Of a stretch of DNA of 64,000 bases, positions 1 to 64,000 are shown piece after piece. The position numbers and the translations under genes were made by a program. How positions within the stretch are numbered: position 1 is the first letter of the stretch; every line of letters begins with the position of its first letter. This DNA is from Chlorella sorokiniana (lineage: Eukaryota; Chlorophyta; Trebouxiophyceae; Chlorellales; Chlorellaceae): positions 496,001-560,000 of the forward strand of contig CP084616.1 in NCBI GenBank assembly GCA_025917655.1. Direction: 5' to 3'. The notes below the pieces were generated by a model that was not told the DNA's origin, ran no database searches, and worked only from the letters and a program-made list of their open reading frames with translations.

Positions 1-610
1 TGGCTGCGCGGGGCCTCTCTCCTGTTCTCAAAGCAGCCGGCGCCCACCTTGGCACCCAGAGCGGGACCGACGGGCGGCGCGGGGTTGGCCTTGCCGGCCG
101 GCAGCGCCAGCTTGATCATGCCGGTCACTGCAGCCAGGGGGAAGGGCAGTCAATCACCCTCGGTCACTGTGCTGCTGCGCTGCTTTCTGCACACAGGCAG
201 GAGGAACGCAGCTGCCACTTCCAGCCGCCGTCATCAGCTGCGCTGCCACAGTGCACCGCTGTGGAGCGATTGCCGGCCTCTATTTGTGATCCACTTCGGC
301 TCACAACCGGGATGAGCGGGCTGTTCAGCGGGCAGGCCCTCGCTTCACCGGCCTGCCAGCCTTGCATGCATGACTGGGAGCCGCTTTGCTGGCGCATTTG
401 TTTCGCTTCGCTCACCCTTTGCTGCCATGGTCACCACCCTCCGGGAGGCGCCGCTGCTGCTGCTGCTGGCAGAGACCTCCACCCGCTTGCCAGAGAAGGA
501 CCGCGGCGCTCCTGCACAAAGCTGCTGCTCAGTCGCGTGGACATCTGGCTGCTACGCTGCTGGGGCGCCACCGCCGCTGCCGGGAGCACGCCAATTGCCG
601 CGGCCACCAT
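1..610 (-). CDS. PRPL11: Plastid ribosomal protein L11, 5' part only
   Basis: L11 is a 50S subunit protein of the GTPase-associated centre, here predicted for the plastid. The exon at 127-48 encodes the conserved L11 start: MIKLALPAG followed by [15 protein letters not shown]. It ends in AAG before a GTGGGC donor at 47. An upstream exon ending at 416 encodes a Ser/Ala/Arg/Val-rich stretch ending VVTMAAK, typical of a chloroplast transit peptide. Joining them gives [16 protein letters not shown] in frame. The likely start is the ATG at 610, followed by STRLSSSFV. The frame must shift by one base near 500-520, either by a missing base or by an intron whose acceptor is the CAG just before. The rest of the gene lies left of the window. 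A mitochondrial L11 is less likely because the sequence follows the plastid or cyanobacterial type. Confidence 0.88.
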
Positions 611-1242
611 TTTGCTCTGCCACGCTGCTCGACGCTTCGATAATCAAAGAGCAGAGGCTTCTCAAAGCGGACTGAAACACAATGCACTTGCGCCTGCTGG
701 CCCCAAGTGCAGGAGATGAGGCGTAGTGCTGGCGTACATCATGTGAGCACTCGCCCATCGTCTGGCACATGGCTGCAAACGGGCGGTAGTGCATGATTGA
801 AGGATGGAACAACTCATGCCATGTGTCGATTTTCCACGGTATTATGCTTTTACCAGACTCAATCCTGTGTTCAATTGCTTCCGTGGTCGTTCCTGCCGCA
901 GGACAGGCGCCGTGAGAGCTGTCCTAGACTGTCAGAGGCACGCATGATGGCTAGGGAGTCCACCAAATCGTCAACAACTTCGCTTCTTATGAAAACAATC
1001 TCGTTACAGAATGCTGCCCAGCAATTTCCGCAACCTAGCACCCCACGCACGCCGTGCTCTGCTGCCAGGCGGCCTGCCCACTTGCAGCTGCGCAGGACAT
1101 GGCGCTCGAACCCATTTGTTTATAACGTCATAAATTTTTTTGTATTGTTGCAGCTCTGCTGCTCCCAGCGTCTCAAGTTCAATGCCTCTTTGGGGAATCG
1201 GTCGCAAGCTGCTGAGGGCGCGGCAATAGGAACCGGCCGCCA
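611..1242. promoter_or_regulatory. Shared 5' region between L11 and the membrane protein gene
   Basis: This is the divergent gap between the L11 start and the start of the next gene. It holds no convincing coding exon. It is less GC-rich than the flanking exons, with an AT-rich patch near 1125-1145. I see no clear TATA box. Both 5' UTRs and promoters presumably lie here. Confidence 0.5.
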
Positions 1243-3633
1243 ATGTATCAGAGGCGCACCAACAGCAACGTCTCAGAGCCCGAAGCCGACGGCAATATGC
1301 CTTCGAGCGTCTACACGCCAAACGTGCGGAAGCGGGGCAGCGCCGGACGCACGCGCTCCCTGTTCATCCTACTCATCTTCCTTGTGCTGGTGACTCTCTT
1401 CTACCCGCGGTTGGTGACCTTCCTGGGTGGCAGCCCTCCGCCACAGCCTTCTGGAGCTAGCCTGGCCTCCATTGGGCCGGTGCTGGTCAGTTACAGCTAC
1501 TTTGAGAAGGATATGATCCAGGTGGGAACAGCGCAAGGGCGGAGAAGCAGCTTGTGGCCACCCGCCGCCGCCGCTGCTCAACCGAACGTCCCTGCGCTGA
1601 TGCCTTGCCCGTGTGCAGCGAGAACTTTGATTTCTTTGTCACAATTGGCATGGGACTGGAGTCCCGTTTCGGCTCCCCCTGGCCACCGACTTTGTGGTGG
1701 TGGTCAACGGCAAGGTGTGCGCGCCCTGCGCGCGCCTCTACCCGCTGCTCCAAGAGGCCCCGCGCTGCTGCCCTCGCTGTCGGCGGTGTACGCGGGGAGG
1801 GCGTGGCGGTGCTGAAGCGCGCGGAGAACGAGGGCATGGACTTTGCGGCGCACAACATCACGCTGACGTGGCTGGCGGCGCAGGGCAAGCTGGGGTACGC
1901 ACCGCGCACGCCGCCGCCCTGGCTCACCGCCTCTGCTAGCTTCGCAGGGTGTGGCTGCGTAGAAGCGGTGCCTCTGAAAAAGTGGTGCCTTCGAGATGTG
2001 TTACGCGGCATGCTGGCTGCCAGCTGCCCCCTTACGACCACCACCTCTCCACCCGTGCTGCCCCCGCTCGCACTCTACGCCGCTCCCGCCTGCCACGCCT
2101 GCCCAACACTGCTGCCGCCCTCGCGCACTCCGACCCCCACGCACACATCCTCGCGCACCCTCACCCTCACACCACCTTTTCCTGTACGTCCATTCCCCAC
2201 AGGCGGTACAAGTACTACATCTTCCTGAACAGCAGCATCAGGGGCCCCTTCTGGCCCAACTACATGCCGCCTCGCTGGCAGTGGACGCGGGCGTACACAG
2301 ACCTGCTGCGCGCGGCGACGTCAAGCGGTCGGCTCATCCCTGGTCTGCCTGCCCGAGGTCGACGCTGGTGAGCCGCTGCGCCAGAGGCGGCGGGCACAGA
2401 TGGGGGAAGAAAGTGGGGAATCAAGGGGGATGCACTGGGGCCAGCCGCCGCTCAGCCTGGGTAGCAGGCACGCCGTACAGAGGGGCAGGCCTGGAGGGGG
2501 ACGGAAAAGTGGGGGAGGCGGGCGATTGCTACGTGCTCAAGGGGCTGCCAGATCCAAGCCAGGGGGGGGGGCGCCTCCGTGGTTTGGAGCGCCGCCTGCC
2601 TTGTTGGCGCGTCCACCCCGCCTCGCGGTGTGATCCCGCTCCCCTTCCCACCACATGCTCACATGCCCCCCCCGCTCCAGGCGGCTACGGCCCCAAGCTC
2701 GAGTCCTGGGCCTTTGCGGTGGACCAGGACGGGCTGGAGGCGCTGCTGCGGGAGGCGTGTTCCACCTGCGCACCTGCAAGCTGTGCGACGAGGGGGTGGT
2801 GGTGAAGGGGAGTACGGGCTGACCAACTCGCTGATGAAGTACGGGTACAACGTCGACACGCTGATGGGCATGTACCGCGGGGTGAGGAGAAAGGGGGGAC
2901 TCTGTGGGGGCTGGAGGAAGCTGGTAGTTAGTGGGAAGGGGGAGGAGCTGCTGGGAACGTGCACTGGGTTTGGGGGCTAGCAGGCCATGCAGAAGCTGCG
3001 GGTAAGCTGGTGGGGAAGCCACGCTTACGCCGCCCCTGCTGCCCCCCCACACACACACACAGGTGGACTGGCGCGACCGGCGGCACTGGCGGTGCAACAA
3101 CAACGTGCACCCCTCGCGGCACGGCACCTACGACGGCATCACCATGCACCCGTACGAGACCCTCTTCCTCAAGGCGTCCTGGCACGTGGGCGAGCCCTTT
3201 TTGGAGAAGTACTCGGCATGGATGCTGAAGCAGGTAGGGAGGGGCAGGCTGCCGCAGCGCTGGTGGGGAGCAGCCCGCCGGCGCAGCCTTGGGTGGGGCG
3301 GGGCAGGCCAGCCTGCCCGAGGGGTGGGGTGGGTGGGTGTGTCAGGGGTTGATCTGGGGACAGCGCTGGTGCACCGCGTGCGCTCCCTCCCTCCCTCATT
3401 TCCTTCCCTTCCCCGACAAACCCTCTGCTCGCGCCCCTCGACACGCACACACACACATCATGCGCGCGCCGCGCGCGCCCCCCCCCGCCGCGCCCGCCCC
3501 CCCCGCGCAGGCTGCGGGGCGGGACACCACCGGCGGCGTGTTTGACGAACCCATGTACCGCTACGCCATCAGCCCAGAGGCGCAGGAGAGCCACAACGTG
3601 GGGGCCTGCTACCAGGTGCTGCCGCACGCGTGA
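1243..3633 (+). CDS. Type II membrane protein, glycosyltransferase-like (tentative)
   Basis: The first exon starts at ATG 1243. It encodes a basic tail and one hydrophobic helix at about residues 39-61, as in Golgi type II enzymes. Later exons encode FDFFVTIGMG, VVVVNGKVCAPCARLYPLL, then KYYIFLNSSIRGPFWPNY, a Gly-Pro-Lys-Leu-Glu-Ser-Trp segment, YGLTNSLMKYGYNVDTLMGM, and an exon at 3063-3234 containing HPYETLFLKASWHVGEPF. The last exon, 3511-3633, ends at TGA. The NSSxRGPF block followed by a Trp-rich stretch and a late HPYE..F.K motif recalls a eukaryotic/bacterial family that I associate with glycosyltransferases. This is recognition from memory, and no catalytic DxD was identified. At least five exon-internal one-base shifts occur, near 1676, 1790, 2320-2335, 2757 and 2806, mostly in G or C runs. 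Confidence 0.72.
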
Positions 3634-4132
3634 GCGCGTCAGCCGGCAGGCGGGGCGGCGTCGCCTCCGGCACCTGCGAGCGCCGCTGCGGCTGGAGCAT
3701 CGCGCTGCGGCGGCGGCGACCAGAGGAGCGCGTGCAGGCGCAGCCTCCCACTGCAGATCCAGCATCGGCTGCCCGCCGTGCACTTTGCACCTCGCTGGAC
3801 TGCTCTGCTTTTGGGCAGGACGCACCACTCCTGCCCAATGCCTTCCGGCTCCCTTCCGCTCGCCTTGATTCTGCCTGCTGGCCCTTGCCTTGACAGCACT
3901 GTGACAGGTTTTTGCAGGCTGACTGTGCTGCCGGGCATGCAGACACGGTGGTTACAAGGGTGCCCGAGGGCGCAGAATGGTGGCAACGGTGGAGTCAGTT
4001 TGAAGCAGTGGTGCAGTCAGGGTGGGCAGGGGGAAGGTCAGTCCGGGCACGAGTACATGTGAGAGAGGAGAAGCAGCAAGAGGAATGCAGGAGAAAGGGC
4101 CAGCTTTGGCGCTCGCTGCGCTGCCGCCATCG
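3634..4132. other. Convergent 3' UTR region
   Basis: This gap lies between the tail-to-tail membrane protein and formin genes and has no supported gene. On the minus strand a TGTAA motif (TTACA at 3952-3956) lies about 180 bases past the formin stop. TGTAA is the usual chlorophyte polyadenylation signal, so it probably marks the formin mRNA end. Confidence 0.5.
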
Positions 4133-6948
4133 CTAGCGCCGGCGCGCGCTGTCTGGACCGCGCGTGGGCCCCGCGGCGGCAGCGGCGGCCGCCAGCATCT
4201 GGCGGTGCACCTTTTTGCAGCAGGCGTCAAAGGCTGTTTGGAAGCTGAGCAGCACCTCGAAAACGGAGGACTCTGGGTCGGCGCCAGCCTCTCCCAGCCA
4301 CGCTATGGTCTCCTTGACCACAGCGGACGTCAGCTGCGCCGCCTCCTCCAGCCCCGCCTGCCGCGCCTCCGCCTCAGCCACAAACGCCTGCAGCATTGCG
4401 GCAAAGGGTGACGCCGGCGGCCCCTGCTGCTGCTCTCCCTCCTGCTCCATCTCAGCCGGCTCGCCGTTGCCGTTGCCGCCCTTGGCAGCAGCCGCCGCCT
4501 CCAGCTCGCTGGAAAAGGCGGCCTGGCGAGCGGCGGCGGGGCTGGTCGACGCCCCGTCGCCGCCGTCGCCACCGCCATCTCCATTTCGTGCCGCCGCTGC
4601 CCTGAGCCGCTGCTGCTCCAGCTCCGCGTCTAGCTCATGCCGCAGGTTGCGCATGCCGGCCTCCAGGCCACGCATGGAGTCAGCGACGTCTGCGGGCAGC
4701 AAGGAGCGGCAGGCGCCAGGGCCATTCACAACGTCGCGGCCCGCAGCCGATCGCTCGCCCGCTTCTTCTGTTTTTGCTGGCTGAGTACACTCACCCGTCT
4801 GCATGCGGCGCACAGCCAAGGCCAGCTGCGGCAGCTCCTGCTCCAAGAAGCCCGCCCGCACCGCCTGCGCCAGCGCCTCCCCCGTCAGGCCGCCGCCCCC
4901 GCCGTCAGCGCCGTCGAGCAGAGCAGCCTCCTGCTCCAGCGCAGCCCACGCCACAAACTCGAGCAGCGTCTTGACGGGCGGCAGCGGCGGCGCGGCCACG
5001 ACGCCGTTGGCGGCGCCAGCTGCGTCGGCGCCGTCGCCCGGGAAGGCCCCCCGTCTCCTCCGCCTCTGCAGCCGAGGGCGGCGGCGATGGGGCGTCTGGG
5101 CGCCGCCGCTGGGTGCTGCCGTCACCTTGACGTCGTTCAGCTTCAGCAGGGACTCGAGTTTGATGCCGCCTGCAGAGGAAGGAACCCACCAAAACACACA
5201 CACTCAGAGGAGGCATTGCTTACAGCGAACAAGCATGGCCCTCCAACCAACTAGCTGGGCTTCTGCAGGCCTTTTCTGTACAATAGCTCCGCATGCAGCA
5301 TTGCTGCCGCAGGCTTCATTCCAGGCACCCACCCGCGCCGCCGCGAGCGCTGCCCGCGTTCAGCTGGTTGCCCGCCGCCAGCACCAGCCCCAGCACGCGG
5401 CGCAGGCGGCCGCTGGCGCGGGCCTCGGCGCAGGCGCGGCGCAACGTGTACATGCCGCCCAACGCCTCGACGCACAGGCCCTCAAACTGCCGGCGGAAGA
5501 TGAGGGCCTGGACCTGCGACAGCGGTGTGTGTGTGTGTATGAGCGAGAGAGAGAGAGTATGTGTTTCTGGGGCAATGGAAAGATGGTGAGGGCTGGGGTG
5601 GGGTGGGGGGTGGGTGAGGGTTGCACCGTCTTGGGTGGCCGTCGGGTGTGTGGGGGTGTGCAGCGTGCAAAAGCCTGCCCGCTGCCCCCTCCCCCACCCC
5701 TCCTTCCCCAATGCCTTCTAAGCGCGTCCGTCCTTGGCTGGCGGGCATAATGAAAACCACAGCCAGCACAGCGCAGGCCAGCGCAGCGCAGCGCCCATCC
5801 CCACGTGACCAGCAGCTGCTTGCCTTGCCCTGCAGGCGCGGTACGTCGGCCATGACCCGCAAAAACTGCTCCGGCGGGGACAGCTCCAGTCGGGACCGTG
5901 GTACAGCTTCAGCGCCTTGGCCTCGTCCATGCTGGGCGCAATCTGCGGTACGGCGGTGCAGCCGCAGCGGTACAAGGCCTCACCCCCAAGCGAAAAGGGA
6001 GAACGCGTGCAGCGCCTGGATGAGGACTCACAGCGGCGCGGTCGCCGCGTCGGGCGGTGCGCACGGCGGCAGCATGCAGGGCTGGGCCGTGGCGGCAGGG
6101 CACCGCCGCAGCGGGCACAGCGCACACAGCGCAGCGCAGCTTGCCTGCAGCAAGGTGGACAAATGCTCCAGGCCGAGCCGGTCGCTGCCGCTCAGCACCG
6201 CCGCCTTGATGTCATGCGGGCCGCCGAACGATGCAAACTGCGGCGCGGGAACCAGGCACATCCCCCGCAGCGTTGGAGAGGGCAGCAGGGGCGTGGCAGT
6301 GGGGTGGATGAGCCGGGCGGCGGCGGCCAGCATGCATCGCCGGGAGGCATGCCCCATGCGCCTGGCCAGGAACAGGCGGCGCTGCACGCAGAAACGCGCA
6401 GAGCAGCGCAGCCAAGCGCGCTGAACGAGAAGCATGGGGCGCTGGGCAGCACACGAGCCGCACGGGGAGCCATCACGCAACAACAGAAAGAGCCAGCCCA
6501 CGCCCGGTGCCGCCGCACCTGGGTGAGCATGATGGAGATGTTGTTGGCGCGCGGCAGCGGGATCACCTTCACCACGGCGGCGCCGCCCCGCCCCGCCGCC
6601 CCGCGCCGACGACGCCGGGGTGGGCGGCCGGCTGTCCCGCAGCTGCGGCGGGAACCACAAACAGACTGCTGGTGATCAATGCTGCCATGCAAGCTTCACA
6701 CGCGATGATTGAAACCGCAACGACATAGGTGTTTGGGGGCTGTCGTGACGGGACGTGCACGGTGCGGCGAAGGCATTGGGTACGCGCGTTGCACCGCGCG
6801 CCCCAGGCAGGCGGCGGGCAGCCCTGCTGGCTGGCGCCGCCCTTCCCGCCGCCACCCACCTCGAACAGCTTGACCAGGGCTGAGTTGAAAGGGTGGGGCA
6901 GGTCGCCCACAGGGGCCACCTCGCTCCACAGCGTGCCGGGCTGCGGTG

Positions 6949-6979
<31 letters not shown>

Positions 6980-7359
6980 GGGCGCAAAACAGGCAGATGG
7001 GCGGCTGCACGGCTGCAAGCCCCGGGCATCAGAGACAAGCGGCTGCAGACGGGGCCCCTGCCAGAACTCGCAACCCACACCAAATTGACCTTCCTGCTCG
7101 ACCGCCTCTTCACATTGCTACATAAAACGCCCTCACCATGCACCGCAGGCAGCCAGCGGGCAGCCCACCTGAGCGCTAAGCTTGGTCCAGTAGAAGGCGC
7201 GCAGCTTGGGCGCATCTGGGTCCCGGCGAGCGGGTGTGCCGGGCGTGCCTGGCAGGCGCCGAGCGCCAGGCGGCGGCGGCGGCACACCCTTGCCCAGGGC
7301 GTGCGCAGCCCCCCGGCGGCGGCAGCGGCGGGGGCCTCGGCCCCTGCCGGGACTGGCGC

Positions 7360-7390
<31 letters not shown>

Positions 7391-10300
7391 GCGGGGCTGG
7401 CGCCGCCTGGGAGGGGGCGGCGGCGGCGGGGCCGAGGGTCCCGCGCCGCCAGGGCTGCCGCTGCCGGGCAGCGGCGGCGGAGGGGGCGGCGGGCGAGGCG
7501 AACCGCCGCCAGGGCTTTGGCCAGGCAACGGAGGGGGCGGGGGCGGCGGTCGAGGCGAACCGCCACCAGGGCTGCGGCCAGGCAACGGGGGGCGGGGGCG
7601 GCGGACGGGGCGAGCTGCTGCCCGGGCTGCCGCGGGCGGGCAGCGGCGGAGGGGGCGGTGGAGGGGCAGGCGCTTGCCCGGGCGATGGGCACATGGAGCC
7701 TGCTGCTGCTGCTGCCACAGGCCTTGGCGGCGACGCACCCAGAGGCAGGGCGGCAGCGGGGGGCGGCGGCGGAGCGGCGTTGCCACTCGGACCTCCGGCA
7801 ACCCCGGTGCCAGGCGCGGCCTGCTGCTGCTGCTCCTGCCGCTGCTGCGGCTGCAGCACTTCAGGCTGTCCCTGCCCAGGCAGACGCCGTGTGCAGCCCG
7901 GGGACAGCGGCGCAGCAGCGGCGGCGGCGGGGGCGCGCCGCGCCGCGCAGCGCCAGCGGGGACGCCGGAGAGGGCGGCGGCCGGCCCGGAGGCAGCCGGT
8001 CGTCTGGCTCGCCGCCCGGCGACGCAGCGGCGGCAGGCCGCTGGGCCAGCTTAGCAGCCTCCTCGCTCTCCTGCTGCTGCTGGGAACGCTGCTGTTGCTG
8101 CGACGGCTGCGGCTGCGGCTGCTGGGAAAGCTGGTGCTGGTCTGTCGCCGCTGCGGCGGCTGTGGGGGCGGCCCCTGCAGCACCTGCTCGGTTGGGACCA
8201 CCTCAAACTGCGAGGCATCAATGTCCCGCAGGCCAGACCGGGTGCGCGCCATGTCGCCGCTGCCCTGCGCCGCGATGTGGACCAACGCGATGGCGGCCTT
8301 CACAGAGTCGCCGCCCGACCCGCAGCGCCTCCGCCCGCCGTCCCGGCAGGCCGCCGTCGGCGTCAGGCGGGCCGGCCGCACCGCCGGCGGGCTGCCGGGC
8401 GTCACGAACTGCGAGCCGTCGCTCTCGCTGCCCTCTGCCGCCGCCTCTGCAGCATCGCTTCCTCCGGCCTCAAACGTCGCTGTGCGGTGCTCTGACTCGG
8501 ACCCATCTCGCTCGCCGCCTAGCTGCTCCTGCGAGCCCCCTCCCCCCTTCCAGCCGCAGCGGCAGGCCGAAGATGGGCGGCGGGCGCTGCCCCGCGTGGG
8601 GCGAGGAGGCGGGCGAGGAGGCTCGGCTGCCGGGCACCTGGCTGGATGCAAAGGAGCTCTGGCGCGACTGCAGACCCCGCGGGATCTGGGAGGGCGCAGC
8701 CGCGACCCCTGCACAGCCCGCACCTGGGCTATCACATCTCGGAAGCCCCCTCCGAGGGCGCTCTGCAGAGGCGGGAGGGGGAGGTTGGTGCAGGGCGGCG
8801 GGCAGGAGTGGCAGCGGACGCGGGCAGGAGTGGCAGCGGCGGTGGGCAGGCGTGGCAGCGGCGGCGCTTGCTTGCTGTGCAGCACAGGGAGGCAGCCGTC
8901 CGCCCTGCACCAGCCCGCGGCTAGCAGCCATGCTTGCGCGCTGCCCACGGCAGGCGCCGGCGCGTGCGGCGGCACGTGTACTGCTGCTGCTCACGGCTTG
9001 TACTGCAGCCACCCCTCCGTCTGCTCTACCAGGTCCAGCCAGGAGGCGCGCAGCCGCAGGACGTCGGTGGTGTGGTCCTCCTCCTCGCTGCGGAGCAGGA
9101 GAGGTGCAAGACCCTCAAACGGATGCAGGGAAGCAGAGGGAAACCACCGAGCAACCAAGCAGAGGACGAGAGTCAAACTGCCGCAAACTATACTGTGCCG
9201 GGCAGCAGCTGCTGCATCGGGCGGGCCAGATGCGGGTGCCGCGCCGCACTGAACGTGTCGCCTGGTGAGGGCACTGTGGTGTCGGCATATGGTACCGGCA
9301 GCTGCCCACCAGCTTCCCAATGCCCCCGCCGCCTCCTCCGCCAGCAGCTTGATGTCCATGAAGAAGCCTTCTCGCTCGGCGTACTGCGCAGCTGCCGTGG
9401 AGCTTCCGGGCACATCCAGCTTGCGTGCTGCACCAACAGGCGGGCAGTTGGGAAGGCAAACGGATTTCTAGCAGTGCGGCATCACGCAGGCTAGTTGGCA
9501 GGCGGCCTGGCGTTGCCGTTGGGCCAGGAAGCAGGGCGCGGGCGCCTCCTTTGGCATTTGCCTCGCGCCCGCCCCCCACACACACACACACACACACCGC
9601 TGCCAACCATGTTCACTTCCCCCACCCCACACACACCTGTGGCCCGCAGCACCCTGCCGCCCTCCTCGCAGTCGACAAAAGCGGTGTGGAAGGCGTAAGC
9701 CAAGGCTGGCGGGTCCCACTGCGGGGGCGGCAAGCAGGCAGATCAGCGCCAGAGGGTGTGAGCTCCCCGACGGGGACAGTTGCCTTCAAGGCAGCCGGCT
9801 GCAGGCAGCCAGCCGGTGCAGGCAGCGAAGATGTGTGTCTCCCGCTGCTGCTGCGCCCCCCGGGGCCACTCCTTCCGCTGCAGCCGCGGGTGGGGAGGAG
9901 CACCTCTGATGCGTGGTCTGTGAACCAGATGGCGACGGTGACATCGCCCTTCACCGGCAGGCCCACATCGAAAATAACGGTGTCGTCCTGCGCGTGCAGG
10001 GGCAGAGGAGGTGGTTTTACGCAGCAGTGGTGGTGCTGTGTGGTGTGGAGGGGTGGGGTCAAATGCGTGTGTGTGTCCGGGGGGGGGGGGGGATGAGAGG
10101 CGGGGGCAGGGGCTGCATGGGTCCAACTGCAAGCTGTCAGTAAACTTCTTCGCCACTGGCTCTGGGCCCGCACTGAGCCGGGCAGCAACCCCTGCGCAAG
10201 CGGCTTGCGGAGCTGGTTGCCGGCACGGCAGCTTGCTCGGCCTGCCTGGGGCCTGCAGCAGCGGCTGGCGCAGCCGTTGCAGCAGCGGGCTGGCGCAGCC

Positions 10301-11886
10301 GCGGCCTCACCTCCTCGCCCAGCGCCGCCAGCGTGGCGCCCTGGCTCCACACCTGGCGCCCGCGCTGGAACACCGCCAGCAGCGTGCGGGCGGTACGCAC
10401 GGTGGTGGCGCGGGACGACCCCCCCAGCGGGCGAGTCCGGGCGAAGCCGCCGTCTGCGAAGCAGCCCAGCTTGCTGCACACGACCTGGCGCAGCAGCAGG
10501 GGCTGGCCGAAGGTGGCGGGCAGCTGGTCATCGTCCCGCAGCAGCTGGGCAAAGTAGTCGCCGTAGCGCAGCTGCCCGGGCAGCAGGCGCCTGCGGCGGG
10601 GCGGGCAGGCAGCATGGCAGCCGCGCAGTGGGCTCTTGCAGGCGCTTGCAGGCGTGCGGCGGCATGCAGTGAGCTTGCATGCAGGCCGTCAAGGCACGAC
10701 ACTCTGTGGCAAGTGCGCGCGCAGCGCGGCGAGGAGCTCACCGCAGCTGAGCGCCGCGCCCGCCGCCGCCGCCGCCCATGGAGGCGAGGCTGGCAGAGCT
10801 GTCGCCGGCCTTCGGCGGGGCGCCGCCGGGGCGCAGGGGGGCAGCATGTCCATGGCCAGCTGCAGGCTGTCGCAGCCAAAGGAGAAGATGATGTGGCAGG
10901 CGGCCACGAGGTGCACCAGCTGGCGCTCGGTGCCGGTGCAGGTGCGGGCGTGCAGCACGACGATGCTGTCGCGAGACAGCGACAGCCAGGAGTGTATCTG
11001 GGAGCAGATCGTGAACCTGCGGCAGGCAAAAGTAGAAGAGACAAGGGAGGTCGGGCGAGCCAGCAGCCGGCCACACCAGCGATCCTCCTGGCAGCCTGGC
11101 AGCCGCCGCCGGTGCGGATGGCGGCCGCAACGGCAGCGGCAGCACCGCGACACTGCTGTGCACTGAAAGCCCAGCCCCCACAGGGGGCGCGCTGGCTGCT
11201 GGAACAAAGAGGAGGAGGATTGGGGGCGCCGGCGCCTCACAGGATGTGCAGCGGGCACAGCGCCAGCCCCGACGGCTTCTCCCAGATCTCCATTGGCAGC
11301 TCGAACACCGAGTTGTCAAACAGCTGGTAGGCCTCCACGTTGCGCCTGCGTGGCAGCGCAGCGGGCGCGAGTGTTCCCAGGCAAACGGAAGGCCAGGAGC
11401 TGGGCTCCTCATACAAAGGCAGGTGAGGGGGTGCTGCGTCGGCAGCAGGCACCCCTCAACAACTGCGGCGCCCGCTCGTGCCCGATGCTCTCCCCCGCAG
11501 CACCCCGCGGCGATGGGCAGCAGCGGCAGCGCACCAAGCGGGGGACAGGTTGAAGAGCTGCACGCCGCCGGGGCCGTTGCGCACGGCGCGCAGCTCCTGC
11601 GCGGCCGCCTGCAGGTACGCCTTGTAACCTTCCGACAGGAAGGTCTGGCGGTACGATTTGTTCCACGACTCGCGGTCCTCCTCTGCAGCAAGGCGGGAGC
11701 ACCCACCAAAGTCGAAGGTGCGGGCGGGGCGGTCAAACGCACACACGCTGGTGCAGGATGCTGAGACGGCGTGGCGCAGCGGCGGCAGCACCCACCATAC
11801 ACGCAGGCAAGCACCCGGTCGGTCAGGTGGTAGGGCTTGGCTGCCTGGGACGGCGCCGCGCCCCAGGCCCGCCAGAAATAGTCCAT
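4133..11886 (-). CDS. Formin with degenerate PTEN-like head, C2, FH1 and FH2
   Basis: Formins nucleate and elongate actin filaments. Exon 1 (11886-11796) encodes MDYFWRAWG...YHLTDRVLACVY, the PTEN/GAK 'LTDRVLA' start. It joins at 11682 to EEDRESW and a segment ending VQLFNLS, then exon 11345-11241 with VEAYQLFDNSVFELP, then exon 11016 with QIHSWLSLSRDSIVVLHA. The signature cysteine position is Ala. A C2-like part follows (VIFDVGLPVKGDVTVAIWF near 9960). A proline-rich FH1 occupies roughly 8000-7230. FH2 begins with KLRAFYWTKLSAQ (ends 7169) and continues in exon 6940-6860 (PGTLWSEVAP), then PLPRANNISIMLTQ near 6540, FASFGGPHDIKAAVL, exon 5513-5333 (LIFRRQFEG, LAAGNQLNAGS) and GIKLESLLKLNDVK from 5169. 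The final exon is 4689-4133. One intron has a GC donor (5823). Several exons need one-base corrections. Architecture matches plant class II formins. Confidence 0.92.
6946..6979. repeat. (TG)n microsatellite in a formin intron
   Basis: About sixteen TG units are followed by a short G run on the plus strand. On the formin sense strand this reads as a C run then (CA)n directly before the CAG acceptor at 6941. Other CA/TG tracts lie in the introns at 3050-3062, 9576-9598, 16697-16714 and 32126-32158. Confidence 0.9.
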
Positions 11887-12653
11887 GCTGGCTGGCTGGC
11901 TGGGCGCGGCTCAGCCACTTCGCGCCATGGCTGCCTCGGCTGCTGGCGGCGCCCAGTGGGGCGGCGCTGCAGGCTGCGGTGCTGCGCCGCGCTGCAGACA
12001 CCCACTTTTGAGCGCAAGCTCTGCTGTGCAATGGGAGGCGTCGCCAGGCCGCACTGTTCTCAGCGCCGAGGGCCGATAATCGTTTGCGAGACTGACGGGA
12101 GCTCTGTCCGCAGTGATCAACACTAACCTTTAAAGAACTTGTGGGATCGCACGGAACTGTGGCAGAACACCAGAGGCGCGAGCTCCACCCAGTCGTGCTG
12201 CGCAAGCTGTGCTGCCGCCACCCAGGGGCCTGGACCTGGGGCGAGGTCCCTTGCTGTAGCTGGATTGAGCTGTTTGAAAAGCATAGAATTACAGGAGCAG
12301 GGCAGGTTCAATTAAACAAGTGATACAGACCCAAAGAAGCCGTGGCGCTAAATGGTAGCGTCGTTCCGCGTGTGGGAATGAAGGATGGCCGCTGAGCAAC
12401 CACAAGCAAACGCCCGGCCCTCTTTTTCAAGGGATTGAGGCGGAGGTGATGGAACAGAAAGCTTTGGAAGCCCAGAGGTTGAATTGCGCCAGTGTAACAA
12501 CAGAAAAGGGCCACCTCCCGATTGGCAGCCGCAACTGCCGATAGTAGCGGCCCCACAGTAGCAGCCAGGTTCTCACGGAACAGACAGGTGGGGCCTGGTG
12601 GGGCTGGAAGAGAGGGAACCAGAGGGCTGGAAGCTGGCGTTTCCATGCGCTGC
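11887..12653. other. Intergenic: formin upstream region and 3' UTR of the next gene
   Basis: No gene is supported here. The sequence is less GC-rich than its surroundings from about 12100 to 12500 and has short reading frames only. It should hold the formin promoter (near 11887-12100) and the 3' UTR of the minus-strand gene that stops at 12654. A minus-strand TGTAA lies near 12290. Confidence 0.45.
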
Positions 12654-14435
12654 TCACACCCTGAGCGGCTCGTAGTGCATCATCACCGCAACGTTGTGGG
12701 CGGAGGGCGGCACGTGCGCCGCCGCATACTCCAACCCCTCCTTGCCGCCCGCCTCGCCGCCCAGGGGCCCCTCGTGCAGCAGCGGCCTGAGGGCGGGGTC
12801 GGAGTCGAGGGCTGTGATGAAGGCGGCTTGGGCCCGGTGCACGGCGCGAGCCCTGCGGGGGCCGGGCACACGTGCAGGAAGTGAGCCGCACGCGTTGCCA
12901 CGCGGCCGTACCTCCGCCGCCGCCACATGCGACAGCTGCACCGAGCGCTACCCAGTGCTCCTGCACGCAAACCGCTTCACCTGCAGTAGGCAGCCCACTG
13001 TGCCACCAGGGCGCCCCACACGGCGGCGCAGGCGCCCACCAGCACCACAAACGTGAGCAGGCCCCAGTTCAGGCTGCCGTCGGGATCGCGCAGCCGCCAG
13101 TTGACCTCCGGCTCGGCGGGAGGGGCTGCAGGACAACGGAAACGGGCGCGTCAAGGCGCGCAGCAGACGCGCGGGCTGTCAGCAGGCGAGATGCACCCCA
13201 GCCCGCCGCAGGACTCAAGCTCGAGCAAAGCTGCACAGAGCAGCCCAGCACGCGGTGCAGCGACGGAAGCGTGGGAGGGGCAGCGGCCGGGATCAAGGCA
13301 GCGCGTCGGCAGGGAGGGCTGCGGGGCAGGAGCGGCGTGCCGCCGCACCGGGCATGGCGGTGTTCTGGAGGCGGGCCCACTCCATGGCGTGGCCGCCGCG
13401 CATCAGCAGGGGCTGGTGGAAGGGGCGCGCCTCGCGGGCATGGCCCTCCAGCTCCTCTGGACCCTCAGAGTGCTCCCAGTGGTGGTGGTGGGGGTGGTGG
13501 GGCGGCGCGGCACCCCCTCTGCGTGCCGCGCCATCTCAAACGGGCCGTGGCCGCCCGCGCGCGCGCAGCGGGGCGGAAGGCGTCCAGGGGCTCCGGCTCG
13601 GAGAAGCTGAACTCGTCGCTGGCGTCCGCCACGGCGTCGAGCGGCATGTGGTGGAGGGGGTGCGGACGCGCGCTCCGCACCAGCATGGGCTCAGCGTGCG
13701 GCCGGCTCCACGCCCCATCCCGCTCCATCAGGCCCTGTGCCGCGGCGGCGCCGCCGAAGAGCTTGGGGCTCTTGTGCAGCCCGCCGCGGAGGGAAAAGGG
13801 CTCCGCGCTGCCGACGTCGTCGTCGCCGCGCAGCAGGCCCGCCGCGGCGGCGGCTGCCTGCATGCGCGCCAGCGCCATCTGCCGCGCCAAGGGGCAGCGG
13901 CTGGCCAGCAGCTGGTGCTGCAGGGCGCCCACCACGTCCATGCGGGTGCCCACCAGGGCCAGCAGGCGCTCCGCGGGGCTGGGCAGGCCGGCGTCAGACG
14001 CCGGGCCCGCGCGGCGCCCCAGGCTGGAGCGCAGCTGCGACGAGGCCTGGTAGCGCTGCACCATGCCCACCACGCGGCCGTCCTCCACGATGGCGTAGGT
14101 GCCGCTGGACTGGCCGGGCTGGTTGTCCTCCTGCACGCATTAAGGCAGCGCGGCGCCGGACAAGCGTAAGCAAAAGCCGACGCACCGGGAGCGCAGGCGC
14201 CCGTTCCCCCAGGTGTGACTACACCCCATGCGGCATTGTTCTCCACGGCTTGCGCATCGACATGCCGAGACCGGCGCGAAAAAGGCGCAAGGAGCGAGAG
14301 GCTGTAGTGGTCGTCACGCACGGCCAGGGCTCCTGCAACACCGCCGGCATGCACCTGAATGGTCTGAATCGTTAGCTCTGCCCTGGCGGTGGAGACCGCC
14401 AGGACCAGCAGGGCGGCAAGCCCTGCTGCCCTCAT
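12654..14435 (-). CDS. Unknown type I single-pass membrane protein
   Basis: The start is ATG at 14435. The first 19 residues (MRAAGLAALLVLAVSTARA) are a clear signal peptide, followed by ELTIQTIQVHAGG. A later exon after a CAG acceptor near 14130 encodes GTYAIVEDGRVVGMVQRYQ and a long hydrophilic, partly Ala-rich luminal part. The exon near 13130-12985 contains WRLRDPDGSLNWG followed by a transmembrane helix (LLTFVVLVGACAAVWGALV). The last exon, about 12856-12654, encodes a short cytosolic tail ending HYEPLRV before TGA. The luminal exon shifts frame near 13460. I do not recognise the family. It is head to head with CWC25, with 258 bases between the two start codons. Confidence 0.72.
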
Positions 14436-14693
14436 GTCGGCTTTGTTCTTGTTCTGCTCTTGTTGCTGCCGTAAATGTATCCGACCGGATTGGGCCTGCT
14501 CGAAATGGCGAGAAAACGGCCCGGAACAGCCATCCTGTGGCGTGTTTCGGGCGTTTTCTTCCGCGCTGCATGGGGCTCCAGTCCTGCGCCGGGGCGGGCG
14601 TCCGACTGCTTATTCTCGACCTGATTGGCTGCTCAAAGACTGAAAGGGTGTGGGACTGCGCCTTAAGTCCCGTGCACCCTCGCAGTTGCCAAG
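14436..14693. promoter_or_regulatory. Short divergent promoter region
   Basis: This 258-base gap separates the start codons of the signal-peptide protein (minus) and CWC25 (plus). Both promoters and both 5' UTRs must lie here, so the genes may share control. No TATA box or known motif stands out. Confidence 0.5.
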
Positions 14694-17644
14694 ATGGGCA
14701 AGAAGTCGGGGCCCCTGGCCTTTCTCAACAAGGCAAGCTAATTTACAGCGCTAGAAGGGGCGTCAAGGGGGCGTAGGGCGCCATCAAATGTCATCACTGG
14801 GCCGCCGCCACCGAGGCGCCCGTTCCCATCCGCCTGCTGCAGAAAACATGGCACCCGGGCGCATTCAGAACCTGGAGGAGGTTTGGAAGCGGGAGCAGGC
14901 GGCCGCCAAGGAGGATGAGAAGCTGAAAGAGTACGCCAAGCAGCTGCAGGACGAGCGCGCGCGAGGAGCTCGCCGCCGTGGCCGAGGCGGCGGGCCACAA
15001 GATGTGAGTGAGCCCCGGGGGCGCGGCAACCGCTCCCCGCCCGCCGTCATGGCGGACGAGCATGCTGTTGCGACGATATTCACAAACGGCACTTGGTGGC
15101 TGCTGGCGCGGCCCCGTCCTGGCCAGCGCTCCGCTGCTCGCGTCTCAGCCAGCCGCCGTCTTCCTCACTGCTTGTTCCGCCCGTTCCTCCCCCCGCGCCG
15201 CGCAGCAAGTCTGACCGCCTGGACTGGATGTACCAAGGAGGCCTGGTGGCGCGCCAGGAGGCGGACCAGCGCGCCGCGGCTCAGGAGGCGTCGGCCGCGG
15301 CGCCCGCCGCGGAGGTGCCGGCCAGCGGCGAGGGGCGCCGCCGGGCGCGCCGGTGCCCAGGCCCAAGCTGCCCTCCTTCTACTCGGAGGACACCCCCGCC
15401 AGCGCCAACGAGATGTGGCAGCGCCTGCACTCCGACCCGCTCTTCGCCATCAAGCAGCAGGTGGGGCCTGCTCCTGCCTTGCCTTTCGATGGGGCGCGGG
15501 CTGCACCTGCCTTGCCCAGCAGCACGCGGGCCGCCCTTGAGCTGCTCTCTCTGAGGGGCCAGGCATGAGGCGTCCCCACCCCCGGCCTGGGCGCCTTGCT
15601 TGCCCTGCCCTCCTGCTTGCTGCCTTCCACGTGAACCTCGCTGCCAGCGGGCACAGGCTAGGCAGATTGCGGCATGCCTTCATGTCTCCTCCCCTCTCGC
15701 CATCTCTCTGCGCAGGAGCTGTCGGCGCGGCGCAACATCGTGGCCAACCCGGTGAAGATGCAGGCGATCAAGCAGCAGGTGAAGGAGCTGAAGCAGCTTG
15801 CCGGGGCGGCGCCAAGAAGGAGAAGAAGGCGAAGAAGGAGAAGAAGCGGAAGAAGGAGAAGCGCGGCAAGCGCGGGCGCTCGTCCTCGCCGTCGTCGGCC
15901 AGCGAGCCGGAGGCGGCGCCAAGCGGCCGCGGTCTGCGTCGCCGCCGCGGCGGCGCTGCCACGGGAGCAGCCGCCGCGCGGAGAGGACGAGCGGGAGCAG
16001 GGGCAGCGGGAGGATGAGCGGCGGCGGCACAACGACGTGCGCCGGGATGGCGGGGAGGGCGAGCGGCGGTACGGCCGTGATGATGATCGGCGGAGCGGCC
16101 GTGACGATGAGCGGCGGTACGGTGGTAGGGACGAGCGGCGGTACGATCGTGGAGACGAGCAGCGGTACGGCCGTGATGATGAGCGGCGGTACGGTGGTAG
16201 GGACGAGCGGCGGTACGATCGTGGAGACGAGCAGCGGTACGGCCGCGATGATGAGCGGCGGTATGGTCGCGAGGACGACGAGCGGCGGCGGGCGGCGACC
16301 GCCGCAGCCGCAGCCGCAGCAGGAGTCGCGGCCGCCAAGGGCGGCCAGGCCCGCGTGACAAACAGGGTGGGGACGCGCGTGGCGGCGGGCAGGAGGGCGA
16401 GCGCCCCGCCGCCGCTCCCCCGCAGCCGCGACCGCGACCGCGCGCAGCGGCCCGCGTCGCCCGCGCCCGCGAGCGGGACGCGCAGCCAGCGGCGCAGCCA
16501 GCGGCGCAGCAGCAGCAGGCGCAGCAGCAGGAGGTGCGGGTGCACATGGATGGCGCGTCAGCCCAGGCCAGGTCGTCGCAGTACGGCATAGACTGGGCGA
16601 GCCACGTGCCGGAGGAGGCGCGGCGGGCGGATCGTAGGTGGGGACCTGCTCCCACTGCCCCTTGCACACCTGCTGCGGCTTGGCTGCGGTTTTTTGTGTG
16701 TGTGTGTGTGTGTGGGGGCGTGAAGGGAGTAGTTCTGTTTTCGTTTCTTTTTCGTTACGCATTGCTGCGACAGGCCTTGAGAGGTGCGTTTGGCCTCACC
16801 CCGCCGCCTGTCGCCGCCTGGCCGCAGCGACTTTGCGGAGGCCACGCGTCGGCGGCTGGAGGAGGCGGCGGCGCGCAAGGAGGCGGAGGAGCGGGAGAAG
16901 GCGGCGCAGCGTTACCGCCGCCAAGAACACCGCGTCGGCCGCCTCTCGGGTGGGGCTTTGGGGCTCTGGTGCTTGGCATGCAGGGCAGGGCGTGCGGACG
17001 GCACGCTGCTTTGTTTCATGCTGTGGCTTGTGCTGGCTGGGCCACGGAGCGGCCCGAGCTGTGCCTGCTGAGTCCGTCGCGTCCCTGCAGCAGCCGGCCT
17101 GGCAGCGAGCCAGCGCACTCGGAGTTCCCTTCCCGCTCACCCCTCGCCCTCCTCTTCATGTCTCGCTCGATGCTGAGCTTCGTCTTTACGCGCTGCAGAG
17201 GAGGAGAAGGCGCGGCGGCTGGCGGAGATGATGGGCAACGCGGAGGAGCACGAGGCGGAGCGCGCGCAGCGGCTGCGGCGGCAGGCGGAGAAGGAGGCGG
17301 CGGAGGGTGCGTGCAGGCGGCGCCCGCCAGCCCTGCCCAGCTGCAGCAGGCTCCCCGCTGGCTTCGCCCCTGCGCTGCAGCGGCTGCGGCTGTTGTTGCG
17401 CACACCTTACATCGCGATGTTGTGCGGGTTTTATACATTTCACTTCCTCACCCGTTGTCATCTCCTTCTCCCTCCGCTTGCAGAGGCGGAGCAGGGGGCG
17501 CGGCACCACACGGACACCGCGCAGTTCCTGCAGGCGGCCACCAAGGACGTGTACGGCACCACCAAGGGCGGCTCGCTGGAGGACACGGTGGGCCGCCGCG
17601 CCTTCTTCAACGACCGCAGCGGCGCCGCTGGCTACAAGAAGTAG
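14694..17644 (+). CDS. CWC25: Pre-mRNA-splicing factor CWC25
   Basis: CWC25 acts at the first catalytic step of the spliceosome. Exon 1 (14694-14732) encodes MGKKSGPLAFLNK and joins through a GC-AG intron to KTWHPG at 14843, then QNLEEVWKREQ. This is the conserved Cir_N start. Exon 3 encodes KSDRLDWMYQGGLV, the family hallmark. It continues with FYSEDTPASANEMWQRLHSD, then ARRNIVANPVKMQAIKQQ and a Lys-rich stretch. A tandem Arg/Asp/Tyr repeat (16063-16290) and an RS-like Arg/Ser region follow. Later exons encode SSQYGIDWASHVPEE, RRLAEMMGNAEEHE, and a last exon with SLEDTVGRRAFFNDRSG ending at TAG. The order matches CWC25/CCDC49 end to end. Frame corrections are needed near 14860, 14963 and 15346. 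A TGTAA at 17758-17762 lies 114 bases after the stop. Confidence 0.93.
16106..16249 (+). repeat. Two tandem 72-bp units in CWC25
   Basis: Two nearly identical 72-base units (16106-16177 and 16178-16249) each encode 24 residues. Each is itself three diverged eight-residue repeats: DERRYGGR, DERRYDRG and DEQRYGRD. Partial copies flank both sides. The unit length keeps the reading frame. Confidence 0.9.
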
Positions 17645-18193
17645 CGGCGGGGCTGAGAAGAGCGCCGCGTAGCAGGCGCTGCAGCAGACCTGTGAAGCGC
17701 TGGCCTGGTCGCATGCTTACACTGCTTGCTTGTTCCCCTCACTTGCTCTATTGTGGCTGTAAGGCAGCGCTGGTGGCAAGGGCCCATGGCCAAGTGCACA
17801 ACAACGGCGGTGTGCTGTGAAGCGGCGGTGTGCTGTGAGCGGCACGCCAGCAGGGAGGGCGAAGGCCCGGCCAGAAGCGTTGCTCAGCAGTCGGCCTGGT
17901 TGTTGCATCCTGACAATCGTTGATAACAAGCTTGAACCACGCCACCGCTTTCAATATCTCTGTAGTCGCTGCCATCCATCATCGCAAGGCTGCCTCGCTC
18001 CCTGTACAGCTTTGCAAGTGGGTGAGGCCTCATCGTCCATATTGAAGACAGCCCGCCGCCCGTGCGACCGCATCCGCGGGCCTGCCACCGTCGCCCTGCC
18101 ACCCTCCGCCCGTGGCACGCTCCCTTGCGCTTGCAGGCTTATTCCGCGGCGTGGGCGGGCCCGGCGGCAGCGGCAGCGTCTGGGAAGCGCGCC
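17645..18193. other. CWC25 3' UTR and LSM5 upstream region
   Basis: This gap lies between two plus-strand genes. The TGTAA at 17758-17762 probably sets the CWC25 mRNA end. The remainder up to 18193 is the likely LSM5 promoter and 5' UTR. No further gene is supported. Confidence 0.5.
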
Positions 18194-18789
18194 ATGATCG
18201 CATTCAAGAAGCAGAACCTGGCGGGCAACCCCTCCCAGATCCTGCCCAGCGAGCTGATCGACCGCTGCGTCGGCTCGCGCGTTTGGGTCGTCATGCGCGG
18301 CGACAAGGAGATTGAGGGCACGCTCAGGTGCTCTGCGAGGCTACACGCCAGCCACACTGCCGCAGGCAGGACCCCTACGCTGCTGCTGCTTGGAGCGTGC
18401 CGAGAAGGGACGACGGTGGCCTGTCGCTTCACTGCTTTCGCCGCGTCTCACCGCAGCGCTGTGCCCCGCACCCGCCTGCAGAGGCTTTGACGTGTTTGTC
18501 AACATGGTGCTTGAGGATGTGACGGAGTATGAGATCACGCCGGAAGGGCGCAAGGCGAGCCGCTGCTCGCTCTCGCTGCCGCCTGCGTCCCTCTTTCCGG
18601 CGGGTTGCACGCTCTCCCTTTGCATTGTTTGGTGCCGGTGTGAAGTGGCACCAGGCTGCCTCACTTTAGTCGGCATCGTTTATGACGGGATCCACTTGAT
18701 TGTTTCAGGTCACGCATCTGGACCAGATCCTGCTCAACGGCAACAACATCGCGGTGCTGGTGCCCGGCGGCAAGCCCGAGGATCAGTAG
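18194..18789 (+). CDS. LSM5: U6 snRNA-associated Sm-like protein LSm5
   Basis: LSm5 is a subunit of the LSm2-8 ring on U6 snRNA and of the LSm1-7 ring in mRNA decay. Three exons are clear. Exon 1 (18194-18327) encodes [20 protein letters not shown] and [12 protein letters not shown]. Exon 2 (18482-18554) encodes [20 protein letters not shown]. Exon 3 (18709-18789) encodes [20 protein letters not shown] and ends KPEDQ. Phases fit exactly (2, 0). Both Sm motifs are present, including the NGNN block of Sm2. The second intron starts with GC (AAG before GCGAGC). The ATG at 18194 adds about ten residues compared with plant LSm5, and an upstream in-frame start is possible. No frame correction is needed. 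Confidence 0.96.
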
Positions 18790-18813
18790 GAGGATCAGTA
18801 GGAGGATCAGTAG
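18778..18813 (+). repeat. Three tandem 12-bp units carrying the LSM5 stop
   Basis: The unit GAGGATCAGTAG occurs three times in a row. The first copy encodes Glu-Asp-Gln and the LSM5 stop. Because 12 is a multiple of three, copies two and three add two more stops in the same frame. Confidence 0.95.
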
Positions 18814-19232
18814 CGCCGCGCAGCGAACAGCTTGCCTGCTGCGCACAAGCTCGTTTTCCCTGCATGCCAGCCCCATGCCATACTGCATTGTCAACCCCTC
18901 TACATTCCGCTCTGTCCACACTGCTTGACAACCCAGTCGTGGCAATCAGCGAAGAGGTCGGTGCTGCTGTGGCGCGGCCGCCTGAGAGCTGCCACACGCA
19001 TGATAGCCTGGAGTGTTTCCACTTGGAGGCGCGACCCAACATCGAGTCTCGTGTGTTAGCAATCACGATCCAATGCCAAACTGAAGCCAAGCCGTTGCTG
19101 AGGACCAGTCGCTTGATCACAAACACGCAGTTTGTTGCCTTTTGCTGCCAGCGATGGCCGGAGGATAGCTTCGCCCCATAGTTGAGACGACAAAGTGTGT
19201 GGATCGCTGAGCGGGTGCCACAGCCGGCGACC
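18814..19232. other. LSM5 3' UTR and TRS120 upstream region
   Basis: No gene is supported here. The sequence is less GC-rich than its neighbours and lacks a good coding frame. It should contain the LSM5 3' UTR and the TRS120 promoter. Confidence 0.4.
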
Positions 19233-22200
19233 ATGACTCCTCCTGTGGTCACCCGCACTGTTGAGCCGGGGCTCACGCTCTTCTCGGCCGCGGAGATCCG
19301 TGTGGTGAGATGCCGGCCACTCCCCAGCCGTAGCGGCCATCAGCGCCAGCGGCTGCCCCCGCACCCACCCGCCTCGCCTGCCACTGTGGGACGCAGGTGC
19401 TGCTGCCGGTAGGCGAGGCCCCGGATGCCGTCTTCCAGCGGTATGCCTCCCTGATCATGCGGCACCGCCAGGTGGAGCTGAACAATGTGCGTTCCTTCTA
19501 CAAGGAGGCACAGAAGAGCCCGTTCAAGTTCTTCCCATGGAAGCAGGGCAACATGCACTTCAGATTCCTGCCGGTGCGCTGCCAGGCAGGCTGCTTCGCC
19601 GCATTGGAGGCAGCAGCCTTGGAGGTGCCTGCAGGGGTGCTTGAAAAGATATGCTGACGAGCTGGGGGGCTGTCCATTGATGGCCGCCCTGGCGGTGAGC
19701 CCCAGCCGCGCTAATGCGCTCTCTCTGGCCACCCTCAAAGACATCATCCACACTTGAGCCGCCCATCCATTTCCCTCACGTTCCCGTGCGGCAGGAGGAG
19801 CAGGCGCTTGAGCCGCAGCCGCTGGCGCCGCTGCACAGCCACCGGCGGGTGCTGGGCGTGATTGGCGTCATGCACTGCCCCAACGTCGCCGACGTCACCA
19901 AGGCGTACCTCCAGTTCGAGCAGCGCTGCAAGTGAGGAGCGCGCCGTCCATGTATGCGGCGGCCAGGCTGGGCAGGCATCCAGCTGAAAAGCGAGCGCGC
20001 CCATCCCCGACCGACTCCTCACGAGTTTGTTCCGTGCCGCTCAACCGTGCTCTCGTTGGCCCCCGCCTGCCCCGCAGGGCCTTTCCTGACGCCTTCACGC
20101 TGCGCTGCTTCGCCTTTGAGCCCAGCGACGAGCAGATCCAGGAGGACCGCAAGGGCCAGCGCAACTTCATCATGTTCCCGCCAGGTGCTTTTTTTTTTTT
20201 TGTGTGTTTGTTTGTTTGTTGCTTTTGAGGTTTCTTCAGGTGCCTGCGGCCTGAATGCTGAAACGCATCACTGCCGGGATGCTGCCGCTTGCCGCCCTGC
20301 ACCTGCACCCAGCCCGCAGCACAGCGCTGGTGCGCCCGGTGCTGGCGTATCGCACCCCCGCAAACCTTCGCGCCCCCAAGCCTGTGCCCGCCTGTCGGCC
20401 CGCCGCTCGCCCGCTCCAGCTGCCCAGGCACGCCCACGCCCTGCTGCTGCCTTGCGCTTTCCGCCCCGCCAGGCGACCACGAGCAGCTGGACAACCACGC
20501 AGAGGTGGTCATGCACGACTTCGCCGCCTGCCTGCTGGGCGAGCTGGAGCGCTGGATGCTGACCGCCTCTCCCGCCATGGTGGACCTGTCGGGCCAGCTG
20601 GTGGACTCCCGAGTTTGGGGGGCCACGGGGCGCTGGAGGCGGTGCAGACGCGGCTGTACAGCGACGAGGTGCGGCGGCGGGGGAGCGGGGGAAGGGGGCT
20701 GGCGAGCGTGTGGCTTTGCCCAGCCTGTGCGGACAGCTGCCATGAGGCGTGGCGTGCGTGCGGCGGCGCTGAGCCTGGTTGCTGCCCCGTATGGGTATGC
20801 ACAGCCGCACGTCCCTGGTCCCGCGCTTCGTGGCGGCCGTGCTGCAGGAGCTGAAGACCAAGAAGCGGTACGGGCGGCTGCAGAAGGCCATGGGCGACCA
20901 CTGCCTGCTGGCGGGGTCGCCGCTGGACGCCCAGGATCACTACTCCACGGGTGGGTGGGTGGGGGGGTCGGTTGGGGGGTGAGTGTGTGTGTGTGGGGGG
21001 TGGGGGTGCGGCAGGAACGGGTTCATGCGTGTGGTAGATTTGTTGAGGGCAGGGTGGCCAGGGGCCCGGCGGCACAGGGCTGCACAATCACAATTCTAAC
21101 CACCAGAGCCACGCGGGTCCCGTTCAACCGGACTGGGGGCATGCCCCTCCGCCTGTTGATCTCTCTTATCGCCGTTCAGCGGTCACCACACGCGTCACAG
21201 CACCCGCTCGCATCCTCTCCCTGCCCGTCGCTGCAGCCGTGGAGCTGGGGCGCACCACACAGGACTGGGTGTATCTAGGGGCGGCGCTAGAGGGCTTTGC
21301 CGCTGCCAAGGCCCTCAACGCCGCCATCACGGAGGGCGGCTTCGCCATCAACCAGAGCAGGTGTGTGTGGTCCAAGGGAGTGTGGGTTGGATGCTGGCTG
21401 GCTTGCGGGGTGGGGGGCGGGGGGTGGGGTTGTAGCCCCAATTGCTGGCGGCTGGTTGAGCTCAGGTTGATGTGCCCTTCTTTGCTTAAGCATGGTATGG
21501 GCCCAGCATAGAGAACCGCACACGTTGCATGGCACCCCTCCTCCTGCCCTTTTGCTGACCATGCGCGCTGCCGCACATCCCCCACGGGCAGCGTGTTCAA
21601 TGATGAGGAGCAGTGGCGCACGCCGCGGCGCGAGGCGGCGGAGGGCGACGCCGACGGCGGCGCGTCGGGTGGGTGGAAGGCTCGGGCCAAGGGCGCTGCC
21701 GCCCGCCGCTGCACCAGCCCCCAACGCCATGTCAGCTTGCTTTGTTGGAGCCGTGCCGCACAGCTTTCCAGCCGTCACCGACGCAGCCCTGTTGTTGCCC
21801 CGCGCCCTGCAGAAGCGTCGCGCAGCAGCAGCTCGAGCGCCTTTGGCGGCGGGCAGTTCTGGGCGGCGCTGCGGGGCGTGGAGAAGCTGGAGGGGGAGGT
21901 CAGGGCCCTGTTTGCAGGTGAGCCCCGCACCGGTCTGTTGCTTGTAGTGCTGCACCCTTGCTCGGCCTGTGCTATTTCTTTCTGTTTTTTCTTTATGTTT
22001 CTTAATGTTTATCCCCCCCCGCTCCGCAGAGTCCAAGGCAAGCATGCGGCGGCGCGGCGCCCAGCCGCTGCTGGTTGAGAGCGAGCTGAAGCTGGCACGC
22101 TTCATCGCCGGGCTGCATGTGAGCCACTTGTTCTGTGTCCGCACACTTTCTTGCTCACTCTCTTCCATGCTTGCGGTTTGCTGCCAGCGGGGTTGAGGGC

Positions 22201-25200
22201 CAGGTGGAGGGAGGTGGCTCGCAGCGGCGGCCAGCACTGGGCGGTGCGCTGCAGTGGGGCGCACCTCGCGCCTGCATTGCACGACGTGCCCGCTGCCAGC
22301 CCACGTGCGACTGCAACCAGCTGTTGCCTGCGCTCCTCCCTTGGCCGGCCGCAGGGTGTGCTGGCGCGGCGCGAGCTGTCGGAAACGGTGTCGCAGCTGC
22401 AGCTGGCGGCGGAGGCGCTGCCGCTGCCCGAGGACCGCCTGCTGGCGTTTGTGGAGGGGGCGCAGGTGGGTGGGCGGGCCGGAGTTCCAGCATGGGCCGG
22501 ATCCTGCGCGTGCACATGTACTGGTGCACGCGGTTGTGTCAGCCCCAGCAGGCGGGCGGGGAGGGGGACTGGGGCCGATTGCGCTGCCCATCGCTACCCC
22601 ATGTTGTTACCGTCCTGCCTCCTGCCGCACCCGCCCCCCGCGCGTGCAGGTGCTGGGCCTGGTGGGCAGCGCCCGCAAGCGCGTGCTGCTGCTGTGGCAG
22701 GCGGTGGAGCTGAGCAAGTTCCTGGGCTTCCCCACCGCCCGCACGCTGGACGTGGCGCGGTGAGGCAGGGTGGTGAGGGGGTGGAAGGGAGGAGTGGGTG
22801 TGTGAGTGTGCTGTGGAGCTAGGGTGAGGAGTGCGTGGTGGGTGTGAGTGTGTTGCATGGCTGCGAGGGCGGGGTGGGGCCAGGTGTGTGCTGTGGCGCT
22901 GGGAACAGGGAGATGCTGGAAGGAGGGCTGGGTTTGGGGGCGGAGGGAGGTGCAGGCCTGCACCCAGCAGGCCCCCAAAAACCAAACAACGCCTGCTGCC
23001 ACCGCCGCTTCACGCGCCCCACTCACGAGCTGCTCCACGCGCCGCTCCATGTTGCAGCAAGGCGCTGGAGCCTCCCGACGACCCGCAGGAGGGGGAGGGG
23101 GAGGGGGGCGGGGTGGGGCCGCGCCCGCCCCCTGGCGCAGTCGGCGGTGCCGCGCTCCTGGGCACAGGTGGGGGGAGGGGTGGCTTTTGCGACTGGGGAT
23201 GTTTTTTTTTGGGGGGGGCGGGCGGGCGGGACAGTGGGAGGACAAGGGGAGTTGTCAGTGAGGGCCAAGAGTGTTCCTGCAGCTGCTTGGTGTCTCGCTG
23301 CTGGTGGTCCACAGCCCGCAGCCACAGCCTCAGCTCCCACAACTTAAACAAAGCAAGACGTGGGCAGGCAGGCAGGAGGTCAGGAAACCACGCGCTTGAT
23401 GCTGCACGCGCTGCGCTGTGGGGCCTCTTGCCGCCGCTGCAGGTGCGAGCGGGCTGCCTGGAGGCTGTGCTAGGGCTGGCCATCTACGCCAAGCAGCACA
23501 GCGACGTGTGGGACGCCGCCGCGGCGCTGCTGCGCGACCACGGCGGCGAGCTGTCGGCGCACCGCCAGCAGTCGCTGCTGGAGAACCTGCTGGCGGCGGC
23601 CAGCCAGATGGCGCCCGCCGACCGCGCGCGCCCGCCCCGCCCCCCCGCTGCTCTTCTTCGGCGCGCCGCGGCCGCCGCCGCCGCCGCAGCGCGCCGTGCG
23701 CTTCGCGGTGGGGCTGCGCCGCGGCGGGGACGCGCTGGGCGGGCGCCCGGGCAGCGGCCCCTTCCTCTACGACCCGTTCAGCGCCAAGCGCGAGCAGGCA
23801 AGGGCCCGCGCCGTCCTGTGCTGCCCGCCCACCCAGGCCTGCTTTTTGTCAGCACAGCGCATTTCCTTCTGCTGGAGCATGCGCCTGGGGCAGCGCCGCT
23901 GGCTGCCCGCGCGGCCACGTGCGGCGCAGTGGCGCCCACCACTCCTCCTCCGCCCTGCCTTCGACCGCCGTTATCAGGCCCTTGAGCCCCCTCGCGCCCT
24001 CCCCCGCCTGCAGGCGGCCGCGCGCAGCCAGGCGGTGGCTGCGGGCCCTGCGGAGTGGGTGTGCGGCGAGGTGGCGGGGGTGGAGGTGGAGGTGTCCAAC
24101 CCCGCGGCCGTCGGCATCCGGGTGAGCGCCCCAGCCGCCTTGCCAGCCTCCGCCCCTTGCCGCCCTGTGCCCTTTGCCAGCCTCCGCACGCCCGGCACGG
24201 CCCCTGCTGCTTGCGCCCGTCCCCGCATGCCGCCGCCGCTCCTTACGCTTCTTCGACCCCAACATCGCCTGCATTCCGCTTCCATTCGCGCTCACGAAGG
24301 CGGCGCGTTGCAACCAACCACACAGCCGCCCGTGCAGCTGCGCAGTTTGTCAGAACCGTCCCCCAACCCACCCCACTCCCACCCCCACCCACCCCGGGCA
24401 GATAGACAAGCTGACCCTGGAGGCGACCTATGTCGGCGACGCATCCATGGCCCCCGGGAGTACCTCACCCTCTCCTCCCCCGCACAGGTGCCGCTGCGCC
24501 TGCTAGCTGGCTGCCGTGCAGCTGCCGCGCAGCAGCCGCCGCCGCCGGCCGGGGCGGCTGAGGCCCTAGGCTGTGCTGTGTGTGCGTAAAAGGCGCGGCT
24601 CAGGGCTCCCAGGAAAAGATCGAACGGCTCCGCGAGGCAGGCAGTTGGCTTGTTTGGTTGAGCGCGGCCGCTTGCGTGCCTCAGCAGGCTGGCCGCCGCT
24701 GCCCTGTGATTTCTAACGCCGCCCGCCCCCTCGCCCCTCCGCCCGCCAGGCCGGCTGGAAGCCCAAGCCCGTGTCGCTCAACATCCCCGCCGCCACCAAG
24801 CCCGTGCGCATCGTGCTGGAGGGCACCCCGCTGCTCAAGGGCATGCTGGTGCTGACGGGCTGCAGGTGGGCATGGCGGCACGGCAGCGGCGGCGGCGGCG
24901 GCGGCTGCAGGGGGCGCCGGCGGCTGGGGTGGCGGCATCGGCAGCAGGGGCCGTGGTTGCATCCTCTGAGGCGGGCTGCGCCTGCCTTGTAGCATCAGTC
25001 CAAGGGCAGGCTCTGCTTGCTGCACACAAGCAGGCGGGAAGCACGGAAGCGCCCGCTTTAACACTCCCAGGCAACGACCGCTGCCGCGCCGCCCGCCGCC
25101 GCAGGCTGACGGCGTTTGGCGGCGTCAGCTGGTTCCAGCCCTGGAGCCGGCCGGCCCCCAGCCCAGCAGAGCAGCTGGCCTACCCGAGGCGGGAGGCAGG

Positions 25201-26971
25201 CGGGCGCCCTCGACCCCGCGCCCTCCGGCCTCAGCTCCGTCAACGGCGGCGGCGGCGGCGGCGGCGGGGCCGCTGTCGCGGCGGCGCCAGAGGCCCGCGT
25301 GCTGGTGCTAGAGCCCCTGCCGCTGGTGCAGCTGAGCCTGCTGCGAGAAGAGGGGGAACACGAGGGGCCCCGAGATGGCGGCGACGGCCTCGGCCTGCTG
25401 CCGCCCGCGGCGCCTGCGCTGGCGGCATCATCGCCGCCGGCCAGAAGCGGCGGCGGCGGCGGCGGGGGCCCGCCCGCGCTGCGCCTGCTGCAGGGGCAGG
25501 CGTATGCGGCACGGCTGCAGGTCACCAACAGCAGCAAGGTGGCGGTGGGCTGGGGAAACGTGACTGTGCGGTGAGTTGGGGGCCCCCTGGCCGCCCCGCC
25601 TGCCCCGTTGGTGTCGCTCGTCCGCGTGGGCTGCGCTGTCAAGGGCTGCTGTTGGGCTTGCGACTCACGGCCTGCCTGCCGCCGCTCGCGCTGTAAGTTC
25701 CGCGCAAACCCCAGCATGCTGCTGCCCTGGTGTGTTGATGCATGCAGGTTGAAGGAGCCCGCGGGCGGCTGACCGTCGCCGTGGACGCCGCCGCGCTCCA
25801 GGCGCAGCTGCCGCTGGCGCCCGGCGCCTCTGCCGCCGTGCCCGTCGCTTTCTGCGCTGGGGTGCGGGCCACGCATGCGGCGGAGGAGGTGCTTTCCGCT
25901 GAGCTGTGCCTGGAGTATGTGGGGGAGGAGGCGGCGGGGCCGCTGCTGGCAGACGGCGGCGGCGGCGGCGGCGCGGCGGCGGCGGCCAGCAGTCGGTGCT
26001 GGGGCGGCACGCCGTGCTGCCCCTGGAGGTCCACGTGCAGCCGTCGGTGCAGCTGATGGCGGTCCGGTTCCAAGACGTGTACCTGCCAGCTGGCGGCAGC
26101 GGCAGCGAGAATGGCGGCGGCGGCGCGGCAGCAGCAGCTGCCACGTTTGAGCGGCGCACGGTGCTGGAGGCTTCAGTGTCCAATCGTGGCCGCTGGCCAT
26201 TGCACGTGTGGCTCGGACCCGCGCCGCCCGAGCCTGCTGCGCTGCTCGCTGCCGCATCGAGCGACGCGCTGGCGCCGCCGTCGCCGCCCCCGCCGCCGCC
26301 GGCCTGCCCACTGCCGGCCTGCTGCGGCCGGGCGGCGCTGCACCGTGGCGCTCGTGCTGGACAGCGCTCTGCTGGCGGGCAGCAGCGGCGGCGACGCTCC
26401 CCGCCCCCGCGCTGCCGGCCCGCCCCGCGGCCAGCTTTGAGGAGCAGCAGCGGCAGCTGTGTGCAGAGCGGCTCAGCCGGGCGCTGTCCCTCTTCTTCCG
26501 CGTTTACGCTGATGAGGGAGGCTACGCGGGTGCGCCGCCTGAGCTGCCGCCGCTCCCGCCTCACCCCACGGGCTCGTGCCTGCGCCCCTGCTGCCGCCCA
26601 CGCCTCCTGCCGGCTGCCCAGAGCGCCAGCTGCAGCCAGCGTGTGCTGCTCTGGCTAGCCCTGGCCCCGGTCTTGCTCTGGCCCCACACGCCGCTCGTCA
26701 CATTTCCCTCCCCCGCCCCGCCGCTGCTTGCTGCAGAGGCGGGGGGTGGGCTCGGCGCCGCTGGTGCACGGAGAGGTGTTCAACGGCCTCACCTACCGCT
26801 CGCTGGCCGCATTGGAGCCCCCTGCCCTCACGGTGCGCCTGTCTGTGGAGCCGCTGCAGCCGGGAGAGCGGCAGGAGTGGCAGGAGGAGGGCGGCGGGGG
26901 CGGGGCTCGGCCGACGCGCCGCGGTTGCAGCTGGCATCGCCGCCGCCGGAGGCCGGGCACGGCGAGGCGGC

Positions 26972-27009
<38 letters not shown>

Positions 27010-27512
27010 CGCCGTACGCTCGCTTCCCTGCGCTGCCCGCTGCGCTGGGCGAGCCGCTCAGCGTAACGCTCAGCGTGACCAACCACGGGCGGTCGTTTGG
27101 CGGCGGAGGCGAGGAGCAGCCTCAAGCGCTGGAGCTGCAGCTGGAGGCAGCGCTGGCCTGCCAGCCGGTGCGCGACAGCGAGCAGGAAGAGGCTGCGCCG
27201 CCGGGGCGCCGCCGCCGCCGGTCCCGGACCTGGCCGCCGTGTGGGCGGGACCGCCGTGGAGCAGCCTGCGCCTGGCGGTACCGCCGGGCCAGACGGTCAG
27301 CCAGCGGCTGGGCGTGTGCCTGCTGGCGCCGGGGCTCTACCAGGTGACGCTGCAGCACTGGCAGTGCCGCCCGCTGGGGCGGTACCGCCCGACGCCGCGG
27401 CAGGTGTGCGCAGCAGCGGGAGCGGGAGCAGAGGAAAGGGCGGAGGGCGGCCCCGGGGCCCCTGGTCAACACCATGGTCGCGCTGGAGCCTTGCTTCGTG
27501 CTGGCGCGGTGA
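19233..27512 (+). CDS. TRS120: TRAPP II subunit TRS120 / TRAPPC9
   Basis: TRS120 is specific to the TRAPP II complex, which tethers and activates Rab GTPases at the trans-Golgi and, in plants, the cell plate. Exon 1 starts at ATG 19233 and ends with EIRV. Exon 2 encodes LLPVGEAPDAVFQRYASLI, VELNNVRSFYKEAQKSPF and PWKQGNMHFRF. These give the conserved TRS120 N-terminus. Exon 3 (19795-19932) carries HRRVLGVIGVMHCPN. Later exons carry YGRLQKAMGDHCLLAGSP, TAVELGRTTQDWVYLGAALE and LSKFLGFPTARTLDVAR. The C-terminal half has beta-sandwich segments such as VTNSSKVAVGWGNVTV, broken by Gly/Ala-rich insertions and a CAG repeat (26974-27008). The last coding bases end ALEPCFVLAR at TGA 27512. The length fits the family. 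Frame corrections are needed near 20610-20625 and in the C-terminal half. Confidence 0.91.
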
Positions 27513-28372
27513 CGCGGCGGGCAGGCGGCGATCGGCCTCGGCTGTCGCCCTCTCTCTGTCTCGCTGCTTGCCTGGCGCCCTTGCGGCACCTGACAGCTGT
27601 ACCCAACTCTGCGGCTTACCAGCACGCTGCAATCAGTTGTGACCTACTTTACAGGTGTCCCAAGTGTGTGTGTGTGTGTGTGTGTGGTGTGTGTGCGGGG
27701 GGTGGTGTGTGTGTGTGGGGGGGGGGGGGGCAGCGCTACAATGAAGAAGGGCTCAGGGTCCGTCGTCCGTTCAAAGGTTGAGGCAGCGGGGGCTCTCACT
27801 CACCGGTTTGGGTCGAGGCAGGGTGAGGGGCGCGTGTGGCGCGACATGAGTGCATCGTGGACATAAAAATTAGAAATAGGGTCGGGTGGAAGCCAGGGAT
27901 GCTTTTGGCCAGGTGTTGGGGGGGAGTGGGGGAGGTCAGCAGGTTTGTGCATGTGATGTGATTCAGTTGTTCAGCATCGCATTTGATTCAAGAAAGAAAG
28001 ATGGGCCCAAGGCAAGCCAATTGGCAGCATATCTTAATCCCGTCACTGTCAGTGTACGGCGAGGTTGAAAAACAGGAAGGGCAACGCGTGGGGTCTCGGC
28101 CACGGGCCTGTGAAAACCCGGAGTGAACCAAGTGTGTCCGGAGGAGGGCTGCGTCCAACATGCTCTTGAACAGGGGCGGCGCCTTTTGGCAGCTGAGCGC
28201 GGTGGCCCGGCTGGAGAGTTCGTGCAAGGGGGAGGGATGACTGCGGTGTGCAGACAGCTCCCTCAAAGAAGCTTTGGGAAGAAGGGGGGCGCCGCGCGCG
28301 CATGCGAGCGGCCACATGCCGGCCTGCCTAGTGGAGAACGAGCGGCCAGCCTGTACGGGCACACGCCTGCTG
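27513..28372. other. Convergent 3' region with TG and G tracts
   Basis: This gap lies between the TRS120 stop and the AP2 gene stop, which face each other. It contains (TG)n at 27665-27688, more TG near 27705 and a run of about 14 G at 27717-27731. A patch near 27850-28030 is less GC-rich. No coding exon is supported. Confidence 0.5.
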
Positions 28373-31300
28373 TCACTCGCTGTCCCCCTCCGATTCCGTC
28401 TCCGTCTCCTCCTCAGTCTCCTCGCTGTCGCTGTTCAGACCGGCTGGCACGGTCGCCGACCGCGCCCGCCGCGCGTCCGCTTGCCGCCGGGGGCCGGTGC
28501 GCGCCGCCCGCCGCCGCCGTCACCCCGGCTGAGGGCCTTGAGGCGGGCCGCCACGTCAGCGATGTCCAGGGCCGCCAGGCTGGCGACGTCGTAGTCCGCC
28601 AGCGGGAAGTTGGTCTGCGCTCCGGCGCCCTGCAGGGGGCCGCAGAGGCAGAGCTCACCCAGCGGCAAGCGACCGCAGACATGGAGTGAGCGCTGGCAGC
28701 CAAACACCAGCACACAATGGAGACTAGCAGCCGTGCCGGCAAAGAGGGGAAGGTTGTCCTGCATGCTGGCTGCTCCGCGCCGCCCGGGCCCCACACGCGC
28801 GCCTGCCGCCCTCCTTGCAGCACCCCCGCTGCTGGCACAGACCAAGCCACCCACAAACACACGCCCCACGCCGCCGCCACCGCCACCCGTCCCCGCCGCA
28901 CCAGCAGGCAGATGGCTCCCTGGTCGTAGGCGCGCGCCGCCGCCTCCTCGCTCTCGTGCATGCCGAGGTAGTGGCGCCTGCGCTTGAAGGTGACCTGCAC
29001 GGGTGCGTGGCGGAGGAGCGGGCCCCCTTGCTGCTTCATGAGATTGTCCCTGAGGGCGGCCAACCTGCACGCTGGCGGTCGGATGCATCCGCGGCAGGCA
29101 TCTGTTGAAGGCATGGGCTGCATACTCCTGCAGCGAAGGCTGGCGGGCAAAGGGCCGCGCACCTGTGCCTGCCAGCGGCTGCGGTTGGAGCGGCATAGGC
29201 ACACGCCCTGGTACCTGCGCATGGGGTTGGGGGCGCGGGGGAGGTGGGGGCATGGCAGGTTAGCAAGCAAAAACGTGCTGTTCAAAGCCCCAGGTCTTCA
29301 GGTTTGCTGCAGCGGAGCAGGCGAAGCAAAGTCGCTGCAGAAAAAGGCTGGCAAAGGCCACAGGCTGCTGCCCCCACCGGGAAGACTTGGCCACCGGAAT
29401 CGCCGCCACCACAGCCGCCACGGCGGGCGTGGATGCGGCGGCCGCCGACAGGCCGTTCATCACTGGCGGCTGGACCGCTGCAGGGGTGGCGTCGGCGCTG
29501 ACCGGCAGGGAGGCGGCTGCGGGGGCGCGGCGGCAGGGCTGGGGGGGCAGGGCTGAGGGGCAGCCCCTCCTCGCCTCCTTCGCTCAGCATCGCTCTGGCC
29601 TTGGCTGCGGGGGGTGGTGCAGAAAGTGGGGGATGCATGGGCAGTTGCGTACATAGCGTGCAGTCAGTCACGCTTTCTACACCTATCAGGCATGCGAAGC
29701 TGCCTCGAAGCCTGTGCCCGAAGGTGCCAAAGCAGCCGGGCACCACCGCAGCGGCCGCCGCTTCTCACCTCGGATGTCTTCCAGCAGGCTCTCCATGGAA
29801 GAGCCCAGGCCAGCCTCCTCCAGCTGCTCAGGCAGGTTCAGAGGCAGCTGCTGGCTCATCACACGGCGGGCGGGACCCGCGCCGTCCTCCTCCTCCCCTT
29901 CACCGCCCTCCCCCACCGCAAGGCCGTCCCTGCGGCCGCGATGCCCAAGCGCCGCGCTGCGGCGGCGCCGCCGAGGCTCCGCCGCACGCGACCTCAGCTC
30001 CGCCGCGATGTCTCGGTTGCGCCAGGCGGCCACGAGGTCGTAAGCGCGGGCGGCGGCCTCCTCTTGCCGGTAGAAGCCCAGCCTGCGGCGGCACAGCATG
30101 GCAAGGCAGGGTCGGCGGGATGGGCAGGGGGCAGGCAGGTGCAACACACGTGTTTGAAGGAGCGAGGAGCGTGCAAGCATGCGCAGTCTCAGGTTGGCTG
30201 CCAGCCAGCGATGCCTTCCAATCACACCCCCTTGCACCCTGAGCCCAGCTAAGTAAGACAAGTGCTCACCGCTCGCGCTTGCCGTTGATGGAAATCGCGG
30301 CCTCCCACAGCAATCGTCGCTTGCACCAAGACACCCCCTGGGGGAAGGGGGTAGGGCGGGAAGGCAAGCGGCACAAGCGGCGGCGAGAGACTCAGCAGTC
30401 CGGGCGTGGCGGCCGGATGGTCGGCATCCATGCTGGAGCCTGCGGCTGCCAGAGGCTGCTGGGCAAACCTTGCTGATCGTCTTCAGAGCAGCCGCAGCGG
30501 CAGAGGGCTCACCTGAAGCTCGAGGTCTTCAGGAGCTGGGGGGCGTGTGCAGCGTGAGGCTGCCGCCAGGCAGCGCCGTCGCTCCCAGCAGGGCACCCGC
30601 CTGGCAGGCCGCTGCAGCAAACTGCAACCCGGCGGCAGCTGCATGGTAGCCGCCAGTGACCAGGGGCAGCACTGGCGGCTGCTGGCTGTCGTGTGCGTGG
30701 CAGGTGCCTGGCATCACGAACAGCGGAAACGCAGCACTGCCCAGCGCGGCTGCAGCCAAATCTAAGCTGACCTGGCCCTGGAAGCTGCCACCTGGCGGGT
30801 CGGCGGCAGCCATGGCCGTCTCGTCAGCAGTGGTGCTGCTGCTGCGCCGCTGCTTGGTGCTCCGGCCCGCCTGGTCGCTGCTAGGGCTTGCATGCTTGAG
30901 CCGCTTGCGCCCTGCACCGCTTGCGCCGGGGCCTCCAGAGCTTACGCGGCCAGATGGGTTTCTGCCGGTGAGGCGGCGGAGGTGCGCTGCACGCCAGGCG
31001 GGCGCAGGGCTGCCGCCAGCTGCTGGGCTGGGGCTGGCTGCACAGCCAGCACCATCTGCTTGTGTCGGATGCAGGGCAGCCGCACAGCTGACAGAGCTCC
31101 TGCCCGCCTCCACCGCGGCCTCGCCAGCCGCCGAGCCCATGACACGCAGCGACACTCGCCGCGCGCGAGTGCTTCGGCGGCCACTCGCACGCACGGCTTC
31201 AGTCTCAGGCTCCGCTGCATGTGCGGCGCTTGCAAAGGCTGACGGAGGCATGGCCTGCGGCCAGCCGCCTGCCCCGGCAGAGGGGACTGACGGTCGCTGC

Positions 31301-32122
31301 ATGGAGGGCGGCCAGATCATGATGCCACCCTGCGCTGCTAGGACCGCTGCGCCGCAGGGTTCACACGGTACCGCAGCAGGCGGGGTCGCCTGCCCCAGGT
31401 CTGCGCAGTCCAGAGCGTGAAGGGCAGCCGCTGTGTCTGCCGCCGCCTCCTCAGCATCGTCGTGATGCGGGCGGTGGCTTTCAGGGGAGCGCCGCGGGCT
31501 GAGCACTGGCTGCGCCGCTGCCTGCTGCCGCGCCAGCAGCTGCATCAACAGGTGCTGCTGGCTCATGATGTGCGCCGCCGCCGTCGCCTCGGCGGGGTTG
31601 GGGCGGTGACTGACAGGAGGGTGCATGGCCGGCTGCGGCCCGGCGGGGTGCTGGGGTGCTGAGGGGGAGTGCCGCCGATGTGGCGGCTGACCTGCAGAGC
31701 TCGTGCCTTTTTGGGGCGCTTCGCCTGCTGCTCCTGGAGCATCCTGCATGAACCCCATAAGGAGGATCTTGACCAAAGCGACGAGGAGGCAACCCTTCTG
31801 CGGGCCTGAAGCAGAAGCGGAGGATCAACGTGACGCGCACAGGCGTGCGGCCAAGCCGAGAGCCTGGCTGCCTGTCCCACCTGAGGATTGCCGGGAGTTG
31901 CAGGGATGGAGGGGCGCACTTCGCCAGGCGTGCCTGCGGCGATGGGCGTCCCGAACAGCCTCAGGGAGAAAGAAAGGTGGGGAATGGGGCAGCCAGCAAG
32001 GGCAGCTGCTCAACAGGCATGCTGCATCGCATGCTGGCATGCTTCCGGCCATCCTCTCCAACTTTTGGGGGCACACCTTCACATTGCGGTGCGGCCCTAT
32101 TGCCCCCCTTAAACAACCCCCC

Positions 32123-32160
<38 letters not shown>

Positions 32161-33761
32161 TTGCACCGCCCACCCGGGTGCGCCCTAAGCCACGAGTCGT
32201 CGGGGCCAAACAGGTCGTCCACCGGCACCGGCTCCTCCCACTCCAGCCCGCCTGCAGCCGGCAGCCGACACCGAGTTCAGTGGAAGATGAGTGTGTGTGC
32301 GTGGTGGTATGAGTATGAGGGGGAGGAAGAGAGGTGGGAGCCACAGTGGTGGTAGTGGTGGTGGGGGGTGGGGGGGGGGCAAAGGAGGCAGTAACACAAC
32401 ATGGGGCGAAGCAGAGGGAGAGAGTATGTGGAAAGCAGGCAGCAGGGCTGGCAGGGCGACCACAGGGGGCAGGCAAGCAAGCGAGGGCAGCCCCCGCACC
32501 CGGCATCTGCTGCGCGGCAGTCAGCAGCCGCCTGCCAGCCGCCGCGCGCGCGCCGCCGCGCCGCCGTCAGGCCCAGGCGCAAACTCTTCCATGCCCAGCA
32601 GGCGGGCCGCCAGGGCGGCAGCGGCAGCGGTGGTGCCCTCCAGGCCGGAGCGCGGCGCCCTGGGGGCAGCTGTCATGTGCTGTGCGGGAGGGTGGCCGCT
32701 CACCTGCCGCACCTCCACTGTGATGGGGCAAGCGGCGGCGGTGGATGCGGTGCCCACCGCTGTGTGGGCTGTCGCCGGGAACGCCGCTCACTGGGGCAGC
32801 CTTCGATGGCTGACGCCGCGGGCTGCTCCCCGCTGCTGCTGGTAGGAGCCAAGCTGATCCCCTTGCCCGCACTGCTGGCAGTGTTGCCGTGCTGCTGCGC
32901 CGCACGCCACTCGTGCGCCTCGGCCAGCGGGATAAACGTCAGGCGGGGGGCTTGGAGGGAGGCCGCGGCCGCCGCCCTGCCGGCGAATAGGCAAAGGGGT
33001 TGGGCAGTGCAGGCCAGTACAGCGGAAAGGCGGCTGGCCCCGGCTGGTGCCACAGCAGCTCGGGCTGGCCGCCATGCGTGACGTAAGCCAAGCCTGGCAG
33101 CGCGCCGTGGTAGGCAAGCCCCGCGGGCTGCAGCAGCAGGCGGGCGCCGCAATCGCTTGCAGCATGGGCTGGCTGTGCAGCCAGCTGGGCTGCTCGGGGT
33201 GTGCGGTGGGCATGCCTTCAAACGCTGGTGCCGCGGTTTGCACTTGGGCAGGGGTCGTCAGGGCGCTGATGGAGGGAGAGGGGGCCCAGCTGAAGCCTGC
33301 CTGGGAAAGGGCAGGCCCTGCAAGGATGCGGGTGGAGAGGAGGCTTGAAGCGGCGGCCGCAGCGGCGGCCGGGCTGCTCCCCCTCCCCCTCCTGCCCTGG
33401 CCCGCAGAAAGACCTTGGCGTCTTCTGCCACCCGAAAAGACTTCTGAAACGCACTTCCCCGCCTGGGCTGGCACTGCAAGGTTGGCGGAGGGAAGAGGGA
33501 GGGCTGCTCGGATGGGCCTCTCCAGCTCGAGAGCCTGCTCACCTTCCTGCCAGTAGGCTGCCTGCTCGGCTCCCACGCTCCAAAGCACTGCGGTGGCAGC
33601 AGGGCTTGCAGAGGTAGGGTTTTGGACGCGCAGAAGTTGCAATTTGCGAAGCCCCTGTTATCAGCAGACCAGCAAGCAACGCCTTCCTCCTCAGCCACCT
33701 GAGAATGCTGAGAGCTCCAGTCACACAGTTTACTTGCAGAGCTCACCTGCTCCATTGCCAT
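28373..33761 (-). CDS. Double-AP2-domain transcription factor
   Basis: A plant-type AP2 DNA-binding protein. A tiny first exon (33761-33747, MAMEQ) joins to LRKLQLLRVQNP, then a long Pro/Ala/Gln-rich N-terminal part with an aromatic patch (YWPALPNPFAYSPAG near 33000-32960). AP2 repeat 1 is split over exon 30337-30270 (GVSWCKRRLLWEAAISINGK) and the exon from 30082 (RLGFYRQEEAAARAYDL). Repeat 2 is split over 29214-29163 (YQGVCLCRSNRSRWQAQ), 28994-28902 (FKRRRHYLGMHESEEAAARA) and the exon from 28630 (TNFPLADYDVASLAALDI). The protein ends in an acidic tail (NSDSEETEEETETESEGD) with TGA at 28373. The linker between repeats is far longer than in ANT-type plant proteins. Shifts near 28490 and 30550 break the frame. 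The linker exons are the least certain. Confidence 0.88.
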
Positions 33762-33776
33762 CCATTCGAGCCCCAA

Positions 33777-34150
33777 GGTACGCCAAGCTTGAACCGTCCG
33801 ATTGGTGTGGTTTGGCGATGCTGTGAACTCAGAAGCCGCCTTTCAATGTGTCGTTGTGGGAGGTGTGAGAGCAATGCCCAACTCTGCTGCCTGAAAGAGT
33901 GCCAATAGGGGGTTTGTTCAGGTCTTGTTGGACACCTCAACCTTGGGCACGGAGGGTTTGCTGCCCCTCTGCACAATCCGACCTTTTGCTTGATGTCCAC
34001 TTATAACGAAAGTAGAGGAAGCGAGCAGCAGACCGGGGCATGGACAAACATGTGCAGACTGCAAGCGGGACCGTCCCTTGCAGGCACCCCACTGTACAGC
34101 CCCCAATGCAGCAGCAGACCACTGGCTTGCAAAATTGGGGCAGCACGATC
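33777..34150. other. Upstream region of the AP2 gene
   Basis: This stretch lies between two minus-strand genes and probably includes the AP2 promoter. A short minus-strand frame ends at 33918 with a basic tail (GSKPSVPKVEVSNKT). It could be the last exon of the C2HC gene upstream if the GTGAGC inside that gene's finger is used as a donor. Confidence 0.35.
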
Positions 34151-34948
34151 TCATTTCAGTGCATGTATCAATCGCGGCAGCAAAGCAGAACGCAGAAGGC
34201 AGGGGCGGAGGCTGGCAGGAAGGGCAGGGCTGGAAGGAGCGCGAGACGGTCTCGCAGCGTCAGCCCGGGGGTGCTGCGCCGCTGCAGGACACCACAGCTG
34301 CTGGTGTGCTGCTTGCCGCATGACGCTCACCACGCCGCCGCACTGCTGGCACACGTAAGACGCGCCCTCAGCCTGCGCCGCCAGCCTTGCCACGTCATCG
34401 GTGCCGCTGGAAGGCGCGGGCGGCCCGGGCCCTGTACCGTCATCCATATCCATGCCGGTGGGGCCGCTGCTGCTGCTCACATCTTGGTCGAAGCCCTGCT
34501 GCCGTTGCTGCCAACCACGTTGCGCTGCCACTGAGCTGCTGCCAGGCTGCCGCTGCTGCGCGTGGGGAGCGGCCGCTTGCAAGCTGACCAGCGATAGCAG
34601 CCCGGCCAGTTCATCGGCCGCGCCAGCGCTGGCGCTGCCCGACGCAAGAGCTTGCTGGACCCTGCTTGGTGGGAGAGCGCCGGGAGGGCGCAGTCAACAG
34701 TGTGCTTCAACAGGAGGTTCAGCTGGCAGCACACCGGCAGCGATGTGATGAGCTGAGCAGGCCAGACACGCTTCACCGCGCTGTCGCCGACTGATTTGCA
34801 CCTTGACACAGAATTCCCCGCTTCTTGCTCCAGTCCAGATGCGCGCAACAAGTCAGCAACCACCTGCACATTGGCAAGGCGAGCGCGCAGTAGGGGGCAG
34901 CTGCGTAAGAACTTGGGCCGCGGGAGCGGCAGTGGCCACCCTGGACAT
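34151..34948 (-). CDS. Small C2HC-finger candidate protein
   Basis: Two exons fit well. The first, from 34863 to 34802, encodes VVADLLRASGLEQEAG and ends with TCAAG before GTGCAA. The second starts after CACCAAGCAG near 34669 and encodes VQQALASGSAS, LAGLLSLVSLQAAAP, a Gln/Ser-rich stretch and GTDDVARLAAQAEG. It then has YVCQQCGGVVSVMRQAAHQ, a C-x2-C...H-x4-C arrangement like C2HC zinc fingers. The frame runs to a stop at 34151. A GTGAGC sits inside the finger, so the C-terminus could instead splice to a short basic exon ending at 33918. The start is unresolved. An ATG at 34948 giving MSR by a micro-exon is one option. I do not recognise the family. Confidence 0.45.
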
Positions 34949-35323
34949 CGCGCCACTCGGAAGCAAGGTTGGCAAGCCCAATCTCTCAAGGGGAATCCAT
35001 GTTAATCCACCTTGAGCGCTGACAACGGCTCTCCGTTCGCTACGAGGCGATGTGCAAGCTGGAGGGCATCCTGGATAGCGGCAGAGCTCGGTAAGCTGCC
35101 CGAGTTACTCATGAGATGTTGTTTCCACGCTATGCGAGGGGATAGGGCCCCCTTTTGGGTCTCGGAACACAAGCAGTACTCCCTCGGCAGTACCCGTGTT
35201 TCTGCAAAATACCAGACCCTCTGTCACCCGCTTTTCGCGGCACTGGACCGAGCATCGCAAGTGAAGTCTTTGCGGCCCGACTCGCCTTTTGTGTGCAAAC
35301 GCTCTGCTGAGCTAGGGGCAGCC
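34949..35323. promoter_or_regulatory. Divergent upstream region of the kinesin gene
   Basis: This gap lies between the minus-strand C2HC candidate and the kinesin start. It is less GC-rich than the coding DNA and shows no exon that I can support. It should hold both promoters. Confidence 0.4.
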
Positions 35324-38300
35324 ATGGCGGAGAGAACGCGTCGTTCCACGCGCATCCCTCGGCCATCGGGCCCGCCAACAGTCAAACCGGCGCCCCTGGC
35401 GCCGCTCATGGAGCAGGTGGGTTGCTGGGCTGGCGGTGGCGTCAAACTGTCGCCGCCTGCTGACACCTGGTATGGTGAACCTTGCGAGGGCCTGAAGGGA
35501 AACGCCTGAAGAGCAACATGCCGGCCGTGCTTGCCGTGCACCTGCAGGAAAACATACCTGCCCTAGCCGCTGCCCCATCCAGCCGTAAGCGCAAGGTCGT
35601 GAGCCCTGCCGGCAAGTCGGGCCCGCTGGCAAAGCGCCCCGCCAGCGCGGTGGCCCGCACCGCCGCGCCCTCGGGCGAAAGGCTGCGCCGGCACCAGCGC
35701 CGGCCTCGGCCCCCGCCGCGGCCTCCGCAGACGACAGCATCTGGGATGCGGTGGCCGAGGAGACGGGGTGGACGCTGGCCGACTGCCTCAACCACAGGCT
35801 GGCGTTTGCCAGGCGCGCAGACGCCAAGGCCAAGGTGGAGGCGCTGGCGCAGCACGTCAAGCGGCTGCGGGCGGCGGGCTGGCACCTGCACGACGCATGG
35901 GAGCGGGCGGCGGCGGACGCCGAGGCGCTGAGCGCCAGCCTGGCGCGGGAGGAGGCCGCGCGGGCCGAAGACTGCGACGCGCACGACGCGCGCGCTGCGG
36001 GGCGTGCAGGCGGAGCTCGGGCGCTGAAAACTGTGGGCCAGCTGCGCGAAGCGGAGCTGGGCAGGCACAAGGAGCAGGTGATGGAGGCTTGCGGACGGTG
36101 CAGCGGCTTGAGCAGGCTCCCTGCCTGGACCTTTGCAGCCCTGAACCTGCGGCGGCGTTGCGCTTGTGCCATTGCTACGGCTCTGCTCGACTGCCATCCT
36201 ACGCCGTCTGCCGCACTGCAGGCAGAGCAGCTGCGCTGGGAGCTGGCGGCGGCGCGGGAGGGTCTGCGCGCAGCGGAGGAGGCGGCACGGGCCGCGGCGG
36301 CTGAGGGCCAACGACTGCGCGACCAGGCCGATGACCTGGCGGCGCAAGGCCGGGCGGCGGCGGCGGCGCAGCAGCAGGCCCAGCAGTACAATGCTCAGCT
36401 GCAGGAGTACAACAGCAGGATGCAGGGCGAGCTGCAGGCGAGCCTCCTTGCTTGGCAGCCAGTTTACTGGCCGATGATGGCCAGCGCATCTTGGAAGGTG
36501 TCAACTGAGCCGCTGCCGCGCAGCCTGCTGCGCTGCCGCTCTGTCTCGCTCTGACAGGGCCCCCCTCCTCTTCTGGGTCCCTCCAGGCCGCCAACGAGGC
36601 GTTGGCCAGGGCGCAGACCGAAAAGGCGGCCCTGGCGGAGGAGTGCGCCGCGCTCAAGGGGCGCGTGACGGCGCTGGAGGAGCAGGCGGCGGCGCTGGCC
36701 GCCGCCGGCAGCACCACGTTGCAGATGCGGGCGGGGGCGCTGGAGGACGCGGCCCGGCTGCGCGGCGAGGTGGCGGCGGCGGCAGCGGAGCGCGCTGCCG
36801 CTGCCACGGAGGCGGTACGGCTGCGAGGAGAGCTGGAGGCGGCCAGGTGGGCAGGGCTGATGCGGCTGAGCGGCGGCTGGATGCTGCAGGACGCATGTGG
36901 GGCCCAGCTGCTCTCACATGCTGGCAGCAGCAGCAGTGCTTCCATCCCCGATGGTTGTGCCTGGGGCTCGTGGCGCAGGCGGGAGGTGGAGCGGTTCAGG
37001 GAGGCCACCGGCAAGGATGTGGGGGCGCTGGAGGCGGAGAAGGCGGCGCGCGGCGCTCTGGAGTCGCGCACCAAGGCGCAGGTGGGAGGCCCGCGTGGCC
37101 GGGACGGGCGCTTCCAGGGTGTTGGGGCAGGCGGCCGAGGGCCCTCTGCCTGTTGCTAGCTGGCACGCACATGTCGGCACGATCTCGCGCCGGCCACAGC
37201 GCTCTTGTCGTGGATGCCTGCCAGGTATGCGCTCCTTGCTTGCCTCCTCGGTAGATACACCGCCGACACTTGTCTTGACTGCGCCCCATGCTCGCCTGCC
37301 TCCCCTGCGCTGCCGCCCCGCAGGCGGAGCTCAACTCCAACCTCCACGAGCAGGTGGTGCTGCTGCGGGAGCAGAAGGAGCTGAGCGAGGCCAAGCTGGA
37401 GAAGAGCACGGCAGAGGCGAAGAAGCTGGCCGCCAAGGTGAGCACGCGGGCCGCTGGCCGCCGACATGCTCCGGCCGGCGGTGCTGATGTGCGCTGCCGT
37501 GTCCCTCCCGCACCTGTCGATGGATTTCCAATCGTTCAAGGGGTTGGTTTGTTCTTTACAATCTATCTAGAAGGGGAAATGCATTGCTGTCTGACCCCTT
37601 CCCACCCCTACACCACCACACAAGCAGGTGAAGCGCCTGGAGAAGGAGCTGGCGCAGGCGGAGCTCAAGGTGGTGGAGGGGCAGGCGGTGCGCCGCCGCC
37701 TGCACAACGCCATCCAGGTGCGCGTGCCGGGCTGGGGGCCTGCTCAGCGGCAGCTTTGCTGCCGCAGCATGTGGGGCCGCCGTCGTCACCTGTACAAGGC
37801 AAAGGCAATGCTGGCTGGCTGGCATGTCACCGAGCCTCTGCGGTGGTGTTGCGCCCTTGTCCGTCGCAGGAGCTGAAGGGCAACATCCGCGTGTTCTGCC
37901 GCGTGAGGCCGCCCTGCGAGGGGGAGGCCGCCGACGCCGCCCCGGCCGCCCTGTGCTGGCCTACCCGGCTGCCGGCGACCTGGCTGGGCGGGGTCTGGAG
38001 CTGAGCCAGCCGCCGGCGGGGGCAAGGGCGGCGACCGCGACGTGCAGGCCCACAGCTTTGGCTTCGACCGCGTGTTTGCGCCCTCAGCCTCCCAGGTGGG
38101 TGCTTCCAGGCAGCTGCGCTGGACCCCAGACCTCTCTTCCCCTTGCGCCGTGCGGCATGCCGCCCCGCTTGCCGACTGCTCGCCCTGCTCTGGGTTGTTC
38201 GGGCCAGCATGCTTGCCTGGCCAGCGTTGCCATGCTTATGGGCGCTCCCACCTTCAACTTTCCCGCCCTGCCGCTGCGCGACTGGCCACCAAGCAGGGCG

Positions 38301-40570
38301 AGGTGTTTGAGGAGATCAGCCAGCTGGTGCAGTCGGCGCTGGACGGCTACAAGGTCTGCATCTTCGCATGTGAGTGGATGGCGGCGTGCTGCACGCCAGC
38401 CGTGCTGCTGCGCTGGCGGCCCCAGCCTGGAAGCATGCCGTGTGCACGCGCATGCGCATGCGAATCTTCTGGCAGCAGGCTGCGTGCCAGTCTGGGCGGT
38501 GCGATGGCAGTTGAGGCTGCAGCAGCACCTGCCATGCATGGTAGCAGCAGCAGTGCAAATGCAGGGTGCACACAGGCGTCAGCCGCCTGCTACAGCCCCC
38601 GGCCGGCCGAGCCGCAGCTGCCTGCGATCCCATTGCTTTTTGTCCCCCTGCAGACGGCCAGACGGGCAGCGGCAAGACGCACACGATGATGGGGAGCCCA
38701 GATGAGCCGGGATGATCCCCGGGCCATGGATCAGGTGAGGGCCCTGTGCAACCAGCCGGCTGACCTCCCCCTGTCGAAGCTGCTTGGTGTTGTACAAGGA
38801 AATGCGTGTTTTACAAGGGTGCAGCAGCTGCGTGCCTGGCAGCTGTGGCCGGGTGCAAGCGACTCGTAGGGCTAAGGCAGGACACCCACATGTTCCATCT
38901 CCCACCGCTGCCCCCCTGTTGCCAGGTGTTTGCCACCGCAAAGCAGCTGGCTGCCCAGGGCTGGAAGTACGAGATGAAGGCCGCCATGCTGGTGCGGGCT
39001 GGGAGCCGCTGTGATGTTGTAGCGTAATCAGCCCCCTTGTGCCCTGCTTGCCTTCCACGGGTCACCTTCCCTCTTCGTTCCTCCATGTCATTCTCCTATG
39101 TCTTTCTTTCCTCCCCGCCTGCCCTCCTAACAGGAGATTTACAACGAGGAGCTGCGGGACCTGCTGGGCAAGGGACCCCCCGCCGGCAAGAAGCACGGGG
39201 TGGGTGGCGGCGGCGGCCGCGCGCTGCGGTGCCTCTTCGCCTCCCCGTCCGCCCCTGCTCTGCTCCCCCTTGCTCGCCACAGCTCGTGCGGCTGCTCGCG
39301 CTCGCACTTGTTCCTTGCCTCGAAAACTCAGGGAAAGCAGCCCTTTGGTCCACCTCGCTTAAGGGAATTTACCGCTGCCAACCACAGCGATCTGTACACG
39401 AACATGTAAACATGTTTCCTGCTTTCCGCCCTCCCCGTGTCCTGCCCCCACCCGGCAGATCGTGCATGACGACAAGGCGGGCTCCACCACCGTGTCCTTC
39501 CTGGAGTACGCCGACGTGAGCCAGCCACAGCGCGTGGCGGCGCTGCTGGAGCGCGCGATGCGGGCGCGCTCGGTGGGCGCCACCGCCATGAACGAGCAGT
39601 CCAGCCGCTCCCACATGGTGTTCCAGCTGGCCATCGAGGGCGCCAACGCAGAGACGGGGCAGAAGGCCAGGGGTGAGTGTGTCTGTGGGTGGGGGTGGGG
39701 TGGGGTGGGCAGTGACAAGGTGGTGGTGGTGGGGGGGGGGGAGTGGGGCGCGTGGCGTTGGTGTGCGGTTGGGATCGTGCTGGTCTGCGGGGTTTCAGCG
39801 TCAGAACCACTGCCCTGACCTTATTCCAAGCTGACTTTTCCAACTCCTGCCCCCATCCCCATCCTGGCCAGGCCTGCTCAACCTGATTGACCTGGCAGGC
39901 AGCGAGCGCATCCTCAAGTCCGGGGTGGCGGGGAGCGCCTCAAGGAGACGCAGGTTTGCATGCCGGCCTGCAGGCAGACGACACATACAGCTGCAAAGCA
40001 GCCGTGCTCTGGGTCTGGCTGCCGGTTGGACATGGGCTTAGCCGCACCCGCCTGGCATGCGGCCAAGTGGCCAAGTCAGCTGCTGCTCGGCCAACCATCT
40101 GTCGCCCCCCCCACACAGTCCATCAACAAGTCGCTGTCGTCGCTGGGTGATGTGATTGCGGCGCTGGCCAACCGGGAGGCCCACGTGCCCTACCGCAACC
40201 CAAGCTCACCTTCTTGCTGCAGAACAGCCTGGGGGTGAGGCGCTTTTGGCGGGGGAAGGCAGAAGGGGGCAGGGGGTGGTGAGGGGCCCAGCAGAAGCGG
40301 CTGGTGCAGTGGCGGGCACAGCACCTGGGCAGCAGGCTTGCCGCAACCCGTCCTGCACCCCGCTGGCATTGCTTCTCATGCTTATTTGCCTACTTAACCC
40401 AGCCCCCTGGCGGCACGCGTGCAGGCGCCAGCAGCAAGACGCTCATGTTTGTCAACATCTCGCCCGCGGCCGAGTCGGCGCAGGAGAGCCTGTGCTCGCT
40501 GCGCTTCGCCGCCAAGGTCAACGCTTGCGAGATCGGCACCGCACGGCGCAACCTCACCACCAGCAAGTGA
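35324..40570 (+). CDS. Kinesin-14, C-terminal minus-end motor
   Basis: Kinesin-14 motors move to microtubule minus ends and act in spindle assembly or, in plants, cargo and nuclear movement. Exon 1 (35324-35416) encodes [18 protein letters not shown]. Exon 2 carries SSRKRKVV, a possible nuclear signal. A coiled-coil stalk rich in Ala, Glu, Arg and Gln follows, from about 35760 to 37700. The neck and motor start is [15 protein letters not shown] near 37870. The P-loop is split by an intron (IFA / [10 protein letters not shown] near 38654). Switch I is [13 protein letters not shown] near 39600, switch II is [10 protein letters not shown] near 39885, and [16 protein letters not shown] lies near 40125. 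The protein ends shortly after the motor at TGA 40570, as in kinesin-14. Frame breaks near 35700, 38010, 38710 and 38720 lie in G or C runs. TGTAA occurs at 40928-40932. Confidence 0.94.
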
Positions 40571-40760
40571 GGGGCAAGCTTGGCAGACGCAGCCAATCGG
40601 CGGCACACACTAGAAACTTGGAGGCGGTTGGTGCCTTGCCAGCTGCTGTGGCAGCGGCGGTTGGTGCCTCGCCGCTGCGTTTCCACTCCCCCGGCATTTC
40701 CTGGGCTTGTTCACCGATGACCATCCAATTTGCACTGCCTCACGTTTGACTCGCGACCAA

Positions 40761-41252
40761 TTAACACCCACTGCCAACCTCCCCCATTGGCTGTTTTGCT
40801 ATCGACATCCCATCCTGCCGACTTCCATATCCCCACTGCGCAACAACCATGGATGCATCCGTTGGCAGCTGCATCAGCTCGTCAGTGGTCATGCCTGGCA
40901 CGGCTGAGGCCTGCTGCCAGCATGCCCTGTAATCAATACAACTGCCGAGCGCCTGCAGAGGGCTGGGTGGGGGTGGAAGCAGTGGGGCCACTGGCCATGG
41001 CTTCGGGTCTCCTTTGAGCGGTTCTCTGTTCAATGTGAGGTCGAAATACAGAGCCTGACTTGCCAGCTCTTCATGCAGGATGTCTTGAGGGGCCTCTTTC
41101 CTCAGGCCTTCAGCAGCACGCTTCAGCCGCCTATGCAACTCTCTCTCCATTTCCCCATCCAAGGTCAATCTCTTTAGTGCAGGGCCTGGGAGGAGAGGCC
41201 AGCTTGGCTTTGAAACGACTCCTGCCTCACCTTCCCCATCACTTTCTACCAT
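40761..41252 (-). CDS. Doubtful minus-strand ORF
   Basis: An open frame of about 163 codons from ATG 41252 encodes MVESDGEGEAGVVSKPSWP and an amphipathic stretch (EMERELHRRLKRAAEGLRKE). It lies in the region expected for the kinesin 3' UTR and overlaps that gene's likely TGTAA signal. Its codons end in A or T far more often than most genes here. The residue pattern looks like a real protein, but I do not recognise it. It could equally be a chance frame in a less GC-rich stretch. If real, it is head to head with the next gene, 66 bases apart. Confidence 0.3.
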   Translation of the reverse strand: MVESDGEGEAGVVSKPSWPLLPGPALKRLTLDGEMERELHRRLKRAAEGLRKEAPQDILHEELASQALYFDLTLNREPLKGDPKPWPVAPLLPPPPSPLQALGSCIDYRACWQQASAVPGMTTDELMQLPTDASMVVAQWGYGSRQDGMSIAKQPMGEVGSGC

Positions 41253-41318
41253 TATCAGCGGCAAATCCAATAGGTGCCTTTGCAACACGATCTCCAGCTG
41301 GAAGGGCGGGGCAAAGTC

Positions 41319-43678
41319 ATGACTTCGCCACAGCCGCCGACCCCACCGCTGCCGCTGCCGCTCCCTGCGCCAGCGCTCGCTCCGGCTGCACAGGCTTTGA
41401 ATCATCATCAACAGCAGCTTGCAGGCAGCCTTGCTGGCAGCCAGGGCAGCCGCTTCCCCAGCGTGGACAGCGCACTCAGCGCCGCTCAGTGGCGTGTGGC
41501 GGCGGGCCTGCTGAGCACAGACAGCGCGCAGGGCGTGACGCGGCCGCGCCCCAAAGATGCGTACTTCTCGGTCAAGGCAAGGGATTCCTACCACACAGGC
41601 GCTGGCTGGGGCCGGCAGAGCGGCCACACGACTGCTTGCTGGCGTGGCGCATGCACAACATGCCAGCTTGGGAGAGACACCAACCTACCTGCATGCGCTC
41701 CCTCCGTGCGCCCCCCCCGCCCCCACAGATCAAGCGCCGTGAGGAGCCCGGCCTGCCCCCACGGAGCGCTCTGTGGGGCGGCTGGGACTGGCGGCAGCGG
41801 CGGTGGCGCGGACCTGGTGCGTCTGTGGCGCAACCTGCGGGACCGCGCAGGGGAGGTGCGTGTGCCCGCGCTGGCAACGCTCGCTGTGCCCTGCTTGCTT
41901 ACCCCCGCGTTTGCAAGCTTGCAAGCCCTTAAGGGCTGCATACTGGGTCCGTTTGCACATGCAAGGGATGCAGACTGGGTGTGCACCCTGACTTGCTTCG
42001 GATGGGCTTAATAGGCCTGCCGGTTGGGGGATCAGGCCAGGTGGCCACCGCTCCCCCACACGCGCCCCTGTCCCGGCCGGAGCTGCAGGCAGGAGGTCCC
42101 GCAGAGGCCCCAGCCAGCGTGGAGCTGAACGTGCCCGGCAGCGATGCAGGGTACAGGAGAGATGCGGCCCTGCTGCGCGCGCTGAGGTCAGCATCGCTTC
42201 CATCCGGCCCATCTGTTGGGTTCCTTCTGCGAGCGTCGGTTGTTGCTGACAGGCACAGGCCTTTGCTGGGGCCCAGGCTGCAAGCCTGGCGCCCGTGCGG
42301 GATATGCACGCAAGCAAACGACCCGACCGCGTGCACGCAGGGCGGCAACCACTGCGGACGCCATGGCACGGCTGCTCAAGCGCCTGCTGCCCACAGCTGC
42401 ACAGCGCCCGCCTGGCGTGCGCAAGCGCCGCCAGGGGCCCAGTTGGGGCAGCCGCCCTGCGTCGGATGACAGCGAGGGGGAAGAATGGCTGCTGCCTGCC
42501 GCGCAGCCAGGGTCGCTGGAGGAAGCAGGGCTGGGAAGGGAGCGGCGGAGCAAGCGGCAACGGCAGGCACAGATCGCCGTCAGCGGGCAGCCTGAGCCAC
42601 GGCATGAGCCAGGGGCGGATGCACAGGAAGAGCAGCTGAAGCAGGCAGCCGGGCAGCACACAAGCCAGCGGCCGGAGCAACAGCTGGGCCGGGAAACTCC
42701 AGGGCTCATTGGACCGGTGCCGCCCTCCGTCTCGGCACCCATCCCACCCCATGGCAGCGTTCATAGAGGGGCACAAGCGCCCAAGAAGCAAGCAGCAGCA
42801 GAGCATGACAAGAAGACACTGCAGGCCCAGTTTGAGCTGCTGGGCTGCGTGGCAGGCCTGCCCTCCCTGCGCCTGCAGGCCCTGCGCAGGCTGGCTTCAC
42901 TTGGGGGCGGCTCCGTGCTGCAGGTGCTTGGGTCGGCCCCTTCCTGTTTTCTGGCGGCTGCTGTGCTGCCCTGAAGCACTGCGGCTGTCTGTAGTCCTCT
43001 GAATCGCCTTTGCTGTGGCCTCCCTGCCTGCAGGAGCTGCTGCCCCGGTGGCCCACGCTGCCGCCGGCAGCCCAGGAGACCGTCTTTCAGGCGGCTCGAG
43101 TCACTGCAAAGCACGAGCTGTGGGATGAGGTGGACCAGCGCCTACTCCTGGCTCTGGCCGCTTGCCGGCAGCTTCACCTGGTCACCGCCAACCTAGAGCC
43201 AGCCAACAGCGCCACAGGCTGCGCAGCCGAGCCGGGTGCTGGCGCCGCCGCTGCCGCAGCGGAGCCCGACAACCGCCACCTGCTGTCTGAGGCTATCGCG
43301 GCTTTCCTGGAGGCTTCAGAAGGGGCAGGGATAGCAGACAGCGAGGCGCTGCTACGACCGCTGCAGCTCCTGTACCTGAGCGGGCGGGGGTGGGTGGTGC
43401 GGCGCTCAGGGTGCGTCGCTATACTCGCCCCCATGCTCCTTCCTTCTCGCCCTCGGAGCACCTGTCGGCAGCAGCACTGCATCAGCCCGTGTCAACCCCT
43501 GCCTTGATCTCCATCACCGCAGGATCTGCTTGTGGGAGGATTCCAGGAGCAAGCAGAGCCCCGCTGGGCAGCGCTGGACCCATCCGCCCAGCTGGACGTG
43601 TTTGATGCAGCGCTGATGGCGGCGGCAGCGGGCGCTTGGGCCCGTCTGGACGAGAGTTTGCATGTGGCGCTTAGCTGA
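41319..43678 (+). CDS. Unknown protein with helical C-terminal half
   Basis: Exon 1 (41319-41576) starts MTSPQPPTPP, is Pro/Gln-rich, and ends KDAYFSVK. It joins through a GC-AG intron to KRREEPG at 41728. Later exons encode GADLVRLWRNLRDRAGE, a segment ending SVELNVPGSDAGYRRDAALL, and a hydrophilic region with DDSEGEEWLL and KRQRQ. The last exons are Leu/Ala-rich and helical: QFELLGCVAGLPSLRLQALR, ELWDEVDQRLLLALAACR, LLVGGFQEQAEPRWAALD and LDVFDAALMAAAAGAWARLD, ending at TGA 43678. The Lys/Arg cluster could be a nuclear signal. A frame shift lies near 41775. No known domain was recognised, and the C-terminal half might be a helical repeat. Confidence 0.68.
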
Positions 43679-44124
43679 CCCGATCTTTTTGCGAGTTGTA
43701 GCCTTTTCCAAGTCTCCCAGGGCGCCACTTCTGTCATTTCAGTCGCAGGACCAGGGCGCAGCACGGACATCATGTGTTCTCGGGCGAGCTGAATATGCGT
43801 GCAGTTCCGCGCTCTAGAGTATCTCAACGAATCTTGAGCCATCCCTGACAAAGAAAGGCGCTGCTGCGCACTTTTTGACGAGTACCCTACCCGAGACAGC
43901 ACCGGAACAATCCTTCCGCCAGGCATTAGGTCTGCAACACACTATACGGCGTGCTTGTATAATTGCAAGCTGCGCCGGCGTTGTTCCTGCCCGCTGTGAG
44001 CGAATACAGCCCCGCCTCTGCTGTGTGCGCTCCGCCGCCAGGAGTCGACTACAACCCAGTCTTGTGCGGCTGCTGTCCCCGCTGAAGCATCCGTCCCTGC
44101 GTTTGTCAACAGGATTGACTGATA
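43679..44124. promoter_or_regulatory. Intergenic and upstream region of the RING gene
   Basis: This gap separates two plus-strand genes. The sequence is less GC-rich and has no good exon. A CAACAG just before the next start (44107-44112) could be the acceptor of a 5' UTR intron. Confidence 0.4.
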
Positions 44125-46129
44125 ATGCCGTTTGAGTTTGGTTCATCGAGGGTAATTGAGGTGGTGGTGGCGACGGATGATGACCTGTCTGCACAGATCG
44201 GCAGCACGAGGGTCTTCAACCTAATCGACTTTGCCCAGGTGCGCGTTGGGGGAACTGCGTGTGCTGCGGAGCCGTGGACTGAGGATCATGGGGCGCTAGA
44301 GCCAGCAAGTCTCCTTGTGCGCTCCTGCGGTGCAGGTTTCTGTGCGGTTTGACATGCGGGCAAACCAGACATGCTCCGATCTTCACAGGAGGGTATCCGA
44401 TGAACTGGGTGGTGACATGGACCAGCAACGCCTCTGGAACTTCAATCTTTCCAGCACCATTGGAAGCCGGCCTGCTGTGCTGCGTTCCTCTGAGGCCATT
44501 GGGGTAAGCCTCCATGGTTGCTCAGCGGGATGCATCCTGTGCAGTCCACTGCCAGCTTCCTTGCACGTGAGCATCCTTGAGCATGTGACACATGCAGGTT
44601 CAGGCTGGCAGCGGCAATCAGTTGCACCTCTACTTAAAGCGGAACACCCCACGTCGGACTCCATTGTTCAATCTGTCTGAGCAAGGGCGTCAGGAACCAA
44701 TCCTGCTGTTCGTGAAGCGTTACGATGCGGCGGCACGCCGCATTCACTACGTGGGCTCGTTTGAGGCAGACCCGAAGACGCTTATCAGGGTAGGATTTGC
44801 CTGCAACGTTGCTAACTGGCAGGGCACGAATTTCATTAACTGCAGCATGCAGGCTGGCCCAGATTCACGTATCCCTCGCTGCCACGGTGGCCGCAGGATT
44901 TTGCACTGGAGATCGGCAGCGCCAGCTGCATGTTGGCCGGGCGCAACCTGCAGATCTGGCGAGAGCAGAAAATTCTGTTCACCTTGACGCTGAGCCCACT
45001 GCGTCTGGGTCCCCTCTCAGCGCAAACATCCACATTGGAGTCCTGCGCGCTGCAGACCGGTGATATCATTGTTGTTCAGCCTGAGCTGGCAGAGGTGCGG
45101 CGGCATGTGCAGGGCCCTAAGTGCATCCTGCGGCATGGGTGGCTGCGTGCACACCCTTCTTGTATATTCTGTTGTGTTACGTATGCGAGGCAAGAGTATG
45201 CGAGCTGCAGTCTGTGCCTGTTCTGTGCAGGCACAGGCGCAGCGCATTCCTGCGCCATTCAAACGGGCAGACACTTTCTTCCAGATGATTCAAGACCAAG
45301 AAAAATTGCAGTTTGCAGCACATCCGAATGGCGCTTTACAGGCTGGCCGTGCGGCAGCTGCCAGCGGGGAATTGAACCAACGTTTTGGTGCAGTGAGGCT
45401 GGATGGCAGATCCCACGAAGAGCAGCCTGCAGCGGCGGCGCCGTTACTTCCAGCTGTTGTGGCGCGGCAAGTGGTGCAGCTGCAGCAAGCTGTGAGCCAG
45501 GCCCTGCAAGATGCTGCGAGAGGGGAAGACGACAGAGCACGCAGCCTTTCCAGCGCGTTGGAGGAGCGCAACGCAGAGATGCAACGCCTGCGAGAGGAGC
45601 TGCGCCAGAAGGATGAGGATCTGCAGCGCCTGCGAAACAAGCTGCGCGAGAACGCAGAAGCGATGCAACGCCTCCGGAGCGACCTGGCTGAGCGCGAGGA
45701 CGCCATGCAGCGCCTTGAAGCGGAGCCAACCGAGCTGCGCCGCCAGCTGGCCGTGCTGCGGGGGACGCAGAGGCCTGCAGGTGGGCAGGTATCGCTGGGC
45801 GCCCGCTCAGCTGTGCACTCCCCCATTCTGCTCGTGTGTTTCGCGCCCCTCACTTGCAGCAAGCTGCCTGCAGGGACATGACGGCGCATGAGCTGCATTC
45901 TGCGGTGGCTGACATGGAGGCAGCCGAAGCGGCGCTGCGCCAGCTGGCCGTCGAGCGGCGCGTTGAGGAGGCCCGGCAGGAGGCCACCGCATGCCCCATC
46001 TGCTTGGAGCGGGCCAAGGACACACGCATCGACTGCGGGCACCTACTGTGCAGCGCGTGCAGCCAGCGGGTGAACAGGTGCCCGGTCTGTCGGGAGCTTG
46101 TGACGTCACGCCAGCGCGCCTTTGTGTGA
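44125..46129 (+). CDS. USP7/UBP12-type ubiquitin-like module, coiled coil, RING finger
   Basis: Six exons fit in phase: 44125-44238, 44336-44503, 44598-44789, 44846 (or 44897)-45094, 45231-45788 and 45860-46129, giving about 516 (or 499) residues. Residues 1-240 match the HUBL1/2 region of USP7 and plant UBP12/13: DDDLSAQIGSTRVFNLIDFA, DQQRLWNFNLSS, QLHLYLKRNT, EPILLFVKRYD, RRIHYVGSFE and LQTGDIIVVQPEL. An FKRADTFFQMIQDQEKLQF stretch resembles the start of the next UBP12 segment. A coiled coil follows with repeated MQRLR/LQRLR heptads. The last exon has a complete C3HC4 RING (CPIC, C-x-H, C-x2-C, CPVC) and ends at TGA. The catalytic protease domain and MATH domain are absent. It is probably an E3 ubiquitin ligase using a deubiquitinase-type docking module. 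No frame correction is needed. Confidence 0.87.
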
Positions 46130-46292
46130 GGCCCCCAGGACTGGCTGGTTTGCGCATCGGCAGCAATTGATCCCCAGCCCTTTGGTGCACCTTACTACGT
46201 TCCATAGGTGACAGTGCATAAAATGCCAATGCACGTGATGGCAGCTGGAAACAAAATGCTGAACAAGGTACTGCCGGCAGCCAGGCCCCTCG
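46130..46292. other. Short convergent 3' region
   Basis: Only 163 bases separate the stop codons of the RING gene and the remodeller, so the two 3' UTRs probably overlap or are very short. Confidence 0.5.
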
Positions 46293-46972
46293 CTACTGCC
46301 GCTGCGCCAGCTGCAGCGCCGCCGCCACCTGCGCGGGCTCCAGCTGGCTGGGCGGCACGGAGGGCGAGGCGGGCCGCGTCTCCCCGCCTCCCTGCTGTTG
46401 ATGCTGCTGCCCAGGTGCCACTGCCAACTTATTTTTCTTCTTGGCCTTCTTGGCCCCTTCCTGCTGATGTGCCTCTGCCTGCTCCTTTTGCTTCTTCGTC
46501 TGTGGCCCTGCTGTCTTGCCCACCTCCTGTTGTTGCAGCCCTTGCAACTGTTCCTCCTTTGCCTTGGCTCTCCTTGCCGCCTTGTCTGCCCCCAGCTGCT
46601 GCTGCTGCTGCTGTGACTGGCTCTGCTGCTGGGAGTGAGACGGCATCAGCGGCTGCTTGGCCACCGGCGGTGCATGCTTGGTGGCAGCAGGCTGACTGGA
46701 CGACGGCGGCTTTGGGGCCTTGCTGGCCGCAGCGGGCGCCACATGCTTGCCCGCAGCAGGCTGGCCAGGCGGCGCGGGCTTGGGCGCTGCGTCGAACGCC
46801 GCCGCCGCCAGTGCTTTGGCCGGCTTGGGAGGCTTCTCAGCAGGCGCGCCATCGCCAGCCGCCTTGTCCTGCGCACGGGCAGCAGCCGGTGCAGGGATGG
46901 GCGGTGCTGCCGCTGCTGCGGGCTGCGTCTGCGCCAGCTGAGCGCTGGCTGGCGCCGCAACGGCGCCGTCCG

Positions 46973-47010
<38 letters not shown>

Positions 47011-50000
47011 GGTGACTGAGGCCGCGGCTTGCTGCCAGGCCGCGCCTCCGAGTCAGGCTCGGAATCCGAGGCATCCCAGCTGTAAGCCAGATCGTCGAGG
47101 GCGGCCCCGCTGGGCGCCACGACGTTCTCGCTGCTGCCTGCGGCACGGGAAGGGCGGCAGGACCAGCCCGGGGGTGATCCAGAGGCACAGGGGGCCAGCT
47201 GCTCTCGCCTCAGACGCATAACCAACCAGATCGGTGCAAGCATGGGGCAGCCCTCTCACCGTTGCCGCCGCCTGCAGCGCCCGCAGCAAGGCCCAGCGAA
47301 GCCAGCGGGTTGTATTCGTCGTCACTGCCGCCGCCGCCGCCAGCGCTGCCCGACCCCGCCGCAGACCGGCCCTTGCCCTTGCTGCCCCGCCCCCTTTCTC
47401 TGCGGGCGGGAGAGGCGGTACACGTAGTGGGGGAGCGGCAGCGTGTGCGGCTGGGGAAGGGGGGTGGCTGGGGAGGGGCCGCCATCGCACAAGGGCCGGC
47501 AGCCCTTCACAACAGCCTTTCAACGGGATTGGCAATCAACGGGGTGGCCGCAGCAGGAGCATCCCAGGCACCCCAGCGCCACCTCAGCGCAGCGCCAGCT
47601 CAGCAGGGGCATGCGCCCACCTGGCGAGTCGTCCTCGGGGCCCAGCCACTCCTCCATCGAGTCGTCCCGAGCGCAGTAGTTGACCGCGCGCCGCGCGCGC
47701 GCGCCGCCCCGCCCCAACTCCACCTGTGCCTGCATGCGGCGAGAGGGCAGGGGCAGCGTGCACATGAATCAACAAAAGAGCCGGCTACGGCCGTGCCGCG
47801 CAGGAAGGTGGATTGCTTTTCCAAGGCAAGGTGGGAGTGCTGCGTGACAGAGTCTTGCGAGCCACAGTGCGCTGGGCTGCGGGCGGTGCGTCCTCCCCCT
47901 TAAAACAAGTGCCCCCCCCGCCGACAAGCACAGCAGCTGCAACGCAAGCCAGCGGTACGTACCGCCTTGTCAGCCTCGTACTTGCGCGCCCGCTCCTGGA
48001 TGAGGCGCAGCATGGCCGCCTCCATCTCCGCGTCCTGCGCTGCGCTGGCAGGGCCGCCGTCGCCGCCACCGTCGCCGCCGTCGAACTTCATGGCTGCGGC
48101 GCCGCCGGCACGCACCTCGCCCAGCAGTGTGGCTGTTTGGGTGGGTGGGGGGTGGTGAGGGGGTCCAGAAATGAGGGAAGGGTGCGGAAGGGCGACCGCG
48201 CAGCCCAGCAGAAAGGAGTGGCGTGTGCAGAGTAGCAGCCTCAACAAGTTCGCTTTCTTGAGCCGTTCCTGCCAGCAAGGCAGCTCCAGGCACAGACCCA
48301 GCTGCCCCGGTTGAGGCAGCGCAGGGCAGCCCAGGGCAGCCCAGCCCTCACCAGCATCCGCCCCCGAAGCGATGTCGTCAGCATACACGTGCTCCCGGTC
48401 CAGCAGGCGCGCCAGCTCAGCATCGCTCAGCGCGCACTCCGCCCCGCCCGCCCCGCCCGCCGACGCCTCCTCCTCCTTCTGGCGCATGAGGTTGCCCCAG
48501 CCTGCGGCGGTGTGACGCGCAGAGGTGAGCCTTTGCACCCCCAAGCGCACCACGAGCGCAAGAGCTGAAGGCAGGCTGCAGGCGGTCTTGGACGGCCGGG
48601 GCTGCTTGTACCGCTGCTGTACAGCGGTACGCCGTGCTGCCACGCCAGCCGGGCGCTCACCGTGCAGCACCGAGGACTTGATGTCGTCGTCGCTCACGTC
48701 CCGGGCCCTGCCCAGGTGCCGCGTCACCAGCTCCTCCAGCTTGCGCTTCCTGACCGGGGTGGGCGGGAAGGGGGCGGGGGGGGGCTTTGTAAACGTTTCA
48801 AGTGGCGTGGTGGGGGGTGGGTGGTTTGGGTGTGGATTATTGTTTGCACTGAGGGAGCGAGGGAAGGGAGGGAGGAAGGGAGGGGGCGTGCCTTGCAAGC
48901 CGGGTGCACTGGCAAGACAACAGGCGGGCGAGACAGCGAGACACCGGATGCAGGCAGGCTGATCTTGGTGCTGCTCCACGCCCGCCCGTCGGCCACCCGC
49001 ACCCACCACCGTCAAGCGCGCCGACCTCCATCGCCCCCCCTTACCTGGCCGCCAGCGCCAGAATGCGCTCCTCCACCGACGCCGCCGTGTAAAGTTGGTA
49101 CACCAGCACCGTCTCCTCCTGGCCCAGCCGGTGGGCCCGCCCCTCCGCCTGCATCCCGCACCCCGCACAGACGAGCGGCTTGCTGCTGACTAGCGGGCGG
49201 CTGGCTGGAGTGAGCTGGCTGGCAGCATGTACGCACGCAAATCCTCGCCTCGACCACGCCAGGCTTCCAGCGATGCCCGCATTGCACCACTGGCACCGGT
49301 GATTGCGTCCGGCACAGCCTTCGCCCCCACCAATCCCACCGTCACCTCCCACCACCATCATCCCCCCCCAACACACCCACAGCCCCACCTGCGCGTCCAC
49401 AAAGGGGTTGAAGTCCGGGTCCAGCAGCACCACGGTGTTGGCGGTCTGCAGGTTGATGCCCAGGGAGCCGGCCCGCGTGGAGATGAGGAAGACGCGCACC
49501 TGGGGGAAAAGGGGGAGGGGGTGTTGTTCATGTGTGGGTGGGTGTGTGGAAGGGGTGTTACTGGCTATGGGGGCGGCGCCAACGGTGAGCTTGCCAGGGG
49601 CGGAGGTGCATGCTCCCAGCCAGGCGCACAGCCACACAAAACGTGCCCCAAAGGCACTCCCTCCCTCCCTCCAATCAGAAGCAGTTCAGCTCAAGGCGGC
49701 GCCCACCTTGCAGTGCAGGGAGTTGAAGGAGTCCATCATCGCCTGGCGCTGCCAGCCCTTGGTGGAGCCGTCCAGGCGGAAATAACGGATGGCGGAGCCA
49801 CGCCGCCCCGCACGTAGTCCTCCTCCTCCTCCGAGCCGCGCCCCTCGCTGGCCTCGCCGCCGCCGCCCTCGTCGCTGCATCGGCGGTGGGAGCAGGCGCG
49901 GGGTGGCAGGGCAAAGCAGCGGGTCGTTGCTCGCCGAGCGGCACCCGAATGGGAGAGTGCTTGGCTCCCAGGCTGCGCTCAGGTGACCACTGAGGAGGAA

Positions 50001-53000
50001 TACTAAGCCTGCAAGGTGTGTCCAGGACCAACAAAACAGGGGTACCGCAAGTAGGGCTGCACGCCCACCTGGCGTTCGCCTCGCTGGCCGCAGCGGCGCC
50101 GCTGTCGGGCTGCGGGTCGGCGTCTGCGTCGGGCAGCAGGCCGGTGGGGTCCTGGAAGGAGAACAGGAAATCCTCCAGTATGTCCAGCATCTGCGGAGGA
50201 AAGGCGGTAATGGGCATAATTGACATGATACAGGGTGGCACGACTGGGGCACCCCCAGCCCTCAGTCACTGCTCGTCTTTGGCTGCCCGAGATGTACGCG
50301 GCGTGGGGTAGATGATTGAGAAATTGATGATTGCAAGGCCGGCGGCAGCGCCCACTGCGCCGTTGATGCCGCTGCAAGCCCGCGCGGCAGCAGCAGCCCC
50401 CACCTCGACCGACTGTGAGAACAGCAGCACACGGTGGCCGTCCGCCAGCAGGCGAGGCAGCAGCTGCTGCAGCAGGGTGAGCTTGCCGGAGGCCGCCACC
50501 ATGAGGCGCCACCCCTGCTCCGCCGCCTCGGGGCTGGCAGGGTCTTTGAACTCCTGCGGTGGGTGGGGTGGGCGGAGACGGCACAAACCTCCAGTCAGCG
50601 GCAGCCTCTTCCTGGGGCAGCCAGCAGGCAAGCCCAGCATGTCTAAATATCAGCGCATGCCGAGGGGCAACGGCTCGGTGTTCATGTCACATGGCAGGAG
50701 CTAGGGCAGTGAGGCAGGGTCCAGGGCTGGCTGCCAGCAGCAGGCGGTGGCCTCTCTGCCCAAATGCAGCAACCCGGTGCTGCGATTGCCCGCCCACCCA
50801 CCTCCGGCTCCTGCCCGGGCAGCAGGTAGGGATGCATGCAGGCCTGGCGCAGCCGGATCAAGATGTTGTTCATGCTCTTCTTCTCCAGGCGGTTGCTCAC
50901 TGCGGCCAAAGACGCGGGGTTGGCGTGCGGAAACAGCGGCAGTGAGTCGGCAGGGGCTCCGCTCGATGCAACAGCCCGGTGGAAAGACAGCACCGCGGGG
51001 CAGCCTGCCCGGGACGTAGCAACCGGCCAGGAGGCGCGGAGACGCGGAGACGCCCACTGCCGCAGGCTGCGGTTGTGCGCCGCTCGCTGTTCGCAGCAGC
51101 GTGTTGCGTGCGGCGGGGGCGGCTGCAGCGCACCCATTGCGTGCACCCTGTCCCAGTCCTTGGCCAGCAGGTCCAGGTAGAGCTGCAGCTGCAGGGGCGT
51201 CATGCGGCAGGCCACCCTGCGCGTGATCTGCGCAGGGAAGTGGGGGAAGAGCAGGGGCGGAGACGGAGAGGTCACAAATGGACGTGGGGGAGGGAGGGGC
51301 GGCACCGACAGGTACAGGCAGGGCGGGTGGGATGGAGCGCGGGCAAGCACTCCAGGGCCTGGCAATGTGCCCGTGCATTGCTTTTAGATGGGGGATCAAA
51401 AGACACTGAAAGATGATCAGCAGCCAGGCAGCGGGGGCTGCCAGGCTGCGGCTCAGGCCAGCAAGGCGGCAGGCGCCCCCGTTGCAGGCCCCCACCTTGG
51501 GCGGCATCTGCCCCGCCAGGCACACCGCCTTCATGCGGCGCAGCATGCGTGGCTCCAGGTAGGCATGCAGCTTCCTGCAGCGGCGGCGGCGGTCGTGTGT
51601 GGTGCGAGGGTTACTCTTGGGCGAAGTGGGAGGGGTTTCGTAAATGGGACGCAGGGTGCCTGCCTGATGCATGCGTGCTGCAGCGGGGCCAAGCGAGACG
51701 CAAGGGCAAACAGATACTATGCGCTGCAACGGCAGGATGTAATATATAAGCTCATCCTTCCCTGCCCCCCCCACCCCCACCCCCCCCCCCCACCCCACCC
51801 CACCCCACCTGATGTATGCCTGCGCCTCTTGCAGCTCCTCGTCGTCGCCGCCCTCCTCGGGGCCAGGCGACGCGGGGTCGGCCAGTTTCTGTGACGGCAG
51901 GGCAAGCAGAGAGTGTTGCCGCAGCAGGCCACCAGCGTCAGCGCCTGTCAGCAGCAAGTGCAGGATCCTATGCAAAAAAGGCGGAACCCAACGGCGGATC
52001 ACGGCAGTGCGCCAGGTGCGCTAACCAGCACCTCCTGTTGCGGGCTGCCCACTGGGAACAAACGTTTCTTTCTTTCATGTAGTCGCCCCACCTTCACGCG
52101 CCTCTCCACCTCCTCTATCGAGCGATCCTCCATGAAGGCCAGCAGCGCCAGCAGCTCCCGCAGGTTGTTCTGCAGCGGCGTGCCTGCAGCAGGCGCAGCA
52201 GGCGCAGCAGGAGGGGCGGTGACACACGCAGCAGAGGAAAGCGTGGCCGGCTGTGCTGTCGAGGGCTGACACGACGGGCTGGTAGCAAGGATGGCAGGCA
52301 AGGGTTGGATTCAGCAGACTGCCCACGTCCCCCATCTGGCTGCGATCGCTCGCCTGTGAGCAGCAGGCGCCAGGGCGCTCCCAGCTCGCGCAGCACTGCG
52401 CCGCGCTTGCTGTTCTCGCCTGCGGGTGGCAGCAAGCCGCGGGCCAAAACAATGACAAGGAAAGGTGCGGTCAGCGGGACATGCAATGCTCTTGCTCAAG
52501 CACATCCACGCCAGCTGCCCCTCGGAATGCAACCCCCTGCAGGACATCTGCCATCCAGCCAGCCCGCCAGCCCGCCCGCCACCCCACCCACCCTTGAGGC
52601 AGTGCCCCTCGTCCAGCACAAGAGCGGACCAGCGGAAGCGGCGCAGCACCGACACATCCTTGATGGCCACGTCGTAGGTGGTCTGCGGCGCAGTCATCGG
52701 TGGTTGTTGGGGGAGGTGGGGACAATGATGAGCAGGTGCAAGGTTTGGGGGGGGGGAGGGAGGGCACGCGCGCGGGGAGGTGGGGAGGGGGGTGCAGTTG
52801 AAAGTGAATGGTTGAGCATCCAGTTCCAGCAGGAGGCGAGCAGCAGCAGCAGGAAGGAAGCAGCACGGCTGCGAGGATGTTAGGGCCTGTTGGGGCCCAC
52901 CAACAGGATGTGGAAGCGCGGCGCCAGCGCCGTGGCCTTGCGCCGCGCCGCATCCATGTCGTCCCCCTCGCCGCCCAGCTCGTAACTGGCGGGACAGGGC

Positions 53001-56000
53001 AGCGGTACAGGCAGTGCAATACGATTTGAAAACCCGAAAAACTTTGGGCTGCCAGCAGGGCAAGGCGCATGAGGAGCAAGGCACGCGTGTCCGCCGCTTC
53101 AACAGGCCGCTGAGCCACGGCGGCAGGTCGGCGTGCCAGGCCTGCGGCAGCTGCCGCCCACCTGCGGATGATGGCGCGCGCCTCCTGCGGCCCCGTGTAG
53201 CACAGCACCTCCAGCCCGGGGCCCCACCGCCTGAACTCCCGCTCCCACGAGCCGATGGTGCTCAGCGGCGCCGCAACCAGGGCGGGCCCCGTGATCAGGC
53301 CAGCCTCCCGAGCGAGCTGCATGCGCAGCAGCCGCATGGTGGATGCAGCCAAACCTCAAGAGGATGCGCGGAGCACGCCGCGCGGAAAGGCTGCTGGGTG
53401 CGCTGCCGCGCAGGCCGGGCGGAAACGGCAGCGGCGGCCTCACAGCCGCACAGAGCTTGCTGGCTCAGGCTGCCTGGCTTGCCAGCCAGCCTGCGTCTTG
53501 GCAGCTGCGCACCTGCAGGAACACCACGGTCTGGCACGTCTTGCCAAGCCCCATCTCGTCTCCCAGGATGACGGAGCGACGCGCCGCCAGGTTGGACAGC
53601 AGGTAGCTCACGCCTGCGGCGAGCGGGGGCAGGGGCCACGGCGGGCGGATGGAGGGTGGAGGGTGGAGGCAGGCGTCGATGCCATGTTTAGGGCCAGGGA
53701 TGCTGTGAGGATCCCCTTTGCACTCAACACCCACACCTCGCCCCTGAACGCCCCAACCCCCACCCCGCCCCAAACCCTCAGCCCTAACCAAGCTGCAACC
53801 AAATGTGGGCGTAGCAGCCCTTCTAGCGCCCTACCCTCCATTTGGTAATCTTTGAGGGTGCCTGCCCCTGCCAGGAAGGCGGGCTGCGCTCGAAGCGGCG
53901 GCGGCGGGCGCCTGCGCGCCGCCTCCTCCGCCTTGTCATCGCGTTCCACCCGCAGCGCCATGCGCCGCTCAAACTGCAAAGGGGACAGGGGAGGATAGGG
54001 GGCAGAGAGGAGGGGGGGCAGGCTTGCGGTGAGGTAACCCAAGGCTGCAAGCGCAGCGCTGCAGCAGCGCTTGCTACATGCACGCACAGGCGGCGCGCAC
54101 ACCTCTGCCCTCGTCCACTCACCGGACCCCCTTCCCGTCTCCACACAACCACCCGCCGACTCGCACACATGCCGCCCAGCCCGCCCCCACATCCAAGGCG
54201 CGGAACATTGCCGCCGCGCCCACCGCAGCCTACCCACCTTCTCCAGCTCCTGCACCTCCTCCCCCTGCAGCCCCTCGCGCGGCTCCCACGTCGCCTTGTC
54301 GTACTCAAGCCCCCGCCACTTCACCAGCACCTCCTCCCGACCCGCCTCCCCGCCGTCCCGCCTGGCCACCACACGCTCCACCTGCGGGGCAAGGGGGAGG
54401 GCTTGAGGAACGCGGTCGGTGTGTGTATGTATGGTGTGTGGTGCGAGTGGGGGTGGGAGTTGGGGGAAGGGGCGGAGAAGACGCTTGGCACAGCCACACG
54501 CAAAGAGCGGCGCGAGCGGAGCCTCAACATGCAGCTCGCTGCGGGTGGTGCGCGAGAGCCTCTGCTGCGCCTGGCTGGCTGGCTGCGTCGCACGAAGGCG
54601 ACAAGAAGCGGCTTTACGGCTCGTCCTCGCGCCCCAGCGCCGCCACCAGTGCAGCGGTCAGCTGCCCACGGCGAGCCCCACCTGCAGCCACTGCTCCTGC
54701 ACGTTTGGCTCCACGCTGTCGGCGTCCCGGCTGTCCCGGCAGAAGCGGTGCAGCTGGCTGGGCGCCATGCGCGCCGTGGCGACGTCGGTCACCCAGCGGC
54801 AGCGCCTGCGTGAGAAGCGGCGTGTGGGGAGGTGGGAGGGCAGCGCGCACGCAAGCCGCCTAGCTGCTTGCCGCACGCCCAGCATGCAGCAGCGGCCACC
54901 CCTGCACAAGCTACAGAACGCCAACGGCGCCCATGAAATTCATGCCAGACGCGGCTGCGCCGCCTCACCGGTACCCCCTGCCCTTCCACTTGACAAAGTA
55001 CTCCTTGCGGCCGTCCCGCCCCGCCGGCGTGCGGCACCCCAGTATGCTCTCCACTTCCTGCAGCCCCTCGCAGCACAGCTCGCAGCGCGGGCCGCCCTCC
55101 TCGCCCTGTCGCTCCTGCGCAGAAGAGGCAGGCGAGGGGGCGCAGGCGAGGCGATTCAGCGGGCGATGCTGCCATTGGGGGGGAGACGTCAGGGGAGGCA
55201 GGCGGTGTGAGGTCGGGCAGAACGGGCAGGAGGAGGGCTGGCGTACAGCCGGCGCTCGCCTGCATGCAGCCTGCATGGCACAGCGCGCCGCAGGTGGAGC
55301 AGTACAGGAGCTGGCGAGAAGCTGCCGTCTTGCGCTTGCCGCGACCGCCGCCCGTGCCCAGCCCGCACGTTTCGCAGCTCTGCAGGGGCATGGCAGTGCA
55401 GCCAGGGTTTCCGGAGCTGGCAGGTGGGTGAGCCCAATGGCACAAGCAACGAAGCACGAGCAGCGTTGGGAGGAGCTGCCTGCATGCAAGCAGAGGGACA
55501 TCCTGCCAGCTCAGCCGGGTGGCGCACCTGCTGCGGCAGGCAGCCTGGGCAGAACCAGAAGGCCAGCGGCGCCTCGCGCAGCGGCGGGTCCAGGCAGAAC
55601 ATGTGGAAGCCACGGTCGCAGCTGTCGCACAGCAGCATCTCCTTGCCCCGTGCCTGCAGAGAAAGGGCGTTGACCCCAAACGGGCGGCACATTAACAAGC
55701 GCGGGGGGGCGGGGGGGGGGGGGGGCAGACCAACAATTGCCGCCAAACCATCCCGGTGCAAGAATGAGACGCACATGACCCTTGGCATGAAGCCTGGCGG
55801 ATGTGCCGTTCCATGTGCACAGCGCAGAACCGTACTGCCCGACAGCGCTTGTACCGCTCACCTTGGAGTCGCACACCTCGCATCGTGTCTCCTCGTACCC
55901 GCTCTTCTGGCGCTCAGCCTGGCGGTACGCCTCCATCTGCGGGCGGTACGGACCGCTCAGCACCCAGGCCAAGCGCGATGCACCCGTGGACGGCATGCGG

Positions 56001-59000
56001 GCGGCCACCCCCAGAGTGGGCCGCCCAGCACAGGCGAGCAAGCAGGCAAGCATTGCGGCGGGGCGTCCTGCGCGGTCACAGACTGGGTTTGGGCAAAGCC
56101 TGGGCATCCCAAGCTCGAAACCTTCTTGCAGCGCCACACAGTGCAGGTGCCTGTTCACCTTCAGCTCCAGCTCCTCCTGCACCTCAGCGTAGCTCTTGAC
56201 CTTGGTCCTGTTGCGCTGCGGCCGCTGCACGGCTGCAGGCTGGCGCCCACGCCGCCCGCCGCGCGCCGCGTCCCGGGCGACCCGGCCGGCTGCAGTGCGG
56301 GCGCACACGCGGCGGGGGAGGAGGGTCGCTGGCGGCCGTGGGGGAGCGCAAGGGTGCTGCCGATGGCAGGCCAGTGGAGTTGGGACCCTGAGAAAAAGCT
56401 GCCAGCCATTCAGTCTAGCCTTTCCGACTTTGTTTCACTCAACCCCGCCCACCGGCCCATGACTCCCGCCCACCATGCATGGGGTCGCCGAGATCCTCCT
56501 CCTCCGACTCATCCGCGTACTGGATGCCGCTGTCGCTGCTGCCCCCTCCTGCGAATCGTGCCCCTCGCCCTCCTCTTCACTGTTGTAGCTGCATGATCGG
56601 AAGGGAAGGAAACCAAGCGGAAAGGAAGGGCAGCATGAAATGGAGGACGGGCACATGGAATGGTGATGGTGCGGCGGCAGCTGCAGCACCAGGATGGGCA
56701 GAGGCAGCAGCGTAAACAGGGCGCGGCTCACTCTATGTGGCGGCCGCGGCTCAGGTTCTTGATGCCCTTCTGCCACCCCTCTGACATGCTGCCCCAACCG
56801 ATGTCCTCATTATACCTGCACGACAAAACAGCCCTATCCCTGTGCCTCAACCCACCCTCTCCTCCGGGCCAAACCGGGGGAGTGGCAGGGAGGCGCTGGG
56901 CTAGGCAGAGCGTGCGCCCGTGCAGCGCACTGCAGCGCAAGGCAGGCCTGCTGCTGCGCACCGCACACGCTTGTTGTCGTTGCGTGAGGATGTGCGGCGG
57001 TTCTGCTTCAGCGGCTGCGGCCTGACTAGGCCCTCCAGCCGCCGCTTGACCTGCCCCTTGCCGCTGGCCAGCCGCTCCAGCTCGGCCTTCCTGCAGAGGT
57101 GGCCGCAGCGTGCAGGTGGGAGGCAGTCAGAGCGCAGTGTGGCCAGGCCCCGACTGGGTGGCAGGCAAGAGGAGGTTGCTGGTATCGGCACGCAGGGCGC
57201 GCACAGCAGCGCTTGCCTGGCGGCGGTGCTGCGGTTGCCGTAAAGGCCTGCAGCCCGGTGGCCTTGACACCGTGCAACACAGCGTGGGCGGGGCACCTCA
57301 GCTCGTACTCATCTGCAGCAGCAGCAGCATGAGCGCACAGAGGGGCCAGTCAGAGCATCCGCTTTCATGTTCACAAGCCACAAGTGAACGCCATGCTCCA
57401 GCAGCCATGCATGCCCGCACGCCTCCCCGCTGTCCCGGGTGATGGATCTCCTGCGCAGGCCGACAGCAGCAAAACACACAAGCAAGCACAGAGCGTCACC
57501 CACCGGGGTCCACTTTGCACATCTGGGCGCAGTGGAGGTGGAACAAGGTGCGGCACTGGGGGTGGGAGCACCCGGCGGTGGCCCCAAGGCTGCCGCACTC
57601 CCTGCACTTCTGAGTCAGCGCCTCCCCCACGCTCCCTGAGAAGCTGACAACACTGCTGGCTGCAAGCAGGGAGGCCGCAACAGGGGAACGGCGACCGATT
57701 CTGCAACATGGCCCGGCATGGGGCGGGCCGAGCTGCGCGCAGCCGAGCCAGGCTTCGCTGTGGTGTCGGCAGGCGCAGGCTGACTTACCGGCCACAGTGG
57801 AGGATGAGCCGACAGAGTAGCGGGCGGGGTAGTTGAGGCCGGCGTTGCTGCTGAATGCGGCGCATCTGCGGGGCATGGAGGGTGAGACGCATTGGAGGCC
57901 GGCTGTTTGGTGGCGGACAGGGACGAGCGCCTCAAAGCGCTGGCACACGCTTGGCACATCCCCACCCTGCCCCACCCGTCACCTCACCCACCCCACCCTC
58001 GCACGCAGTCCCCACCTGCGGTGCACGACGTGCCGCCCGCCATACAGGCCGGCCAGGTCCCGCCGGTCGGCCTCGCAGAGCTCGGAGGCGCCCGGGTCCC
58101 TTTCCAGCAGGGTGGGCAGGCTGCACAGCGCGCAGCGCGGCCCGCTGGCGCCCATGGGCGGGCGCAGGCGGAACGCGCGCGGCTGCCGCTTCTCCTGCGT
58201 GGAGGCGCGGTCCGCCCGCCGTCGCGGCTCTCGTCCTCGGCATCCGTGTCGGGAACCGCTGCTGGGGGCTGCTGGGGCTGCGCTGCGCGCGTGGCCGCCG
58301 CGTGCCGGCGCAGCCGGGGCGCTGCGCAGCCAGCGCGGCCCTGTACTGCTCGTACCGCGGATGCTCCTCCAGCCGGCGCTCGTCCAGCAGGCAGATGTCG
58401 CCAATACGTAGCTCCGCCTGCTTGCCGGCGTCATCTGTATCCAGCCACCGCACGGTAAAGCTGCAGGGGGTTGGCAACCAACTTCTTGAGCTGTCAGGCA
58501 GCTGGCGAGCAACGCGGCGTGCGCCGGGCAAACAATGCAACACCGCGGGGACGGCCCCGCCGCCACCCGGCGAGCCTCACCTGCACGCGCACTTGCGGCC
58601 GGCATGCGCGGCAGCGCGCTTGGCCGCGACTTCCGCGTCGACCCACAGCGCATCTCTCTGGGAGCGCTTGAAGGCAGTGACTCGCACGCCCGGCAGCAGC
58701 CGATGGCAGTCGGCGGGCTCGGCGGCCAGGCTGCTGAAGCGGATGCTGCCCAGGTCTGCCAGCGGCTCCTCTTCGTCGGTGCCGTAGCCCTGAAAACGGA
58801 TGAACAGCTGGCCGCTGCGGTCCTTCACCTCGCAGTCATACCTGGCCACGAGGGAGAGGAGAGAGGGCTCAACGATGAGGGCGGCGCCGCTACGGCTGGA
58901 GCTGGCAACCAGCTGGGGTGGTGGCAGTGTCCGCGGTCGGCACGACCCTCACCATGCTTTGTCGAGGCGGCTCTGGCCCTCCAGCTGAAACGGATTCTCC

Positions 59001-59026
59001 TCTGGGCCGACTTCGAGTGCGGTCAT
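46293..59026 (-). CDS. CHD3/PICKLE-like remodeller with SAWADEE and extended PHD
   Basis: This is an ATP-driven nucleosome remodeller. Exon 1 (59026-58953, [20 protein letters not shown]) joins to 58841-58581 ([38 protein letters not shown]) and the exon from 58460 (FTVRWLD, GDICLL), forming a SAWADEE domain. An extended PHD follows: [19 protein letters not shown] (57865-57789) and CRECGSLG...[11 protein letters not shown] (near 57600-57510). Next come a PHD finger (CEVCDSK / [19 protein letters not shown]...WFCPGC, 55900-55540), a second Cys-rich segment, and two chromodomains ([10 protein letters not shown] near 54990; [20 protein letters not shown] near 54300). The SNF2 motor has GDEMGLGKT (about 53560), [34 protein letters not shown] and [11 protein letters not shown] (about 49130). 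The C-terminal tail is acidic, with a run of 12 Gln and Lys-rich low complexity, ending at TAG 46293. Several exons need one-base corrections. Confidence 0.93.
46974..47010 (-). repeat. CAG repeat encoding 12 glutamines
   Basis: Twelve CAG codons in a row (CTG on the plus strand) lie in the C-terminal tail of the remodeller. They are followed by further Gln-rich stretches near 46600-46630. Confidence 0.9.
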
Positions 59027-59291
59027 GGCGGCCTTGGCCCCTGTTGCCCTCTCCTGCCGTCAGCCTCTACTACCCGAGCATCGTACGATTGCGTGCGTCC
59101 TTGCAAATCCACTCCCTCTCCACCGATTGTACAAGGCGGCACTACGCATGAAATTTCAACACAGCTGGGATCCTCTAAGGGGGTCCATCATAAGCGATAT
59201 CATCACATCACCTAAGCCTTGATCGGGGCGCAAGATTAGGCCAACCAAGTTCAAGCTCGAGCCTGCTGGCCAGAGGCCCTCCCCAGCAGCC
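59027..59291. promoter_or_regulatory. Divergent promoter between remodeller and CTF4
   Basis: The two start codons are 265 bases apart and face away from each other. The stretch is less GC-rich than the coding DNA on both sides, especially 59130-59240. Both promoters must lie here. Confidence 0.55.
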
Positions 59292-62200
59292 ATGGCAGCC
59301 CTGAAACCGCTCGCGTTTTGCGAGGTTCACAAGCCGGGCCTTTGCGATGTCGCCTGGCTGCCCATCGCGGGAGGAGGAGCTGCCCTGCTCACCGCCGGCC
59401 ACGATGGCCGCCTGTGCTACCGCTCCAGCGAAGCCCCGGCGAGGCAGCCAAGGAGGTTCAGAACGCCAACAACGGAGCCTCGACTTCCATCCATTGCATT
59501 GCGGCGGCCCAGGGGCGCCCGGTAGTCACGGGTGATGACCAGAATTTCGTCAAGGTGCGTGGCGGCGGTGCCGCCGCCGCCGTCTGTCTGCATCTGTTGC
59601 CCACTCTGCCTTGCCTGCCGCCTCATGGCGCGCCATCCGCTGCCGCTCAAAAGCCTGGATACACCCTCCCGCTCCCCTGCCGCAGCTCTACTCCCACCCT
59701 GCGGGCGAGCCGGAAGGAGTGGCCACTCGGTTCACGCTGCCGGTGCGTGCTCTGGCCCCTCCCCCTCGGGGCTCAACCTTGCGGCTGGCGGCGACGACGA
59801 GGGCATCAAGCTCGTCGACCTCGCCACCTGCAAAGTCTTCCGCCAGATCAAGTCGCAGGCAGGAGGCTGGGGCGGGGCTCGCCGCTCGGTCTGGGCCACC
59901 TTGCGCCGCCCATCGTCAGTGCCATGCCGCTGCCCGGTGCAGAGCGTGCCCAGCATTGCAACCGGGTAGCCTTCCCACCCCTTGTCCCTCCCCCTCCCGG
60001 TCCCTCCCACCCTCACTCGCCTCGATCGATCACCTCCTGCTGTATTTTGAACCCAGCAAGCAGCATTGTGCTGCTGCGATGCCAACCCTGCACATCCACC
60101 CCCCACACACCCCCACACACCCCGCGCTTCCACCAGGCCTACACTCGCAGCCTGGCCTACGACCCCGAGGGCGCCTACCTGGCAGCTGTGGCTGCGGACG
60201 GTTCGCTCGCCATCTGGGACATCCAGACTGGCAAGCAGCAGCTGCTGCGCCGCAAGGCGTGCCCTAAGGTGCGCCCGGTAGGGCCGGCAGAGAAGCGTCC
60301 CGGTGCTCCCGGCGGCTGCAAGCGACCAAACATTGTGGGCGCATCTGTCACCTGTGCCGAAGACCCTGCTGCGACGCGTGACGCTGCTCGTCGAGTGGAA
60401 GAAACTCGGTTCTTGTCAGATGGAGCCTGCTGAAGCTAGCTCTCCCCCTTTCCACCCACCCCCTCTTCCTGCCAGTTGGACCCATCCTCCCCGGCCGCAG
60501 CCAGGCAGCATGGCACCCGGACGGCGGCGCCCTCCTGGCCGCTCCCGGCCTTGAGAATGACGCCGTGTTTTACGAGCGCATGAGCTGGGAGGCTGCCTTC
60601 AGCCTGGCGGGCCAGCACTCCGCGCCCGTCTCGCTGCTGGCCTTCAGCCGCAACGGTGCGCCGCGCTGCTCGCCAGCGCTGCCGTGCCGCTCCTCGCCCT
60701 GCCCAGGCCGCCTGTATGCCCCACAGGCTTCCGAGCACGGTGTTCACCGGCGCCTCTGCCTCCACCCAGCCTCTGCTCTGTCTCACAGCCGGTGTGCGCA
60801 ACTCGCTCGAGTCCCATGCGCTTCTGTCTCCCCCCCAGCAGGCCTCTACCTCGTGTCTGCCGCCGCCGACAAGTCCCTGGTCCTGTGGGACGTGAACGAA
60901 CGCAAGTGCCTGCAGAAGCGAACGCTGCCGGGCGCCGCCACCGGCCTGGCCTGGCACCCCACCAGCAACGAGCTGGCCATTGTCACCGAAGACGGTGCGC
61001 CGCCTCCCCACGCTTGCCCCCTCTCAACCCCTTTCCTGCTTGTCCTTCTCTATCAAGAACGCCTGGTATATTTTTTCGCTTCTCAGGGCATCCGTTTGCT
61101 TCAGGCTTCACATCAGATGCTCGCAGACCTGCTGCTGTGTGCCGATCCTTGCCCATGTGTGTCGCCTGTGTGTGCTCTGCAGGTCAGCTTGCCATATGGG
61201 ATGGCGTGGTGCCCCCAAGCTCCCGGCCCCGCCGTCGACGTCGACGCGCTCAACGGCATCAAGAAGGGCGGGCAGGAGGGCGCAGCCGCTGCAGCAGGCG
61301 CTGCCGCCGACGGCGTGTCGGTGCTGGAGGGAGGCGGCGGCGGCGGCGGGGGCGGCACCGCCGCGGGCGCCAGCGACGATTACGACCGGGACGACAGCTT
61401 CCTCGCGGATTCCGGTGCATGCCAGCCTGGGAGTTTGTTGGTTTGGTTTGGCCACAGGCGGGCAGCCACGCCAAGTACAGCTGTTCTTTTTCATGCATTT
61501 ACGTCCATCCCCATCTCAGCGCGAAACCCAGCAGGCTCTCCTTGCCCTCTGCTGCAGGCCCCAAGCCCGGCCCTCGCCGCGGCCGCCGCGGCGCCTTTGC
61601 CGGCTTCTCCTCCTTTGACCTGCCGCAGCCTCAGGACCCGATCCAGCCGGGGCCACCGAGATGGGTGCGTGCCCGCCGGCCAGCCACCGCCACTGCTGCC
61701 GCTGCTGGCCTGCCGCCGCCAGCTGTTGACGCCTGTCGTGCGCGTCACAGCTGCCCATCTCGCCCGCGGCTGCCGCATCTCGCTCGGCATGCCCAGATTC
61801 TCAGGGTCCGCCTGCCTCACGGCCGAACTTGCCGCGCCTTGCCGCAGGCGACAGCGGACGCTGCTACCTGGCCTACACCCCGCTGGGCTGCATCACGCTG
61901 AAGCAGGAGGAGGATCACAACGTTGTGGAGGTGGGCGCCTCTGAATGTTGGAGGCAGCCAGTGTGCGTTCAGGCCGCCCACGGCTGACCGGCTGCTTTTT
62001 GCCGCACACAGCATTGCCGGCTGCACAGCGCAGCGCGCCTCCCGCCCCGTGCCGCCGGCGCAGGTGACTTTCCATGACACCTCCCGCCAGCGCAAGCGCG
62101 TCCCGCTGCTCAACGACTTCTTTGGCTTCATCCTGGGCTCGCTGAGTGACAAGGTGTGTGGGTGGGTGGGTGGGGGGCGGGGGGGGGGCTTTCTAATGGG

Positions 62201-64000
62201 GGAGGAGGGAGGGGGGGCTTTCTAATGGGGGAAGGGGGGCTGTTTTGTTTATTTGTGAGGGTGGAAGGTGAGGGTGTTTGAGGCTGTGGGTGTGGTTTCT
62301 AGGACAAGGTCGGGACGCAGGGCGGGCAGTGGGGAGAGGGGTTGGGGGTATCCGCGTGTCACGTGCATGGTCGATGGGAGTCAAAGTCGAGGTGGCAGCG
62401 CTCTAGGCGACAAGCAGTCCATGGGGCCCCCAGGCTGTGCAGGCCTCGGGTTTGCCTGTGCAGGCGAGGAGTGCAGCAGCTGGCAGGCAGCCGACCCGCC
62501 CTGCCCCCCCGCCGTGCTGGCGCCCGCTGCAGGGCGCGCTGTATGCGTCGCGGTCCAACAGCGAGTCTGCCAGTACCATTGTGTACCGCCCCTTCGAGGC
62601 CTGGGCCCCCAACTCCGACTGGTCCCTCGCCCTGCCCAGTGAGCTGAGCTGGTGCCTGCGCTGCCGCTGTGCTGGCTGCAACGCTGCCGGTGTGGCGCGG
62701 GCGCAGCAAAGTCGAGAGGGACGGCCCGGCCTCTCTTGTTGTGCCAACCCAGCTCAATCCCATTTGCATGGTGTACATGCGCTGCTCCCAAGGGCCGGCT
62801 GCTTACCGAGCCTGCTGTGCCCGCTGCCTCCCTTGCTCGCTCCCCGCAGAGGGAGAGGAGGCGGAGTGTGCCGCAGCGGGCAGCTCCTTCTGCGCGGTGG
62901 CCACCAGCCGCCGCCACCTGCGCCTGTTCAGCCCAGCCGGCAGCCAGACGCACCTGCTGACGCTGCCGGGCGCGCCCGTGGCGCTGGCCGCGTCGGGCCA
63001 CGCGCTCGCTGCGGCGTGGCACGCCGGCCCCCCGCCTCCAGCGGCGACCAGTGCCTGCGGTACGCGCTGTACGACGTGGCCGAGCAGCGCCAGCTGCACG
63101 CGGGGCCGCTGCCGCTGTCCCCGGGGGCCACCCTGGCCTGGCTGGGGTTCACTGAGGAGGGCCAGCTGGCCTCCTACGACTCCCACGGCGAGCTGCGGCT
63201 GCGCTCCGCCGACTTTGGGGGCACCTGGGTGACCGCATTCTCCGCCACGGCAGGTGCGGGCGGTGTGGGTGTGGGTGTGCGGGTGGGCGGTGTGTGTGAG
63301 GGGGGCTGCGCGCATGCCGCCGCTGGTCTACGCCTGCTTCCTGATCTGGCTGCATGCCAGCCGTCACGGACCTCCTCCATGGCTGCCGACTGCCATGGCA
63401 TCGGGCCCCTTATGAACCCCCCCGCATCTGCCTGGCTTGGCTTCCCGTGACCGCACGTCGCCTTCCCATTTCATGATCCACACCCCCTCCCCGTCTTCCC
63501 TCAGAGCGCAAGTCCACCGAGCAGTACTGGGTGGTGGGCCTGTCGGCGCGGGAACTACGCTGCATCGTGTGCGCCAACAGCCACGAGCCTGCGGTGCCCT
63601 CGGGTGGGTGGGGGCGACAGGCACCCAAGCCTTCATGCTGTGTCGCAGCACTGAGGTTTCATGCTGTGCGCATGCGCCCACTTGCTCGCGCGTGTTGCTA
63701 CGGCGGCAGCCGAGGGGCGCCGTGGTGCATGGCTCTGGTCGGCGTGCTTTCGGTGGGAGCCGCTCAGGCACGTTGGCAGGGGTGAAGGGTGCCAGCTGCT
63801 GCTGAAGTGTGCCGACCAGCTCTGCTGGCACCCGTGGGCCCCCCTGCCCCCCGCAGGCATGCAGCGGCCGGTGGTGACTGCTGTGCCGCTGCGGCCGCCT
63901 GTCGTGGCGGCAGACACCGCCATCTCGCCGTTTGAAGCCGATCTGATCAGGTGGGTCCCCTTCGCGCCAGGCTGGCTTGTGCCCCACGAGCCATGCCAGG
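59292..64000 (+). CDS. CTF4: Replisome adaptor CTF4 / WDHD1 (AND-1), 3' end outside
   Basis: CTF4/WDHD1 is a trimeric hub linking the CMG helicase to DNA polymerase alpha. Exon 1 starts MAALKPLAFCEVHKPGLCDV and reads into WD40 strands: LLTAGHDGRLC, PVVTGDDQNFVK, ALYDPEGAYLAAVAADGSL (as SLAYDPEG...), SLAIWDIQTGKQ and YLVSAAADKSLVLWDVNERK. A disordered Gly/Asp-rich linker comes next (61330-61410), then the SepB-type second propeller: CYLAYTPLGCITLKQEEDHN, FHDTSRQRKRVPLLNDFFGF, FCAVATSRRHLRLFSPAGSQ, CLRYALYDVAEQRQLHAGPL, TLAWLGFTEEGQLASYDS and YWVVGLSARELRCIVC. The order matches WDHD1/Ctf4. The C-terminal helical domain is beyond the window. Frame shifts lie near 59440, 60490 and 61210. Confidence 0.92.

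Follow-up and report, generated by a model that had tools for sequence, protein, structure and literature searches.

The analyzed window, a stretch of 64,000 nucleotides from contig CP084616.1 of Chlorella sorokiniana, carries on its minus strand a series of coding segments that begins with a start codon at 59026 and extends to an apparent stop at 46295–46293. These segments encode a SAWADEE domain followed by the modules of a CHD remodeller, and the two are joined by coding-like sequence within one exon. On the plus strand, a WD40 gene (59292–59525) stands head-to-head with the CHD gene, the two start codons (ATG 59026 on the minus strand and ATG 59292 on the plus strand) being separated by a gap of 265 bp (59027–59291). 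The PDB matches of this neighbour are WD40 proteins, WDHD1 among them, while Pfam gave no family for either of its two pieces. Read by eye, its first exon has an apparent frame break at about 59400–59460 and a stop at 59523 in the frame of the ATG.

The SAWADEE domain is spelled by the first three exons of the minus-strand series, as the sequence-only reading had proposed. Exon 1 (58953–59026) contains the start codon and the first SAWADEE residues (a stretch of 13 residues) and ends at a GT donor, with the Pfam family PF16719 matched from its position 3. Exon 2 (58581–58841), with AG and GT ends, holds most of the domain, including the zinc ligands and the predicted cage residues, and the 5′ part of exon 3 (58319–58460) supplies its end (FTVRW...GDICLL) and the scanned residues that follow, with the match continuing to position 125 of 125. 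The two exon joins suggested beforehand, 58953/58841 and 58581/58460, are both furnished with GT and AG ends, and the splice product reads through a stretch of 30 residues into KCACSFTVRW and GDICLL. A spliced query peptide of 159 residues (exons 1 and 2 plus 142 bases from the start of exon 3) was scanned against Pfam at an E-value of 0.01, and PF16719 was the sole family found (E 8e-32, 110.4 bits, positions 3–125 of 125). This is a full-length match above the curated cut-off of 28 bits and far beyond chance, and it answers the profile search that had been proposed as a check. The codon score in the SAWADEE frame is 0.56 for 58459–58310. NCBIfam, a prokaryotic library, returned no family for the SAWADEE piece. 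About 12 residues lie between the first Met and the SAWADEE domain, with no homeodomain there, and no homeobox match was obtained in the pieces scanned, which take in the linkers and the tail only in part.

A phmmer search of the PDB at an E-value of 1 matched the SAWADEE peptide to five distinct sequences. Three of them, 7eez, 7ef1 and 7ef2 (E 2.7e-12 to 2.2e-11), carry the PDB name 'HB transcription factor' and are taken by us to be maize SHH, while 4iup and 4iuq (E 2.6e-9) are Arabidopsis SHH1. Among solved structures, the SHH proteins are the closest to this domain. When PF16719 was searched in six frames against all 15 contigs of the 38.8-Mb genome, a single match was revealed at an E-value of 0.001, which is exon 2 alone (E 1.7e-16), and no second SAWADEE match. 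Likewise, a SAWADEE profile built from alignment A1, which includes the domain of this gene itself, was run in six frames over 59 genomic loci and matched only the locus that overlaps the gene, L001 (3.7e-43, next 0.25).

In alignment A1, the domain is 33% and 30% identical to the maize and Arabidopsis SHH domains, respectively. The four predicted zinc ligands (C58, H92, C97 and C99) align with Arabidopsis SHH1 and maize SHH without gaps between them, in agreement with the SHH1 spacing claimed for them earlier, and the 29 invariant columns of the three sequences include all four ligands and all but one of the five predicted contact residues. The residues at the SHH1 positions E130, Y140, D141, F162 and F165, transferred by a constant offset, are E, Y, D, F and Y here. 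In the SHH1 structure of Law in 2013, E130 and D141 reportedly belong to the K4 pocket and Y140, F162 and F165 to the K9me cage. The residues of the predicted H3K9me cage and H3K4me0 pocket are kept, with one conservative change of F165 to Tyr. The SHH1 SAWADEE domain is described as having two distant pockets, one for H3K4me0 and one for H3K9me2 (PMC6208443).

Conserved cage residues are not in themselves proof of H3K9me binding. The fusion could be real and its SAWADEE part could read H3K9me no more, serving instead for structure or protein contacts or as a reader of another mark, and the identity of just 33% and 30% to the two SHH domains and the Tyr at the F165 position may be taken in that sense. 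We regard such a loss as unlikely, since the four zinc ligands and the five predicted contact residues are all invariant in A1, save for one contact residue with a conservative change.

Downstream of the SAWADEE domain, the 3′ part of exon 3 (58016–58230) encodes the start of an extended PHD (GPRCALC...HVVHR), with a codon score of 0.44 and a GC3 of up to 0.97 in frame. The C-terminal half of the extended PHD lies at 57504–57659 (PF13771, E 3.4e-7, 30.8 bits against a cut-off of 29.1), preceded by an exon at 57865–57789 and followed by coding sequence from 57312 onwards, and its PDB matches are only weak (PHF6, KMT2D and NSD, E 0.0045–0.058). A PHD finger at 55528–55936 is split between exons 55936–55862 and 55653–55528 (PF00628, E 3.3e-15) and has CHD4 as its best solved relative (68.7 bits). 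It is followed by a PHD-like second finger (SCETCG...CHAGC) at 55260–55379, whose matches are weak and below the cut-offs (C1_1, 22.3 bits; PHD_4, 18.4 bits), by a first chromodomain in two exons at 54682–55114 (PF00385, E 8.5e-8) and by a second one at 54238–54381 (PF00385, E 7.4e-12). The motor, comprising SNF2 (PF00176, E 4.5e-63) and helicase-C (PF00271, E 3.1e-20), occupies 49044–53973, where 16 coding segments were located. The C-terminal tail (46293–49043), read by eye with its exons partly resolved, has Gln/Ala-rich stretches, and no Pfam family, the CHD3-specific C-terminal domains included, was found in the tail pieces scanned. All of these features are on the minus strand.

The order of PHD, tandem chromodomains, SNF2 and helicase-C seen in the Pfam and PDB matches is that of the CHD3/Mi-2 subfamily. 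CHD4 is also the best match of the chromodomain–motor region in the PDB, with 386.9 bits against 331.2 bits for the best CHD1 among the best 60 of 81 matches, and since it is the best solved relative of both this region and the PHD finger, the label of a CHD3-type remodeller is a fair one. The chromodomains and the CHD4 match would argue against a SNF2 protein of the CLASSY type. The earlier proposal of a SAWADEE reader fused to a CHD3-type remodeller is thus upheld by the PF16719 match, by the codon scores of exon 3 and by the CHD4 matches of the motor and the PHD finger.

Whether the two parts form one chain turns on exon 3, a single exon of 445 bases (58460–58016) that contains both the end of the SAWADEE domain and the start of the extended PHD. 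Neither of the two frames has a stop in it; however, one frame does not serve for the whole protein, because SAWADEE and the extended PHD are read in different frames and GC3 and codon scores place the step, with its apparent indel or indels, at about 58217–58253 (minus strand). The sequence-only reading had spoken of a 'corrected' protein and so had allowed for such a step. In 120-base exonic windows, GC3 in the SAWADEE frame is 0.80–0.90 down to 58201 (0.65–0.70 across intron 2), and past 58201 GC3 in the extended-PHD frame reaches 0.97. For the codon score, 822 codons from the downstream exons served as the training set, with 12 introns as the null, and in the held-out exons 1 to 3 the score ranges from 0.13 to 0.56 per codon, while the 12 introns in their best frame score between −0.39 and −0.72, an in-sample range as they trained the null. 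Within exon 3, the best-frame score in 75-base windows ranges from −0.07 to 0.88 and is lowest in the linker, where three windows lie about zero (−0.07 to 0.08) and the call is least sure. Among the frame models, that with two steps (58253 and 58217) gained 73.3 bits, with one more free parameter than the one-step model at 62.0 bits, and models with no step reached at most 3.4 bits.

A split of exon 3 by an intron at 58256–58145 (112 nt) was also considered, as no other GT..AG pair was found by which the frame could be restored. It is less likely: its donor is GTTCCC, its GC content is 0.78, its T content of 0.07 compares with 0.17–0.26 in the 12 measured introns (part of the introns of the gene), and it scores as coding, at +0.36 in the extended-PHD frame.

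The best reading is consequently a single gene that contains an assembly indel, given the shared stop-free exon, the GC3 values, the codon scores, the coding-like nature of the intron candidate and the gap of only 265 bp to the neighbouring gene. The frame step is probably an assembly indel, and a single chain of SAWADEE and CHD is very likely. We consider it probable that a single gene (about 59026–46293, minus strand) encodes an ATP-dependent remodeller of the CHD3/Mi-2 type with an N-terminal SAWADEE tandem-Tudor reader.

The frame step is not the sole irregularity, as the CHD gene shows two or more other apparent frame breaks downstream, near 56543 and 49799 (minus strand). Together with the step at about 58253–58217, these breaks could be real frame shifts of a decaying pseudogene, an explanation we hold to be quite improbable, because the zinc ligands, the predicted cage residues and the domain matches are kept, as are the splice sites and the third-position GC bias, and because the adjoining WD40 gene seems frame-broken too, which would point to assembly indels, although this is one neighbour. 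Most improbable of all is the reading in which a gene for a short SAWADEE protein overlaps or adjoins a CHD gene of its own that starts in exon 3, for instance at ATG 58155: the two parts do lie in different frames, and an ATG of the extended-PHD frame stands just before a segment of 10 residues there, but no intergenic space exists, the SAWADEE frame stays open beyond the exon 3 donor as far as a stop at 57934, the codon score nowhere drops to the intron level in the windows that lie between the two parts, and the promoter would need to sit within the SAWADEE coding sequence.

If the single SAWADEE-CHD protein is read by what is known of its families, the SAWADEE cage would bind methylated H3K9 and the acidic pocket unmethylated H3K4, while the PHD and the extended PHD may make additional contacts with the H3 tail or with DNA. 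The SAWADEE domain, with the help of the PHD fingers, would then hold the remodeller on nucleosomes with methylated H3K9 and unmethylated H3K4, where the CHD motor could slide or space nucleosomes and so keep H3K9-methylated chromatin closed. Such a protein would work like the plant SHH1-CLSY or SHH2-SWI/SNF pairs, except that reader and motor would be in cis, and the role of an H3K9me/K4me0-guided remodeller is likely.

In addition, we analyzed the rest of the genome for related genes. Ten chromodomain matches were detected at an E-value of 0.01 or better, two of which are in the SAWADEE-CHD gene. A CHD3-like gene with no SAWADEE domain and the order PHD-chromo-chromo-SNF2 lies on contig C5 at 185–187 kb (L044, C5:180001–190000, about 5100–7450, minus strand); its first chromodomain is below the cut-off (17.0 bits), and upstream of it, on the same strand, is a gene presumably for an eIF3j-like protein. 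Genes with chromodomain and SNF2 were also found on C8 and C12. The gene on C12 (L057, C12:658001–668000, about 2700–7000, minus strand) has the strongest Chromo match of the genome, and none of the 26 listed genomic PHD matches is near it. Since other CHD-like genes are present and only L001 matched the SAWADEE profile, the SAWADEE-CHD protein is therefore an extra CHD.

Matches to SRA (C2:4004557, 28.8 bits, below the cut-off), Pre-SET (4003061, 24.0 bits, below the cut-off) and SET (4001968, 26.3 bits, above the cut-off) follow one another in order on one strand of C2 (4004.9–4002.0 kb), and SRA matches above the cut-off occur elsewhere. This locus is possibly a SUVH-like H3K9 methyltransferase, a weakly supported candidate, and such a writer may fit an H3K9me-reading remodeller. 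The genome further holds two DNA methylase matches and two DUF3223 matches (C5:981407 and C2:3839632); DUF3223 is also present in the largest subunits of plant Pol IV and Pol V and is not specific to them. A light-harvesting fragment has CP26 as its best match (8bd3, a Chlorella entry, 236.8 bits, against 202.4 bits for 6kac from Chlamydomonas), so that the host is a green alga and probably close to Chlorella. In the collection of viral contigs, 0 of 20 pattern matches were confirmed for exon 2, 0 of 26 for A1 and 0 of 73 for the extended-PHD exon, and in the collection of genome contigs 0 of 321 for exon 2 and 0 of 51 for A1. These misses are uninformative on algae because the collections consist of viruses, bacteria and archaea.

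A comparison with known systems reveals that the algal protein shares PHD, two chromodomains, SNF2 and helicase-C with CHD3, CHD4, PICKLE and Mi-2, from which it differs by the extra SAWADEE domain and extended PHD and possibly by the lack of a CHD3-specific C-terminal Pfam family, none being found in its scanned tail pieces. With fission yeast Mit1 of SHREC, a CHD-type remodeller of H3K9me heterochromatin that is reached via HP1-type proteins, it has a CHD-type motor in common (its Chromo_MIT1 match being weak and below the cut-off), but it has a SAWADEE domain of its own. The streptophyte SAWADEE homeodomain proteins SHH1 and SHH2 share with it the SAWADEE domain, the zinc ligands and the predicted contact residues; they have a homeodomain, whereas the algal protein has none in the pieces scanned and bears its SAWADEE on a CHD motor.

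According to published work, the partners of SHH1 are CLSY1 and CLSY2 (PMC11603163), while SHH2 belongs to the CHR12/CHR23 SWI/SNF complex and is called streptophyte-specific by authors who suggest that the RdDM/Pol IV role of SHH1 is derived (PMC9170682). The SHH2-CHR12/CHR23 case likewise pairs a SAWADEE reader with a remodeller, but as separate subunits and with a SWI/SNF motor (PMC9170682). The HD-SAWADEE class has been traced back to the ancestor shared by Klebsormidiales and Phragmoplastophyta (PMC11712027), and SHH1 was not found in four green algae in an orthology search, which compares whole proteins and not domains (PMC4607528). In maize, CHD3a, a PICKLE ortholog, is described as helping to place Pol IV activity (PMC11166354). 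Among 56 proteins that were classed as CLASSY, Pfam matched SAWADEE in two, the moss protein Pp3c25_10710V3.1 and the soybean protein Glyma.18G023900. These have SAWADEE and SNF2 on one chain as in the algal protein, but are classed as CLASSY and not as CHD, and SAWADEE is the only domain given there besides SNF2 and helicase-C (PMC12389316).

The sequence-only reading knew of no described protein with this layout. For SAWADEE together with PHD, chromodomains and SNF2, nothing in the sources searched contradicts it, while for SAWADEE and SNF2 alone it must give way to the two CLASSY proteins (PMC12389316). In the portions seen of the literature on SAWADEE, algae and CHD3/PICKLE, the scope being papers and not databases such as InterPro, no description of SAWADEE on a CHD was found; on these sources, CLASSY provides a precedent for SAWADEE-SNF2 in cis, and there is none for SAWADEE-CHD3. 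The accompanying idea of a one-chain version of SHH1-CLSY holds as an analogy but not as a demonstrated descent, the motor being closest to CHD4 among solved structures. SAWADEE might even have arisen in a CHD3 remodeller before chlorophytes and streptophytes diverged and later have moved to a homeodomain protein, with SHH1-CLSY-Pol IV and SHH2-SWI/SNF as two re-creations in trans of an original fusion of reader and remodeller, though we find this scenario rather unlikely.

Overall, one algal chain would combine a histone-tail reader known from land plants with a nucleosome motor, two tasks that in plants mostly fall to separate partner proteins. The range of SAWADEE would thereby reach beyond the SAWADEE-homeodomain class, which PMC11712027 and PMC9170682 date to streptophytes, and SAWADEE-CHD3 would be a further way, in cis, of coupling SAWADEE to a nucleosome motor. 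Such a fusion may also have a bearing on the effect of CHD3a on Pol IV sites described for maize (PMC11166354), and a genome with no second SAWADEE match makes it testable whether a SAWADEE reader alone steers a CHD motor.
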